Below, piece by piece: positions 1 to 64,000 of a stretch of 64,000 nucleotides of DNA. Numbering within the stretch: the stretch's first letter is position 1; the number at the start of each line of letters is the position of its first letter. Source of the DNA: Manis javanica (Eukaryota; Chordata; Mammalia; Pholidota; Manidae); the NCBI RefSeq assembly GCF_040802235.1, contig NC_133158.1, forward strand, positions 26,229,001 through 26,293,000, written 5' to 3'. The translations under genes and the position numbers were made by a program. The notes beneath the pieces are model-generated. The model worked only from the letters and a program-made list of their open reading frames with translations. It did not search any database and had not been told where the DNA came from.

Positions 1-744
1 ATGCAGGCCCTCCAGAGTGGCCCTGATTCTGGAGAGGCTCATGGCCTCCAGGGAAGACCAGTTCCTCCCTAGGATTTGTCAGTAGGGGCCTGAATGAGGG
101 ACTATTGAAACACTCTATAGAGGAGGGAGGAGCTAATCTGCCAGGGAAAATCAGGAGGGCTGCACTGAGGAGGTTACTTTTTACAGGTCCTTGAAGGATG
201 GGGAGGAGCTTCCCAGGAAGGGATGTTGAGGCAGAAGGACAGCACCTACAAATGCATGACGGGGGAGTGGCTGGGACCAAACGGGACCCGTCAGTCTTGA
301 TCTTGCCAGGGTGAGGAGCAGGTGTAGGGAGTTCAAGTGCAGAGCAGTGGGAAAACATTTCTTTGGTCAAGAGTGTGTGATGAATGTATGTGGAAACTAC
401 TTCCAGATAACATGTTTGGTTTTCAAACCAGCATCTTCTTTGAGGGGTAAAAAACACCCTTTCATTAAAACAAACAAGCAAACAACCACAATTAAAAAAA
501 AGGTGACACTCTTAAGCATCTAGGTTTTAGCTGTGGTTGAGAAGAACCATAAACTCAGAAAAACTAGTGTTTTCAAACAGCTGAAATGTTTTCTGAAATA
601 CAGGGTGGATTAAGGACACAGTGCATGCAGCTTTTAGTCCTGGCCACTCGGCACTTGGGTGAATGACTCAGCCTCCCTGGGTCCCCTTTCTTCAGTTGTG
701 AAGTGAGGACACCCAGGGTCCTCAACTCAGGGCGCTTTTGCTGC
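1..744. other. Unique non-coding DNA, no gene seen
   Basis: No exon or RNA gene is supported here. Positions about 150-290 resemble the phrasing of an old dispersed mammalian repeat (gagga/ggaaggg-rich, with wording typical of decayed elements), but I cannot name it. The short open frames lack family resemblance and have the length expected by chance. Confidence 0.5.
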
Positions 745-902
745 TCCAGGGACATTGGGTGCCGTCTGGCGACAATGTTGGTTGTCCCAGCTGAGAGGTG
801 GCTGGGGACATCTAGTGGAAGAGACCAGGGTGCTTCTAACCATCCCACAATGCTCAGGATGAGCCCCAAAATGTCAGCAGTGCCCAGGCTGAGAAACCCA
901 AT
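745..902 (+). repeat. MER20-type hAT DNA transposon relic
   Basis: The stretch follows the order of the roughly 219-bp non-autonomous hAT-Charlie element MER20 as I recall it: a gggacatt block, an ttggttgtc block, a catctagtgg block, a caatgc/aggatgagcccc block, and a terminal gaggttgagaaac-like block ending near 900. It is diverged and lacks the first terminal repeat. This is an ancient eutherian repeat with no coding capacity. The strand follows my recollection of the consensus orientation. Confidence 0.65.
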
Positions 903-3900
903 TAGGTCACTGAACCATATTTCCTGAGGAATTACCACATAGGTTTATAATTCAAAGTTCACATTTCCCCGCATATTTTCCTCTAGTGCAATCGTGTCCC
1001 TGAAGAGAGGAGATTCTCTCTGCCCTTAAAGAGCATCTACATGCGACAGATTGACCAGATGGTTGGCTTGGTGTGATCTGCTCTCTGCTCGGTGGCCTCA
1101 TCTGAAACCAGACCTAAACAGCTGAACCCAGGTCATGCCGAGATCCAGTCTAAAGTGGAAGAGGAGGGAAGTCCGGCTGTCCGCCATGGTGTAGGAATTT
1201 CTGTCCAGCTTCTCACCCACATCTAGTAGATTCTTGCATACTTCCGTGTTCCTCTTCTGTTGAGTAAAATACCCTGTTTTCCTTAAGGGGATAGTTTGAA
1301 GTGAGAAGGTACCTAGAAGGTGGCTTTGTGTGACACAGTGGATGGGCATCTTTGGCTGGATCTTCGTACGTTATACTTTGGAATCCACGTCTCTTCCCTT
1401 CGCTGGCCCTCGTCATGACCGCAGTATTGCTACCTCTCTGATGGAGGATTGTGAATGAAATTTCTGTGCAAAGGGGACTGAGGTTCACTGAACATCCCTA
1501 TTTATTGCATTTTTTTGCCCTCTCTCCCTCGTATTACATAAGTGGGCTCTCCCCAAGGTAACCACCTATAATTTTGTATCACATGGCGAAAAAATCATCC
1601 AGATATTCATTTGCACCCCAAGTAATCTTCACAGTGTTACAAATTATTTGCTTGCTAATGACAGTTATCTGAATTCTAGGAAGCTGTCTCTCAGATTGTC
1701 ATATGACAGTTTAATAGCTTCACAGCTAGATCTTTCGGGTAATATTTGACATTTATTTTGAATTTACCTGAAGAACTCCCATAGTTCCAGAACCAGGTGC
1801 CTTTTAGGAAGAGAGAAATACCTAAGATTGTCTGAGCTTCCAACTGTCCCATATATTACTAGCCAAGGATTCTCAGTTCTAACCAAGTTAGGGTTGGAAT
1901 TTTGTTTTTGTTTTTGTTTTTGTGTCTAGTGCCAATCAGCTGAGTCAGGGAGAAAGAAATGATCAGATGACTTTTTGGCATCCTTGATCCATTTCTCTGT
2001 GATACAGGCTTTAGATTAGTGCCTTATACGATTTTGGTTTGGGCCACTGGATGTCACAAGCTGCTGCTGTGATTTTTAGCAGGCATGTTTTATATTGCCA
2101 CATGGGAGGCCACAGTGCAAGGAGAATGGGATAGGTGTTACTTAGATTCTGCAAATTTCCTGGCCAGTCCTTGCCTTTCAACCTGATACTTCAAGCAAGC
2201 ATATATAAGGGAGTTGTACTAAAATGCCTTCTTTCTTCTCTGTTATTTCTGTCGCCAGAATGGAAGTATCTGTCTTGGAACTGACACTGAATGCTCGTAC
2301 AAAGCAGAGGTGGATTTGACCTCCTTGCCTGGCTTGCATATGACATCTGAGGTTGAAATGAATCTCAATAGAAAGGGTAGGAAAGTCTCATAGAAACCTC
2401 CAGCCTCATCTGTCATGTTGCCTGCTTGTCCCTGCTTGCAAACTTGAAATGCTTTCGTTTTAGCCTTTTTAAAACCAGGAGTAAGCACTGTCTAAGCCAT
2501 TACATTGTCAATCAAAAAAGAGACATTTTATTCCTTCCTGAAAATTTAAATGTTACTGTTTTTTAAAAATAGATCTATAACTCAACGTCTTTGAGATTTT
2601 TAAAAAAGATTTTCCATAATGTGTCACCTCTATCTTTTAAACATTTGCTATGCAAATTGCTTTAAAGTAAAAAATCAAATGTTTTTTCTATTTACCATTT
2701 TTCCATAAAATGGTCCTCTGTTTTACCATTTTTTTCTTCATTTCAGAAGCATTCTGTTTATGAACAATGTCTCAGCTACTGAGTGGAAAAATTTTCTTTG
2801 CGAATACTATATATTTTAAGTGTTTTCATTGACTCAGTAACACCAAAACATCCCACTTGAAATACACGCACACACATGCACACACAGGTGTGAATGTCCC
2901 TGTATCATCTTCCAGGCACATGGAGATGGGACTATAAATGGCCGGTTTGGGAGAATAGGAAGAAAGCAGGTCCTTTGTGCATCTGTTCTTTCTCTCCTGT
3001 CACCCTCCCGGGTTCCCTCTCCAGCTTCTGTGACAACATTGACGTGTAGCACTCTAGCAATCCCCCTCGTCTGGGCCCATAACCTGCCATCAACTCAGGC
3101 ATCCTTCCTCTGAGCTCTAGCATGGGGATCTGTGCCCGAGTGCTGCAGAGGCACCCCAGGGGCTATGGGCTGACACCGACATGTGTTGTATGCAGTCTCA
3201 ACCCCTCCTGACTTCTGGGCACTGGGCTTGTGCCATTTGACGAGTCTGCAATTGAGCGAATTGCTGCAGACTAGAACTGATCGTTGATCTTCCAGACTAG
3301 CCAGTCTAACGTTGAGTGCCTCCTCGTCAGTGATCTGTGAGACTAGATGGCAGTATGCTGCTCAGTGCCAGCCATCAAAAGAAGATTCTTTGAACCAAGT
3401 TCAAACTTGGCTTGTTTTCTTGGTGGAAATCCGAATGTCAGCAACTGTGAAATACCCTGCAGGACTTCTGCTGTCCTTCTATTCGGCGTTGTGAGATACC
3501 GGGTAGGGGAGGGCTGTGGAAGGGAGCGTCAGAAGTGCTTTGTCCCCAGGACACCCTGTTTCTGAATGGGTGTCATCCCTTGGAACAGCTGTGAGCCTGC
3601 ACCATCCGTCCTCACATCCGTGTGTGTAGCTAGTGTCTAGAGTTTGCTTTGGTCGACCTGAGGAAAATGATTTTGCAAAACCATTGTAGAAAGCTGCCTT
3701 ACAGTTAGGCTTGGTGGAGTCTAAATCTCCCACCACTGAGTTCTAAATCCTTACAGGGCAGGCTTTGCTATTTTATTTCAGATGTTTCCTGAAGAGGAGA
3801 TGACAAAGGAAGTATTTGCTAGCTCTCTGATTGTGCTGACCTCTGTGAAAAACCAGCTTCCCTTGTCATATCTTCCTTCAAGTTCGTTCCAGTTCTCCTG

Positions 3901-5795
3901 CCAGAACGTGCTATGTGCAATAGAATCTCCAGGTTCTGAGGCTGCCCTGGGTCGTGGGGTGTGCACATGTCACTTAAATAACTTTCAGTGTATTTATGCA
4001 CCAGGATGGTGTCTGCAGATGAATGTTAGAGGAGGCTGGATATATGTTCTTGTGCAATCTGAGGACCTGAACTTGACTCCCCTTCCCCTTCCCCTTCCTC
4101 TTCTCTCCCCGACCAAAGAAAAATGCCCCTCATAGCTGTTTTCTTAGCTCAGTTTACTGAATGACTGAAAACTGTAATCCTTCATTTTGGATTTTGTAGG
4201 CTCAACATGAGGTGTTCCTTTCTCCTTTCTGGAGAAAGGGTCTTCTTCAACGTTTCTCATTTAGTGCTGGTGAAAAGATAGGGCTGAATGATGGCTCTAA
4301 CCAGAGTGGCTGAGCAGAGACTTAAGAAAAAAAATCTTGATCTTTTTCATTCCCAGACTTCCAGCCCCTTCTCTAGTGCCTCTTCCCTGCAGGGCAGGGA
4401 CCCTTGTGAAAGAGAAGGTGGGGCAGGCTGGGTGGTCTGTCCCCAGGTTTGGCAGGGCTCAGGGTTATGTTCAAGCTTGAATTTGGATGTGAATCTGGTG
4501 AAAATATTAAGTACCTGTGGACCCCTGATTCATTACCCACCTTCCCTCTTTCTCAGAGGCAGAGAAATAATATTTTTTAAAGGTATTTTGTTTTAGTTTT
4601 AAACAGCAAAACACAAGCTGCATTTTTATTTATTATGCACAAGAAAGATAAATATGTTTTTACAAAAAAACCTAGAGTTGGAATCTCTGGGAAAACTTAT
4701 TGAAATATACAGATGCTTCTCTCTGTAATGTGCAATATGCTTTGCAACTATAGATGATATTTTATGTTTAATCTGTAAATAAGAAATGTATTTAAATTAA
4801 AAGGGAGCTTTTTGTAAAAGGGCCAAATGTTCTTTTATAAATGTACTAGAAATATCTTGCTCTTTGAAATTTATTAGGGTTTTTATGAGTGATTTTTATT
4901 AAAAGATTCTTTTTTTGAGTTGTCATTCTGTTTCTCCTTTACATACTCATACACACATTACATGCGGGACAAATGGGGAGAAAATCTCTAAAGGAAACTA
5001 TAAATCTAGATGAATAAACACTATTTGTATTTTTTTACAGTTAAGGCCTGAGTAATATCATTCCATTTTTGTCTGTCACCCTTGCATTTAAGTGTCCATC
5101 ACATATGGGTGGAGCCGTTTTCAGCAGTCTTTGTCCTGTCCCTACCGTCCTCTTACATTAGCCTTCTTTCTCCCAGGCACCAACTCATTCTCAGTTCTTG
5201 TTGGCATTTATCTGAGACTAGGTGCTGGAACCACTTCTCTGTGTTATTGTAATCAAGGCAATTCGCTTCTCCTAACCTCTTACAGGTTAAGATGGGGATA
5301 ATTGCACCATGTGGTTAATGTGATACTGGTCCAGAGGAAGCGCCAGCCAGGAGGTTTCAGAGGGATGGCCTCTGTCCCTACTGCTTCCTGGGTCATTATG
5401 GGCACTTGAAGGAAACTGCTGTTTCTGCCCTTGTGACATACTGGGTCTCCCCAACTTTGTGTTATGGGTAATTTGGATAGACCTTTAAAAAAATTATGGA
5501 TTGCAACAGGGTGAAAGAGAGAGTCCTGAGATGGGAAGCACTTGCTGATACTAAAGCTCACTACTTTTGTGAGATGTGGTGGTGGTTGTGTGTATGAAGT
5601 CCGGTCATTTGTAAGCCTCTTGACAAGGGCAAGCAGGCCCAGTAAGCCAAGGGGGCAGCTGAAGAGATGCACACACCGCCTGTGTCCTCCTTGCCTTCTC
5701 TGTGATGCTGAACTTGGCTAGGGGGATACCCTATGTTTTCAGTCAGCTGCAGCAGGCTGGGAACATCCTGTCCAGACCCTGCAGTAGAACGTGGG
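903..5795. other. Unique AT-rich DNA, no gene seen
   Basis: This stretch holds mostly unique sequence. Simple repeats include a TTTTTG run at about 1901-1924, a short CA-rich run at 2866-2886 and a CCTTCC pyrimidine run at 4079-4108. All open frames are under 135 codons and none resembles a known protein. An AT-rich segment at about 4600-5050 is also featureless to me. Confidence 0.5.
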
Positions 5796-5799
5796 GTTG

Positions 5800-6015
5800 A
5801 GAGTGAGACTCTGGACCCACACTGTGGACACTTGGGGGGACTCTACTGCTGATGAGCCTTGTGCCAGGTTACACAAGTTGCACAATCTTGTCAAACCTTG
5901 GTTTCCCCATCTATTATATGTGATAATAACAGTCCATATTCATAGGGTGGATTGAACAGATGAGTATGTATAAATTGCTTAAAACGGCATCTGGCAACAC
6001 AGTAGACTCTTTGTG
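5800..6015 (+). repeat. MIR SINE relic
   Basis: The core shows the MIR wording: a gagactctggaccc start, the ccttggtttccccatct block preceding a gataataac block, then a ggcatctggcaacacagtag end. MIR is an ancient tRNA-derived SINE mobilised by L2. This copy is strongly diverged. Confidence 0.75.
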
Positions 6016-6364
6016 TGTGTAAATATGGTCAAGTTGGATTTGATACCGAGGATGGGCTGTGGGGTCTTTAAATAGGGACCCTAAGGAGGGATAAGAACTT
6101 AGACTGAAACGGAGGCCTGGGCGGGAGGCCTAGCTTGTCCTCGATGTGTGGCTTGGACTTGTAAAGCCAGACATGCTAGCACCGTAACTCCCAGGTTAAT
6201 GTGGGGACAGGGGGAGCTGCATTTTATCAGAGCGTGCTAGGTGTCAGCTGCTAACTTATCTTTACATACTCGAACTTTCCCTTTAATCAGGGAAAGCTGT
6301 TCTCTCCAACTCAGGAGCCCAGAATGTGAGGTGCAGAGTGGTTTGGGGAGATACTTGTTCCCCA

Positions 6365-6610
6365 ACACCCCGACGGGCGCTGTGGGCCAGTGCCCCGCAC
6401 TGTCTTCACTCCCCGCTCGCGTGGAAGGTGCGGTCCCCAACGTGCGCGTGCGCCGGAGCGTGCGTGCATGCGTGCGTGCGCGCGCATCCGCCGCCTAGAA
6501 TCTGCCACGTTCCGGCCCAGCGAAACCCTGACAGGTGCGTTCTGATAGTTCCATTTCTATCGCTGAGGACTCTGGGCGGTAAGCGGCCCTCAGGTCGCAG
6601 ATGAGCCCGT
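6365..6610. promoter_or_regulatory. Small CpG-rich patch, possible CpG island
   Basis: This is the only CpG-dense interval outside the mobile elements. CpGs cluster around 6370-6380, 6410-6495 and 6520-6600, including an alternating purine-pyrimidine GTGCGTGC-type run at about 6439-6487. Retained CpGs suggest an unmethylated, possibly promoter-like element. No TATA box, clear exon or splice pattern could be tied to it. A 215-codon open frame starts just downstream at 6601 but has no recognisable domain. A weak CpG island or a transcription start of an unseen gene or lncRNA is possible. Confidence 0.4.
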
Positions 6611-6747
6611 TTGAAGCAGTGGCCTCAAGCTCTCTTAAATACCGGAGTGAGTGGCTGCTCTCCAGTCCCTGTTTGGGGAGAAGGGATCTTGCTGAAGGGA
6701 TCTTCAGGGCCGTTTCCGAGAGAGGTCGCTGCAGTCTTGGGCTGAGA

Positions 6748-6773
6748 CCCCCCCGCCTCCCCCCCGCCCCCCC
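6748..6773 (-). other. G-quadruplex-capable C-rich run
   Basis: At least three long C runs separated by single short spacers lie on the plus strand, giving G runs on the minus strand that could fold as a quadruplex. The run lies just downstream of the CpG-rich patch, where such motifs often occur near promoters. Confidence 0.55.
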
Positions 6774-7437
6774 GTGGCCCTGTCCCCAGGGATGGAGGGA
6801 AGAGGTAGGGATTGCGCTGCAAACCTGCTTCTGGCTTCCCGGGAGCCCGGGCCCGAGGCACTGTGACCCTCCCAGCTTCTGGGAATCAGGCAACTCAGTG
6901 AGCACTCCTTTCCCCACCATTCAGGATTCCCTGCGTCTGCGCGGGGACTGTGAAGGGCACAGCAAGGCTGCACTGCCTCCAAACAGCAGAAAGCCCCTCT
7001 TTGAAGAGCTTGGTCCTCCTCACATCGTCTTTCCAAGGCAGGGACTTCTCTCCTCAGAGGATATTCTGAAGCAGCTCTGCCCTGAGGGGATTAGGGCTGG
7101 GGGCAGCCTAATCGCATTCTTGGAGGAAACTGCATGGTTATTTGAAAAGCTTGACACCTGTTTAAGCAAAAGACTGGAAAAAGAACAAGAGGCAGCTTCC
7201 GTAGTTAGAAAGCCCATCTGGGTCACCGTAAGCCAAGTTTTTGGGTAAATACGGACATTTAAAAATAAAGTGTTGTTACTCTGATGTCTGTTGAAATCTA
7301 AAAACCATGGCAATTTGTTATCCACCACCTATTAAAAAATATATTTAAACAAGTTCTTCATGCTCCTCTCACCACAAAATTTATACTGATTTAATGTTTC
7401 AATCATTTGAAGTTATTATCTAACCAGACTGTGCCAA
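6774..7437. other. Unique DNA, no supported gene
   Basis: A plus-strand open frame runs through to 7248, but its translation is compositionally ordinary and I recognise no domain. The remainder is AT-rich unique DNA. Confidence 0.45.

Positions 7438-7510
<73 letters not shown>
7438..7510. repeat. Compound (TA)n(TG)n(TA)n microsatellite
   Basis: A TG dinucleotide run of about 45 bp (about 7449-7493) is flanked on both sides by TA dinucleotides. Such tracts are length-polymorphic, and the TG part can adopt left-handed helix while the TA flanks can unpair. Confidence 0.95.
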
Positions 7511-8639
7511 GTTTGACAAATATATGGTTTAACAAATTTTTTATGATCAGTAGCTTTAAGTATTAAAAAGTTCTGAATTGAGCCAACAATACAATTAGTG
7601 TATAAACTGTATACATATGTTGATAATTATTTAAAAAGTAAAATTTTGTTTAATGTTTTTCTAATTGAATTGTAGATCTGTGGGTGAATACTACTTATTG
7701 TCAGAATGATATGGGGTTCAATATCAATTACAGTCCTATTTTTCATTTGTATTGAGGTAACTTCATTCACATAAATAAGTGGATAGGGATAGGAGTTTCT
7801 GTTACAGATATTATATGTAGATATCTATATAGATATCTTGATTCTTTGAACTTCTGAGCAATATGTCAAAAATCACACAAGAATTTATCAGAACTTTAAG
7901 AATCCATTTGCTGACAAATTAATTATTAGGCTCCTTCAATTTTGTTGCAAGCAAAGAATTGCGAAAAAGATTTGTTACTCAGTTGTAAGAGCCATTCACC
8001 TTTGCAATTTCTGGAATGTATTTTACATTCCAAGACTTATTAAATAATTATTCATTGTACCTGTTATTTTTGAACTTAGAGGCACCTTATATAACCTGAA
8101 ATACTCAAAGTGCTGAGAAATTTAAAAAACTAACTTCAGCATCTCTCTGATAATACATTTAAAAAAATAAGTGCCTTTATCTGGTAACTGCCTTTAAACA
8201 TATGTATTAAAACCTTGGAGCAAGAAACTGCCCCATTCAATTTAGAAAAATATATCTACCACGTCATCTAATTGGCTAGACTGATTCTTGTTTTCAAGTT
8301 AATTGGCCCTGTTGGGCTCATTTGCTGATGCAAAAAGTCTGACTTCATTTTTCAGTCATAATAAATGTGTTTATATGTGTTCCCTGATTGCCATCTCCCT
8401 TCTGAATTTTAGGATGGAAAGATGCAGCAGGAAGCATGGCTTGAATCGCCAAGGCATTTGCCTCAGTGATGTGTAAGCATGGTTTAGGGGGACAGGGCAA
8501 GAGGGAGATACGGAGGCATGAGTTTCTACTACTTGAGGGCCCTAAGAAATGTCTTATTTTCAATTGATAGAAAAGTGGTATTGCTGTCAGAAATGTGTGA
8601 ACTCAAGACTCAGCTACTTATCAACAACATGCAAAGCAA
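7511..8639. other. Unique AT-rich DNA, no gene seen
   Basis: No gene or clear repeat is visible. A perfect 20-bp palindrome built on AGATATC lies at 7819-7838. Confidence 0.5.
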
Positions 8640-9595
8640 AACTATAGTGCACTCATGGGTTTGGCATGAATTAATGATCCCAAGTAGTGGTAAGGATAAG
8701 AGTAATGAGGACCCTTTTTCACAGTTGGTGGGAGTGTAAACTCATGAAGTCACTTTGGGGAGTTAGGCATTACTCAGTGAAGGTGAATGGGCACATGCCC
8801 TGTGACCCAGCAGCCAGGATTACAGCTTCTGGCTGCACCAGGCTGTGTACCACACCACTTGGGGCTGCTATAGAGTTGTGCAATGGGGTGGCCCTGGCAA
8901 TTCCACTCCTAAGCAATTCATCTTTATAGGAGTCAGCTAACTTTTGTCGTCCAAACCCTGCCTGCCAACCTGTTCTGTTTGGTTTGGTTTTGTTACATAA
9001 AATTTGACTGGAGCACAGTCATGCTCATTTGTTTACATATGGTAGTGGTTGCTTTACAATATGATGGCAGAATTGAAAAATTGCTAGAGAGACCATGTGG
9101 TCCATAAAGCCCAAGATATTTATTATCTGGCTATTTGCAGAAAACATTTAGAGGATCCCTTGCATATGGGAACCAGGTGACACATATGAGACTGTTCATA
9201 GCAGCCTTTATTGCCAAAGCAAAAAATTGACACACTACCCAAGTCTCATCAAAAGTAGTTGATTAGTACAATGGAATATTATAGAGCAGTCACAACTGTC
9301 CATTTACATAATGTTCAGAAGTAACCAAAACTAAATTTATTCCTTGCAGATACAAACACAAGTGGAAAACTACAAAGGCAAACAAGGAAACGATCACAAA
9401 AGTTAGCCTAGGGGTCATCCCTCGAGTGGGCATGGATGCACTGAGGGACACAGGGGTCCCGGCAATCAATGTTTATTTCAGCCCGGGCTCATTCTTAGCC
9501 ACATGGATGCTCACTTTATTTTTATTCTTTATATGTTCCACATAATTTAGATACACTTCTGTGTGCATGTCAAATTTCGTAATAAGTGAACTTTA
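8640..9595 (+). mobile_element. Old L1 3' fragment interrupted by a hAT element
   Basis: Positions 8690-8925 follow the end of L1 ORF2/3' region: cacagttggtgggagtgtaaa, then cccagcag, then ggcaattccactcct. The same L1 text resumes after about 9145 with gttcatagcagcctttattg, acaatggaatattatagagcag, and a 3' tail ending near 9590. The inserted block at about 8930-9143 resembles a non-autonomous hAT-type element (ctgtaaagggcca-type wording in reverse, with ccataaagcccaagatatttattatctggc). The L1 predates the DNA transposon. Both are too decayed to code. Confidence 0.6.
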
Positions 9596-10954
9596 ACATT
9601 CATTGTATATAAAGGCGGTTTCCCAAATTGTGAAATATAAGTCATAATTCAGTTTGTTCTGATATAGTGTGAAAAATGGCAAAATGTTTGTCCAAACAGA
9701 AAAAAAATAAAACTCTGTTCTTCATCTGGTGGAGAACTCTACCAAGCATTTTGGGCCCCCTTAGCCCTTGGAGTTCTGTTACACCCATGCCAGCCTTAGT
9801 TATACCTCTTTCCCATGTTACAAGGACACAAACCAAAGCAACGGTTTGTCAGGGGCTTGACAGCTACTTCTGAGTGGGCATCCAGAAAGGAAGGTGTCTA
9901 AGGAGTGCGGCCCCACTCCAAAAATGATATTTGAAGACAATCACACAATGCCAGTCAAACTCACTGGAACACTGAGTCCCAGAGAGCATCTCCTGAGCAC
10001 CCGCTTCTGAACACCGTGGGTGACTGAGGAGTGCAGGGTAGGAAGGCTGGCGGCCAACAGGAGGAAGGGCACTTTTCACAGCCCTGAGGAATGGCTCCTA
10101 AGTGTGGCCTCAGGTTTCGGGCACTCACTGACAAACACCATCTCTGAAAACGGGGCCATTTTCTACGAGTGGGCTTCAAAGGAGCCTGTGCAATTTAGGG
10201 CCTATAAATCACTGTACATACCCTTGATTTCCACTAGAGACCACTATTGCTTCACTTCTAATGGTGACTTCAAAAAATCAGTTTCAACAACCAGTGGTAC
10301 AGGAAAAAAAAAGAGCTGTTGGCGTGTTTTAAACACAGGGTGCAATTGGAATCTCGAATTGAACTTTTGGTGAGTGCTGCTAACTGAAGCATGAGTAACA
10401 GTGATGACGACAATGATGAGATTGGGCATGCTTATAGGGTCTTCCTCCTAACGTCCAGCTCTTTAATTTGTATTATTCAGTTAAGACTCAGAATGCTGTG
10501 TGTCTTGGGGCTCTCACCTGCCAGACAGTGAAACTAGGGAAACCCACAAGTTGCATACTTGGATGGTAATATTTCCGAACAAGGGCTAAATAAGAAAAGG
10601 GGAAATGTAGACTCATTCTTTTGGAAGTGCACTGGGTCTTCTTCAGTGTTCAGGTGGGTGGTTTAATTTTCATCTTGTGCGTGATTGTTTCAGCTTCATA
10701 TGCAACAGGGTTGGTACGTGGTTCAGGATAAAGCTTGAGAGAGAGTGTCTCAGTCCCCATGGGGTGTTGCATAAAGGGGGAGTTTCTCAGATGTTTCTTA
10801 GGCTGTCCTTCCTCACAGCCTCTCACCTTGAACTTGAAGTCTGGATGCTGGAAGCGCCCGGGTTCCTAAAGAGCCTGACTGACCTTCTGCTGGTGACTGT
10901 CCTGCCTTCAGTTTCCACGTTCTCATCTGGCAGACAGAAGGTAATGTTCTGAGT
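9596..10954. other. Unique DNA, no gene seen
   Basis: Short open frames on both strands up to 117 codons show no family resemblance. I see no RNA gene. Confidence 0.45.
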
Positions 10955-11128
10955 CAGCATTATGGGTTTGAATCTGGATTTCACTCCTTATTAGCTGGGA
11001 GAGTTACTAAACCTCTCTGAGCCTCGGTTTCCTCATCTGTAAAATGGTGCTAATTATACCCACCTCACAGCACAGGGTGTTGTGAGGATTTAGACAATTG
11101 TGTCTAAAGGGCCTGGTGTGCAGTGGAT
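10955..11128 (+). repeat. MIR SINE relic
   Basis: This is a well-preserved MIR core: gggtttgaatctggatt, then gctgggagagttact, then aacctctctgagcctcggtttcctcatctgtaaaatgg, then cacagggtgttgtgaggat, and ggcctggtgtgcagtgg. Order and strand match the consensus. Confidence 0.9.
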
Positions 11129-12070
11129 GGGCCTGCTTAGCAAATCCTCTTTGCCTTTTGTCCTCCATCAGCCTCAGATCAGCTGCCTCTGTGATTGTGA
11201 GCCCTGGTTCTGAGAGAATGCACTGAACTGATCACATTCTGTTATGATCCTTGTGGTTCTCACGCTTGAATAAGAAAGAATCTTGCATTCAGTGCCTAGC
11301 TGGCTGGCCAGGCTGGGTCTCTGGGAGGATCTCCCTCATGAAAGCGAGGCTGACTGCTGGCCCTCCCTGCCACCTCCACCCTTGCAACCTGGCTGAGCAA
11401 ACAGAATCGCCCTCCCCAGTACAGGTGGGCATAATCCAGTTTTTTGAAGGTCTGAATGGACCAAAAAGGCAGAGGCAGGGCAAATTTGCTGTCTCCTGAG
11501 CTGGGACATCATCTTCTCCTGCCTTTGGACATTCATGTTCCTGGTTCTCAGGCCTTTGGACTTGGACAGAGACTTGCCTAGTTGGTTTGCTGGTTTTAAG
11601 GCCTTTGGGCTCGGGTGGTATCTGCACCATCAGCTCTCCTTGGCCTCCAACTTGCATTTGGAAGATCATTGGACACGTCAGCCAACATATTCAACTGAAG
11701 CCAATCCTTCCTTATCTTTTTCTATATATCTGAAAAACAACCAACAAAAAACCGTGGTATGATTTCCAAACAATTCCTGGATGGCCCTCAGTTAGAATCT
11801 GCCTTTTAACAGTTTCTCTGGGGGATTGTGAGGCCACTGGCCAGAGGATGGCAGTTTGAGAACCACAGCCTTGGGAGTTTGCTGGGGCTACCCACACCAC
11901 ATTTTGCATACCGTCAAGGCTTGCCTTTGGGGAATGATTTAATTCACTTCACACATCTGGCTTGTCTAGGCAAGCTCCCTGCAGTACCTTCCAGGGGACC
12001 CCCTGCTACTCACTAGCTGCCCACCAACTTTGGAATACTAGTAGGAAATGTCTTTGACTGTAGGAAAGCT
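11129..12070. other. Unique DNA, no gene seen
   Basis: No exon is supported. A fragment ending gcagtttgagaaccacag at about 11820-11872 may be the tail of a MER5-type element. Confidence 0.4.
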
Positions 12071-12071
12071 T

Positions 12072-12185
12072 GATTCTCAAAATGTGGTTCCTAAGGCATC
12101 AGGAACAGCACCTAGAACTTGCTTGAAATGCTGGTTCATGGGCCCTACCCATGAATCCCCTATCTCGGGATTCTGCAGCTCAGGG
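12072..12185 (-). repeat. MER5A-type hAT relic
   Basis: The text gattctcaaaatgtggttcc, then gaacttgcttgaaatgctgg, then catgggccctaccc is the reversed wording of the 189-bp MER5A element. It is diverged and non-coding. Confidence 0.6.
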
Positions 12186-13189
12186 GCAGGAGCCCTCCTG
12201 TGACAGGCAGTGGAACAGACCAACCAGACGGAACAGACCCTGGAATCTATCCATTGGCCCGCTTTGGACTGGAAGGGGTTGGAGGTGGGGGTAACTCTCC
12301 ACTCGCCCAAGTGTGCAGGTGCTGAGACTTTATGAAGCTCCCACTAGGAATGCTGATTGTTTATTCTCTCCTCTAACATGCCCCCTCACCTACACCCAGT
12401 TATTTCTAGCTGAGAGGCAGGTTTGGTGTTTCTGACTCAATTCATTCTTGTACTGAACAAATAAATGCTCAACAGCTATCATGTGCCATCACTCTTCTGG
12501 GTACTGGGATATACTGCTAGGACTGTGCCTTCATGGAAATAAATAAATTTATGCTACAATGTCAAAGCATGATAAGAGCCGTAAGAGCAAACTGGGTGAG
12601 AGGATAGAGGGTTGGGTAAGGGATGAGGGGCTAAGGGCTATTTGCCCTCTAAGAGGACTATATTTTGCCCTCTAATCCTTGTTCTGGGAAGATTACCTGT
12701 TCTTCATTCCACCTAACTCAGTTCAAAAGTTTCCCCTCTCCGTACCCACAGTTTTGGGGGTAAACACATGACCCAGGCTCAGCCAATCAGAGCATTCATC
12801 TCCCTATCCCTCTCCACCCCACCCCTGCAGCAAAGGCTTCCACAAAGGATTCTGAACTGCCTGAAGGAGACTCAGTCCTGGGGACTTCTCCTAGCATCTA
12901 CTAGAGAGAGAGAAAGAAGTGAAAAACATCTTTTAGAAACTGCTGAACTTTTGGAGATGTGAGGGCTTGGCTGGGGGTTTTCAGGGGCTGCCATGGGAGA
13001 AAAGCTTTGCTGAGGAACGAAGCCCACCCAGAGGAAGTGGAGCCAAGAGGAGAGATACACTGAACCACCAGGTACAGCCATGCCTGAAGCATTTGCTCCT
13101 GGGTTTTTTAGTGTAGTGAACCATACTTAGCATTTTTGGCTGGAATCTGTTTCAGTCTCTTGAAACTTAAAGGGTTATGATATTAAACT
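12186..13189. other. Unique DNA with an unnamed old repeat
   Basis: Positions about 12,430-12,610 resemble the widespread 'caacagctatcatgtgccatcactcttctgggtactggg' type of ancient mammalian repeat. I cannot assign its family. There is no gene. Confidence 0.4.
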
Positions 13190-13335
13190 CAGAGAACACG
13201 GGTTCAGCTTCTGGCTCTGTCACTCTCAGGCTGAGGGGTTACTTCTGTCAAAAGGGCTGGTTGAGAAGATTCAGCAAGAGGAGAGAATATGCAAGGCAGC
13301 CGCCATTGCCCTTGGCCCTAGTAGGTGTTCAGTAA
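13190..13335 (+). repeat. MIR SINE relic
   Basis: The elements ggttcagcttctggctctgtcactc, a degraded middle, and the end ggccctagtaggtgttcagtaagga fit a diverged MIR. Confidence 0.65.
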
Positions 13336-14484
13336 GGAGGGACTGGATTGCAGAGAGAAATGAGCTGTCAAGCTGATTCCTTTCTAACTTGGCTTAATTG
13401 TGTTCATATTTTGTGCATCAAAAGCATACGACTGAATTCCCAGTGATGGGGGGAGTTGAGTGGCTGTTCTATTTTTCATCTCTATTCTGACAGCCCAGAT
13501 GGTGCAGTGTTTTTCCTCCTCCTTGCTTCCCTCCCCTTCTACCCGAAGAAGCACCGCCAAGTATGCTGAAGAGAGACCTTTTTCCTTCTCTCAAGGAATA
13601 CAGTTACTGAGGAATACAGAGCTCCTCAGTAATTGATGATATTCACTGTCTCAAATTACACCGTTTCCTGGTGCTGAATTGAGAGCTATATAATAAGGGA
13701 CTGATAAGGATTTTCTCTTTCTAACCCAAATTGTATGCAGACAGATGACATCTTTGGGCAACTTCCTCTTTCTCAGAATTATGGAAAAATCAGTCATTCT
13801 GAGGCAAATTTACATTGCATGTATTTTTAGCACATGCATCAATTTTGAGATAGGTTTCACAGAAGCAAAAAGTAAAATTCTCTCAGCCCAGACATCCAAA
13901 TGATTTGGCTTTAATAATATGCAAAATAGGGATGGAGGAGAGGGAGAAGAATGGCCAGGCTTGGCTGTGCATAAATGTGCTGCAAGGTGGAGGTGGCAGG
14001 AAGCATTTCCTCCAGCCGAGAGCAGTCCCAACAGATAACAGCCCTGACAGCCTAGGCAGGGGGTGGGCCTTCGGGAAAAGCAGTCAAGACTGACCAGTCC
14101 TTAGACTAGGAATCTGCCCAAGTAACAGAGCCCATTTCTGTATTTCAGCCGTTTGGAGCTTTTTGGCTTCTGTCCTCACTATGCCCTTAGTTCTCATCCA
14201 TGGACGGCAGTGTTTCTCAATCTTTTGGGTATTACTGTCCCTCTAAGGAGCCTTGTAGACTTTTTCCTAATTCTCCCCTAGCTCCCACCATGAAATGTTA
14301 ATGCCATAGGTATACTATCTACCTGTGTGTGTTCTGTATCTATATATGTGCTTTGTACATAAAAATAATACAATTTGTTTTTGTGCTTCCTAGGACTGTT
14401 TCCCCCCTCTTGGAGATAGCACCTTATTAAGGATCTAGTGCTTACTCTGTATACACCGGGCAGAGTGCTTACATATATATATAT
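13336..14484. other. Unique DNA, no gene seen
   Basis: A block beginning gcagtgtttctcaatcttttggg at about 14,208 suggests the end of an old hAT-type element. Otherwise nothing is recognised. Confidence 0.4.
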
Positions 14485-16728
14485 ATTTTTTTAATTTCAG
14501 TTTTTTTTAAATTGAAGTATTGGATATACAATCTTATATTGGTTTCAAGTATACAACACAGTGGTTCAACAGTTGCCCATATTACTAAACCCTTACCCTC
14601 ACTAGTTCAGTTACTATCTGTCAACATAGGAAGATGTTACAGATCATTGACTGTATTCCCCATGCTTATTACCATCCCTATGACCAACTTAAATTATGAT
14701 TAATAATTTTGTGCTCTTTTATCCCCCTCTCCCTCCCAACCCACCCACCTCAACCCCTCCCCCATGGTAACCAGCAGTTACTTTTCACTGTCTGTGAGTA
14801 GGTGGGTTCCCTTTACTCCACATCCTCACTAACACTTGTTATTTCTTGTCTTTTGGATAGTGGCCATTCTGACTGATGTGAGGTGATATTTCATTATGGT
14901 TTTGATTTATACTTCCCTTATGATGAATGATGTGGAGCACCTTTTCATGTGCCTGTTGGCCATCTGTATTTCTTCCTTGGAAAAATGTCTGTTCAGGTCT
15001 TCTGTGCATTTTTTAATTGGGTTGTTTGGTTTTTTTTTTGGTGTTGAGGTGTATGAGTTATTTACATATATTGGATGTTAACCCCTTGTCTGATAAATCA
15101 TTTATGAATATATTCTCCCACACTGTAGGTTGCCTTTTTGTTCTACTGGTGGTCTCCTTTGCTATTCAGGAGCTTTTTTGTTTGATGTAGTCCCACTTGT
15201 TCATTTTTTATTTTCTTTCCCTTGCCTGGGGAGATGTGTCCAGGAAAATACTGCTTGTGCTTGAGAGATTTTTGGCTATGTTTTCTTCTAAGACTTTTAT
15301 GGTTTCATGTCTTACATTTATGTCTTTGATCCATTTCAAGTTTACTTTTGTGTATGCGGTTAGACAGTAATCCAGTTTCATTCTCTTGTATGTAGCTGTC
15401 CAGTTTTCCCAACAATAGTTAGTGAGGAGAGTGTCTTTTCCCCATTGTATATTCATGTCTCCTGTATTGTACATCAGTTGACCATTGACCATATATGTGT
15501 AGGTTTATATCTGGGCTCTCTATTCTGTTCCATTGATATATGGTTCTGTCCTTATGCCCTTACCATACTGTTTTGGTTACTGTAGCTTTGTAGTAGAGCT
15601 TAAAGTCAGGGAGCATAATAGTTCCCAGCTTTTGTTTTCTTTTTCAGGATTGCTTTGGCTGTTTGTGGTCTTTTGTGGTTCCACATGAACTTCAGGATTA
15701 TTTGCTGTAGTTCATTGAAAAATGCCAGTGGTATTTTGATAGGGATTGCATTGAATCTGTATAGTGTTTTGGGTAAGATGGCCATTTTGACAATGTTAAT
15801 TCTTCCTATCCATGAGCACGGGCTAGATGTCCATTTATTGGTGTTTACTTTAATTTCGCTCATGATTGTCTTGTAGTTTACATAGTATAGGTCTTTTACC
15901 TCCTTGGTTAGGCTTATTCCTAGGTATTTAACTCTTTATGTTGCAATTGTAAATGGAATTGTTTTCCTGATTTCTCTTCCTGCTAGTTCATTGTTAGTAT
16001 TCAGGAATTGACAGATTTCTGTGTATTAATTTTGTATCCTGCAACTTTGCTGAGTCCAGTTATTGGTTCTAATAGGTTTTTGGTAGAGTCCTTAGGGTTT
16101 TCTATATGCAATATCATTTCATCTGGAAATAGTGACAGTTTAACTTCTTCCTTACCAATTTGGATGCCTTTTATCTCTTTATCCTGTTTGATTGCCATGG
16201 CTAGGACCTCCATTATTCTGTTGAATAAAAGTGGTGAGAGTAAACATCCTTTTCTTATTCCTGATCTTAGAGGAAAAGCTTTCAGCTTTTCACCATTGAG
16301 TATAATGTTAGCTGAGGGTTTGTTTGTTGTATATTGCCTTTGTTATGTTGAGGCACATACTCTCTGTACCCATTTTTTGAGTTTTTGTCATGAATGGATG
16401 TTGAATTTTGTTAAATGCTTTTTCAACATTGCTTTGATAATCATGTGGTTTTTATCCTTCTTTTTGTTAACATGGTGTATGTTTATTGATTTAAGTATGT
16501 TTATTGATGCAAGTACCATTCTTGCATCCCTGGAATAAATCCCACTTGGTCATGGGATGATCCTTCTAATGTATGTTTGAATTTGGTTTGCTAATATCTT
16601 GTTGAGGATTTTTACATCTATGTTCACCAGGGATATTGGACTAAAATTTTCTTTTTTGTAGTGTCTTTGTCTGGTTTTGGTATTAGAGTGATGCTGGACT
16701 CATAGAATGAGTTTGGAAGTATTCCCTC

Positions 16729-16743
16729 CTCTTCTGCTTTTTT
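16729..16743. repeat. Target site duplication, left copy
   Basis: CTCTTCTGCTTTTTT here is repeated at 18,919-18,933. The pair brackets the nested younger L1 fragment. The right part merges with its poly(T) (poly(A) on the minus strand), as expected for target-primed reverse transcription. Confidence 0.8.
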
Positions 16744-17660
16744 TTTTTTTGAGAGGGCATCTCTCCTATTTATTGATTAAATGGTTGTTAACAACAATAA
16801 AATTCTGTATAGGGGACTCAATGCACAATCATTAATCAACCCCAAGCCTAATTCTCAACAGTCTCCAGTCTTCTGAAGCATAACGAACAAGTTCTTACAT
16901 GGTGAACAAGTTTTTACATAGTGAATAAGTTCTTACATGGTGAACAGTGCAAGGGCAGTCATATCACAGAAACTTTCAGTTTTGATCACACATCATGAAC
17001 TATAAACAATCAAGTCAGATATGATTATTCATTTGATTTTTATACTTGATTTATATGTGAATCCCACATTTCTCCCTTATTATTATTTTTTTTAAATAAA
17101 ATGCTGAAGTGGTAGGTAGATGCAAGATAAAGGTAGAAAACATAATTTAATGCTGTAAGAGGGCAAATGTAGATGATCAGGTGTGTGCCTATAGACTAAG
17201 TATTAATCCAAGCTAGACAAGGGCAACAAAACATCCACGGATGCAGAAGATTTCTCTCAAAACAGTGGGGGTGAGGTTCTAAGCCTCACCCATGTTGATC
17301 CCCAATTTCTCACCTGATGGCCCCCCTGTGACTGTGCCTGTCTTAGGTTGTTCCTCCCTTGAGGAATTTTACCCATCTCTGGCTAACCAGCCGTCTTCTG
17401 GGGCCATACAGGGAAATGTAAAGTTGATAAGTGAGAGAGAAGCAATATTCTTTGAAAAGGTTAGCTTTTTACTTCTTTGCAGATTTATGCCCTGTGGCTT
17501 CTATGCCCAGCATTTGCCTTGACGTATTTTTACCCCTTGGAAGAATTATGATATTCGGTAATTTTCGATATGAGGCATGAATTCTACTAAAGGGTTGTAA
17601 TTAGGAAGGAAGAAGAAAAGCTATAGAAGTACCAGACGGAAGAAAAGATGGGAAGCTTGA

Positions 17661-18011
17661 TTATTTCTTTGACATAACTTCTTGTAGAGTAACATAAGCA
17701 TGTATAGGTTTTAACAAACTACTAATTAAATTGCATACACACACTAACAGAATAGGAATAGAGATAAATAACAAAAGCAGACCTACAATTACCAGCCATA
17801 TCCAGTGAAACCAAGAAAACCATTTAGGTACACTAGGCATTTGTGAAAACTTATCAATGATATGATGGATATTGTCTAACTGAATTTGAATAGTTTGAGA
17901 AAAATCAGACAAATTAAAACAACACATTCCTGGGAACTGTTCACATTCCATATGTTCTTTTAACAGTAGATAGTCTATAGTCGCGCGATTTTGGAGCACT
18001 GCAACTTGCAC
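17661..18011 (-). pseudogene. Retroviral envelope TM-subunit-like ORF inside L1 3' UTR
   Basis: This open frame of 116 codons begins with GTG, not ATG, directly after an in-frame stop, so it is probably a surviving fragment. What is seen: an LQNR-type immunosuppressive-domain-like start (residues about 6-9), a C-x6-CC cluster (CEQFPGMCC, about 23-31), FNLSD after it, a chain-reversal region, a Trp-rich pre-membrane segment (about 62-72), and a hydrophobic membrane span (about 73-96). Known: these features in this order define the ectodomain base and anchor of gamma- and alpharetroviral-type TM subunits. It lacks a surface subunit, signal peptide and furin site. It lies in the transcribed 3' UTR of a mobile L1, so it is a captured fragment; expression is unproven. 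Confidence 0.75.
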
Positions 18012-18249
18012 TTATCCTAATTCTTGGTTGAGTTCTGACAGTATAGATCCAGTCAAATTTGTTCTTTTACTGTATACACAGTCCAGCTTAGATATCTCCT
18101 TCTTCATTCCAATGGCAGGTCCAGGAACTGGTGGGATGAATGCAGCTACAACTGCAACAGCGCAAGGGTCTTTGTTGAAGTTTTTTGATGATCATCTTCT
18201 GGAATGACTCTTCCAGAGAATGTTGATGTTGGAAGTTCTTCTTCATATC

Positions 18250-18355
18250 GTATCTTAATTCGTTTTCTGGGTAGCCAAATTAGGCTTTGATCCTCTGTAT
18301 AAACACAAACAAACCCTTTGCCCACACTTTGATATGACCTTTATACCATTGTGAA
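18250..18355 (-). pseudogene. Integrase C-terminus-like remnant in L1 3' UTR
   Basis: In the minus sense a short frame reads through a VWAKGFVCVYTEDQ stretch and then a WLPRK stretch. This resembles the beta-barrel C-terminal domain of betaretroviral integrases, in which a W-x-G-P segment is followed by GRG-[YF]-V-C-V-F and W-[IVL]-P. The equivalent frame is present but damaged in the second copy (about 42,265-42,385). Only some 35 codons remain, and the TM-like segment follows directly, suggesting that most of env was deleted. The assignment rests on motif resemblance only. Confidence 0.5.
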
Positions 18356-18918
18356 GAACCTATTGGAGATCACCACACAGGGATTGCTTTTTTTTTTAAG
18401 AGAAAGAAATATTATCAGAAAAATGTACTTCCATAGCTGATCATCCGACACCCTTTAAAAGATCAAAATTAAGGATATGTAAAGCATGCATTAATCGTTG
18501 ATTTGCAGTTAATTTTATCCTATCAGGGAGTAATTCCCCCCCTTTTTTTGTTATCATTAATCTACAATTACATGAAGAATATTATGTTTACTAGGCTCTC
18601 CCCTACACCAAGTCCCCCCCACAAACCCCATTACAGTCACTGTCCATGAGTATAGCAAAATGTTGTAGAATCATTACTTATATTCTCTGTGTTGCACAGC
18701 CCTCCCCTTTCCCCCACCGCCCACATTATACATGCTAATCATAATACCCCCTTTCTTCTTCCCTGCCCTTATCCCTCCCTACCCTCCCATTCTCCCCAGT
18801 CTCTTTCCCTTTGGTAACTGTTAGTCCCTTCTTGGGTTCTGTGATTCTGCTGCTGTTTTGTTCCTTCAGTTTTTCCTTTGTTTTATACTCCACAGATGAG
18901 TGAAATCATTTGGTATTT

Positions 18919-18933
18919 CTCTTCTGCTTTTTT
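18919..18933. repeat. Target site duplication, right copy
   Basis: It is identical to 16,729-16,743 and marks the 5' end of the nested L1 insertion. Confidence 0.8.
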
Positions 18934-18976
18934 CTGGAATACTTTAATAAGGATGGGTATTAGCTGTCATCTCCTT

Positions 18977-19390
18977 GCCAGGCAGTTTGCTACCCTTGGG
19001 TGGGGTGTGCATGCAATTTCTTTTTCTAGAAGCAAGGTTATTAGGGTACAAGTATGTATATGATTCTTGGCATATATTCCTTAATTGCACTCCAGAAGGC
19101 TTGCATCATTTCATAATTTCACCATGAAAATGCATCTATAAAACTCATTATAGACTGAAAAATCTTTGGTTCTATAGGACTAAGATGGCTTTGTATTTGT
19201 CTATGGGTATGCAGAATCCAGCTCAGTCCCTGAAATAGGGCCCCTTTAGTGATTAATAATGATAGGAAAGCCTTTATAAGTGGGATATTCTTTGTTTCAA
19301 GATTCTTTGCATTAGTTTCCAGGAGTGTCAGCTTATTGGACAAATACTACTCTTTGGTTTGTCACTTCTGACCAAGTGAATAGAAAAGTG
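18977..19390 (-). repeat. Probable old L1 3' UTR fragment
   Basis: The wording aagcaaggttattagggtacaagtatgtat and ttgcactccagaaggcttgcatcatttcataatttcacc is like the reverse complement of old L1 3' regions (aattgcactccagaaaggctg). It is highly decayed, and the right boundary is not clear. Confidence 0.4.
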
Positions 19391-19392
19391 AA

Positions 19393-19590
19393 GTGGGTCT
19401 CAAACTTTAGCACGTACCAGAATCATGGAGGGCTTGCCTTCCGAAAACGCAAATTTTTGGTCACCACTCCTAGAGATTCTGAATCAGCACTTGGGGAGAT
19501 GCTAGGAGTCTACATTTCTAATGTGCTCCCAAGTGCTGTCTGGCCCATGGACCACATGTGCAGTAGCACTAGAGTGGTGGGCACCAGCTA
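19393..19590 (+). repeat. MER5A-type hAT relic
   Basis: ctcaaactttagcacgtaccagaatcatgg-like text, then ggagggcttg, cctagagattctgaatcagca, and acatttctaatgtgctccc followed by ggcccatggaccaca reproduce the MER5A order over about 190 bp. Confidence 0.8.
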
Positions 19591-22342
19591 CTCTTTGATC
19601 TGCTCTCCACACTGTCTTTGAGTACTGCCCCCTCCACACACTCTGTGATTCAGGTGGGGCTGCTAATGAAGGATGCTCACATACATCTCTGCTCCAGGGG
19701 TGACCTGGATCTCAGGTTGGTCAGGGCACGAGGGAGTGGTCCATGGGTCAACATGTGGCCTGGGCTGGACCATCCAGAGTGTTTTTGGAGAGACTGAGGT
19801 AGATATGAGATGAGAAAGGAAATTTCTTGTGGGGTTGCAAATACAAAGGACCAAGTGAGCCTTGAGCTTGCCTGAGTATGAAATCAACAAAGGGAACGCA
19901 CAGCCAAGGGCATGGAGAGAGACCTTCTCATCAGGAGGAGGTTTGAGCCCCATGGCTAGTCACAGTGTGGACTTCCTGGAAATGGGAACCACTACATTCC
20001 TTTGCTTAGGCTTGTTTGAGTTGGATTTCTGTCTTTTACAATTAGAAGAGCCCTGATGTAGGGTTCCTGTAACCTGGAATAAGGGAGGATTCTAATGTGG
20101 ACGTTAGCATCAATGCCCTGCTCATAGGAGTCTCTTTGTAAACTCACATGCAAAAGAGAGCCTTTGCCCTGGAAGCTCGTTAAAAGTGGTAAGGCAGATT
20201 TTATTTGATTGACCATAATAGGGGAAGAGAGACTTCAGTATAGAAGTGAACATAACACTAAATAAAGCAAAGACAGAGATTTATAGCCAATAAAAAAGTG
20301 AGAGGGTTAGTGGCTTAGAAAATTACTAAGAGAATTAATAGCAAGGGTGGGGAGATTCTTGTTACATTAATTTAGGATTCTTTGCTGCAATTGGGGCTAG
20401 CAGGCCAAGGACTTGGAAGCCAAGGTCAAGTTGTAGTCAGCAGAGGGCCCAGAGGTGCCTAATGAAGTTCAGTCAGGAGGGGGTCCTGCTGCACAGGGAA
20501 CCTAAGTACCAGCTGCCGGCATGGCTCCTGAGGCCAGCGGGTTAATCCTCGAGCACAGAAGGGGGACCGTGCCGCTGCTTGCAAGGACTTCCACAGGGTG
20601 GGTCCCTGTCAGGAGAGAGCTGTACAGATGGTCAGAAATGCTGACAACCCAGTCTTCTGCCTCAGGCTTACTTAGGAAATGACTGTGCACAGAGTAGGTT
20701 CAGTGAAGGTTTATGAGATGACCCTCTGCTCACCTGAGGCTGAGGAAAGAGGCAGCCTGAATCCTCTTTATGATTCAAAAGCCTTTGATTCCATAACAAG
20801 GAACAAAGCTGATGATGAAGCTTCTGGAAGAAAGGCTGTATGACTTTAATTTGCAGGGATGGATGGCATGTGATTGATCTGTTTTGATAGAGAAAGGGTG
20901 AGGTGGGAAGTGGGTATTATGGGGGCCTAGATATCTGGGAAGGAAGACCAAGGACAAAAACATGCAGCTACTGAAGATGGAAGGCAGAACAACTCTGCAT
21001 CTTGAGAATGTCTCTGTAGCTACAAACATATTTGTTAATCATGTAGCATGGTTTCCATTCTGTGCCTCTGTCCTTCCCTCTAAATAACCACTTCCTCCTC
21101 CTCCTAGCATTTTTTTCTTAACTTCCTTACCCTATGTATAAAAAATCACACTAATCCACTCCTTTCTTATGTTTATTTATTTGTTAAAAAAATATTTACT
21201 ACCAGACATTGTGTGAGATTAAGTGTTAGGATTCAGTGGTGATTCAAGAAGAAGATAAAGTCCCTGCTCTCATGGGGTGTGCAGCCTAAAGGGAGAGAGA
21301 GACTTTAATCAAATTATCACCCAAACACATACTTACAAATTCCCATATGAGCTGAGAAGCAGAGCCATCTGCAAGCAATCAACTCAGGGTCTATATTAAC
21401 AAAACTTTACTATCGATTATCTTCATTAACAGGACTTACATTCCAGAAAGCTCTAGTTACAAATAGCTGTATTGTTTGTTTGGGAAAATATTTATCCAAT
21501 CTTTATTATTGGATGAAAAATATCCAAATTGAGGCTTCCCAGCTAGCTCTCTTTAGGGTAAATACCCTTTCTCAGAGCGAGAGGTTGCTTAGCTACACTT
21601 ATCAAATAACTTTTCACGACTGCTTCCAAATCCTTTTTTGCTGTGTCCACCAATCTTAAATGATGGTTATGAACTTAGTCTGTGCCCAGTCAGACTTTGC
21701 ATTGAATGAGCAACCTTAAACTAGTATCCCCCCCACCCCAATTTCCTAAATATTCTGAGTATGCAGCTCCCCCTCTGAGATGCTACTACATTTCTGACCA
21801 GGGTGTGCTCTCCCTTATCAGAGGAGCAGTGAACTTGAAGTTGGCAGATGATGGTGCTCTGAAGGCATGGGCTACAATCCTAAGAAACCTTATAGCTGAG
21901 GATTGGGACCTAAACTAGAGGCTCCCCTGGAGAAGTAATGCTTACGCTGAGTTCTAAAGAATGTACAAAAGTGAATGTGGCAGAAGAGGGAGGGGGGTGA
22001 GGGAAGGCAAGGAAGGAAAGGAACTTGCAAAGGCCCTGGGGCAGGAAGGAGCATGGAGCTTCAAGGGTCAGGGAAAGGCCAGAGCATCTGAAGCCCAGAG
22101 GTTGAGGGTATCTCAGTGAGGGTTTAGGCTAGGGAGGTGGTCTTGGGAGAGCAGACCACACAGGGCCTAATAAGCTGGCCACATTAGTGATTGTGTCTGG
22201 AGAGCACTGGGAAACTGTTGGCAGATTTTTTTTTAGTCCAATTTTTATTTTTGTAAGTGCTCACCATCTGCAGTTAGCAAGGAGAATTAATAAGGAGGTT
22301 AGGGTGGCTATTCTGGGTGGAAATGGCCAGAATAGCTTGCAT
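19591..22342. other. Unique DNA with an unnamed old repeat, no gene seen
   Basis: Positions about 21,170-21,310 and 21,940-22,200 resemble parts of an ancient mammalian repeat (atttactaccagacattgtgtgag; aaaggccctggggcaggaagg; cacacagggcctaataagc). Positions 19,600-21,100 look unique. No open frame looks like a protein. Confidence 0.45.
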
Positions 22343-22347
22343 AGGAA
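22343..22347. repeat. 5-bp target duplication of solo LTR (left)
   Basis: AGGAA precedes the LTR and recurs right after it at 22,774-22,778. Confidence 0.75.
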
Positions 22348-22773
22348 TGTTGTGCCTGGAGTCACGAATCCCAAGGAGACCACCAAGGAGCCAACACGGA
22401 TGCAAAAGCAAAGAGCCTTTATTCGAGCTAGCCCGAGCTCAATCTCACACCCGTGCAAATGCAGTGGCCAGGTGCCAGAGAGAGAGAGCCCGCGTTTTCC
22501 CTAGAACAAAGGTTTTAACAGTTTCCAGGGCGGTTTGGGGGGATGATGGCTGTGGCCCTGGCTGATTGGCTGGGCCTGGGGGGTAGTTGGGGGGGTGATG
22601 GCCATGGCTTGGTCAGTTGGCAGGGTCCAGGGGTGATGGGTGTACTTCTTGCTGACTGGAGGGGAGAGAGAGACTAAGCTCCAATTGGCTGAAATAGGAT
22701 CCGGGTCCCGATTGGCTGAGATAGAACCCAGTTCCTGATTGGCTGAGGTAGAATCCAGGAGCTTGCCCTTTCA
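22348..22773 (-). repeat. Solo LTR, gammaretroviral style
   Basis: The 426-bp unit starts TG and ends CA and is flanked by AGGAA direct repeats. In the minus sense, U3 begins TGAAAGGGCAAGCTCC and carries three closely spaced CCAAT boxes (about 22,677-22,745 on plus), repeated with a period near 26-27 bp. A polyadenylation signal, read as ttattcgagct on the plus strand at about 22,419, gives AATAAAGGCTCTTTGC in sense. The R-U5 then ends ...CACAACA. No internal retroviral sequence is present, so it is a recombined solo LTR. Its sequence is unrelated to the LTRs of the provirus at 31-40 kb. Confidence 0.85.
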
Positions 22774-22778
22774 AGGAA
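22774..22778. repeat. 5-bp target duplication of solo LTR (right)
   Basis: AGGAA repeats the sequence before 22,348. Confidence 0.75.
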
Positions 22779-25700
22779 ATTGGAGTGCTAGCAGAGAGAT
22801 GGAAAGAAGTGGATGGAGACTTGGGAGTCTGTAGGAAGAAAAACAGGGCTGGAGAAGTTAAATAACTTGACCAAAGTCACAGACTGGCTATTAAAGTTTG
22901 CATGAATTTAAAGGACATAATATTAACCATTCCACCTTCTCAGTGGCACCAGCCTCGTGTGAGTGCTCAGTAGACACATACGGCTACCTTACTGGACAGG
23001 CAGGTTATAGACCATTCCTATTATTGCAAAAAGAACTGTTGGACCTTGTTCATCTTGACTCCAGGTCTCCTGAGGCTCCTTGCCTAATGCACGGCTACCT
23101 AATTCCCTGCTGGGCTTGGAGTCTCTGAATGTTTGGGGCTGCAGTCAGCAACACTACACTGCTTGACTTGGATGGGCCCCAGCAAGCCCTTAAAACAGTG
23201 GCATCCAGAGCGGTTCAATTGTTGCCTCTTTGCTGCAAGTAGTGACTGAAATTAGGAGGCAAATGTTAGTAACGTGCTCATGTGAATTTGATGACAGGGC
23301 CGCCAGGGCTACACGGAGAGTCAGGACACCAAGCACAGACCCTTCTTCATGTACAACCCATGCTCAGGGGTTTGCCCAGCTTCTGGAAGTATTAGCATGC
23401 AGCACACACTTCACGCTGGAATTGCCCATTTCTGAATTAGATAAAAGATGTCAGAAGAATAATGAAGTTACTTTTGTGCGAGTACATATTATATGTAATG
23501 AAATAAAATGGAGATTGCAGCAGCTACAACTCAGTCTTCCATCTCAGAGGTTTATTAACTCTAATCCCACTAGAATCAGTTGCAGGATCTGGGAGTGTAA
23601 TAAAATAGACTCATTTTTCACAATTTTTTCCTTCAAGTGCTGCTGGTGTGAAAAGAACAACATTAAAAAAATGAGCATATGTGTGCATTTCCCCTGCTAA
23701 TTTATGACTGATTTTTGTGGTGAATTTTGTAACAGTGCTGTATCTTCAGGATAGTGGCTTCCATCTCACCTCAGTTCAGAGCCCGGAGAGGAAATCCTTG
23801 GTGCATGTCTTCACTTTCTAATCCCTTGCATATGCCATTCATCAGTCTCAGGACTCTTTCCCCATGACTCCAGACGTGGCTTTAGAATCTTTCTCCCTCA
23901 GCAGTCCAAGCAGGGGAGAGAGTAAGTCAGAAACCTAGTTGCTCTCCTTGGATTAGGGACAGATATTTTGTCTGGAGTAGAGCAAGATAAATATTCAATT
24001 CTCAGAAAAGCAATAAAAAATTGTTTCAGAGCCATCATCTTCTGGGAAAGAAGGGAACACTCTTGCTATTTTGGGGGTCATTAAGGAGGAGTGGTTTACC
24101 GCAGTAAAGCTAGCAGTGGCTGAATGCGTGTGGTGGCATCATAGAGAATGATGGGAACCCTCAGCATGGTGATAAAAATATTTCTCAGCAGTCCGCTTAC
24201 TAGAGAGTTGGCTCTTTTTGTTCTGGAGAATGCATTTATTAATATTTTTATTGTCAGAGTCCTATTGATGAGACCTGGGCTCAAGTTTAGTAGAAAGCAT
24301 GTTATGTCTCCGGTCTGGTTCTGACCCCCTCGGCTTTCTCATCAACCACTTGGAAGATGTTTCACTTAAACAAGCAAACTGGTTAAGGTGAGGTGAGCAA
24401 CTTCTGGAATTTGGGAAGACTAAGAAAACATATGTTAACAAATGAGTGAATGAACAAATGAACATAGCCCAGTATTCCCCAAAATGGGTTCCATGGAACC
24501 ATTCTCCAAATGTTAATAGAAGCTTTAGGTCAAAAGGGTTTCAGAGTCAACTATGTTTTGAAAATGCTGGGTTAAAGTGAAAGAAGCTTCTTTAATGCAG
24601 GACTTCTCAGGACTTGTCTATGTTAATCTGATTTCTCCAAAAGAGTGATTCCGTATACTGCATGTTCCAAACTTACTTGATCACAGGATCATTTCCTTTT
24701 TCTTTTTTAAATCTATGAAATATCTTATAAAATGAGTATTGTAAGAAACACATTTTGGGAAGCACCACACTGGTTCAAACTCCTCATTTACAAGTTAGGA
24801 GAAACGAGTTCTCAAGAGGGTGTCGGAAGGCGCTTTGGCTGGGATTCAAACATGTGTGAGACCAGTGCTTGGGCCATTACATCACGTCACTTCCTGGAGA
24901 GTTGGAAGTACCTTGTGCATCATTCTTTTATAAGAGATGCCAGATGAATGCACCCCTTCCAGGCAGTCTATTAGTATATGATACAGGGGGCTGGCTGAAG
25001 CAGAGACTCAGGAACATGCTACAAGATCATGTGGTTAACGGCTTGTCTCCAGCAGAGGCTCCAAGTGGGAGGTCTTGTCCTTTTTGATGTCACTGTGAAA
25101 AACAAGCGCCATTATGGTTGTTTCTAAATAGCAGTGCACATCCTCTTCAATAGCTCAGAAACTCTCATGAGTCCTGGCTGTTCTATTCTTGGCAACAACG
25201 AGTGTCTTAAATTGTGAGTTCCCTGAAGATACAGAGATGATTTGGGGTACCTCTTGGACCTTATTAAATCATCACAGGTACTTATTGAAACTATATACAA
25301 ATGTCATGGGAGCCCTTAAAAAAATCCCCTACCTAGGCCTTGTGACCCCGGGCAACACTATGCAATGACTTTTTAAATTTATGGGCGATCAGTGGAATTA
25401 ATGAATTGTTGATAGTTTCTGACAGTCTTTTTGTACATCTGCTAAGCTTTCTGTGTCTTTTCCCAGAGGTGGGCTGCATGTCTGTCTGAACCAAGTTTGC
25501 AAACCCTCTTCTGAACACACCTTCATTTAAAAATAACCCTTGCTTGTTAAATTTATTCTTAGGCATGTTCTTAAACCTGTTAGGGAGAGGTTCATACTTA
25601 ATATCCCATAAAAGGCCCAAGAGAGTTGTTACTGGATAACACTATGGCCTCACAATTCTTTCCAGGGAAAAAAATCATTGCAAAGTAACCCAACTGTACC

Positions 25701-27984
25701 TGCAAGATTTTCCATCCTGCCCCATTGCTGAGTGTGTTCTGCAAGCCTTGGGATTCAGGGATGTTCAGACTGATGAAGAAACCAAACTCCCCCAGAGGAA
25801 AGGAGCAGCGTGGGAAAATTTGGACATAGTTTCAGATGGCTTCTGGCAGGCAGTAATGAGAGAATAAAGCCATTTTTGCTGGTTGGTGATTCTTTACATG
25901 GTGCAGTTTCTGTCTTGGTGTGATCAATGGGCTCATAAAGTATTTTTTAGACAATAGTAGGAAGCAGCCCAAGTCTGGTCAGTTTCAGAGCAACACTGTT
26001 GGCCTTGCTTGCACCACTCTGCTCTCCAGGTTTGGGTAGAATTTGTTGGCTCTCGTCAGGCTCATAGATTAGATGGCATTCTGTTCTCTTGTTCCAGGTA
26101 CTGTGACTAGTACTGAACTACTGCAACACACAGTGACGTGTGCCCATGGATTCTGTGGGTCAGGCACTCACACAGGGCATAGTGGGGAAGGCATGTCAGT
26201 ATGCCAGCATGGTGGGGGCTCAGTTGGGAAGGCTTGAAAGTTGGTGGTGACACCATTGCAGAGGATGGGCATCCCCTGAAGGCTCATTCCTGCTCATACC
26301 TGCTGCCTGAGCTAGGATGACTTTGAGGCTATCCTCGGCCTTTCCATGCAGCGTGTCTTCCCCCACAGCATCGGGGCCTCCGGGCAGTTGGAATCGAGGC
26401 AGAAGGTGCCTTAACTGCTATGACGCAGCCTCCAAAGCCCTGTGCATCAGCTGTGCTGTATTGTATTGGTTGGAGCACCTGCGCTCCTACCTGGTTTCAG
26501 GTTGGAGAGTCACGTTGTAGAAGAGCATATAGCAGCCATCTTTGGCAAAAACAGTCTTCTAGGACTTCTTTCAGGAGCCCAGTGTAGGGAGACCATGCTA
26601 AAGAAGGGGTGGCAGCTTCCAGGGTATGTACTAGACAAGCCCTTGGTACCTGCTTGTGCCCCAAATATCCTGGAGTGCATTCCTTCTCTAGTAGGGAGAT
26701 CTCCCCAGGGGGTCGGGCATCCTAAGTCAGCATGCTAGCTAGCATGTAGCAGTTTCCCCTAAATGCTAACTCATGGAGGCAGTTGTTAGCCTCTGTGGGG
26801 CCTTTATATAAATTAGGAAAAGGTGCTCTCTGGATGTGGGGGAGGAGCAAGCAGAGTAAGTCCTTCTTGCCGTGGATGCGCCTCTTGTGCAGTTCACTCA
26901 CTGTACAACCGAATGTAGCAGTCCTGGCGAGTATTATTATTGTAATTGGTTTTACCATAAAAAAAAAAATCAAAGCATTTAGCAGTCTCCATACCTATGT
27001 CCCTCTTTGTTGCCTTCTCCACTCTCCATTCCTAGCTGCCTTTTCACTGGACCTATGTTACTATCCACACGTTTCCCTAGAAACATGATACTCTCACAGT
27101 ATCAGACTTGGTGCGTTCACAGACTTGGTGAGGAGGAGGGACACTTTCTCAAGGAATGGTGGTGGCTTAACGGAACTTAATATGCACTTCAAATATTTCT
27201 GACCAATTTTTTAATTTCTATTTTCAAATATAATACATGTGTGTTAATATAAAAAAGTTTAAGCAAACAATATAGAAAGGTAAAAAAGGGGGTGAGTCAG
27301 CTCTACTTGAGGGGATTTTCAGTGATATAGTAGACTTACGCGAAAGTAGCGTAGAGGTGTCTGTGCATGCATGTGTCTGTGTGTCTGTGTGTGAGAAAGA
27401 GAGGGAGGGGGAGAGAGGGAGGGATGGAGAGGACCTACATGGAAGGAGGTATGAAGAATTGCCAAGTGAAATAGAGGACCCTCAGTTAAATTAGAATTTC
27501 ATGTAAATAATGAATTTCTTTTGCTATAAGTATGTCCCAAATATGTTTATCTGAAATTCCAATTTAACCGGAATCCTCCATTTTATTTGCTACATCTGGC
27601 AACCCTATCTGTGTGATGTGTGCATGGGGAGAGCAGGGGGCAGCGTGTGGTGTGTGTGTACCTGGTGTGTTTGTCTGTGTTGGGATATGTATTTGGGTAG
27701 GGGGATGGGAGCGTTGGTCAGACGAAAGAGGAGATACAAAAAATCCAAAGGTGGTTTTAGAAAGTTTCCCCCAAATTGGCCATGTAACACAGGAATTTTT
27801 GTAACTTTAATTTTTAATATTTTACTGTGATTTATTGGTTTGCATGTCCAGATCCTCACTGGACAGAGACAGGAGCTCAGTTTTGTTTATCCTGTAGCCC
27901 CGCAGGAGGCACAGAGTAGGCATAGAGTAACACACACACACACAGGGATTTGGGTGCTCTCCAACTGCAGAACAGTTAGTCTCC
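22779..27984. other. Unique DNA, no gene supported
   Basis: The longest open frame (23,230-23,700, 156 codons) has no recognisable domain, and its start is not ATG-supported. A possible old L1 3' fragment lies at about 27,200-27,300 (aatacatgtgtgttaatataaaaaagtttaagc). A TG/GA-rich simple stretch lies at about 27,360-27,425 and a short CA run at about 27,931-27,945. Confidence 0.45.
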
Positions 27985-28338
27985 TCATCTGTTCCAGCTG
28001 CTGTAACAGAATATCAGAGACTGGGGGATGTGTAAACAACAGAAACTTATTTCTCACAGCTCTGGAGGCTGAAAGTCCAAGATAAAGATGCCAGCATGGT
28101 CGGGTTCTGATGAGAGCCCTTGTCCTGGCTTGTAGCTGGTGCCTCCTTGCCGTGTCCTCCCGTGGTGGACTGAGGGAGCTCTGCGGGGCCTCTCCTGTAA
28201 GGACGCCAATCCCAATATTGAGGCCCCGCCGTCATGGTGTGATCAGCACCCCAAGGCCCCACTTCCTCATACTGTCTCCTTGGGGGTTAGGATTTCAACA
28301 TAAGAACTTTGGCAGGATGCAGACATTCAGACCATAGC
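27985..28338 (-). repeat. MLT1-type MaLR LTR relic
   Basis: In plus orientation the text runs ctgctgtaacagaatatcagagactggggg, aacaacagaaacttatttctcacagctctggaggctg, agtccaagataaagatgcc, then cctgtaaggacgcc, and ends gggggttaggatttcaacataagaactttgg. This is the reverse complement of an MLT1-class ERVL-MaLR LTR, which in sense reads from gtcctaaccccca to the cagaactgtgag/aataaatttctg end. It is an old, non-coding solo LTR. Confidence 0.8.
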
Positions 28339-28439
28339 AGTTAGGCATTTAATTCTGGTGCATAGGTCTCCCTGAATACCAGCCACTGCTTGCATTGAAT
28401 ATGCAGTCTTTGGTATGTGACAGAGCAGCCTTGGTCCCC

Positions 28440-28535
28440 CAGTGTTCCAGAACATTTGTTTAAAATACAGATTCCTGGACCCCACTCCTCCAAGGGGTTT
28501 GGTAAGTCTGGGGTGGCAGGGAATGTCCAGGAATT
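28440..28535 (+). repeat. MER5-type hAT fragment
   Basis: aacatttgtttaaaatacagattcctggaccccact followed by tctggggtgg matches the middle of MER5-class elements. Both ends are lost. Confidence 0.55.
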
Positions 28536-28634
28536 GAATGGACGGTAAGTGTTCACGTCTAATTATCTCCTCTTATGAAAGGAAAAAAACCTGAATCAGA
28601 CCCATGAGCCATGCTGTAATGACTGTGTGTGCAA

Positions 28635-28635
<1 letters not shown>

Positions 28636-28677
<42 letters not shown>
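28636..28677. repeat. (CA)21 microsatellite
   Basis: An uninterrupted CA dinucleotide run of about 42 bp; a likely polymorphic marker. Confidence 0.97.
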
Positions 28678-28679
<2 letters not shown>

Positions 28680-29129
28680 CTTAGGCAGCGCAAAGTGTGA
28701 AGAGTGAACCTTGGTTCATTGATACTCCATAAAGATTTTTCCTCTGTGAATTTATATTGGTGCTACTTGCCTTGAGCAAATGTGAAGTCATTAAGATCAG
28801 TCTGCAATGAGCTGTGCCCAGAAATGTCTGTAAGGAAAAGCCAGAGAAAAAGATTTTATTTTCCAGCAGCAAAGCCCTAGGGATGTTCTCCAGAGCAAAG
28901 GTACAGCTTTAGCGGAATGAGACCACTTCTGGGCTGACGCTCGGCACAGAGAACTTCAACCGGCAGAGTGCATTCTTCCAAATGTAAAAATAAAAATTTA
29001 CAAAGAAAGAAGCCATAGGGTGGAAGAAAAGTAGTAGTTGATTCTTTGAGTTCAAATTCATGAAGTTAAAAGTTCTTTTAGATTTTTCCCTGTGGCTTGC
29101 CCTCCAAAAAGACCAATTAAAACAACAGA

Positions 29130-29255
29130 ACTGTGGATACCCAAAAGAAAATAAACTCTGTGAATGCAGTAAAAACCAGTGAATTGTATACTTTAAATGG
29201 GTGAAGTGTATGGTACGTGAATTATATTGAGATAAAGCTGTTATACATAAATTTA
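29130..29255 (+). repeat. Old L1 3' end fragment
   Basis: accagtgaattgtatactttaaatgggtgaagtgtatggtacgtgaattat, then gagataaagctgtta, is the common 3' terminus of old mammalian L1 subfamilies. Confidence 0.7.
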
Positions 29256-31046
29256 AACAATCAGGAGGACCAAATTCTGTAAGCTGTATGCTTTCTGTGA
29301 GATTCAGGTCATTTTCCCTGGATATTAACAGTCTGATGATAAATCCTGGGGCAATTTATCTTAAAGTATAACCTTGCTGCAGATTCTGCCAGGAAGATTT
29401 TATAACTGAAGTACATAATAAAAGTTTTAAAAGTGCAACAAGATGAATGGTACAGTTTAAACTACTAAAAAAGTAGATTTTTAGGAATCATTAGTGGTAA
29501 AGAGATGTCAAGGTATTCATTAACATTTTTCTTTTGTTATCTGCTTTTAATTCATTACCACTGCCCATCTGGGCTAGTAGGGGGGAGTTGAGGGGTCACT
29601 AGGGATGAGAAATATTGGCCAGTTGGCTGCTGTTAATTTTTCATAAGTCTCATGTACTGAAATCTGTAACTTGAACATGGCCGTTCTTTGAAATGCTTTC
29701 ATCTCTCGGAGTTCAATCAATTTCTTAATCATGTAACAGCAGCCATTGAAAAAGACATGGGATTCAGAAAACCACACATGCTCCCTTTAACAGGGTACAA
29801 AATATGGAATTTGATGCCTCCTTAAAAAAACCTCATCTAATAACACTGCACACCTGAGTGGCTTGGGGGAGGGAAATAAAATGTATTTTTAAATGAGAAT
29901 AAAGGAAGTTAGAAATGATTGTTGTTAGATGAACAACAACAAAAAAATCAAGATCTCAGCAGCACCTGATGAAAGGCAAATTATAGTATTCACATTGATC
30001 ACTATTTCTCCCTTTTTCCAAGTGATTTATTATCCTTTGATATTACAATCAGTTAGCTAGCTTGCTGCAGCTTAACTGTTTGATCTTGGTAGAACACTGC
30101 GTTTTGCTATAGCCAGACATCCTTGCTTTTCGCCTCCTCTCTTTCCTTGATTAAAGAGAGGAGGCAAATACTAGGTGTGCAAGAGAATAGGAATCACTGA
30201 CCTGTAAACTGCCTAAGGCAGGGAAAGGCTCAGGGAGTAAATTAAAATGTCAGTCGGCAGAAACTCTAAACTGCTTTTCTCGAGGGCTACATTTGGTGTG
30301 TCCTCTTTGGGTTTGTTTGGGACTGCTTGCTGGGGAGAATTAGGATACTCCAAATTTGTCCAAATTCACAGTCTTTTTCACTTGAATTATTATTAAATTG
30401 AATTGTGCAAGGAGTCAGGCTGAATTTTCAGACAGCCATCATATGTGCCAAAATTCAGGTCGAATAGAGAGGCTGAGACAAAGATGGGTCTGGCAAGGGG
30501 GACTGACAGCCTCTTGCCCCTGTCCCTGCTCCCCCCTCCCCCCTCCCCCCTTCTCCCACCCACTGACTTCAGTTTTGTTTTCTGAGGTCAACAGATTTAG
30601 GCCAGCTGCCCTGATAGATAACTTTCCAAATACTTGGAGACAGTGCCTTATCCCCAGCTCTTTGCTACATCTTTTTTTCCAGGTTAGCTCATGGGACGTG
30701 GTTTAATGTCTCCCAGTTTCCTTGATCATTCACCTTGGCAGTCAGTATTGCAGATTGAAGTCTTGGCTTCTGCTTGGATCTGTGTGTGACCTGGTGGTGG
30801 TGAGGTGAAGGGAGGGGTAAGGGAGGGAGTGTTATATCTCTCCATTCATCCATAGAGCAGGGAGTTTACCTTATGGAGGGTTGGGAGGAGGATTCAAGTG
30901 ATGCTTGTAGAGGGCGCAGCAGAGTGCCTGGCGCAGACCGTGATTCAGAGCTTGTGGCTATTATAATTCTCTTTAAGACAGTCATTTAACATCCTGGCCC
31001 GGAAGCCTTGTCTTCTTCATTCTTATTGGTTCTGGTCCACTGTCTC
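29256..31046. other. Unique DNA, no gene supported
   Basis: It includes a perfect 13-bp inverted repeat (30,132-30,165) and a C-rich run (about 30,530-30,556). The segment just before the provirus (about 30,900-31,046) has wording like a decayed MIR/L2 (agtgcctggcgcagaccg). Confidence 0.45.
30132..30165. other. Perfect 13-bp inverted repeat, 8-nt loop
   Basis: GCCTCCTCTCTTT at 30,132-30,144 and its exact reverse complement at 30,153-30,165 enclose CCTTGATT. The hairpin is too short for a typical pre-miRNA and no function is inferred. Confidence 0.7.
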
Positions 31047-31051
31047 ACTCT
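31047..31051. repeat. Provirus target duplication (left)
   Basis: ACTCT immediately precedes the 5' LTR and recurs at 40,029-40,033, as expected from integrase-mediated insertion. The provirus therefore retains its original ends. Confidence 0.9.
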
Positions 31052-31300
31052 TGAAGGGTCCCCACCAGTAAGATGGCGAACTTCCGGCTTCTTTTCGGGG
31101 TCCTCGGTTCCCGCCGGCACCACCTGAAGCCCAATCACCTCTCGCCCCCCTCCCAATCCCAGCACCTAGCCAACAGCCACCAGCCCCGTAGAAGTAACAC
31201 CACAATCACCCTATGCCCCATCCTATATAACCCAGCACCTTTCCCTAATAAAGCGGAACTCTCCGGTGAATTGCTGTTGTGTGTCGCTCCTTTCCTTTCA
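31052..31300 (+). repeat. Provirus 5' LTR (249 bp)
   Basis: It begins TG and ends CA. U3 holds an AAGATGGCG motif (31,070-31,078, YY1-like) and CCAAT text near 31,130. The TATA box is at 31,224-31,230 and AATAAA at 31,247-31,252. The length is short for a gammaretroviral LTR (commonly 400-600 bp). It differs from the 3' LTR at 31,119 (A/G), 31,143 (C/T) and 31,265 (G/A). Confidence 0.96.
31224..31230 (+). promoter_or_regulatory. LTR TATA box
   Basis: TATATAA lies 17 bp before the AATAAA signal, so the R region is short and the cap site is probably close to the signal, near 31,250-31,260 (inference). Confidence 0.8.
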
Positions 31301-31301
31301 T

Positions 31302-31319
31302 TGGTGCCGAAACCCGGGA
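31302..31319 (+). other. Primer binding site, tRNA-Phe type
   Basis: The 18 bases TGGTGCCGAAACCCGGGA are the complement of the 3' end of mammalian tRNA-Phe (..TTTCGGCACCA as known). It lies one base after the LTR end, the normal position for minus-strand priming. Confidence 0.9.
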
Positions 31320-31429
31320 GATGGGACACCCCAACTGGGCCCCGTCTTCCCCCAACACCAGCAGCAGCTTGCCCTCGTCCTCTTCTTCCGGCGCTGGCTC
31401 ATCACACTCACCACTCCTCTCTGGCCTTT

Positions 31430-31437
31430 AGGTAAGT
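31430..31437 (+). promoter_or_regulatory. Probable major splice donor
   Basis: AGGTAAGT is a perfect match to the donor consensus and lies about 110 bp after the primer site, where gammaretroviruses splice to make env mRNA. Confidence 0.7.
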
Positions 31438-31452
31438 TCCCCCCCCCCCCCG

Positions 31453-31930
31453 CCCCGGGGTGGGCCACTCTTCCCTGAGCTATCGCAGTGCCATTGACCG
31501 TGATTGTCCGGCAAGGCCCTGACGCTCGGGGACGAGGAGGGAACGCTCCCCGCCTCAGGCCTTCACGGCTGCGGCGGACCCTCAGGCCCCTCCTCCAAAA
31601 GCCATAAACCCCCGCCTCAGCTGAAACTTTTTAAGCAAAATTTCCCCGGGGTGGGCCACTCTTCCCTGAGCTATCGCAGTGCCATTGACTGTGATCGTCC
31701 GGCAAGGCCCTGACGCTCGGGGACGAGGAGGGAACACTCCCCGCCTCAGGCCTTCACAGCTGCGGTGGACCCTCAGGCCCCTCCCCCGACAGCCATAAAT
31801 CCCCGCCTCAGGCCTTCACGGCTGCAGCGGACCCTCAGGCCCCTCCTCCAAAAGCCATAAACCCCCACCTCAGGCCTTCACAGCTGCAGCAGACTCTCAG
31901 CCCCCTCCCCCTCCAACAGCCATAAATGAG
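31453..31930 (+). repeat. Leader tandem repeats (191-bp and 62-bp units)
   Basis: A block starting CCCCGGGGTGGGCC at 31,453 recurs at 31,644 (period 191). A subunit starting CCGCCTCAGG or a close variant occurs at 31,550, 31,741, 31,803 and 31,865; the last three are spaced 62 bp. Sequence differences between units include several C/T and G/A changes. The region lies between the donor and gag, where packaging signals of this group normally lie. Confidence 0.9.
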
Positions 31931-32151
31931 GTGACTCCTTTGCGGATGAGAACGCTCCCTTTCCCGCCCCCTCCTCCTTCTGTTCCCTCTGCCGAAACCT
32001 GTTCGGTCTGCCGAAAACGCCTAGCGCTAGGTACCTCGTGACTCTGGCACTCTGCCTTCTTAGGGAAGTCTGGGTGACGACCCACACTTCCCAAGAAATT
32101 CCGACTCGTATACGAGTTTCCGCAGACCACCAAGGATCATCGGGGACGCCC

Positions 32152-32315
32152 TTTGTCTCCTTGTGGTCTGCCTCCAGTCCGAGGATCCCCGTTCGTCTTC
32201 CCCTGTTTGTCTCCCTCTCTGTCCTTTAGCCATTTTGTCTCCTTGTGGTCTGCCTCCAGTCCAAGGATCTCCGTTTGTCTTCCCCTGTTTGTCTCCTTCT
32301 CTGTCCTTTAGCCAT
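32152..32315 (+). repeat. 82-bp tandem duplication abutting gag start
   Basis: The block beginning TTTGTCTCC at 32,152 repeats at 32,234 with few changes. The first copy ends GCCATTTTG and the second ends GCCATGGGA, so the gag ATG lies exactly at the end of the second copy. Confidence 0.85.
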
Positions 32316-34236
32316 GGGAGCCTCCTCATCCCTCCCTGAAAGTTCACCTCTTGAATGCCTGCTTAAGCATCTAGCTACCCTCTCCCTGACGCCTGATATA
32401 AAACCAAAACTTCTCCGTAAATATTGCTCCCAAGACTGGCCGACATACCCCCTAGACAATAACAACCAATGGCCCGCAGGGGGAACTCTTGATCCTAACA
32501 TCACTCGCAATCTCTTTAACTACTGCCAGCGCCTGAAAAAATGGAAGGAGATTCCCTATATCGAAGCTTTTCGCCTCCTAGCTCAAAATCCCAGCCTCTG
32601 CACCACCTGCTCCCCGCCCCAAGTTCTCCTAGCCTGCAAGCCATCTCCCTCCCCTCCACACACTCCCAGTCCCTCTTCAATTACCTTTGACCCGGCCTAC
32701 GAGCCTCCGCCATACAGACTTCCCCCTTCAGCCCCTCCCCCTCCTACAACCCATCCACTCTCCTCCGCCGCTGCCGCCTCTTTCCCCATGGCAGAAGCCT
32801 CCCATCCTCTCCCTTCCCCTTCTCCTCCTACAACAGCCCCTCCCCCTTCCTCTACCGCCGCCACCGCTGCCGCTTTCCCCGCAGCAGAAGCTTCCCATCC
32901 TCTCCCTTCCCCTTCTTCTCCTACAACAGCCCCTCCCCCTTCCTCTATCGCCGCCGCCGCCTCCACCCCCGCCAAAGCCTCCCATCCTCTCCCCTCCCCC
33001 TCCTCCCCCCTCTCCTCCTACACCTCACCACCTCCTCCTCCGTCCCCCTCACCTTCCCCCCTCCCGCAAATCGAGCCTGAGCCTTTCAGCCCCCCTCTAA
33101 CTAAGTTCCAAGAGCCTCGTCCGTCTTTGCCCCCTCAGATTCGGTCCCAAGAGCCTCCCAAAATTATCGCGGCTTTGCCCCCATTACCTGTTTCCCCTGC
33201 ACAGACTGAGCCAGAACCCTTCAGTCCCCCTCAGACTCGGTCCCGAGGGCCTCCCAAAATTATCGCCCCGCTCCGGGAAGTAGCAGGATCCGAAGGCATC
33301 TTGCGCGTTCACGTACCTTTCTCCTTAGGAGATTTAGCCCAACTAGAGAAACGCCTAGGTTCCTTTTCCACTGATCCCACGACCTACATCAGGGAGTTTC
33401 AATGGACCCTCCAGTCTTACAGCCTCACGCATCATGACATTTTCATGCTCCTGGCCAATACTCTCCTCCCTGAGGAGCGTAGACGAGCTTGGGACTTTGC
33501 CCAAATGCATGCTACCGAAACCCACAGGACTGACCCCACCTGTCCCCCTGGTCCCACTGCTGTCCCCGAACAAGACCCACACTGGGATTATAACACCGCT
33601 GTGGGTCTCCACTCTCGAGATATTTTTGCCTCCTGCTTAATAGCAGGTCTAAAAAAGGCAGCTCGTAAAGTAGTCAATTTTCAAAAGCTCCAAGACATAA
33701 TTCAAAAGAGAGACGAAACCCCCTCCGAGTTCTTAGATAGACTCACTCAAGCCCTATTACAGTATACCAGCCTGGACCCAGAAACACCTGAAGGAAGACA
33801 GGTCCTTATGACATACTTCCTAGCTCAAAGCTACCCCGACATTAAAGCTAAACTCAAAAAGTTAGAACAGGGCCCCGCTACCCCACAGACTGAGATCCTA
33901 ACAGTAGCCTTTAAAGTCTTCCATAACTGGGAGGAGGAGAAAGAACGCCGTAAACAAAAAGCTGATCAGGCCAATTTCCAGATGTTGGCCCAGCTGATAA
34001 AACCACAACCTGGGCGCCCCTCTACAGACAAGCCCCCCCCAGGAGCTTGTTTCAAGTGCGGAAAAGAGGGACATTGGTCAAGGGCGTGCCCCTCCCCCAG
34101 ATCTCCTACCACCCCATGCCCCAGATGCCACAAAAAGGGCCACTGGGGGTCTGATTGCCCAACCACCCGAAGGGGAGGCTGGACGAACAACCCCCATCCT
34201 AAGCCCACCCTAGTGGGGATGGCAGAAGAAGATTGA
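32314..34236 (+). CDS. gag: Retroviral Gag polyprotein, open, 640 aa
   Basis: The start is chosen at the ATG in GCCATGG because it gives MGASSS, the N-myristoylation context of matrix; the open frame reaches 23 codons further upstream without an ATG. Domains: matrix about 1-100; a Pro/Ser/Ala-rich p12-like linker about 101-318 with a PPPY late-budding motif at 131-134 and imperfect 29-31-aa repeats; capsid about 320-545, including a TPSEFLDRL segment equivalent to the gammaretroviral homology region (about 469-477); nucleocapsid with two zinc knuckles, C579-C592 and C602-C615. Gammaretroviruses usually have one or two knuckles, and the linker is unusually long. It assembles virus particles at the plasma membrane. 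It ends in TGA and is followed in frame by pro-pol. No break is seen. Confidence 0.93.
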
Positions 34237-34503
34237 CGGGGCCCGGGGGCTTCTCGCCCGACCATTTCCATCACCAAACAGGAGCCCAGGGTTACTTTAA
34301 CAGTAGACGGTCGCCCCATCTCCTTCCTCCTAGATACAGGAGCCACCTTCTCAGTCTTGTGAGAATACCGGGGCCCTACCACACCAGCCATTACTCCTAT
34401 AGTCGGGGTAGGAGGTAAACAGATTTTCCCATTAAACCCCCCCCCCCTTTTATGCACAATCCTAGACAGTCCCATACCTTTCTCCCACTCCTTCCTAGTT
34501 ATG
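34237..34503 (+). pseudogene. pro: Retroviral protease domain, broken by TGA
   Basis: It continues the gag frame directly after the Gag TGA (34,234-34,236), the arrangement used for stop-codon readthrough. A GC-rich stretch follows the stop (34,238-34,262) and could fold as the downstream stimulatory structure. The active-site DTGA triad-type motif is at 34,333-34,344 and the conserved GRD segment falls near 34,528-34,536, just past the nominal end. An in-frame TGA at 34,360-34,362 interrupts the domain soon after the active site. Function is therefore unlikely from this copy. Confidence 0.85.
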
Positions 34504-37500
34504 CCCCAGTGTCCCATCCCTTTACTAGGACGGGACATCCTTTCCCTCCTCCACGTTTCCATAACTATATCCAATCCCACAGCCCCCAGTACTCCCTTTC
34601 TGATGGCCCTCATAGCCAACAACCCCCCTCTACCCAATGAAAGCTCCAGTTCTGCCCTTATACACCCTGTAAATCCCAAAGTTTGGGACATTACAAGCCC
34701 CTCCATGGCCCTATGTCCCCCTGCCTCTATCAAATTACGTGACCCCTCTCAGTATATCTGTCAGGCCCAATACCCCCTAACCACTTCAGCCCTCATAGGC
34801 CTCCAACCCATCATTCAAGATCTCTTAAACAAAAACTACCTCAGACCCACTCACTCCCCATTTAATACCCCCATATTAGCTGTGAAAAAAAACAATGGAT
34901 CTTTCCGCCTTGTCCAAGACCTTCGCCTCATCAACATAGCCGTTGTCCCTATCCATCCCTTAGTTCCAAATCCATACACCCTTTTATCACAGATCCCTGC
35001 TTCTGCATCCCACTTCTCAGTCCTAGATCTCAAGGACGCATTTTTTTCTATTCCTCTAGACCCCTCCTCCCAAGATTTTTTTGCCTTCACCTGGACGGAC
35101 CCATACACCAGAAATTCTGTACAGCTTACTTGGACAGTTTTACCACAAGGCTTCCGAGATAGTCCCCATATTTTTGGACAAGTCCTAGCTCAAGACCTCA
35201 AACAGTTTCACCATGATCACCCCGAGTCCACTTTATTACAATATGTAGATGATCTTCTACTCTGCAGTCCCTCGTGGGAACAGTCTCAACTTGACACTGC
35301 GTCTCTACTTAACCTTCTAGCTTCCAGAGGTTACCGAGTATCCCCTGTCAAAGCTCAAATCTCTTCCCCTTCTGTCACTTACCTTGGATTCCTTCTGTCT
35401 CAGCAAAGAAAGTCCATTACCTTAGACAGAAAATGACTCCTCTCTGACCTGCCCGTTCCCAAAACCAAGACAGAAATCCTTTCCTTTCTAGGCTTGGCTG
35501 GGTATTTTAGAGCGTGGATCCCTAACTTCTCCCTGTTGGCAAGACCCCTATACGACCTCAGCAAGGGCCCCCCTGAAGAACCATTATCATCCTCACCCCG
35601 ACACTCCTTCATTAAGCTCTGTCAAGCCCTTGTAAAAGCTCCAGCTCTCCATCTCCCTGATTTGTCAAAACCCTTCTCATTATACATTCATGAGAGGTCC
35701 AGTCAAGCTCTAGGAGTCCTAGGCCAATATTATGGCCCATCCTTTGCCCCAGTAGCTTATCTCTCCAAGCAATTAGACCCCACAGTTCGGGGATGGGCCC
35801 CCTGCCTACGGGCATTAGCCGCTGGACAGCTCTTGCAGAAAGAAGCTCACAAACTAACATTCGGAGCGCCCCTTACCATTCTGTCCCCACATCACCTAAA
35901 AGATCTCTTAACCTACAAAAGTTTACAGACTCTCCCCCACTCCAGACTCCTGACCTTACTGTCCTCTTTTCTCCAAAATCCAAACATTTCTTTCCTCCCC
36001 TGCCCGCCCCTAAATCCGGCCACTCTTCTTCCTCTGCCCTACTCTCCTCATACTCCCTCGCATGATTGCCTGGAAGCCCTTCACAACTTCCTTCCGTGCC
36101 ACTCCACGATCTCCGAAGGAGCCCTCTCACACTCCGACCTCATCTGGTTTACTGATGGGTCCTCCTTTAAACATGAGGGCATCCACTACTCAGGATATGC
36201 AGTAGTCTCCCTTGAAGATGTCATTGAAGCACGAGCCCTACCCCCTGGTACAACCAATCAGCAGGCTGAACTCATTGCAGCCACCAGAGCTTGCACTCTG
36301 GCCCGGGACACGTCTCTCACATTGTACACTGACTCCAAGTACGTATTCCACATTCTCTTGTCCCACGCGGCAGTATGGAAAGAACGAGGCCTCCTCACCA
36401 CAAAAGGGAATTCCATAACTAATTCAGCCTTAATTACTAAACTTTTAGAGGCTTCACAACTCCCACACCGACTAGGCATAGTCCACTGCAAATCACATCA
36501 AAAAGACGACTCCCCCATTGCAAGAGGTAACAACAAGGCCGAAAGAGTAGCCCGGTCAGTTGCCCTATCAGAAAACGCACCAGACAACAATCCGTCTGCC
36601 CTTGCAGTTTTAGCCTTATCACAAGACGCCCTCTGCTCTCAGGACAAAGAGTCTCTCTTCCGCCTCTTACATGACCTGTTCCATCCCAGCCCCCAATCCT
36701 TAATCCATTTTTTACAATCTTTTTTTCCTCTTTCTCCTGAAGACAAAACCCTACTTAACCAAATCACCTGCAAGTGCACCATCTGCCAACGCACTAACCC
36801 TAATACCCCCCTCAAAGCCCGACCCTTCCCAGCTCATCAAGCAAGGGGTAATGTCCCCGCTGCAGATTGGCAAATAGACTTCACTAACATGCCCCCTGTA
36901 CGACGTACCAGATACCTACTCGTGCTAGTAGATACATTTTCAGGATGGGTCGAAGCTTTCCCCACCACTAACAAACGAGCATCCGTAGTTGCCTCTATCC
37001 TCCTCACCCAGATCTTTCCTAGGTTCGGGATGCCCACTTCCCTCCAATCAGATAACGGCCCTGAGTTCACTGCCCAAATTATCCAAAACCTCTCCAAGTC
37101 GCTCTCGCTCCCCTGGCATTTACATTGTCCTTATCGACCACAAGCTTCAGGAAAAGTAGAAAGAGCCAATAGGACTCTAAAAGACATCCTGACCAAACTA
37201 TCTCTAGAACTACACCTTGACTGGGTTCGCTTACTTCCCTTAGCTCTACTCCGCATTCGAGCCCTCCCAAAGAAACCTTCCTTCTTGTCAGCCTTTGAAA
37301 TCATGTACGGCCGCCCGATTCTACCCCCGGGGCTCCCTTCCCACAAAGGACCAATTCCTCCCAATATAGCCCTTCCACTACTCTCTCTCCTCCGCACTGA
37401 ATTGTGGAAATATCAAGATTGGCTCCTTCCTGATCCATCCGCCTCCCAAAATCCTCCTGTCTTACAGCCCGGCCAACTAGTGTTTTATAAGCCACCAGAA

Positions 37501-37797
37501 GATCGGCCCTCTCTCACCCTGAAATGGGAAGGTCCACACCCAGTTATTCTCTGCACCCCCTCGGCCGCCAAGCTCTCACTGCCTGATAACTCTGTCACCC
37601 CTTGGATTCATATCTCCAGGTTGAAACCAAATACCCAAGACTCACCTTCTCTGGACACCCAAGACCCATCAGTCACAATCCAGAGTCCTTCGGATACAGC
37701 CCAAGACGCTGTCTACTCTACCACGCCTCATCCCTCTGATCCCTTGAAGCTCCGCATCTCCCCTGCACCCTCTGTGCCATCCATACCTGAATCATGA
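34504..37797 (+). pseudogene. pol: Retroviral reverse transcriptase-RNase H-integrase, one internal TGA
   Basis: All domains share one frame. The reverse transcriptase has LPQGF and the catalytic YVDD (35,242-35,253). A TGA at 35,434-35,436 cuts the chain just after the RT palm. Downstream the frame is open to 37,797. RNase H shows the D (FTDGSS), E (QQAELI) and D (YTDSKY) acidic residues, but a Glu stands at the fourth position (GNNKAE) where Asp is usual. Integrase has an HX3H plus CX2C zinc site and a D, D-35-E triad (DFTNM, SDNGPEF, KVERANR). Pol ends by overlapping env in ATGA. Apart from the stops, the sequence is well preserved. Confidence 0.93.
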
Positions 37798-39479
37798 CTT
37801 TTTCCTCCTTTACTGCTCTCTCGCTTTTTTCCCTCATTCCTACTGTCTTCCCTGCTGCCCCACCCTCCTTTGTATGGCGATTCAAAGTCAAGCAGACTTA
37901 CACACAGCATCAAACAAAAGTTACTGCCCTCATTGCCACATCAGACTGCCCTCTGAAAGGCTGCTCTGAGCCTTTGTACCTCCACTTTCCTCCCTCCACT
38001 GAAGTATTCATTTACAGCTACCTTTATTCTCCCTACCTCTGCTTCCTCTATGACTAAAGACAAGCCTATTGCAGGCGATGGCAAGACACCTACGGGGGAT
38101 GCCCCTACTGGTCTTGCACCATTCACTACATGGGTGACTTCCAGTACCCACAGTATTACTCCTCCAACCGTTTCATGAAATATCCCAACGGCTCATTCTC
38201 CTTATTAATCCCAGATCCCTGGGACTCTCGATGGGCTGCTGGAGTAACAGCCTCAGTTTACTACAAGGGGTCCTCGACCCCCCATGGTACCCTTCATATC
38301 TCTCGAGAGTATGTTCCCTCTCGCTCCCAGATCTCTCAAGTTGCATCAGATATCAGACATTCCGAAAAAGTCATTATCCAAACTCTTGACGGCGCCTCTT
38401 CATCTTCTTATTCCTCCTACTCTTGGTTACAGCTCATTCAAGACACCACCATCTTTCTCAACCACACCCTCAACACCGCCAATTGTTTCTTGTGCGCATC
38501 ACTACAGCGCCCACTGCTGGCTGCCGTGCCCCTCAATATTTCCAACTACTCCTTCCATGCAGAAGGACAACCCCTCCGTCCCCTGGCAGACATACCCCTG
38601 TGGGAACCAGAATACCCAGATAATCTCACCATCCACCACTGTGTAGGCCCAACTCCACCCACCTCCAGTGCACTTCACTGCCTCTCTATCTACACCCCTA
38701 CCTCCGGCTCTAAGACTTTCACGCAACCAGGACACTTCTTTTGGTGTAATGGCAGCCTTTTCAACTCACTACCTCTCAACTCCGATACACCCTGCATTCT
38801 CGTCACCCTAATCCCACAGCTTACACTTTACAGCATGGCAGAATTCCTTGAGCTCCAACCTCCCTTGCACTCGCGCACAAAAAGGGCTGCTTTCCTTCCC
38901 ATCATGGTCGGTATCTCTTTAATCACCTCAGCCATTGGGGTGGGGTTTTCGGGAGGAGCCTTGGGTCACTCTCTATGGGCAGTTAGAGATCTCGACGCCA
39001 AACTTGAGGGAGCCCTGACATCCACTGCCGATTCCCTAGCCTCTCTCCAAAGACAGGTCACTTCGCTAGCTAAAGTCACCCTTCAAAACCGGCAGGCCCT
39101 AGATCTGCTTACAGCCGAGAAGGGCGGCACCTGCGTCTTCCTCCAGGAAGAGTGCTGCTATTACATCAACGAATCCGGCATTGTAGAAACTGACATCACC
39201 AAACTCACTGACCTTGCCTCCAGCCTCCACTCTGCTTCCAATTCCAACCCATTCTCTTCAATACTAACAAACCCCCTCCTCACCTGGCTCTGGCCCATTG
39301 CAGGCCCCATAATAGTCATTCTTCTCATCTGTCTCTTCTTACCCTGTATAATAAAGTTCATCAAATCCCAAGTCGGAAAAATCTCTAATCAAGCTTTCAA
39401 CCAGCTTTTACTCAGGAACTACCAGCTTCTGGCCACGGAAGACCCCTCACCCTCACGTGACCTCCTCACCACATGCTGA
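37794..39479 (+). pseudogene. env: Retroviral envelope glycoprotein, one in-frame TAA
   Basis: The ATG overlaps the pol stop and starts a hydrophobic signal peptide (about residues 1-21). A TAA at 38,055-38,057 (codon 88) interrupts the surface subunit; the same frame is then open from 38,058 to 39,479. Seen downstream: CFLC (38,484-38,495), the CXXC used for the labile SU-TM disulfide in gamma-type Envs; several N-x-S/T sites; a furin site RTKR (38,874-38,885); a hydrophobic fusion-peptide segment; an LQNR-type immunosuppressive region; C-x6-CC; a membrane span near residue 385 of the downstream open frame; and a short tail. It is a fusion protein family that normally mediates cell entry. 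The downstream frame lacks a signal peptide, so a normal glycoprotein is not expected. Confidence 0.93.
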
Positions 39480-39480
39480 G

Positions 39481-39855
39481 ATGGACCCCTCTCTCCGCTG
39501 GAAACTGTTCCTGGAAACAATGGCTGCAGACGCCTGGCTCCTGACACCCATATCCTCTTGGCATCATTGGAATCAACAGGTCCTCAACCTATGGTTACAG
39601 GGAACCTTCATTGATTTCCAACCTGAAGAAGTCCACATCTACTCATCCTTACTGTGGGGAGTCCTATCAACCCTTTCCTCCCAATCCTCAAACCCTCACT
39701 CCCTTCTCCGCCCCTGTTCAGCAGGAAGCAGTCAGAGAGAAAGCAACGTCCACAAACCCATAGAGGAGAAAGGGGGGAATGAAGGGTCCCCACCAGTAAG
39801 ATGGCGAACTTCCGGCTTCTTTTCGGGGTCCTCGGTTCCCGCCGGCGCCACCTGA
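39481..39855 (+). CDS. Uncharacterised ORF between env and 3' LTR (124 aa)
   Basis: An ATG with a good Kozak context (GAGATGG) lies one base after the env stop, in the +1 frame. It opens 124 codons that run through the polypurine tract and 76 bp into U3. The first 45 residues are Trp- and Leu-rich (starting MDPSLRWKLFLETM); the C-terminal third is basic and low in complexity because it overlaps the tract and LTR. Simple gammaretroviruses usually end env close to the polypurine tract, whereas here about 280 bp intervene. I recognise no family. It may be an accessory gene, an old env tail in another frame, or chance. Confidence 0.4.
   Translation: MDPSLRWKLFLETMAADAWLLTPISSWHHWNQQVLNLWLQGTFIDFQPEEVHIYSSLLWGVLSTLSSQSSNPHSLLRPCSAGSSQRESNVHKPIEEKGGNEGSPPVRWRTSGFFSGSSVPAGAT
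39763..39779 (+). other. Polypurine tract
   Basis: GAGGAGAAAGGGGGGAA abuts the 3' LTR. This purine run is the RNase H-resistant primer for plus-strand synthesis. Confidence 0.9.
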
Positions 39856-40028
39856 AGCCCAATCACCTCTTGCCCCCCTCCCAATCCCAGCACCTAGCCA
39901 ACAGCCACCAGCCCCGTAGAAGTAACACCACAATCACCCTATGCCCCATCCTATATAACCCAGCACCTTTCCCTAATAAAGCGGAACTCTCCAGTGAATT
40001 GCTGTTGTGTGTCGCTCCTTTCCTTTCA
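39780..40028 (+). repeat. Provirus 3' LTR (249 bp)
   Basis: It matches the 5' LTR base for base in length, with TATATAA at 39,952-39,958 and AATAAA at 39,975-39,980. Differences are at 39,847, 39,871 and 39,993. Each involves one LTR having CG and the other TG or CA. Confidence 0.96.
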
Positions 40029-40033
40029 ACTCT
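40029..40033. repeat. Provirus target duplication (right)
   Basis: ACTCT matches 31,047-31,051. Confidence 0.9.
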
Positions 40034-40079
40034 GACCTTGGGTTTCCAAAACAAGGCTGTGCCCCACAGCTAGATGCTG

Positions 40080-40235
40080 ATGTGACTCAGTATTAGCACC
40101 ATCACTTGCCTTGGTAGATTTGCCTGAGCTCTCTGAACCTCATTTGCTTATCTATTGGAGCCTTCCCTGAGGAGTTGTTGGGGGTCAAATGAGATGAGCC
40201 ATGAAGGGGCATAATGCATGGTAAGTACTTCCTGT
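40080..40235 (+). repeat. Probable MIR SINE relic
   Basis: gatttgcctgagctctctgaacctcatttgcttatct followed by gttgttgggggtcaaatgagatgag and gcataatgcatggtaagtac fits a diverged MIR, next to the provirus insertion point. Confidence 0.6.
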
Positions 40236-40348
40236 CACTCCCCCTTCAGGTTCTCCTCTGCCTTACTCCGGTTCTTGCTTGCTTTGTTTATTCTCATTCG
40301 CCTCAAATCTCAGTTCACATGTCACCTGTCTCAAGAAGGCCTTCGGTT
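40236..40348 (+). repeat. L2 LINE 3' part, left of L1 insertion
   Basis: The wording ccttactccggttcttgcttgctttgtttattctc and ctcaaatctcagttcacatgtcacctg with caagaaggccttc is typical of the L2 3' region (aaatgtcacctcctcagagaggccttccctgaccaccc). It continues at 48,428 after the L1, so the L1 landed inside an L2. Confidence 0.7.
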
Positions 40349-40351
40349 TTT
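40337..40351. repeat. L1 target site duplication, left copy
   Basis: AGGCCTTCGGTTTTT matches 48,413-48,427 with one mismatch. The pair encloses both the short LTR-like tail copy and the whole L1. Confidence 0.75.
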
Positions 40352-40766
40352 TTTTTTTTGAGAGGGCATCTCTCTCATATTTATTGATCAAATGGTTGTT
40401 AACAACAATAAAATTCTGTATAGGGAACTCAATGCACAATCATTAATCCACTCCAAACCTAATTCTCAACAGTCTCCAATCTTCTGAAACATAACAAACA
40501 AGTTCTTACATGGTGAACAAATTCTTACATAGTGAATAAGTTCTTAAACGGTGAATAGTACAAGGGCAGTCATCACAGAAACTTTCGGTTTTGATCACGC
40601 ATTATGAACTACAGACAATCAGGTCAAATATGAATATTCGTTTGATTTTTATACTTGACTTGTATGTGAATCCCACATTTCTCCCTTATTATTATTATTA
40701 TTATTATTATTACTTTTATTTTTTATTTTTTATTTTTTTATTTTTATTTTATTTTATTATTTTTTT
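40352..40766 (-). mobile_element. Short extra copy of the L1 retroviral tail (copy B)
   Basis: In minus sense this holds an (AAT)n stretch, a GGGAGAAA-like purine stretch, TGTGGGATTC, the U3-R-like segment of about 330 bp, AATAAA and poly(A). It repeats the terminal part of the adjacent L1's 3' end and is separated from it by an A-rich stretch (T-rich on plus, about 40,700-40,766). It lies inside the same target duplications as the L1. It is either a second 5'-truncated insertion into the L1 A-tail or a tandem tail within one transcript. Confidence 0.75.
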
Positions 40767-42565
40767 TTGAGAGGGCCTCTCTCATATTTATTGATCAAAT
40801 GGTTGTTAACAACAATAAAATTCAGTATAGGGAGGTCAACGCTCAATGTACAATCATTAATCCATCTCAAGCCTAATTCTCATCAGTCTCCAATCTTCTG
40901 AAGCATAACGAACAAGTTCTTACATGGTGAACGAATTCTTACATAGTGAATAAATTCTTACATGGTGAACAGTACAAGGGCATTCATCACAGAAACTTTC
41001 GGTTTTGATCATGCATTATGACCTATAAACAATCAGGTCAAATATGAATATTCATTTGATTTTTGTACTTGATTTATATGTTGATCCCACATTTCTCCTA
41101 TTATTATTGTTATTATTATTTTTAATAAAATGCTGAAGTGGTAGGTAGATGCAAGGTAAAGGTAGAAAACATAGTTTAGTGCTGTAAGAGGGCAAATGTA
41201 GATGATCAGATGATCAGGTGTGTGCCTATGGACTAAGTATTAATCCAGGCTAGACAAGGGCAGCAAGACATCCACGGACGCAGAAGATTTCTCTCAAAGC
41301 AGGGGGGGTGAGGTTCTGAGCCTCACCTCTGTTGATCCCCAAATTCTCACCTGATGGCTCCCCTGCGACTGTGCCTGTCTTAGGTTGTTCCTCCCTTGAG
41401 GAATCTTACCCGTCTCTGGCTAACCAGTCATCTTCCGGGGCCATACAGGGAAATGTAAAGTTGGTAAGTGAAAGAGAAGCCATATTGTTTGCAAAGGTTA
41501 GCTTTTTACTTCTTTGCAGATTTATGCCCTGTGGCTTCTATGCCCAGCACTTGTCTCGAGGTATCTTTACCACCTGGAGGAATTATGATACTCGGTAAAT
41601 TCGATATGAGGCACGAATTCTATTTAAGGGTTGTAATTAGGAAGGAAGAAGAAAAGCTATAGATGTAGCATATGAAGGAAACATGGGAGGATTGATTATT
41701 TCTTTGACATATCTTCTTGTATAGTACCTTAAGTATGTATAGGTTTTAAACTACTAACTAATTTGCACACACATATTAACATAATAGGAATATGGTGACA
41801 TAAACAAAGCAAATCTATAATTACCATCCATCTCCAGTGAAGCCAAGAAAACCATTTAGGCACCCTAGGCATTTGTGAAAATTTATCTATGATATGATGG
41901 ATATTGTCCAACTGTACTTGAACAATCAGACAAATTAAAGCAGTCCATTTCTGGGATCTGTTCACATCCCATATGTTCTTTTAACCATAGATAGTCTATA
42001 GTCATGAGATTTTGGAGTGCTACAACTTGCACCCCTCCCAACTCCTGGTTGAGTTCCAACAGTACAGATCCAGTCAAATTCGTTGTCTCACTGTATGCAC
42101 ATGCCAGCCTAGACATCTCCCTCCTCATTCCTATGGCAAGTCCAGGAGACGGTGGGCTGGATGCAGCCACAACCGCAGCATCGTCCGGATCCCTGTGAAG
42201 GCTTTTTGATGATCATCCCCCAGCACAAGTCCTCCAGAGAGTGCTGATGCCGGAAGCTCCTCCTCATATCGTATCTTAGTTCATTTTCTGGGTATCCAAG
42301 CTAGGCCTTGATCTTCTGCATAGAAACAAACAGACCCTTTGCCCACACTTTGACATGCCCTCTATACCACTGTGCAGAACTCATTGGAGGTCAGCACACA
42401 GAAACTGCTTTTTTTTTTAAATTAAGAGAAAGGAATATTATCAGAAAAGAGTACCTCCATATCTGATCATCTGACACCCTTTAAGTGATCAACATTAAGG
42501 ATATTTAAAGCATGCGTTGATCTTTGATTTACCAATAGTTTTATCCTGTCAAGGAGTAATCCCCC
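40767..42565 (-). repeat. Retrovirus-derived part of the L1 3' UTR
   Basis: Reading in L1 sense from 42,565 down: a leader-like stretch, an integrase-C-terminus-like stretch (about 42,385-42,265), env TM-like sequence (42,170-41,729), a long decayed part, a GGAGAAATGTGGGATC-type junction (about 41,098-41,080) resembling polypurine tract plus LTR start, a U3-R-like stretch with ATAAA, and AATAAA near 40,792 followed by poly(A). The same blocks occur in copy A, so the composite predates both insertions. Confidence 0.7.
41729..42170 (-). pseudogene. Env TM-like sequence, frameshifted (copy C)
   Basis: Two overlapping minus frames (42,170-41,883 and 41,965-41,729) together correspond to copy A's TM-like ORF, extended upstream by about 40 codons (a PGLAIGMRREMS stretch and an NLTGS site). 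The C-x6-CC has decayed to C-x6-DC, and a frameshift follows FNLSD. It is a non-coding fossil within the L1 3' UTR. Confidence 0.7.
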
Positions 42566-42940
42566 TTTTCTTTCTTTATTTTTTTTTATTTTTTTTTATT
42601 TTTAATTTTTAATCTACACTTACATGAAGAATACTATGTTTACTATGCTCTCCCCTATATCAGGTCCCCCCTAACAACCACATTACAGTTACTGTCCATC
42701 AGCTTAGCAAAATGTTGTAGAGTCACTACTTGTCCTCTCTGTGTTGTGCAGCCCACCCTCCCCTTTCCCCCTCCCCTCCATGCATGCTAATCTTAATACC
42801 CCCCTTCTTCTTCCCACCCCCCCTCCCTGCCCACCCATCCTCCCCAGTTCCTTTCCCTTTGGTACCTGTTAGTCCATTTTTGGGTTCTGTAATTCTGCTG
42901 CTGTTTTGTTCCTTCAGTTTTTCCTTTGTTCCTATACTCC
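42566..42940 (-). repeat. Native L1 3' UTR with G-rich tract and relic A-tail
   Basis: After the ORF2 stop (42,941-42,943), the minus strand holds the polypurine G-rich tract (about 42,740-42,870, C-rich on plus) typical of L1 3' UTRs and then an L1-like end (TTCATGTAAGTGTAGATTAA). This is followed by an A-rich stretch (about 42,566-42,612) that looks like a former poly(A) tail and marks the junction with retroviral sequence. Confidence 0.75.
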
Positions 42941-45900
42941 TCAGATGAGTGACATCATTTGGTATTTCTCTTTCTCCGCTTGGCTTATTTCACTGAGCAT
43001 AATACTCTCCAGCTCCATCCATGTTGCTGCAAATGGTTGGATTTTTCCACTTCTTATGGCTGAGTAGTATTCCATTGTGTATATGTACCACATCTTCTTT
43101 ATCCATTCATCTACCGATGGACATTTAGGTTGCTTCCAATTCTTGGCTATTGTAAATAGTGCTGCGATAAACATAGGGGTGCATCTGTCTTTCTCAAACT
43201 TGATTGCTGTGTTCTTAGGGTAAATTCCTAGGAGTGGAATTCCTGGGTCAAATGGTAGGTCTGTTTTGAGCATTTTGATGAACCTCCATACTGCTTTCCA
43301 CAATGGTTGAACTAATTTACATTCCCACCAGCAGTGTAGGAGGGTTCCCCTTTCTCCACAGCCTCGCCAACATTTGTTGTTGTTTGTTTTTTGGATGGCA
43401 GCTATCCTTACTGGTGTGAGGTGATACCTCATTGTAGTTTTAATTTGCATTTCTCTGATAATTAGCGATGTGGAGCATCTTTTCATGTGTCTCTTGGCCA
43501 TCTGTATTTCTTTTTTGGAGAACTGTCTGTTCAGTTCCTCTGCCCATTTTTTAATTGGGTTATTTGTTTTTTGTTTGTTGAGGCGTGTGAGCTCTTTATA
43601 TATTCTGGACGTCAAGCCTTTATCGGATGTGTCATTTTCAAATATATTCTCCCATACTGTAGGGTTCCTTTTTGTTCTATTGATGGTGTCTTTCGCTGTA
43701 CAGAAGCTTTTCAGCTTAATGTAGTCCCACTTGCTCATTTTTGCTGTTGTTTTCCTTGCCCGGGGAGATATGTTCAAGAAGAGATCACTCATGTTTATGT
43801 CTAAGAGGTTTTTGCCTATGTTTTTTTCCAAGAGTTTAATGGTTTCATAACTTACATTCAGGTCTTTGATCCATTTTGAGTTTACCTTTGTATATGGGGT
43901 TAGACAATGGTCCAGTTTCATTCTCCTACATGTAGCTGTCCAGTTTTGCCAGCACCATCTGTTGAAGAGACTGTCATTTTGCCATTGTATGTCCATGGCT
44001 CCTTTATCAAATATTAATTGACCATATATGTTTGGGTTAATTTCTGGGGTCTCTAATCTGTTCCACTGGTCTGTGGCTCTGTTCTTGTGCCAGTACCAAA
44101 TTGTCTTGATTACTATGGCTTTGTAGTAGAGCTTGAAGTTGGGGAGTGAGATCCCCCGTACTTTATTCTTCTTTTTCAGGATTGCTTTGGCTATTCGGGG
44201 TCTTTGGTGTTTCCATATGAATTTTTGAATTATTTGTTCCAATTCATTGAAGAATGTTGCTGGTAATTTGAGAGGGATTGCATCAAATCTGTATATTGCT
44301 TTGGGCAGGATGGCCATTTTGACGATATTAATTCTTCCTAGCCATGAGCATGGGATGAGTTTCCATTTATTTGTGTCCCCTTTAATTTCTCTTAAGAGTG
44401 ACTTGTAGTTTTCAGAGTATAAGTCTTTCACTTGTTTGGTTAGGTTTATTCCTAGGTATTTTATTCTTTTTGATGCAATGGTGAATGGAATTGTTTTCCT
44501 GATTTCTCTTTCTATTGATTCGTTGTTAGTGTATAGGAAAGCTACAGATTTCTGTGTGTTAATTTTGTATCCTGCAACTTTGCTGTATTCTGATATCAGT
44601 TCTAGTAGTTTTGGAGTGGAGTCTTTAGGGTTTTTTATGTACAGTATCATATCATCTGCAAAGAGTGACAGTTTAACTTCTTCTTTACCAATCTGGATTC
44701 CTTGTATTTCTTTGTTTTGTCTGATTGCCGTGGCTAGGACCTCCAGTACTATGTTAAATAACAGTGGGGAGAGTGGGCATCCCTGTCTGGTTCCCGATCT
44801 CAGAGGAAATGCTTTCAGCTTCTCGCTGTTCAGTATAATGCTGGCTGTGGGTTTATCATATATGGCCTTTATTATGTTGAGGTACTTGCCCTCTATTCCC
44901 ATTTTGCTGAGAGTTTTTATCATGAATGGATGTTGAATTTTGTCAAATGCTTTTTCAGCATCTATGGAGATGATCATGTGGTTTTTGTCTTTCTTTTTGT
45001 TGATGTGGTGGATGATGTTGATGGATTTTCGAATGTTGTACCATCCTTGCATCCCTGGGATGAACCCCACTTGGTCATGGTGTATGATCCTTTTGATATA
45101 CTGTTGAATTCTGTTTGCTAATATTTTATTGAGTATTTTTGCATCTACATTCATCAGGGATATTGGTCTGTAATTTTCTTTTTTGGTGGGGTCTTTGCCT
45201 GGTTTTGGTATTAGGGTGATGTTGGCCTCCTAGAATGAGTTTGGGAGTATTCCCTCTTCTTCTATTTTGTGGAACACTTTAAGGAGAATGGGTATTATGT
45301 CTTCTCTGTGTGTCTGATAAAATTCCGAGGTAAATCCGTCCGGCCCCGGGGTTTTGTTCTTGGGTAGTTTTTTGATTACTGTTTCAATTTCTTTGCTCGT
45401 AATTGGTTTAACTTTTGTGTTTCTTCCTTGGTCAGTCTTGGGAGGTTGTATTTTTCTAGGAAGTTGTCCATTTCTTCTAGGTTTTCCAGCTTGTTGGCAT
45501 ATAGGTTTTCATAGTAGTCTTTAATAATTCTTTGTATTTCTGTGGAGTCTGTCGTGATTTTTCTATTCTCATTTCTGATTATGTTGATTTGTGTTGACTC
45601 TCTTTTTCTCTTAATAAGTTGGGCTAGAGGCTTATCTATTTTGTTTATTTTCTCGAAGAACCAGCTCTTGGTTTCGTTGATTTTTGCTATTGTTTTTTTC
45701 TTCTCAATTTTGTTTATTTCTTCTCTTATCTTTATTATGTCCCTCCTTCTGCTGACTTTAGGCCTCATTTGTTCTTCTTTTTCCAGTTTTAATAATTGTG
45801 ATGTTAGACTATTCATTTGGGATTGTTCTTCCTTCTTTAAGTGTGCCTGGATTGCTATATACTTTCCTCTTAAGACTGCTTTTGCTGTATCTCACAAAGT

Positions 45901-46751
45901 TGGGGCTTAGTATTGTTGTTGTCATTTGTTTCTATATATTCCTTGATCTCTGTTTTGATTTGTTCATTGATCCATTGATTATTTAGTAGCATGTTGTTAA
46001 GCCTCCATGTGTTTGTGAGCCTTTTTGTTTTCTTTGTAGAATTTATTTCTACTTTCATACCTTTGTGATCTGAAAAATTGGTTGGTAGAATTTCAATATT
46101 TTGCAATTTACTGAGGCTCTTTTTGTGAGTTAGTATGTGGTCTATTCTGGAGAATGTTCCATGTGCACTTGAGAAGAATGTATATCCTGTTGCTTTTGGA
46201 TGTAGAGTTCTATAGATGTCTATCTGGTCCATCTGTTCTAGTGTGTTGTTCAGTGCCTGTGTGTCCTTACTTATTTTCTGCCCAGTGGATCTATCCTTTG
46301 GGGTGAGTGGTGTGTTGAAGTCTCCTAAAATGAATGCATTGCAGTCTATTTCCCTCTTTAGTTCTGTTAGTATTTGTTTCACATATGCTGGTGCTCCTGT
46401 GTTGGGTGTATATATATTTAGAATGGTTATATCCTCTTGTTGGACTGAGCCCTTTACCATTATATAGTGTCCTTCTTTATCTCTTGTTACTTTCTTAGTT
46501 TTGAAGTCTATTTTGTCTGATATTAGTACTGCAACCCCTGCTTTCTTCTCACTGTTGTTTGCCTGAAATATGTTTTTCCATCCCTTGACTTTTAGTCTGT
46601 GCATGTCTTTGGGTTTGAGGTGAGTTTCTTGTAAGCAGCATATAGATGGGTCTTGCTTTTTTATCCATTCTATTACTCTGTGTCTTTTGATTGGTGCATT
46701 AAGTCCATTTACATTTAGGGTGACTATTGAGAGAGATGTACTTATTGCCAT
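42941..46751 (-). pseudogene. L1 ORF2 (endonuclease-reverse transcriptase), frameshifted
   Basis: The ATG at 46,751 precedes the endonuclease domain (SIVTLNVNGLNAPIKRHR start; LGDFNTPL and SDHKGMK motifs). The frame is lost near 45,880. A second frame covers the linker (45,816-45,376, [20 protein letters not shown]), is lost near 45,405, and an in-frame stop lies at 45,230-45,232. A third frame (45,154-42,941, 737 codons) is open through the whole reverse transcriptase, with FADDMILYI catalytic motif, and the Cys-rich C-terminus to the end. Total length is about 1,270 codons, normal for L1. Known role: nicks target DNA and reverse-transcribes L1 RNA there. This copy is inactive. Confidence 0.95.
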
Positions 46752-46947
46752 TGCAGGGTTTATATTCGTGGTTACCAAAGGTTCAAGGTTAGCCTCTTTA
46801 GTATCTTACTGCCTCACTTAGCTCACTTATTGAGCTGTTATATACACTGTCTGGAGATTCTTTTCTTCTTTCCCTTCTTATTCCTCCTCCTCCATTCTTC
46901 ATATGTTGTGTGTTTTGTTTCTGTGCTCTTTTTAGGTGTGCTCCCAT

Positions 46948-47871
46948 CTAGAGCAGTCCCTGTAAGATTCCCTGTAGAGGTGGTTTGTGGGAAGCAAATT
47001 CCCTCAGCTTTTGCTTATCTGGGAATTGTTTAATCCCGCCATCATATTTAAATGATAGTCATGCTGAATACAGTATCCTTGGTTCAAGGCCCTTCTGTTT
47101 CATTGCATTAAATATATCATGCCATTCTCTTCTGGCCTGTAGGGTTTCTGTCGAGAAGTCTGATGTTAGCCTGATGGGTTTTCCTTTATAGGTGACCTTT
47201 TTCTCTCTAGCTGCCTTTAAAACTCTTTCCTTGTCCTTGATCCTTGCCATTTTAATTACTATGTGTCTTGGTGTTGTCCTCCTTGGATCCTTTCTGTTGG
47301 GAGTTCTGTGTAATTCCATGGTCTGTTCGATTATTTCCTCCCCCAGTTTGGGGAAGTTTTCAGCAATTATTTCTTCAAAGAGACTTTCTATCCCTTTTCC
47401 TCTTTCTTCTTCTTCTGGTATCCCTATAATACGAATATTATTCCTTTTGTATTGGTCACATATTTCTCTTAGTGTTGTTTCATTCCTGGAGATCCTTTTA
47501 TCTCTCTCTATGTCAGCTTCTATACGTTCCTGTTCTCTGGCTTCTATTCCTTCAGTGGCCTCTTGCATCTTGTCCAATCTGCTTATAAATCCTTCCAGGG
47601 ATTGTTTCACTTCTGTGATCTCCTTCCTGACATCTGTGATCTCCTTCCGGACTTCATCCCACTGCTCTTGCATTTTTCTCTGCATCTCATCCCACTACTC
47701 TTGCATTTTTCTCTGCATCTCATCCCATTGCTCTTGCATTTTTCTCTGCATCTCTGTCAGCATGTTCATGATTTTTATTTTGAATTCTTTTTCAGGAGGA
47801 CTAGTTAGGTCTGTCTCCCTCTCAGGCGTTGTCTCTGTGATCTTTGTCTGCCTGTAGTTTTGCCTTTTCAT
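46948..47871 (-). pseudogene. L1 ORF1 (RNA-binding chaperone), two stops
   Basis: The ATG at 47,871 starts a frame of 307 codons ending in TAG at 46,948-46,950. It is interrupted by TAG at 47,695-47,697 and TGA at 47,059-47,061. The N-terminal coiled-coil has three tandem 33-bp (11-residue, MQRKMQEQWDE) units at about 47,655-47,753. The middle matches the L1 RRM-type domain (NNIRIIGIPEEEERGKGIESLFEE as the core region), and the C-terminal domain carries the conserved ARIKDKERVLKAAR segment. Length is typical. Known role: trimeric RNA chaperone of the L1 particle. Confidence 0.92.
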
Positions 47872-48412
47872 GGTGATAGAGATAGTTTGCAGAGCTGGTA
47901 CAAGTGACCGGTGGAAGAACTTCCCTTCTTGTTGGTTTGTGGCCTTCTCCTGGGAGAATAGTGACCTCTAGTGGCTTGTGCTGGGCAGCTGTGCTCAGAC
48001 AGGGCTTCTGCTTCTTGCCCAGTTGCTATGGGGTTTATCTCCACTGTTGCTGTGGGCTTGGCCTGGCTGAGGCTGTTCCTCCAAAATGGTGGAGCCCCGT
48101 TGGAGGGGGAGCGGCCGGGAGGCTATTTATCTCCGTAAGGGGCCTCTGTGCTCCCTGCTGCCCAGTGGGTTAGAGTGCCCAGACATCCCCAGATTCCCTG
48201 CCGCTGGTCTAAGTGACCTGTCCTGCCCCTTTAAGACTTCCAAAAAGCACTCCCCTTCGCAAGGCGCTGGGTTCTTGCAGGTGTGGATGTGGTCTGGATG
48301 TTGTCCTGTGTCCTGTGGTCTCTATTTTAGGAAGATTTTTCTTTGTTATATTTTCATAGCTCTATGTGTTTTTGGGAGGAGATTTCCACTGCTCTACTCA
48401 CGCCGCCATCCT
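47872..48412 (-). promoter_or_regulatory. L1 5' UTR / internal promoter
   Basis: About 540 bp precede ORF1 in L1 sense. The end near 48,401-48,412 contains GGATGGCGGCG on the minus strand, like the YY1 motif at L1 5' ends. The inner part is CpG-poor, and no monomer repeats are visible. Confidence 0.7.
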
Positions 48413-48427
48413 AGGCCTTCTGTTTTT
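48413..48427. repeat. L1 target site duplication, right copy
   Basis: AGGCCTTCTGTTTTT pairs with 40,337-40,351. Confidence 0.75.
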
Positions 48428-48622
48428 GATCACCCTGCCTGAAACGGGTTTTTTCCTGTTACTCATACCACCATTTTGACTAATGACTTATTTACATTAG
48501 ATTCTTCCCTACCAGACTGTTAAGATGCCTGAAGGCAGGGGCTTTGCTTGGCTTCCTGCAGTATACCTGGTGGCCAGTGCATAGTACGCACTTGACATGT
48601 AGCTATTGAATGAAGATTTCAT
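48428..48622 (+). repeat. L2 LINE 3' end, right of L1 insertion
   Basis: gatcaccctgcctg, then ctgaaggcaggggctttgcttgg, then cagtgcatagtacgcacttgacatgtagctattgaatgaag, is the L2 3' terminus order. It continues the L2 sequence left of the L1. Confidence 0.75.
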
Positions 48623-51160
48623 AGTTGTCTGCATGATGCTGGAGGAAGTTAACGCAAGGTGGAAGTGAGTTTTCTATCACTAGAATTTTCAAACACAGCA
48701 CAGTCAGCCTTACGTTGTTTTAGAAGACTCCCATGTGCCACGTTCTGTGTTACGTGACTGTAGGGCTGAGTTATGCTCCTGAAGTGGGGCTTTACTGCGC
48801 ATTGCCTTTTGCTTATAAATAGGATTCTGAAATTCTTTTCCCACACCCTGTCTTCTCTCCTACCAGCATACTCTCTCAGAGTTTCACCCTTATCCTTTCC
48901 CACTCATCCGCCACCAGCTTTCCTGCTAAAGAAAGCAAACATTGGTTCAGCACTTACGTGTGACCACCCTGCACGGCATGTTATATGTGCTGTCTTCCAA
49001 ATCATCACCATCACCCTTCATGATTGAACCAGGTGTATTCCCCATTTATGGAATTCCTAGTTACAGTTTATTCCTGACAGCATTAAGCTGTGCCCAGGGA
49101 TCTTGAAGAGAGCAGGAAGCCAGGAGAAAGCAAATATGGGCAAGAATGGGAATGGAGAGCAAGAGTCCCCATACACTGGCAGTCAGGATATAACTTATTG
49201 GAAACCGGTCAAGAAAGCATAAACCATCAATCCTAAATCCAGGAAGTGCAGCTTGACTCAGGAGCCCACCATTCCCAAGGACCAGGGTCAAAGACAAGCA
49301 GAGAGCTGCCAGTCAAGATGGGGGCCCCACCAAGGCCTCCTCTCCAAGAATCATGTGATACAGAGGTTTTAGTCATTTCCTGCAGGGCACCCTCCTATAG
49401 CTGGGGCCCCACAGCCTGTCCCACTCAAGGATGCAGTGAAAGTGGGGGTGAGGGACACCTGTTACAGAGGAGGCAGGTAGAGGATATGAACAGATTCTTC
49501 CTGGAGGGAGTGGGGTGGGGAATCAGTGGTAAAGGGATTGCAGATATGAACACATATTTAAAGGCATCTCCACCAGGGCTGTGCTTTGAAAAGGGAACAG
49601 AAACCTCCCAAATGTGAAGATAATGATTTTGCCAAGGCAACAGAAAGCTGAGAACTGCAAGTAAAGATTCATATTACAAAAAGGTGCTCAATTCTGGTGT
49701 AGGGTTTAATTATACTTGAGGTATTTCTGACTTGGTGGTGTGTGTGGGAGGCTCTGTCTTTCTCCCTTTTGCTGTTATTATCTCATGGGTCTACAGTTTC
49801 ATTTTTCCCACCATGGGGCTCCTTCATCATCTCTCCAATCCCCCAAGTCCCTCTGGGAGGCCGTTGCTGGCAAAGCACTCAACCAGCAATAACCATTGCC
49901 TCCCAAGTCTATTAGTACTCAAATTCTTAACCATGGTTAATCATCAGGTTTAATTACATATTAATCATTTGCCAGATGGTGTGGGGGCAAGCTTCAGATA
50001 TTCCTGAGGCTGAATTTGTGCAGCACAGATATGTTTGTTAGGAAATAAGTCTCCTGAAGGCATTTTTCTTATTGTATGTGGGAGCTGAAGAAAGTGGGAA
50101 GCGTGGTTGCATTTCAGGCTGCCTAGTGTGATCTCTCTTGATTGGTTTGCTCTTCTAAGCTGCTGGCATATTTTCAATACTGTATTTGGTATGGTCCATC
50201 TCTCAACCTTCCTGGATGTTCTCCATTTGTTTTGCTTGCTTTTTATGAATATTTTATACTCAAGTATTTACCAGTGCTTCTGGAGGTCAACGGCAACTCC
50301 ATCAGTGGAGTTGCTTTCTCTGCATATCAGTTCATCAAGCAGTACTGAGCTCTCTGGACCAAGTCAAGGCCATGTTTCCTCCACTCAGACCCTTCCAGGA
50401 CATCTCTTCTCACTCAGCAGAAATCCAGTCACCTGACCAAGACACAGAAGACCTTGCATTTTCTGGCCTCTGTTTCTGTCTCAGATTTCATGTTCTCAAC
50501 AATCCCCTTTGCTTATTCCACTCCTGACATATTGGCCTCCTTGCTATTTCCATTAATTTTATGTTGCTGTATAATACATTACTACATGTCTAGCATCTCA
50601 GCCCTCTCCCTACCCCTGGCATTTATGTCACAGTTTTGTAGGTCAGAAATAGGGGCAGGCTCAGCTGTATTTTCTGCTTAGGTCTAAATCAGTTTGTCTG
50701 CTGGCTTGGGCTCTTATCTGAGACCTCTGGGCAGAAGTTTATTCTCAGATTTATTAGGTTATTGACAGAATTCAGTTCTCTGTGGTTGTAGGACTGAGGT
50801 CCCTGTTTCCTTGCTAGTAGTTGTTAGCTGAGGGCCACTCTCAGCTCCTGGGGGCCACCCATATTCCTAATAAAGCAATCCTTTCTGTCTCCAAGCCAGC
50901 AAGGGTACATTGGGTCCTTCTCATTATTTGAATCTAACTTCCCCTTCTTCAGCCAGCCAGAGAAAACTCTCTCCTTTTAAAGTTATCATGTGATTAGGTT
51001 AGGCCCACCCAGATAATCTTCTTAGTGAAAGGTTAACTGATTAGTAATCTTAATTACAGCTGCAAAATTCCTTTAACATGCATAATCGTGAGGGTAACAC
51101 AGAGAAGCAGGCAGATTGTGGGTTCCTCTTAGAATTCTGCTTCCTATACCTATTCCTCAA
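48623..51160. other. Unique DNA with a possible old LTR relic, no gene seen
   Basis: Positions about 50,540-51,060 run gttgctgtataatacattac, gtcacagttttgtaggtcagaaat, ggcaggctcagctg and ttgacagaattcagttc, like an ancient LTR in antisense; the family is not named. The rest looks unique, and no ORF resembles a protein. Confidence 0.4.
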
Positions 51161-51164
51161 ACAT

Positions 51165-51440
51165 GCTGCAATTTATCTCACCGCAGGCCCTTTGCACTTA
51201 CTGTTTCCTACATCTAGAACTCCTTCCCAGAGGACGTCCTCCACAGATGGCTTACATAATTGACATATCATGTCATTACATGTTTATTTGTTTATTATTT
51301 CTCTTCCCCCACTGGAATAGAGGCTCCCTGAAGACTGGGGCCTTGCCTGCTTTATTCAGGGCTCACCATCAGTTCCTAAAATAACTTTGGCACTTAGTAG
51401 GTGCTCTATGTCTACAAATAAATGAATGCTAAATGAATAT
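51165..51440 (+). repeat. L2 LINE 3' end
   Basis: ccctttgcacttactgtttcctacatctagaactccttccc, then ctcttcccccactggaatagaggctccctgaagactggggccttgcctg, then cacttagtaggtgctctatgtct and aaatgaatgctaaatgaat follow the L2 3' consensus order closely. Confidence 0.85.
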
Positions 51441-52060
51441 TTAGCTTCTCAACTCATCTTTTCCTCTTCCTTCTCTCTCCCAGTAAGATGTCTCTGAATT
51501 TTAGGATTTCCATAAAATGATCATTATAAACTGTTTTTCCCTCTGTCCATATAAGCGTGAGTGATGGAAGGAATCAGGAACTTCTGCTTTTCCACCCCAT
51601 CTAAATATGCACAGAATTTAAAGAGGAAGACTCTTTTCCTCTGTTGATCTATCTTTCCTATATTTTACACATTTGTCTCTTCTTTGCCTGGCAGGTAATG
51701 TATGCATTCCCATCTTTATGCCCAAATCCAGGAGTGGAAAAGCTTTGAAGTTGTTTGACTGTAGCTTCCCATTCAATGAAAGACTCTAGTAAACTGGAAT
51801 ATTCTCTCTCTCCTGGCCAAAAATATTCCCTTGCCAAGAAACGTCCAGCTCAGGCTCACAGTGTCTGTGTCATTTTTTGGTACAGTTCACAGACAGATCT
51901 GTCTTTTTTGAACTAATTTAATATCTGCACCAGAGGCCCTAGAGGCACAAGGGCTGCATTAGGTGCACTGGTCTATGTTCTGGCTTATAGAGTCATTTTT
52001 AAACGTTTGAGCCTTCATTTAAAGGAGACTGCAGTAAAAAACTTACATTTCTGTTTCACA
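51441..52060. other. Unique DNA, no gene seen
   Basis: There is no recognisable exon, RNA gene or repeat. Confidence 0.45.
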
Positions 52061-52061
52061 A

Positions 52062-52150
52062 TATATATAAATCAAACCATTAAGCTATATGCCTTAAACT
52101 TATACAGTGATGTAAATCAATTATGTCTCAGTAAAACAGGGGGAAAAAAC
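52062..52150 (+). repeat. Old L1 3' end fragment
   Basis: ataaatcaaaccattaagctatatgccttaaacttatacagtgatg, then caattatgtctcagtaaaac, is the L1 3' terminus found in non-primate placentals. Confidence 0.65.
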
Positions 52151-52744
52151 CCCATGGAATTCTTATTTCTCTTAGAAGTAGAAACTGGTAACTATGTGCT
52201 CTCATTTCCATATGGAAGTAATTAGGACTTTAGGGGAAGCCTCCCCTTTAGCTGGGGTGTGTGACTTCCATTTGCTGCAGTCTCCACATTTCCCTATTGT
52301 ATCTCTACACATGAAGTCAGTGTTGATTGCTAATTACCATCACGCTTGTGCTGATGTATTTTAAAGTAAAGGAATATTTCTCTGTATCCCTTGTTTTTCC
52401 AAAAGTGGGAAAGTGATGATAGATCCACCCACCCTAACTTATACTTTCCCATTACTTTCTTGGCCCCTGAAGGGCTTTTGATTTTTGCAGTTTCTGCCCA
52501 GTGTGTCAGCTCTGTGAGGGAGAAGCAAGCCTGCCTTGTTTGTGGCAGCGGTGTCAGAGCCTGGAGCAGAAGAGATGATCAGTGTTTACAGATTGACTGA
52601 ATGCCTGATGGCTAACGTCCGTGCACCTCTGACAGCACCTAATAACACCTGACTTCACTGTTGTCTTTTCATGTGTGACTGTCCTACAAATCTGCATGTT
52701 GTCTCTCCAACTAATTTCTTTAAAGCCAGAGACCGTACCTATAT
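52151..52744. other. Unique DNA, no gene seen
   Basis: Nothing recognised beyond short random open frames. Confidence 0.45.
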
Positions 52745-53195
52745 TCACTTTCTACTGCTGCTGTAACACCTTACCACAGGCTTGGACCCTTCAAACAGCA
52801 GAGACTTATTCTCACAGTTCTATAGGACAGAAGTCTGAAGTTAAGGCGTTGGCAGTGCCACATGCTCACTGGCAGTTCCAGCAGAGAGGAGCCTTCCTTA
52901 CCCCTTCCAGCCTTTCACGGCTCCAGGCCTTCTTCGGCTTGTCGCGCCATCCCTCCAGTCTCTGCCTCTGTCTTCATACGGGTCTTCACAAGTCTTCCCC
53001 TGTGCCGGCAGGGGCTCTTCTCTTCTGTCTCTTATAAGAATGTGTCCTTGGATTAGAGCCCCCCTGGTATCCAGGAGGATCTCACCTCTAGACCCTTAAT
53101 CACATCTGCAAAGATGCTCTTTCCAAACGAGCACATACATGGGTTCTGGGTGGACATATTTTTGGGGGCACCACTATTCAGTTCACCACAGTGTC
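52745..53195 (-). repeat. MLT1-type MaLR LTR relic
   Basis: In plus orientation it runs ctactgctgctgtaacaccttaccaca, cagcagagacttattctcacagttctataggacag, aagtctgaagttaagg, ctcttataagaatgtgtccttggattagagcccccc, cttaatcacatctgcaaagat, and ttttgggggcaccactattcagttcacc. This is MLT1-class LTR order, reverse-complemented. It is a solo, old element. Confidence 0.8.
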
Positions 53196-54895
53196 ACATG
53201 ACAACTACTGTATTTGAAAAATATTGAGAACGTGCTGTTTATAAGGCTCTATGGTGGGCCCTGTATGGAGAGAGATACTAATTAAGCAAACAGGATCCTC
53301 CCTCTAGAAGGGAGAATAAGGATTATGTACAGGTTACTATTACATAATAACATTCATGAAGAGTACTCCCAGAGCCTACAAGGCACTCTGGGGTCTCAGA
53401 GGAGAAAGATACTGGGGCATCAGGGACAGGTTGCAGGAGGTGGAATTTAACTGTGCCCTAAAGAGGCATAGAATCCTGAAAGGTTGATGAGAACATTTCT
53501 GGTGTGGTGAGATGTATGAGAAGCCCAGAGATGAAAAAATACCACATGGAACAATTACTTATTTTGATGCAACATCCGATTATGCACCCCTAAGAGTGCC
53601 CTTTTGTGTATAGTAGGTGCTCAGCAAACATTTCACTGGCTAGAAGCACCCACTAAACCCCCATGCCCTTGGTGCCATGCTAGGTACTATACCAAATTGA
53701 TAAATTAATAATTTTCTGAAAAATTGCAGCTCCTGATAGGGAGTTAGGATATGCAAATAACTGGTAGATTAATGACATTGACATTATGCATGTGGGGGTA
53801 ATATTTGCTCTCAAAGCCTTCAGGGTGGCCTGCAGATTGGCCTTTTAATCTCGTAAGTAAGCAGTTCAGCCACAAGACTCTCCGGTTTTCACATTCTGAA
53901 ATCTGATACTGTGAGCTGCTAATTATATGCTGATCCACTCAGAGCCCACTGATTCTTCATTGTTTCCAAATTTGATTAATGTTCCTGCCTTCATGCACCC
54001 TCCTGGTGGCCAGCATAGTGTCACAAATTACACCCACCAGTGGGTTTCAGGCAGCAAAGGAAATTTCTTTCCTAACAATGAGAAGTTCAAAGGAAATTCC
54101 CGAGAAAGCTACCTGATCATATCACAATGGCCATGCCACCCTGGAGTTGAGCAGGAATGAAGAAATGACTTCTCCTAGGGCAGGAGGAAGATAATGAAGT
54201 GCACTGGGCAAGCCAGTTTTAACAGAAACCATGGAGTAGCCCACTTGAGAGAAATGTTTGCAGTAAGTGCTAGCTGTCTGTGTTGAAAGTAATGATTCTG
54301 ACCTATAGTGTATTTGTTAACACAAATTTAACTTCATTCCAATATTGCATTAATGTAGCTTTATTTTATTCCAGCTTGTATGGACTTACAGAATGTAACC
54401 ATTTTAATAATTATGGATTCAATAACTTTATCGCATACCAATGATGAGCTTGTGTCATTGAATTCAGTGATCTAGTCCCTTCCCATAGAGGTAGAGTCTG
54501 AGGGTTTCCTGATGGCTTGGTACCCAAAAGGTCATCTCATCCAGCGAACCAGCTTGAATTCATCTCTCTCTGTCTCTACATCATGTGGCCTGGCAGTTGG
54601 CCAGATTCTATTCGTAGTGATAGGGAACTTTCTATCTGAGGAGAGAACAATTCTGTAGAATGGCCTTTGTTTTCTTTTTATTTGAACACCAACAACATAC
54701 ATTTAAAATACTTAACGGATTTTTTAGAACAAATATATGCAAATTAATCTGTGAGTATAAAAGGGCTCATCATGAAGCATGAAGTCTTTCTTCTGCCACC
54801 TGTCCTCAGGTGCTTTTCCCAGTGTATTGCTTGTGTATTTCCAGACCTATTCTTGCCTTTAGACGAATGTGTGCATGAATGTGTGTGTATACAGT
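53196..54895. other. Unique DNA with an unnamed old repeat, no gene seen
   Basis: Positions about 53,215-53,530 resemble the same ancient repeat type as 21,170-22,200 (tattgagaacgtgctgtttataaggctctatggtggg; aggagaaagatactgg). No protein-like frame is present. Confidence 0.4.
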
Positions 54896-55095
54896 CTCCC
54901 ACCCCATTTTTAAGCACAAATGGGATCATACAGTTCACCCTGCTCTGTACCTTACTTTTTTTTAAAACATTAAATCTTGAAGATTATTCCAAATTAACAC
55001 ATATAGTTCTACTGCATTCATTTTTTGCATCTGTATAGTGTTCCACTTTATAACTTTGTTATCATTTGTAATAAGTTCTCTGTTAATGGCAATTC
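54896..55095 (-). repeat. Old L1 3' UTR fragment
   Basis: On plus: aagcacaaatgggatcatacagttcaccctgctctgtacc, then aaatcttgaagattattcca, then gcatctgtatagtgttccac. This is the reverse complement of an old L1 3' UTR. Confidence 0.65.
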
Positions 55096-56060
55096 AGGGA
55101 TTGTTCCAAAAAGATGTAATTTTTGAGTACCCCCCCTTGCCTTCATTTATGTTCTTGGGTCTCCTCCCATATTGACTCCCACCAATCCCAAGTCCCACTC
55201 TCTACAACACCTATTCATCCTTCAACCACCATAACCTTCTTGGAGAAGACTTCCCAAATTCCTTCCCGGGCTTCAGAGAGTGTTTTGCACACACCTCTCT
55301 TATAGCATATGGCACAGTTTAACTTTCCCTAGGATGTGTGCATGGGCCTGGCCTTCTGCCTCTGTTGGAAAATTGTAATCTTGGGCCAGGCTCTGTCTCT
55401 TAACTCAAGGGGCCCAGTACAGTCCTGGGTCACTTGAGGGCACAAGGGGCTACCCAGACCTATCCCTTTAGCAGGGGCTGTGGGAGGTAGAGGAAGTAGT
55501 TTGGTCATGAAAAATATCTATGACTAGACTCCATTGCTGTTTTAAGAAGATAATTGCTTAAATCTGTTCTAGATGTCATAGATAAGTTGTACATGACTGC
55601 TGTGCCTCAGAAGAACTTAGTGAAATGGGTTGAAGTATAGATACTGGGGCCTTTCCCAGAGAGGCTGGTTCAGTAGGCCAAGGACAGGTGTTGGCCATTT
55701 GTGTTTGTACCAAGTTCCCTGGGTGACTCTGATATGCAGAGCCTGGTGGGAGAACCTCTATTTTTTGTGGGCAAAAATATGAAGTGGAAGGAAGTGTTTT
55801 GACTCTCAAGTAGTTCATAGTCTAGTTGGGGAGACAGAGAAAATGGTAAAAAGGAATTAAGATTTCAACACAAAATATAAATACATGCTATCCAGTTCTT
55901 TGTGGGGAGAGATCCATGCAGGCTGGGTATTAGATAGGACTTCACAGAAAAAAAATGAAACTTCAGCTGGGCCTAGGAGGATGGGTACCCAGTTTATGGG
56001 GTTTTGTGGAATTGAGATGAGTTATTGGACAGATGCATTTATGGGTTTTGTAGTTGTCTG
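55096..56060. other. Unique DNA with possible L2 fragment
   Basis: Positions about 55,150-55,325 (cttcttggagaagacttcccaaattcc; agcatatggcacagttt) resemble an L2 3' region at low identity. No gene is seen. Confidence 0.4.
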
Positions 56061-56064
56061 CTTT

Positions 56065-56260
56065 AAGTCATGGCTGCACCATGTACTGGTTGTGTGACCT
56101 TGGGCAAATAAATGCACATATCTAGGCCTCAGTTTCCATATTTGTTATATGGAAACAACAGTTCTCACCTTAGAAGCTTTTTTCTTGAAAATTAAAAGGG
56201 ATTTATTTATGCAAAAATCTTGGTGTCTGTAAGCCCTTGATAAAGGTGCTCTTTAATAGT
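56065..56260 (+). repeat. MIR SINE relic
   Basis: catgtactggttgtgtgaccttgggcaaa, then ctaggcctcagtttccatatttgttatatgg, fits the MIR core. Confidence 0.8.
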
Positions 56261-58875
56261 AAGTTAAACACAGACACAGAGTTTAGCCTAAATCCTTCTT
56301 TAAGTGAAGTCAGATGTGGCTTGTAGGGACTGAGGACTCAGCAGAAGGAGGGATCTGGGGGAGAAAGGAGTTGATGTACTTTGTGGGCTCCAGTGATTTT
56401 TCTGCTTTGAGGCTTTCAGCCATGACCAAGCACTGATTTAAACCCCAGGCCCAAAGGAGCCCACTTAGGCCTCTCTCTTCTGCTTTGTTTTCTGAGCAAG
56501 CCTGTGGGGCTCTGCAAGCTGGGAATCAGGCTAAAATCAGCTGCAAGTAAGGAATGGGACAACATTTCCCCCAAATCCTATTAAAATAAAACAAAGAAGT
56601 GGAATATGGATGAGAATTATTTTCCTTCTAAATCTTTGTGCCACAGTTTATCACATAATTTTGGATGAAGCTTTAGGATTGTGGGAACCAGAATTTTCTT
56701 TTACTCTGCTTGGCAACCCTGTATCCCTTCCCCAGCCAGCAACAACATTCCTTCTCTGCAAATGATCCGCTAACAGTATTCTTTGTGAGGTGTTACCATG
56801 TGCAGAAGCACTCTTGATATGTGTTGAGCTCACAGTCTCAGTGGCCAGAAATAGGTAACATGTATAGACAGGTTAAAGGGAAATAAGAGAAGGAAAGAAT
56901 CAAAGCAAAAAAGTAAAAGAAAAAAGAGAAGGCAGAAGGGAAGAAGGAAAAAGTTGACAGGAAAAATTGGGTGAGAAAAGTAGGAAGGAAAGAAATACAC
57001 AAGAAAGGAAGGAAAAGAAAGATGAGAGAGAAATTAGAAGCTTCTTATCCTTTCCTGCTTAGACGTCAGTTAAGCCAAGAGCTGTTTGGTCTACTGCCAG
57101 GCACAGCACTGTGCATGCCAACCTTTGTTTAATGAACGAAACACCATTTATTCCCAGGTCTCTGCTGACATCAATCAATAAGGTTGTTTCTCTTACCAAG
57201 GCACTACAGGGCGATAAGGGGAGATGTACAATCAGTGCTAACTAGTAGGAACAACTATTATTTTTGAACTTTAATGAGGTACCAGACAAGAAAGGCAGTT
57301 AATTTCTACCTAATGATCTAATGCAGTCATTGGAGTCATGCTGTGGGGTTGCATCGCTTTTATTGAACAATCTCTCAGTATTGTCTGACCATGTGTCTAG
57401 CACAAAGCCACTGATTTGATTCTGGGGCTGCAGAAAGACGTGGTTATGTAGTCATTTTATAGCATTCATTTTTCTGAACTATGGGGAGAGAATAGGAGAG
57501 AACAACTATTTATTTTTAAAGAGAAATCCAATTGGGTGAAGCCAATTTTTATGGAGCTTGGATATGAACAATAAAAACATAAGCATGTTATCGGTTTCTT
57601 ATGCTGTTGTCTAGGGAATAACCCTAGGTCACTTTTCTGAGTAGTGACCCATTGTGAAAAGACAATATCTACTGCAATTTCCTTAATGCCATCAGTTATT
57701 CTGGGCATTGAAAGATACCTTTTTTATTGTCCATATATAATAAAACATACTGGATGACTCTCTAGATGAATGAACTTTTTTAAACAACTGTGACTTTCAG
57801 AATGCAAAGCCAGGATGGTAAGCAGCCTGCCTCTCCTCCTTGTATAGGCAGACATTTTTATTGATTGCTGCACATTTCCCATCATGTCCAGACACAACCT
57901 CAAAATTATTCTCAGTACAGCACTCCAGGCAGAACTACTAGGTGACTGGAGTTGTCATGTAAGATGAAGCCTTCTGCTATCCCTGATGTACATAATAAGA
58001 AAAAGTTACTTCTCTTTTTTTTCCCCCCTCTGGAAATGCTTAAGGATAAACAGGCTGGACTTTATATTTCCAGCTGAATCACTAAATGACTCATTGCTTG
58101 TTATGTCACTTTGAAAAGTGGATCATTTTAGAAGTTCCACTGGGGAATTTGACAAGATTGTGGAGGCAAGGCTTCGTTTGATTTTTTGAGCTTTTTTGCT
58201 CTACTCCAGACATTGATTGAAAATTGTGTATTTCAGGAGAGAACACAAATAAGTTGCACCATGTGAGAATCCAATCCTTTAAGGTGAGGAAGTTTTCTCT
58301 GATGGCAAGTCAACACCAAGTGACCCTGAATGCTCATGTCTATATGTTTGATTTCCTCCTTCCTTGTATCCAGCAAAGGCAGGCAAATGACGACTCCAAA
58401 CAAAATAATATGATAGGAAAGGATATTAGGCTATAGTTTTCAAACTTGAGAAGTGAAATAGTTTCATTAAAAATGTATTTTTCATAGAATGAGAAAATCA
58501 CAGTCATCATCTTTGGTTGACAAGATTATTAGATTCTTCAGGATTGTTTGAATTTGTTTCACAACTGACACAACACAAATGGCAGCAGAACTTTTTGAAA
58601 AAAGGAAGCAATTTCAAAATCCAATATTGCAAGAAAAAGAAAATGAATTGGCCTTGTCTGTTAGTGTACAATAGCCCTAAAAATATACAACTGCAATTTC
58701 ATGGCTGACCTGTGCTGTAATTTACTTCTGGTGGTTCATTTACTGAAATTTTAATTCTCAGGACTCTCTATTTGGCTAAGAATGGTATATATGTGAAAAC
58801 AGTTACATTGCCTCTCTTGGTAAGGAAAAAAAAGACTGTGTGATGGATATAACTTTAATTTCTGTGATGTAGTAG
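56261..58875. other. Unique DNA with a purine-rich tract, no gene seen
   Basis: A strongly purine-biased GAAA/GGAA tract lies at about 56,870-57,040. The rest is unique AT-rich sequence without supported genes. Confidence 0.45.
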
Positions 58876-58879
58876 AGGC

Positions 58880-59085
58880 GAGCCAAGTCTTTCGAATGCT
58901 TGAATCCTGGCTGTGCAGCCTGAGCAAGTTATCAAACTTCTCTGGACCTTAGTTTCTTCATGTATAACTAGAGAATCATACTTGTCTTATAGGTATTAGG
59001 AGAAGGAGATGTGAGTTAATGCATGTGGAGTGCCTAGCACAGAGCCTGATACATTGGAAAGGCTCAGTAAGTTTTATCTGTTGTT
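58880..59085 (+). repeat. MIR SINE relic
   Basis: gcttgaatcctggctgtgcagcctgagcaagttatcaaacttctctggaccttagtttcttcatg, then gagtgcctagcacagagcctgatacattggaaaggctcagtaag, matches MIR along its length. Confidence 0.88.
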
Positions 59086-59693
59086 TTTTTTATGGCTTTG
59101 AGTGGTAGTGTTCTTTCTGGTTTAGATAGTACTTAGAAAAATGATCTCAGAGTTGCAAAATGGAAAAGCTTCCCAAATCACTTTCCTGTGTTTATATTTT
59201 AAGTTTTTGCATACAGCATTTTTTTCCCACACTTCTTCTGGTAGATTATAAAAATGGCCCAATTCTTCCCTCCCTCTAGCCATATACTTTGTCATGTGAC
59301 CTTAAAGGTTTTCCTATCAAAAAGGGGTCCTATGCCCTGGATCCTGCACTCTAGTGCTCCAACTGTCCTGCTAGGGAAGTGCTGAAGTGGCATGCCATGG
59401 GGCTCCTTGGCTCACACTTGCTTCAGCTCTAGCCGTCCTGCTATGGTGGCCCCAGTGCAATGTGCTCTGAGACCCCCTCACCTGTACCCACTCCATTCCA
59501 GCTGTTCTGAGAGAACAGCCCAGGTGCAGTGTGCCCAGGACCCGGGCCTATGCCCATTCCAGCCCCAGGTATCAAGCCAAAGCCACCAGGCACATGCAGT
59601 TTACGCAGGGAATGCTGCTCCACAAGGCCACTCCTTCAAGACAAGGAGAGGAAGCTATTCCAATTAAGTCATAGAAACACAAAATCAAACAAA

Positions 59694-60320
59694 ATGAAGA
59701 GAGAGAGGAATATATTCTAAACAAAAGATCAAGATAAAACCCCAGAAAAACAGTAATGAGATGAAGTGATTTACTTGATAAAGAGTTGAAAGTAATGGTC
59801 ATAAAGATGCTAACCAAATCTGGAGGAAGAATGAAGGAACACAGTGAGAACTTCAAAAGTTAGAAAATGTAAGAAAGAACCAGTCAGAGCTGAAGAATAC
59901 AATAACTAAAATGAAAAATACACTAGAGAAAATCAACAACAGAACAGATGATACAGAAGAATGGACCAGCAATCTGGAAGACAGTATAGTGGAAATCACC
60001 CAATCATAACAGCAAAAATGATTTTAAAAAATGAGGATAGTTTAAGGGACATCTGAGACAGCATCAAACAGGATAAAATTCACTTATAGGGGTTCTAGAA
60101 GGAGAAGAGAAAAGAAAGGGCCAGAAAATTTATTTGAAGAAATAAGGATGGAAAACTTCCCTAACCTGGAGAAGGAAACAAACCTCCAGGCCTGGAAAGC
60201 ACAGAGACTTCTAAACAAGGTGAATCCAAAGATCCATATCAAGGTATATTATGATTAAAGTGGCAAAAGTTGAAGATAAAGAGAGAATCTAAAAGGCAAT
60301 AAGAGAAAAAAAAAGTAGCA
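59694..60320 (+). pseudogene. L1 ORF1 relic
   Basis: Segments align to L1 ORF1 by order: a coiled-coil part (gaacttcaaaag..., aatcaacaacagaacagatgatacagaag), the ggggttctagaaggagaagag block encoding the RRM start, and the ctaacctggagaaggaaac block. Stops and frameshifts are frequent. The C-terminal domain is cut short by the internal deletion near 60,320. Confidence 0.75.
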
Positions 60321-60369
60321 AATATTAAGAAACATAAAGGAGAAATAGTAAGACAATAATAGGGGATTT

Positions 60370-63300
60370 TAATACCCTAATTACGTTAATAAAGATATCA
60401 TCCAAACAGAAAATCCATTAAGAAACATTGACCTTAAATGACACATTACACTAGATGGAGTTAATAGATACATACAGAACATTTTATCCCCAAAGTGCAG
60501 AACACACATTATTTTCAAGTGCACATGGAATATTCTCCATAACAACTCTGATATTAGGCCATAAAAAAACCCTCAATAAATTCAAGAAAATTGAAATCTC
60601 ATCAAACATTTTTTCTGACCACCATGGTATAAAAACTAGAAATCTATTACAAGAAGACAACTGGAAAAAAACACAATCAATACTAAACAGTGTTATAAAA
60701 CTAGTGGGTCAATGAAGAAAACAAAGAGTAAAGAAAAAAATACCTTGAGACAAAAAATTGGCAACCCAATTTCCAAAATATATGGGGTGGAGCAAAAGCA
60801 GTTCTAAGAGGGAAGTTCATAGTGATACAGGCCTACCTCAAGAAACAAAAAATACCTAAGTAAACAATCTAACATTAGAATTAGATTTAGAAATTAGAGA
60901 AAGAAGAAAAACTAAGCCCAAAGTTAGGAGAGGGAAGGAAATAAAAATTAGAGTGGAAATAGAGACTAAAAAAACAATAGAAAAGATCAGTGAACTAAAA
61001 TCTGGTTCTTTGAAAAGACAAACAAAATTGATACATCTCTAACCAAACTAATTAAGAAAAAAAGAAAGCAGGCCCAAATAAAATAAAATCAGAAATGTTG
61101 GAGGAGAAGTAATAACTGGCACCACAGGAATGCAAAGGATTATAAAACATTAATATAAACAATTATAAATTATGCTCCAAGATTTGGAAAATCTAGAAGA
61201 AATGGATAAATTCTTATAAACACCCAAGCTTCCAAGATTGAATCATGAAGAAATAGAAAATCTAAATAGACTCATTCCAAATAATTGAATCAGTAATGAA
61301 AAACCTCCTAAAAAACAAAGGTCTTAGATCAGATAGCTTCACAGGAGAATTCTCCCAAGCATTTGAAGAAGAGTTAGTACCTATGTTACTCAAATTATTA
61401 CAAAAAATTGAAGATGGAATAATGCTTCCGAATTCATTTTACAAGGCTAACATTACCCTGATACTAAAATCAGACAGACACCACAAAAAAGAATTACAGG
61501 CCAATATGCATGACGAACATAAATGCAAAAGTCCTTAACAAAATATTAGCAAACTGAATTCAACAGTACATTAAAAGGATCACACACCGCAATCAAGTGG
61601 GATTTATTCCCAGAATGAAATGATGGTTTATGTCTGCAAGTCAATCATTGTGATATACCACGTTATCAAAGAGAAGGATAAAAGTTGTATGATATCTCAG
61701 TAGAAGCAGAAAAAACAGTCGACAAAATTCAACATCCATTTATGTTAAAGACTTTCAACAAAGTGGGTAAAGAGAGAATATACCTCAACTTAATAATGGC
61801 CATATATGACAAACCCACAGCTAATATCATACTAAATGGTGGAAAGCTGAAAGTTTTCCTCTAAGATCAGAAACTAGACAAGGGCCTACTCTCACTATTT
61901 TTTCAACATAATAATGGAATGTTAGCTAGCCACAACAATTAGCTAAGGAAAAGAAATAAAATGTATCCAAATGGGTAAGTAAGAAGTAAAGTTGTCACTT
62001 TGCAGATGACATGATACTATATACAGAATACCCTAAAGACTCCACCAAAAAACTATTAGAACTAATAAATGAATTCAGTAAAGTCACAGGATAGAAAATT
62101 AGCATACAGAAATTGGTTGCATTTCTATATACTAATAGCTATCAGAAAAAATTAGGAGAAGAATCTCAGTTATAATTGCATCAAAAAGAATAAATTTAGG
62201 TGTATTTATTCCTAGGAATAAAATCTATTTATTATTCCTATTAGGAATAAATAATATTTATTTATTAGGTAAATAAATAATATTAATTGATTCCTAGGAA
62301 TATTAAAAATAAATGTTTATTATTTCTAGGAATAATTCTTAGCAATAACTTTAACCAAGGAGGTGGAAGACCTATGCTCTGAAAACTAAAAAACACTAAT
62401 GAATGAAATTGAAGGCACCACAAATAGATGGAAAGAGATTTTATGGATCAGAAGAATTAATATTGTTAAAATGTTCATACTGCTCACAGCAGTCTACACA
62501 TTCAGTGCAATCCCCACCAAAATACCAATGACATTTTTCAAAGAACTAAGCAATCCTAAAATTTGTATGGAACCATAAAAGACTCCAGATAGCCAAGGAA
62601 TCTTGAGAAAGAAGGACAAAGCTAGAGGTATCATGCTCCCTATTTCCAACTGTACCACAAAACTATAGTAATCAGAACAGTATGTTCTGACATAGACCAA
62701 TGTCAATAAAAACAGACACATTGACAATGGAAATAGATTAGAATAGAGGGTCCAGAAAGAAACCCACACATATTGGTCCATTGATCCATGACAAAGGAGT
62801 CAAACATACACAATGGAGAAAAGACAGTCTCTTTAATAAATGGTGTTGGGAAAACTGGAAAGCTACATGCAAAAGAATGAAACTGGACCATTGTCTTATA
62901 CCATATACAAAAATAAATTCAAATCGATTAAAGGCTTGAATGTAACAACCGAAGCCATGGAACTTCTAGAAGAAAACATAAGCAGTAGATGCCTGGAAAT
63001 GGGCACTAGCAATACTTTTTTGGATCAGTTTCTGAGGTAAGGGAAACAAGAGCTAAAATAAACAAAAGGGATTACATCAAAATAAAAAGCTTTTGCATAG
63101 TGAAGGAAAACGAAAAGGTAACCTACTGACTGGGATAAGATGTTTGTAAATCATATATCTTAATAAGGGGTAAATAACCAAAATATATAAAGAATTTATA
63201 CAATTTAATATAAAAAAACCTCAATCAAAAAATGGGCAGAGTTGAATAGACAATTTTCCAAAGAAGATAAACAGATGGCCAACAGGCATGATGAAAAGAT

Positions 63301-63830
63301 GCTCACCACCACTAATCATCAGAGAAATGTGTATCAAAACCACAATAAGATATCCCCTCATACCTGTTAGACTGGCTATTATAAAAAAGACAAGTGACAT
63401 TGTTGGTGAGGATGTGGAGAAAAGGAAACCTCATACACCTTTGGTGGAAATGTAAATTTGGGCAGCCACTATAGAAAACAGTATGAAAATGCCAAAAAAA
63501 AAAAAAAAATAGAACAACCATATGATCCTACAATTCCGTATCTGAGTATTCAAAGAAAATGAAAACACCAATTCAAAGAGATATATGCACGCTTAAGTTC
63601 ACTACAGCAGTACAATAGCCAAGATATGGAAGCAACCTAAATGTCCATTGAGAGATGAGTGGATAAAGGCAAAGTAGTACATATATACAATGGAATACTA
63701 TTCAGCCATAAGAAAGAATGGAATCTTACCACTTGCGACAACATGGATGGACTAGAGGGTATTATGCTAAGTGAAATAAGTTAGACACAAAAAGACAAGT
63801 ATCATATGATTTCATTAATATGTGGAATTT
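60370..63830 (+). pseudogene. L1 ORF2 relic
   Basis: Open remnants at 60,455-60,715 (endonuclease; FSSAHGIFS and SDHHGIK), 61,296-61,538 (FTGEFSQAFEEE before the reverse transcriptase) and 62,840-63,040 (C-terminal part) are joined by stop-rich sequence. FADDM is still readable at 61,999-62,013. An AT-rich palindromic block at about 62,195-62,345 interrupts it. Confidence 0.85.
62195..62345. repeat. AT-rich palindromic block inside L1 relic
   Basis: The unit TTCCTAGGAA and variants (cctaggaataaa, cctattaggaataaataa) recur four or more times in both orientations between copies of TAAATAAATAATATT. The block has no counterpart in the other L1 copies of this window. Confidence 0.65.
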
Positions 63831-64000
63831 AAAAAACAAAACAGATGAACTAATCAAAGACAAACAGACTTATATATTCAGGAAACAAACTATTGGTTAT
63901 CTGGAGGGCAAGTAAAATGGGTGAAGGGAGTTAAGAGGTAGAAACTTCCAGTTATAAATAAGTCTTGGGCATGTGATGTACAGCATAGAGAGTATATTCA

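Follow-up and report, generated by a model that had tools for sequence, protein, structure and literature searches.

We describe, in the pangolin Manis javanica, an L1 subfamily whose elements end at a poly(A) signal of retroviral LTR type. The original 3′ end has very probably given way, most likely through read-through, to that of a class II-type ERV, comprising the end of integrase, the Env TM, the interval between env and LTR, a purine tract and an LTR-type unit. The retroviral part is a fragment and not a provirus. Poly(A) directly follows the LTR-like AATAAA, and this tail structure is present in older as well as younger lineages.

Architecture of the Composite L1

The window is the whole stretch of DNA that we analyzed, 64,000 nucleotides of contig NC_133158.1, and coordinates refer to it. 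It holds two copies of the composite element, the first enclosed by one target-site duplication (TSD), with the following features.

40352..48412, minus strand: near-full-length composite L1 (copy 1), spanning the 5′ end to the final poly(A), within one TSD
48413..48427, minus strand: TSD, 5′ copy (aaaaacagaaggcct), by alignment
46800..47871, minus strand: ORF1 region, broken, longest open stretch 211 codons; boundaries approximate
42941..46799, minus strand: ORF2 region (endonuclease, reverse transcriptase), broken, from Pfam domains; 5′ boundary approximate
42590..42940, minus strand: L1 3′ UTR with G-rich tract and GTAAGTG-type end
42561..42610, minus strand: A/GAAA-rich relic and GGGGG joint between the L1 and the retroviral part
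42134..42361, minus strand: integrase-C-terminus-like piece, broken, placed by comparison with the copy 2 piece at 18149-18340; weak
41690..42212, minus strand: Env TM-like piece; in 13 of the 19 copies compared, its frame stops after 109 codons
41125..41689, minus strand: stretch of about 570 nt from Env stop to purine tract; between old lineages, divergence in its 3′ part is lower than in TM
40769..41098, minus strand: LTR-like unit A preceded by a purine tract; AATAAA lies at 40792-40787, 18 nt before the poly(A)
40686..40768, minus strand: A-rich spacer containing (TAA)n; other two-unit copies have a similar one
40360..40685, minus strand: second LTR-like unit B, 89.5% identical to unit A (BLAST)
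40337..40351, minus strand: TSD, 3′ copy (aaaaaccgaaggcct; 1 mismatch of 15), by alignment
16739..18923, minus strand: copy 2, an older, 5′-truncated L1 that retains the final ~14 ORF2 codons and carries the same tail
14480..16735, minus strand: older tail-free L1, host of the copy 2 insertion

The ORF2 region of copy 1 contains endonuclease (Exo_endo_phos, E 1.7e-24) and reverse transcriptase (RVT_1, E 2.4e-41) domains in Pfam; its longest open stretch is 762 codons and its stop lies at 42941. The retroviral-type tail starts at about 42565, and from the L1 outward the order is L1 3′ UTR, A/GAAA-rich relic, integrase-like piece, Env TM, the ~570 nt stretch, purine tract, LTR-like unit with AATAAA, and poly(A). 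The LTR-like unit of copy 1 begins with a TGTGGGAT-type start. A first-pass annotation, made from the letters of the window, had reported the ORF2 stop, the G-rich 3′ UTR, the A-rich relic, retroviral-type blocks in order, AATAAA and poly(A), and all of these were confirmed in copy 1. It had also ended the element at 40,767, which is wrong. The diverged terminal unit at 40360-40685 was inserted together with the rest, as the TSD does not close until 40351-40337. A single 15-bp TSD thus surrounds the L1, the tail and the second unit, implying that all three entered the genome as one insertion.

The composite had also been said to recur at 16,744-18,918. It does so, with limits of 16,739-18,923, and copies 1 and 2 are 84% identical over 2,242 nt (BLAST). 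Copy 2 has its own TSD, aaaaaagcagaag(ag), of ~13-15 bp at about 18919-18933 and 16729-16743, which was found by eye and missed by the automatic finder.

Two other features of the window lie beside this structure. A small hairpin (GAGAG...CTCTC) is predicted directly 5′ of the poly(A), at 40380-40360 and 40784-40769 (minus strand) and also in copy 2. Adjoining the composite L1 is a separate gammaretrovirus-like provirus (31052-40028, plus strand), with 249-nt direct repeats that are 98.8% identical and with Gag_p30, RT, RNase H/integrase and TLV_coat frames.

L1 and Tail Form One Retrotransposition Unit

We searched the 2,559,957,944-base Manis javanica assembly with LTR-like unit A as the query. 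The best 40 of 313 candidates were scored, giving 43 matches at 40 places: the window, a set of 20 loci and a set of 19 loci, all of which were read. Because these are the best-scoring places, the sample is biased to young copies. At all 40 the LTR-like unit was joined to the upstream tail, and none carried a free unit. The tail was joined to L1 ORF2 at 23 places (14 of the 20, 8 of the 19, and the window); the other 17 were 5′-truncated at varied points inside the tail, as in 5′-truncated L1s. The order of the blocks was the same in every copy read.

These joints bear on the idea that the tail began as an independent retroposon, non-autonomous and derived from retroviral RNA much as SINE-R is in SVA, which an L1 captured only later. 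We consider this improbable. The unbroken association of unit and upstream tail, together with the variable starts of the 17 places that lack ORF2, argues against it within this young-biased sample, although two points are in its favor: the retroviral part stops at the poly(A) site, with no U5 seen, and the later gain of a second unit (described below) shows that further units can be captured.

That L1 and tail form one retrotransposition unit is evident from the TSDs. Clear TSDs were recovered automatically in 12 of 33 elements, with 5 among the 22 of one set (L015, L017, L018, L020 and window copy 1) and 7 among the 11 of another; 21 of the 33 gave none, and in many of the set of 22 the 5′ end was outside the stretch or misplaced. 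Mean pairwise divergence among the copies read, with copy 2 left out, was 2.27% for ORF2, 3.09% for the L1 3′ UTR and 2.42-2.90% for parts of the tail. Since these values are about equal, body and tail have aged together in the young copies read. None of the 12 full-length ORF2 copies read, which are a small part of the family, was open end to end, and the longest open stretch was 1,156 codons. Six copies (L011, L012, L016, L018, L023 and L027) have a 5′ UTR containing ~310 to 1,040 bases that are absent from window copy 1.

The joint itself could be counted genome-wide. The L1 3′ UTR end, CTTCATGTAANTGTAGATTAA, has 17,224 exact occurrences, and an exact 3′ UTR end is followed by the tail start within 10-40 nt at least 3,986 times, compared with none in a reversed-pattern control. 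Among the first 100 3′ UTR ends listed on contig C1, the exact joint was present in 24 of 43 G-type ends, 6 of 52 T-type, 0 of 2 C-type and 1 of 3 A-type. We fetched 12 of the 19 unjoined G-type ends, and all 12 were joined to the tail start, the GAAA spacer being longer or one base altered; one of the 12, L058, departs from the tail again within the stretch. The G-type (GTAAGTG) 3′ UTR was therefore tail-bearing in 36 of 36 resolved cases, out of 43. The figure of 3,986 is a lower bound, because the exact pattern missed G-type copies that do carry the tail. All 7 fetched from the 46 unjoined T-type ends were tail-free; three of them have common flanks, so about five are independent. The T-type is mostly tail-free L1, with a tail-bearing minority to which copy 2 belongs.

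The proposal of the first-pass annotation that the chimera became a subfamily is thus borne out by the 23 places that reach ORF2 and by the genome-wide junctions; whether the tail recurs joined to L1 elsewhere had been set beforehand as a test, and at those places it does. The same observations refute chance nesting, in which an L1 and a provirus remnant simply came to lie side by side. Nested L1s abound in the window and a separate provirus lies close by, which might favor such a coincidence, but one TSD encloses both parts, the identical joint occurs thousands of times and the order is constant in all 40 places; the probability left to chance nesting is negligible.

Second and Further Terminal Units

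A second unit follows the first at 12 of the 40 places (L009, L010, L011, L013, L015, L026, L027, L031, L037, L038, L047 and the window). In a tree of eight of these, from which four of the 19-locus set were left out, seven second units form one clade (support 0.976) and the L010 unit falls outside it. Among themselves the seven agree at 97-99%, and with first units at 92-95%. Because the seven B units tested form one clade, the second unit was gained once and then inherited; the gain was probably by transduction of an older copy. L014, L016, L019 and L023 have the same AGGCCC ending yet stop at the first unit, and both poly(A) sites therefore seem to have been used. L047 has three units. L010 and L047 run on into what we take to be an old L1 3′ UTR.

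Retroviral Identity of the Tail

Retroviral similarity had been set beforehand as another test of the chimera, and it was found: strong for TM and weak for integrase. The similarity searches used stop-to-stop pieces only, ten of which were scanned with Pfam; two of the ten matched retroviral families, both from copy 2. The TM piece of copy 2 (17664-18011, 116 aa) matches two ASLV TM chains (E 1.7e-9 and 1.8e-9), with weaker matches to filovirus GP2 and to other Env proteins. Its Pfam matches to GP41 (E 0.035) and TLV_coat (E 0.046) are both below cut-off, and two unrelated-looking families score at similar E. A CX6CC motif is visible in the TM sequence of the tail. At least 36 ENA and other proteins show similarity; of 17 read, 13 have tail-type residues upstream of TM and 4 start inside TM. 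As judged by this similarity, the TM assignment is solid.

The integrase piece of copy 2 (18149-18340) matches IN_DBD_C at E 0.0033, with 17.1 bits against a Pfam cut-off of 21, and weakly resembles MMTV integrase (E 0.057); from these matches, the integrase assignment is likely. The copy 1 pieces gave no match: four of them (42470-42595, 42134-42280, 41886-42212 and 41732-41980) had none in Pfam at E 1, and a 26-aa piece at 42284-42361 was outside the scan. IMG/VR returned no match. In three copies (L010, L013 and L025) the TM frame is open for 164 codons and is 11 nt longer.

The donor had been described as a beta/class II-like retrovirus. We keep the class II type and not the classical beta, as the tail TM, with its CX6CC motif and ASLV matches, looks alpharetrovirus-like. 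A class II ERV of Manis pentadactyla, ERV-Alpha-Mpen, falls between alpha- and betaretroviruses according to the available text of PMC12584738, and going by that description it is a possible relative of the tail donor.

No complete LTR (U3-R-U5), paired or solo, was found in the copies read, in which the unit stops at poly(A) or enters other sequence with no recognized U5. The limited searches, by a U5 pattern and a TM query, found no free provirus with the TM or LTR of the tail. Because neither a free provirus nor a solo LTR of the donor was found, the name LTR is based on block order, the purine tract, the TG start, the poly(A) signal and TM homology.

Three candidate routes to a free provirus were rejected. 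Genome-wide, the exact end of the unit continues into three non-A letters at 2 places, a count with no denominator; both are tail copies with no recognizable U5, one with poly(A) a few bases later and one without. The TM query gave 31,049 loose first-look candidates, which is not a verified copy number, and the best 150, all at E 2.1e-61 or better, were scored. The longest open frame among these (405 codons), the one read of the 150, proved to be an L1 ORF2/tail joint: L070 (G000:C19:63758850-63760650) is a truncated tail in an old L1 ORF2, with a chance frame joining ORF2 and Env TM. A PBS-Phe pattern, used as a provirus marker, was unspecific (1,654 places).

Origin of the Chimera

In the model that best explains these data, the founder would have been an L1 lying in sense orientation inside the integrase gene of a provirus. 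Transcription would have continued past its weak 3′ end to the poly(A) site of the proviral LTR, and the read-through RNA would have been retrotransposed by target-primed reverse transcription. From the founding on, the LTR-type signal would have been the standing 3′ end; Env SU may have been lost before or during the founding step. Limited searches found no source locus for such a 3′ transduction.

Template switching could also have made the first chimera: the L1 enzyme would have copied retroviral RNA from its poly(A) and then jumped to the poly(A) of L1 RNA, after which the chimera would have spread in the same way. It yields the same order of L1, A-rich relic, retroviral 3′ part and poly(A), and the sequence of the joint does not discriminate between the two. 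L1 chimeras formed by template switching or RNA ligation have been proposed, as far as the available part of PMC13174262 goes. We nevertheless regard this origin as rather doubtful and read-through as the likelier, since template switching needs both a broken retroviral RNA and a jump, and read-through of an L1 inside a provirus needs neither.

Possible Selection on the Tail

Part of the tail, 41125-41509, is less diverged between old lineages than the TM. In three old lineages it differs by 5.8-6.9%, compared with 11.0-16.9% for TM, giving ratios of 0.41, 0.50 and 0.53 in three pairs (Fisher p 6e-6, 0.001 and 0.008), which are dependent because they are built from three sequences. Within the young family both regions diverge by 1.7-3.1%, and three within-family controls gave ratios of 1.05, 1.16 and 0.87. 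The low divergence is as expected from selection on source elements; the same result could arise if lineages had exchanged segments, and L010 shows such mosaic exchange, its LTR-like unit being 0.9% from that of copy 1 and its TM 13.8% away. Rfam gave no match at E 1 for 40340-42640. The least diverged stretch has no folding excess (z -0.42 in copy 1 and -0.53 in copy 2, compared with -2.78 for a TM control stretch), leaving a structured export element unsupported.

We would tentatively entertain the possibility that this L1 lineage has handed its 3′-end formation to a retroviral module for good, with the env-to-purine-tract stretch and the LTR-like unit under selection because they aid L1 RNA through poly(A) addition, export or stability. 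If that were true, the tandem capture of further units would be a way to grow new 3′ ends.

Discussion

The 3′ UTRs of L1s turn over, and replacement of an L1 3′ end is rarely caught in a lineage. Here, because tail-free, tail-bearing and two-unit types coexist in one genome, the gain of a retroviral poly(A) module, the disuse of the old end and further capture can all be traced, and a retrovirus fragment is seen as an established component of a LINE that has multiplied to thousands of copies. Counts of pangolin repeats and ERVs could take thousands of these L1 tails for retroviruses, and env-TM matches in pangolin data would need corresponding care.

The literature matches listed, seen as titles and openings of abstracts and covering few subscription papers, include no L1 family with a retroviral 3′ end. 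The available text of PMC12584738 reports pangolin proviruses, solo LTRs and a single gamma ERV with an L1 inserted in it, and no L1 family with such a tail. According to the same text, Dfam entries for M. javanica exist; these may hold this repeat under another label.

Three known systems invite comparison. An L1 3′ transduction is usually confined to a single copy or a handful of copies. The pangolin tail resembles such events in that it and the second unit most likely arose by read-through past the L1 poly(A) site; it differs from usual 3′ transductions in being fixed in a subfamily of thousands.

The env/LTR part of SVA, found in hominoid primates, derives from HERV-K10. In the available text of two sources, SVA and SINE-R resemble the pangolin element in having a retrovirus-derived LTR segment (PMC13174262) and in being copied by the L1 machinery (PMC7353768). 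Chimeric L1 insertions (Law and Burns, 2026; PMC13174262) likewise join L1 to another RNA within one TSD; the partners in the part of that paper available are small RNAs, Alu and mRNAs, and none of the chimeras there is presented as an L1 ending in retroviral sequence. SVA, finally, is non-autonomous and has VNTR and Alu-like parts, whereas the body of the pangolin composite is L1 ORF1-ORF2.
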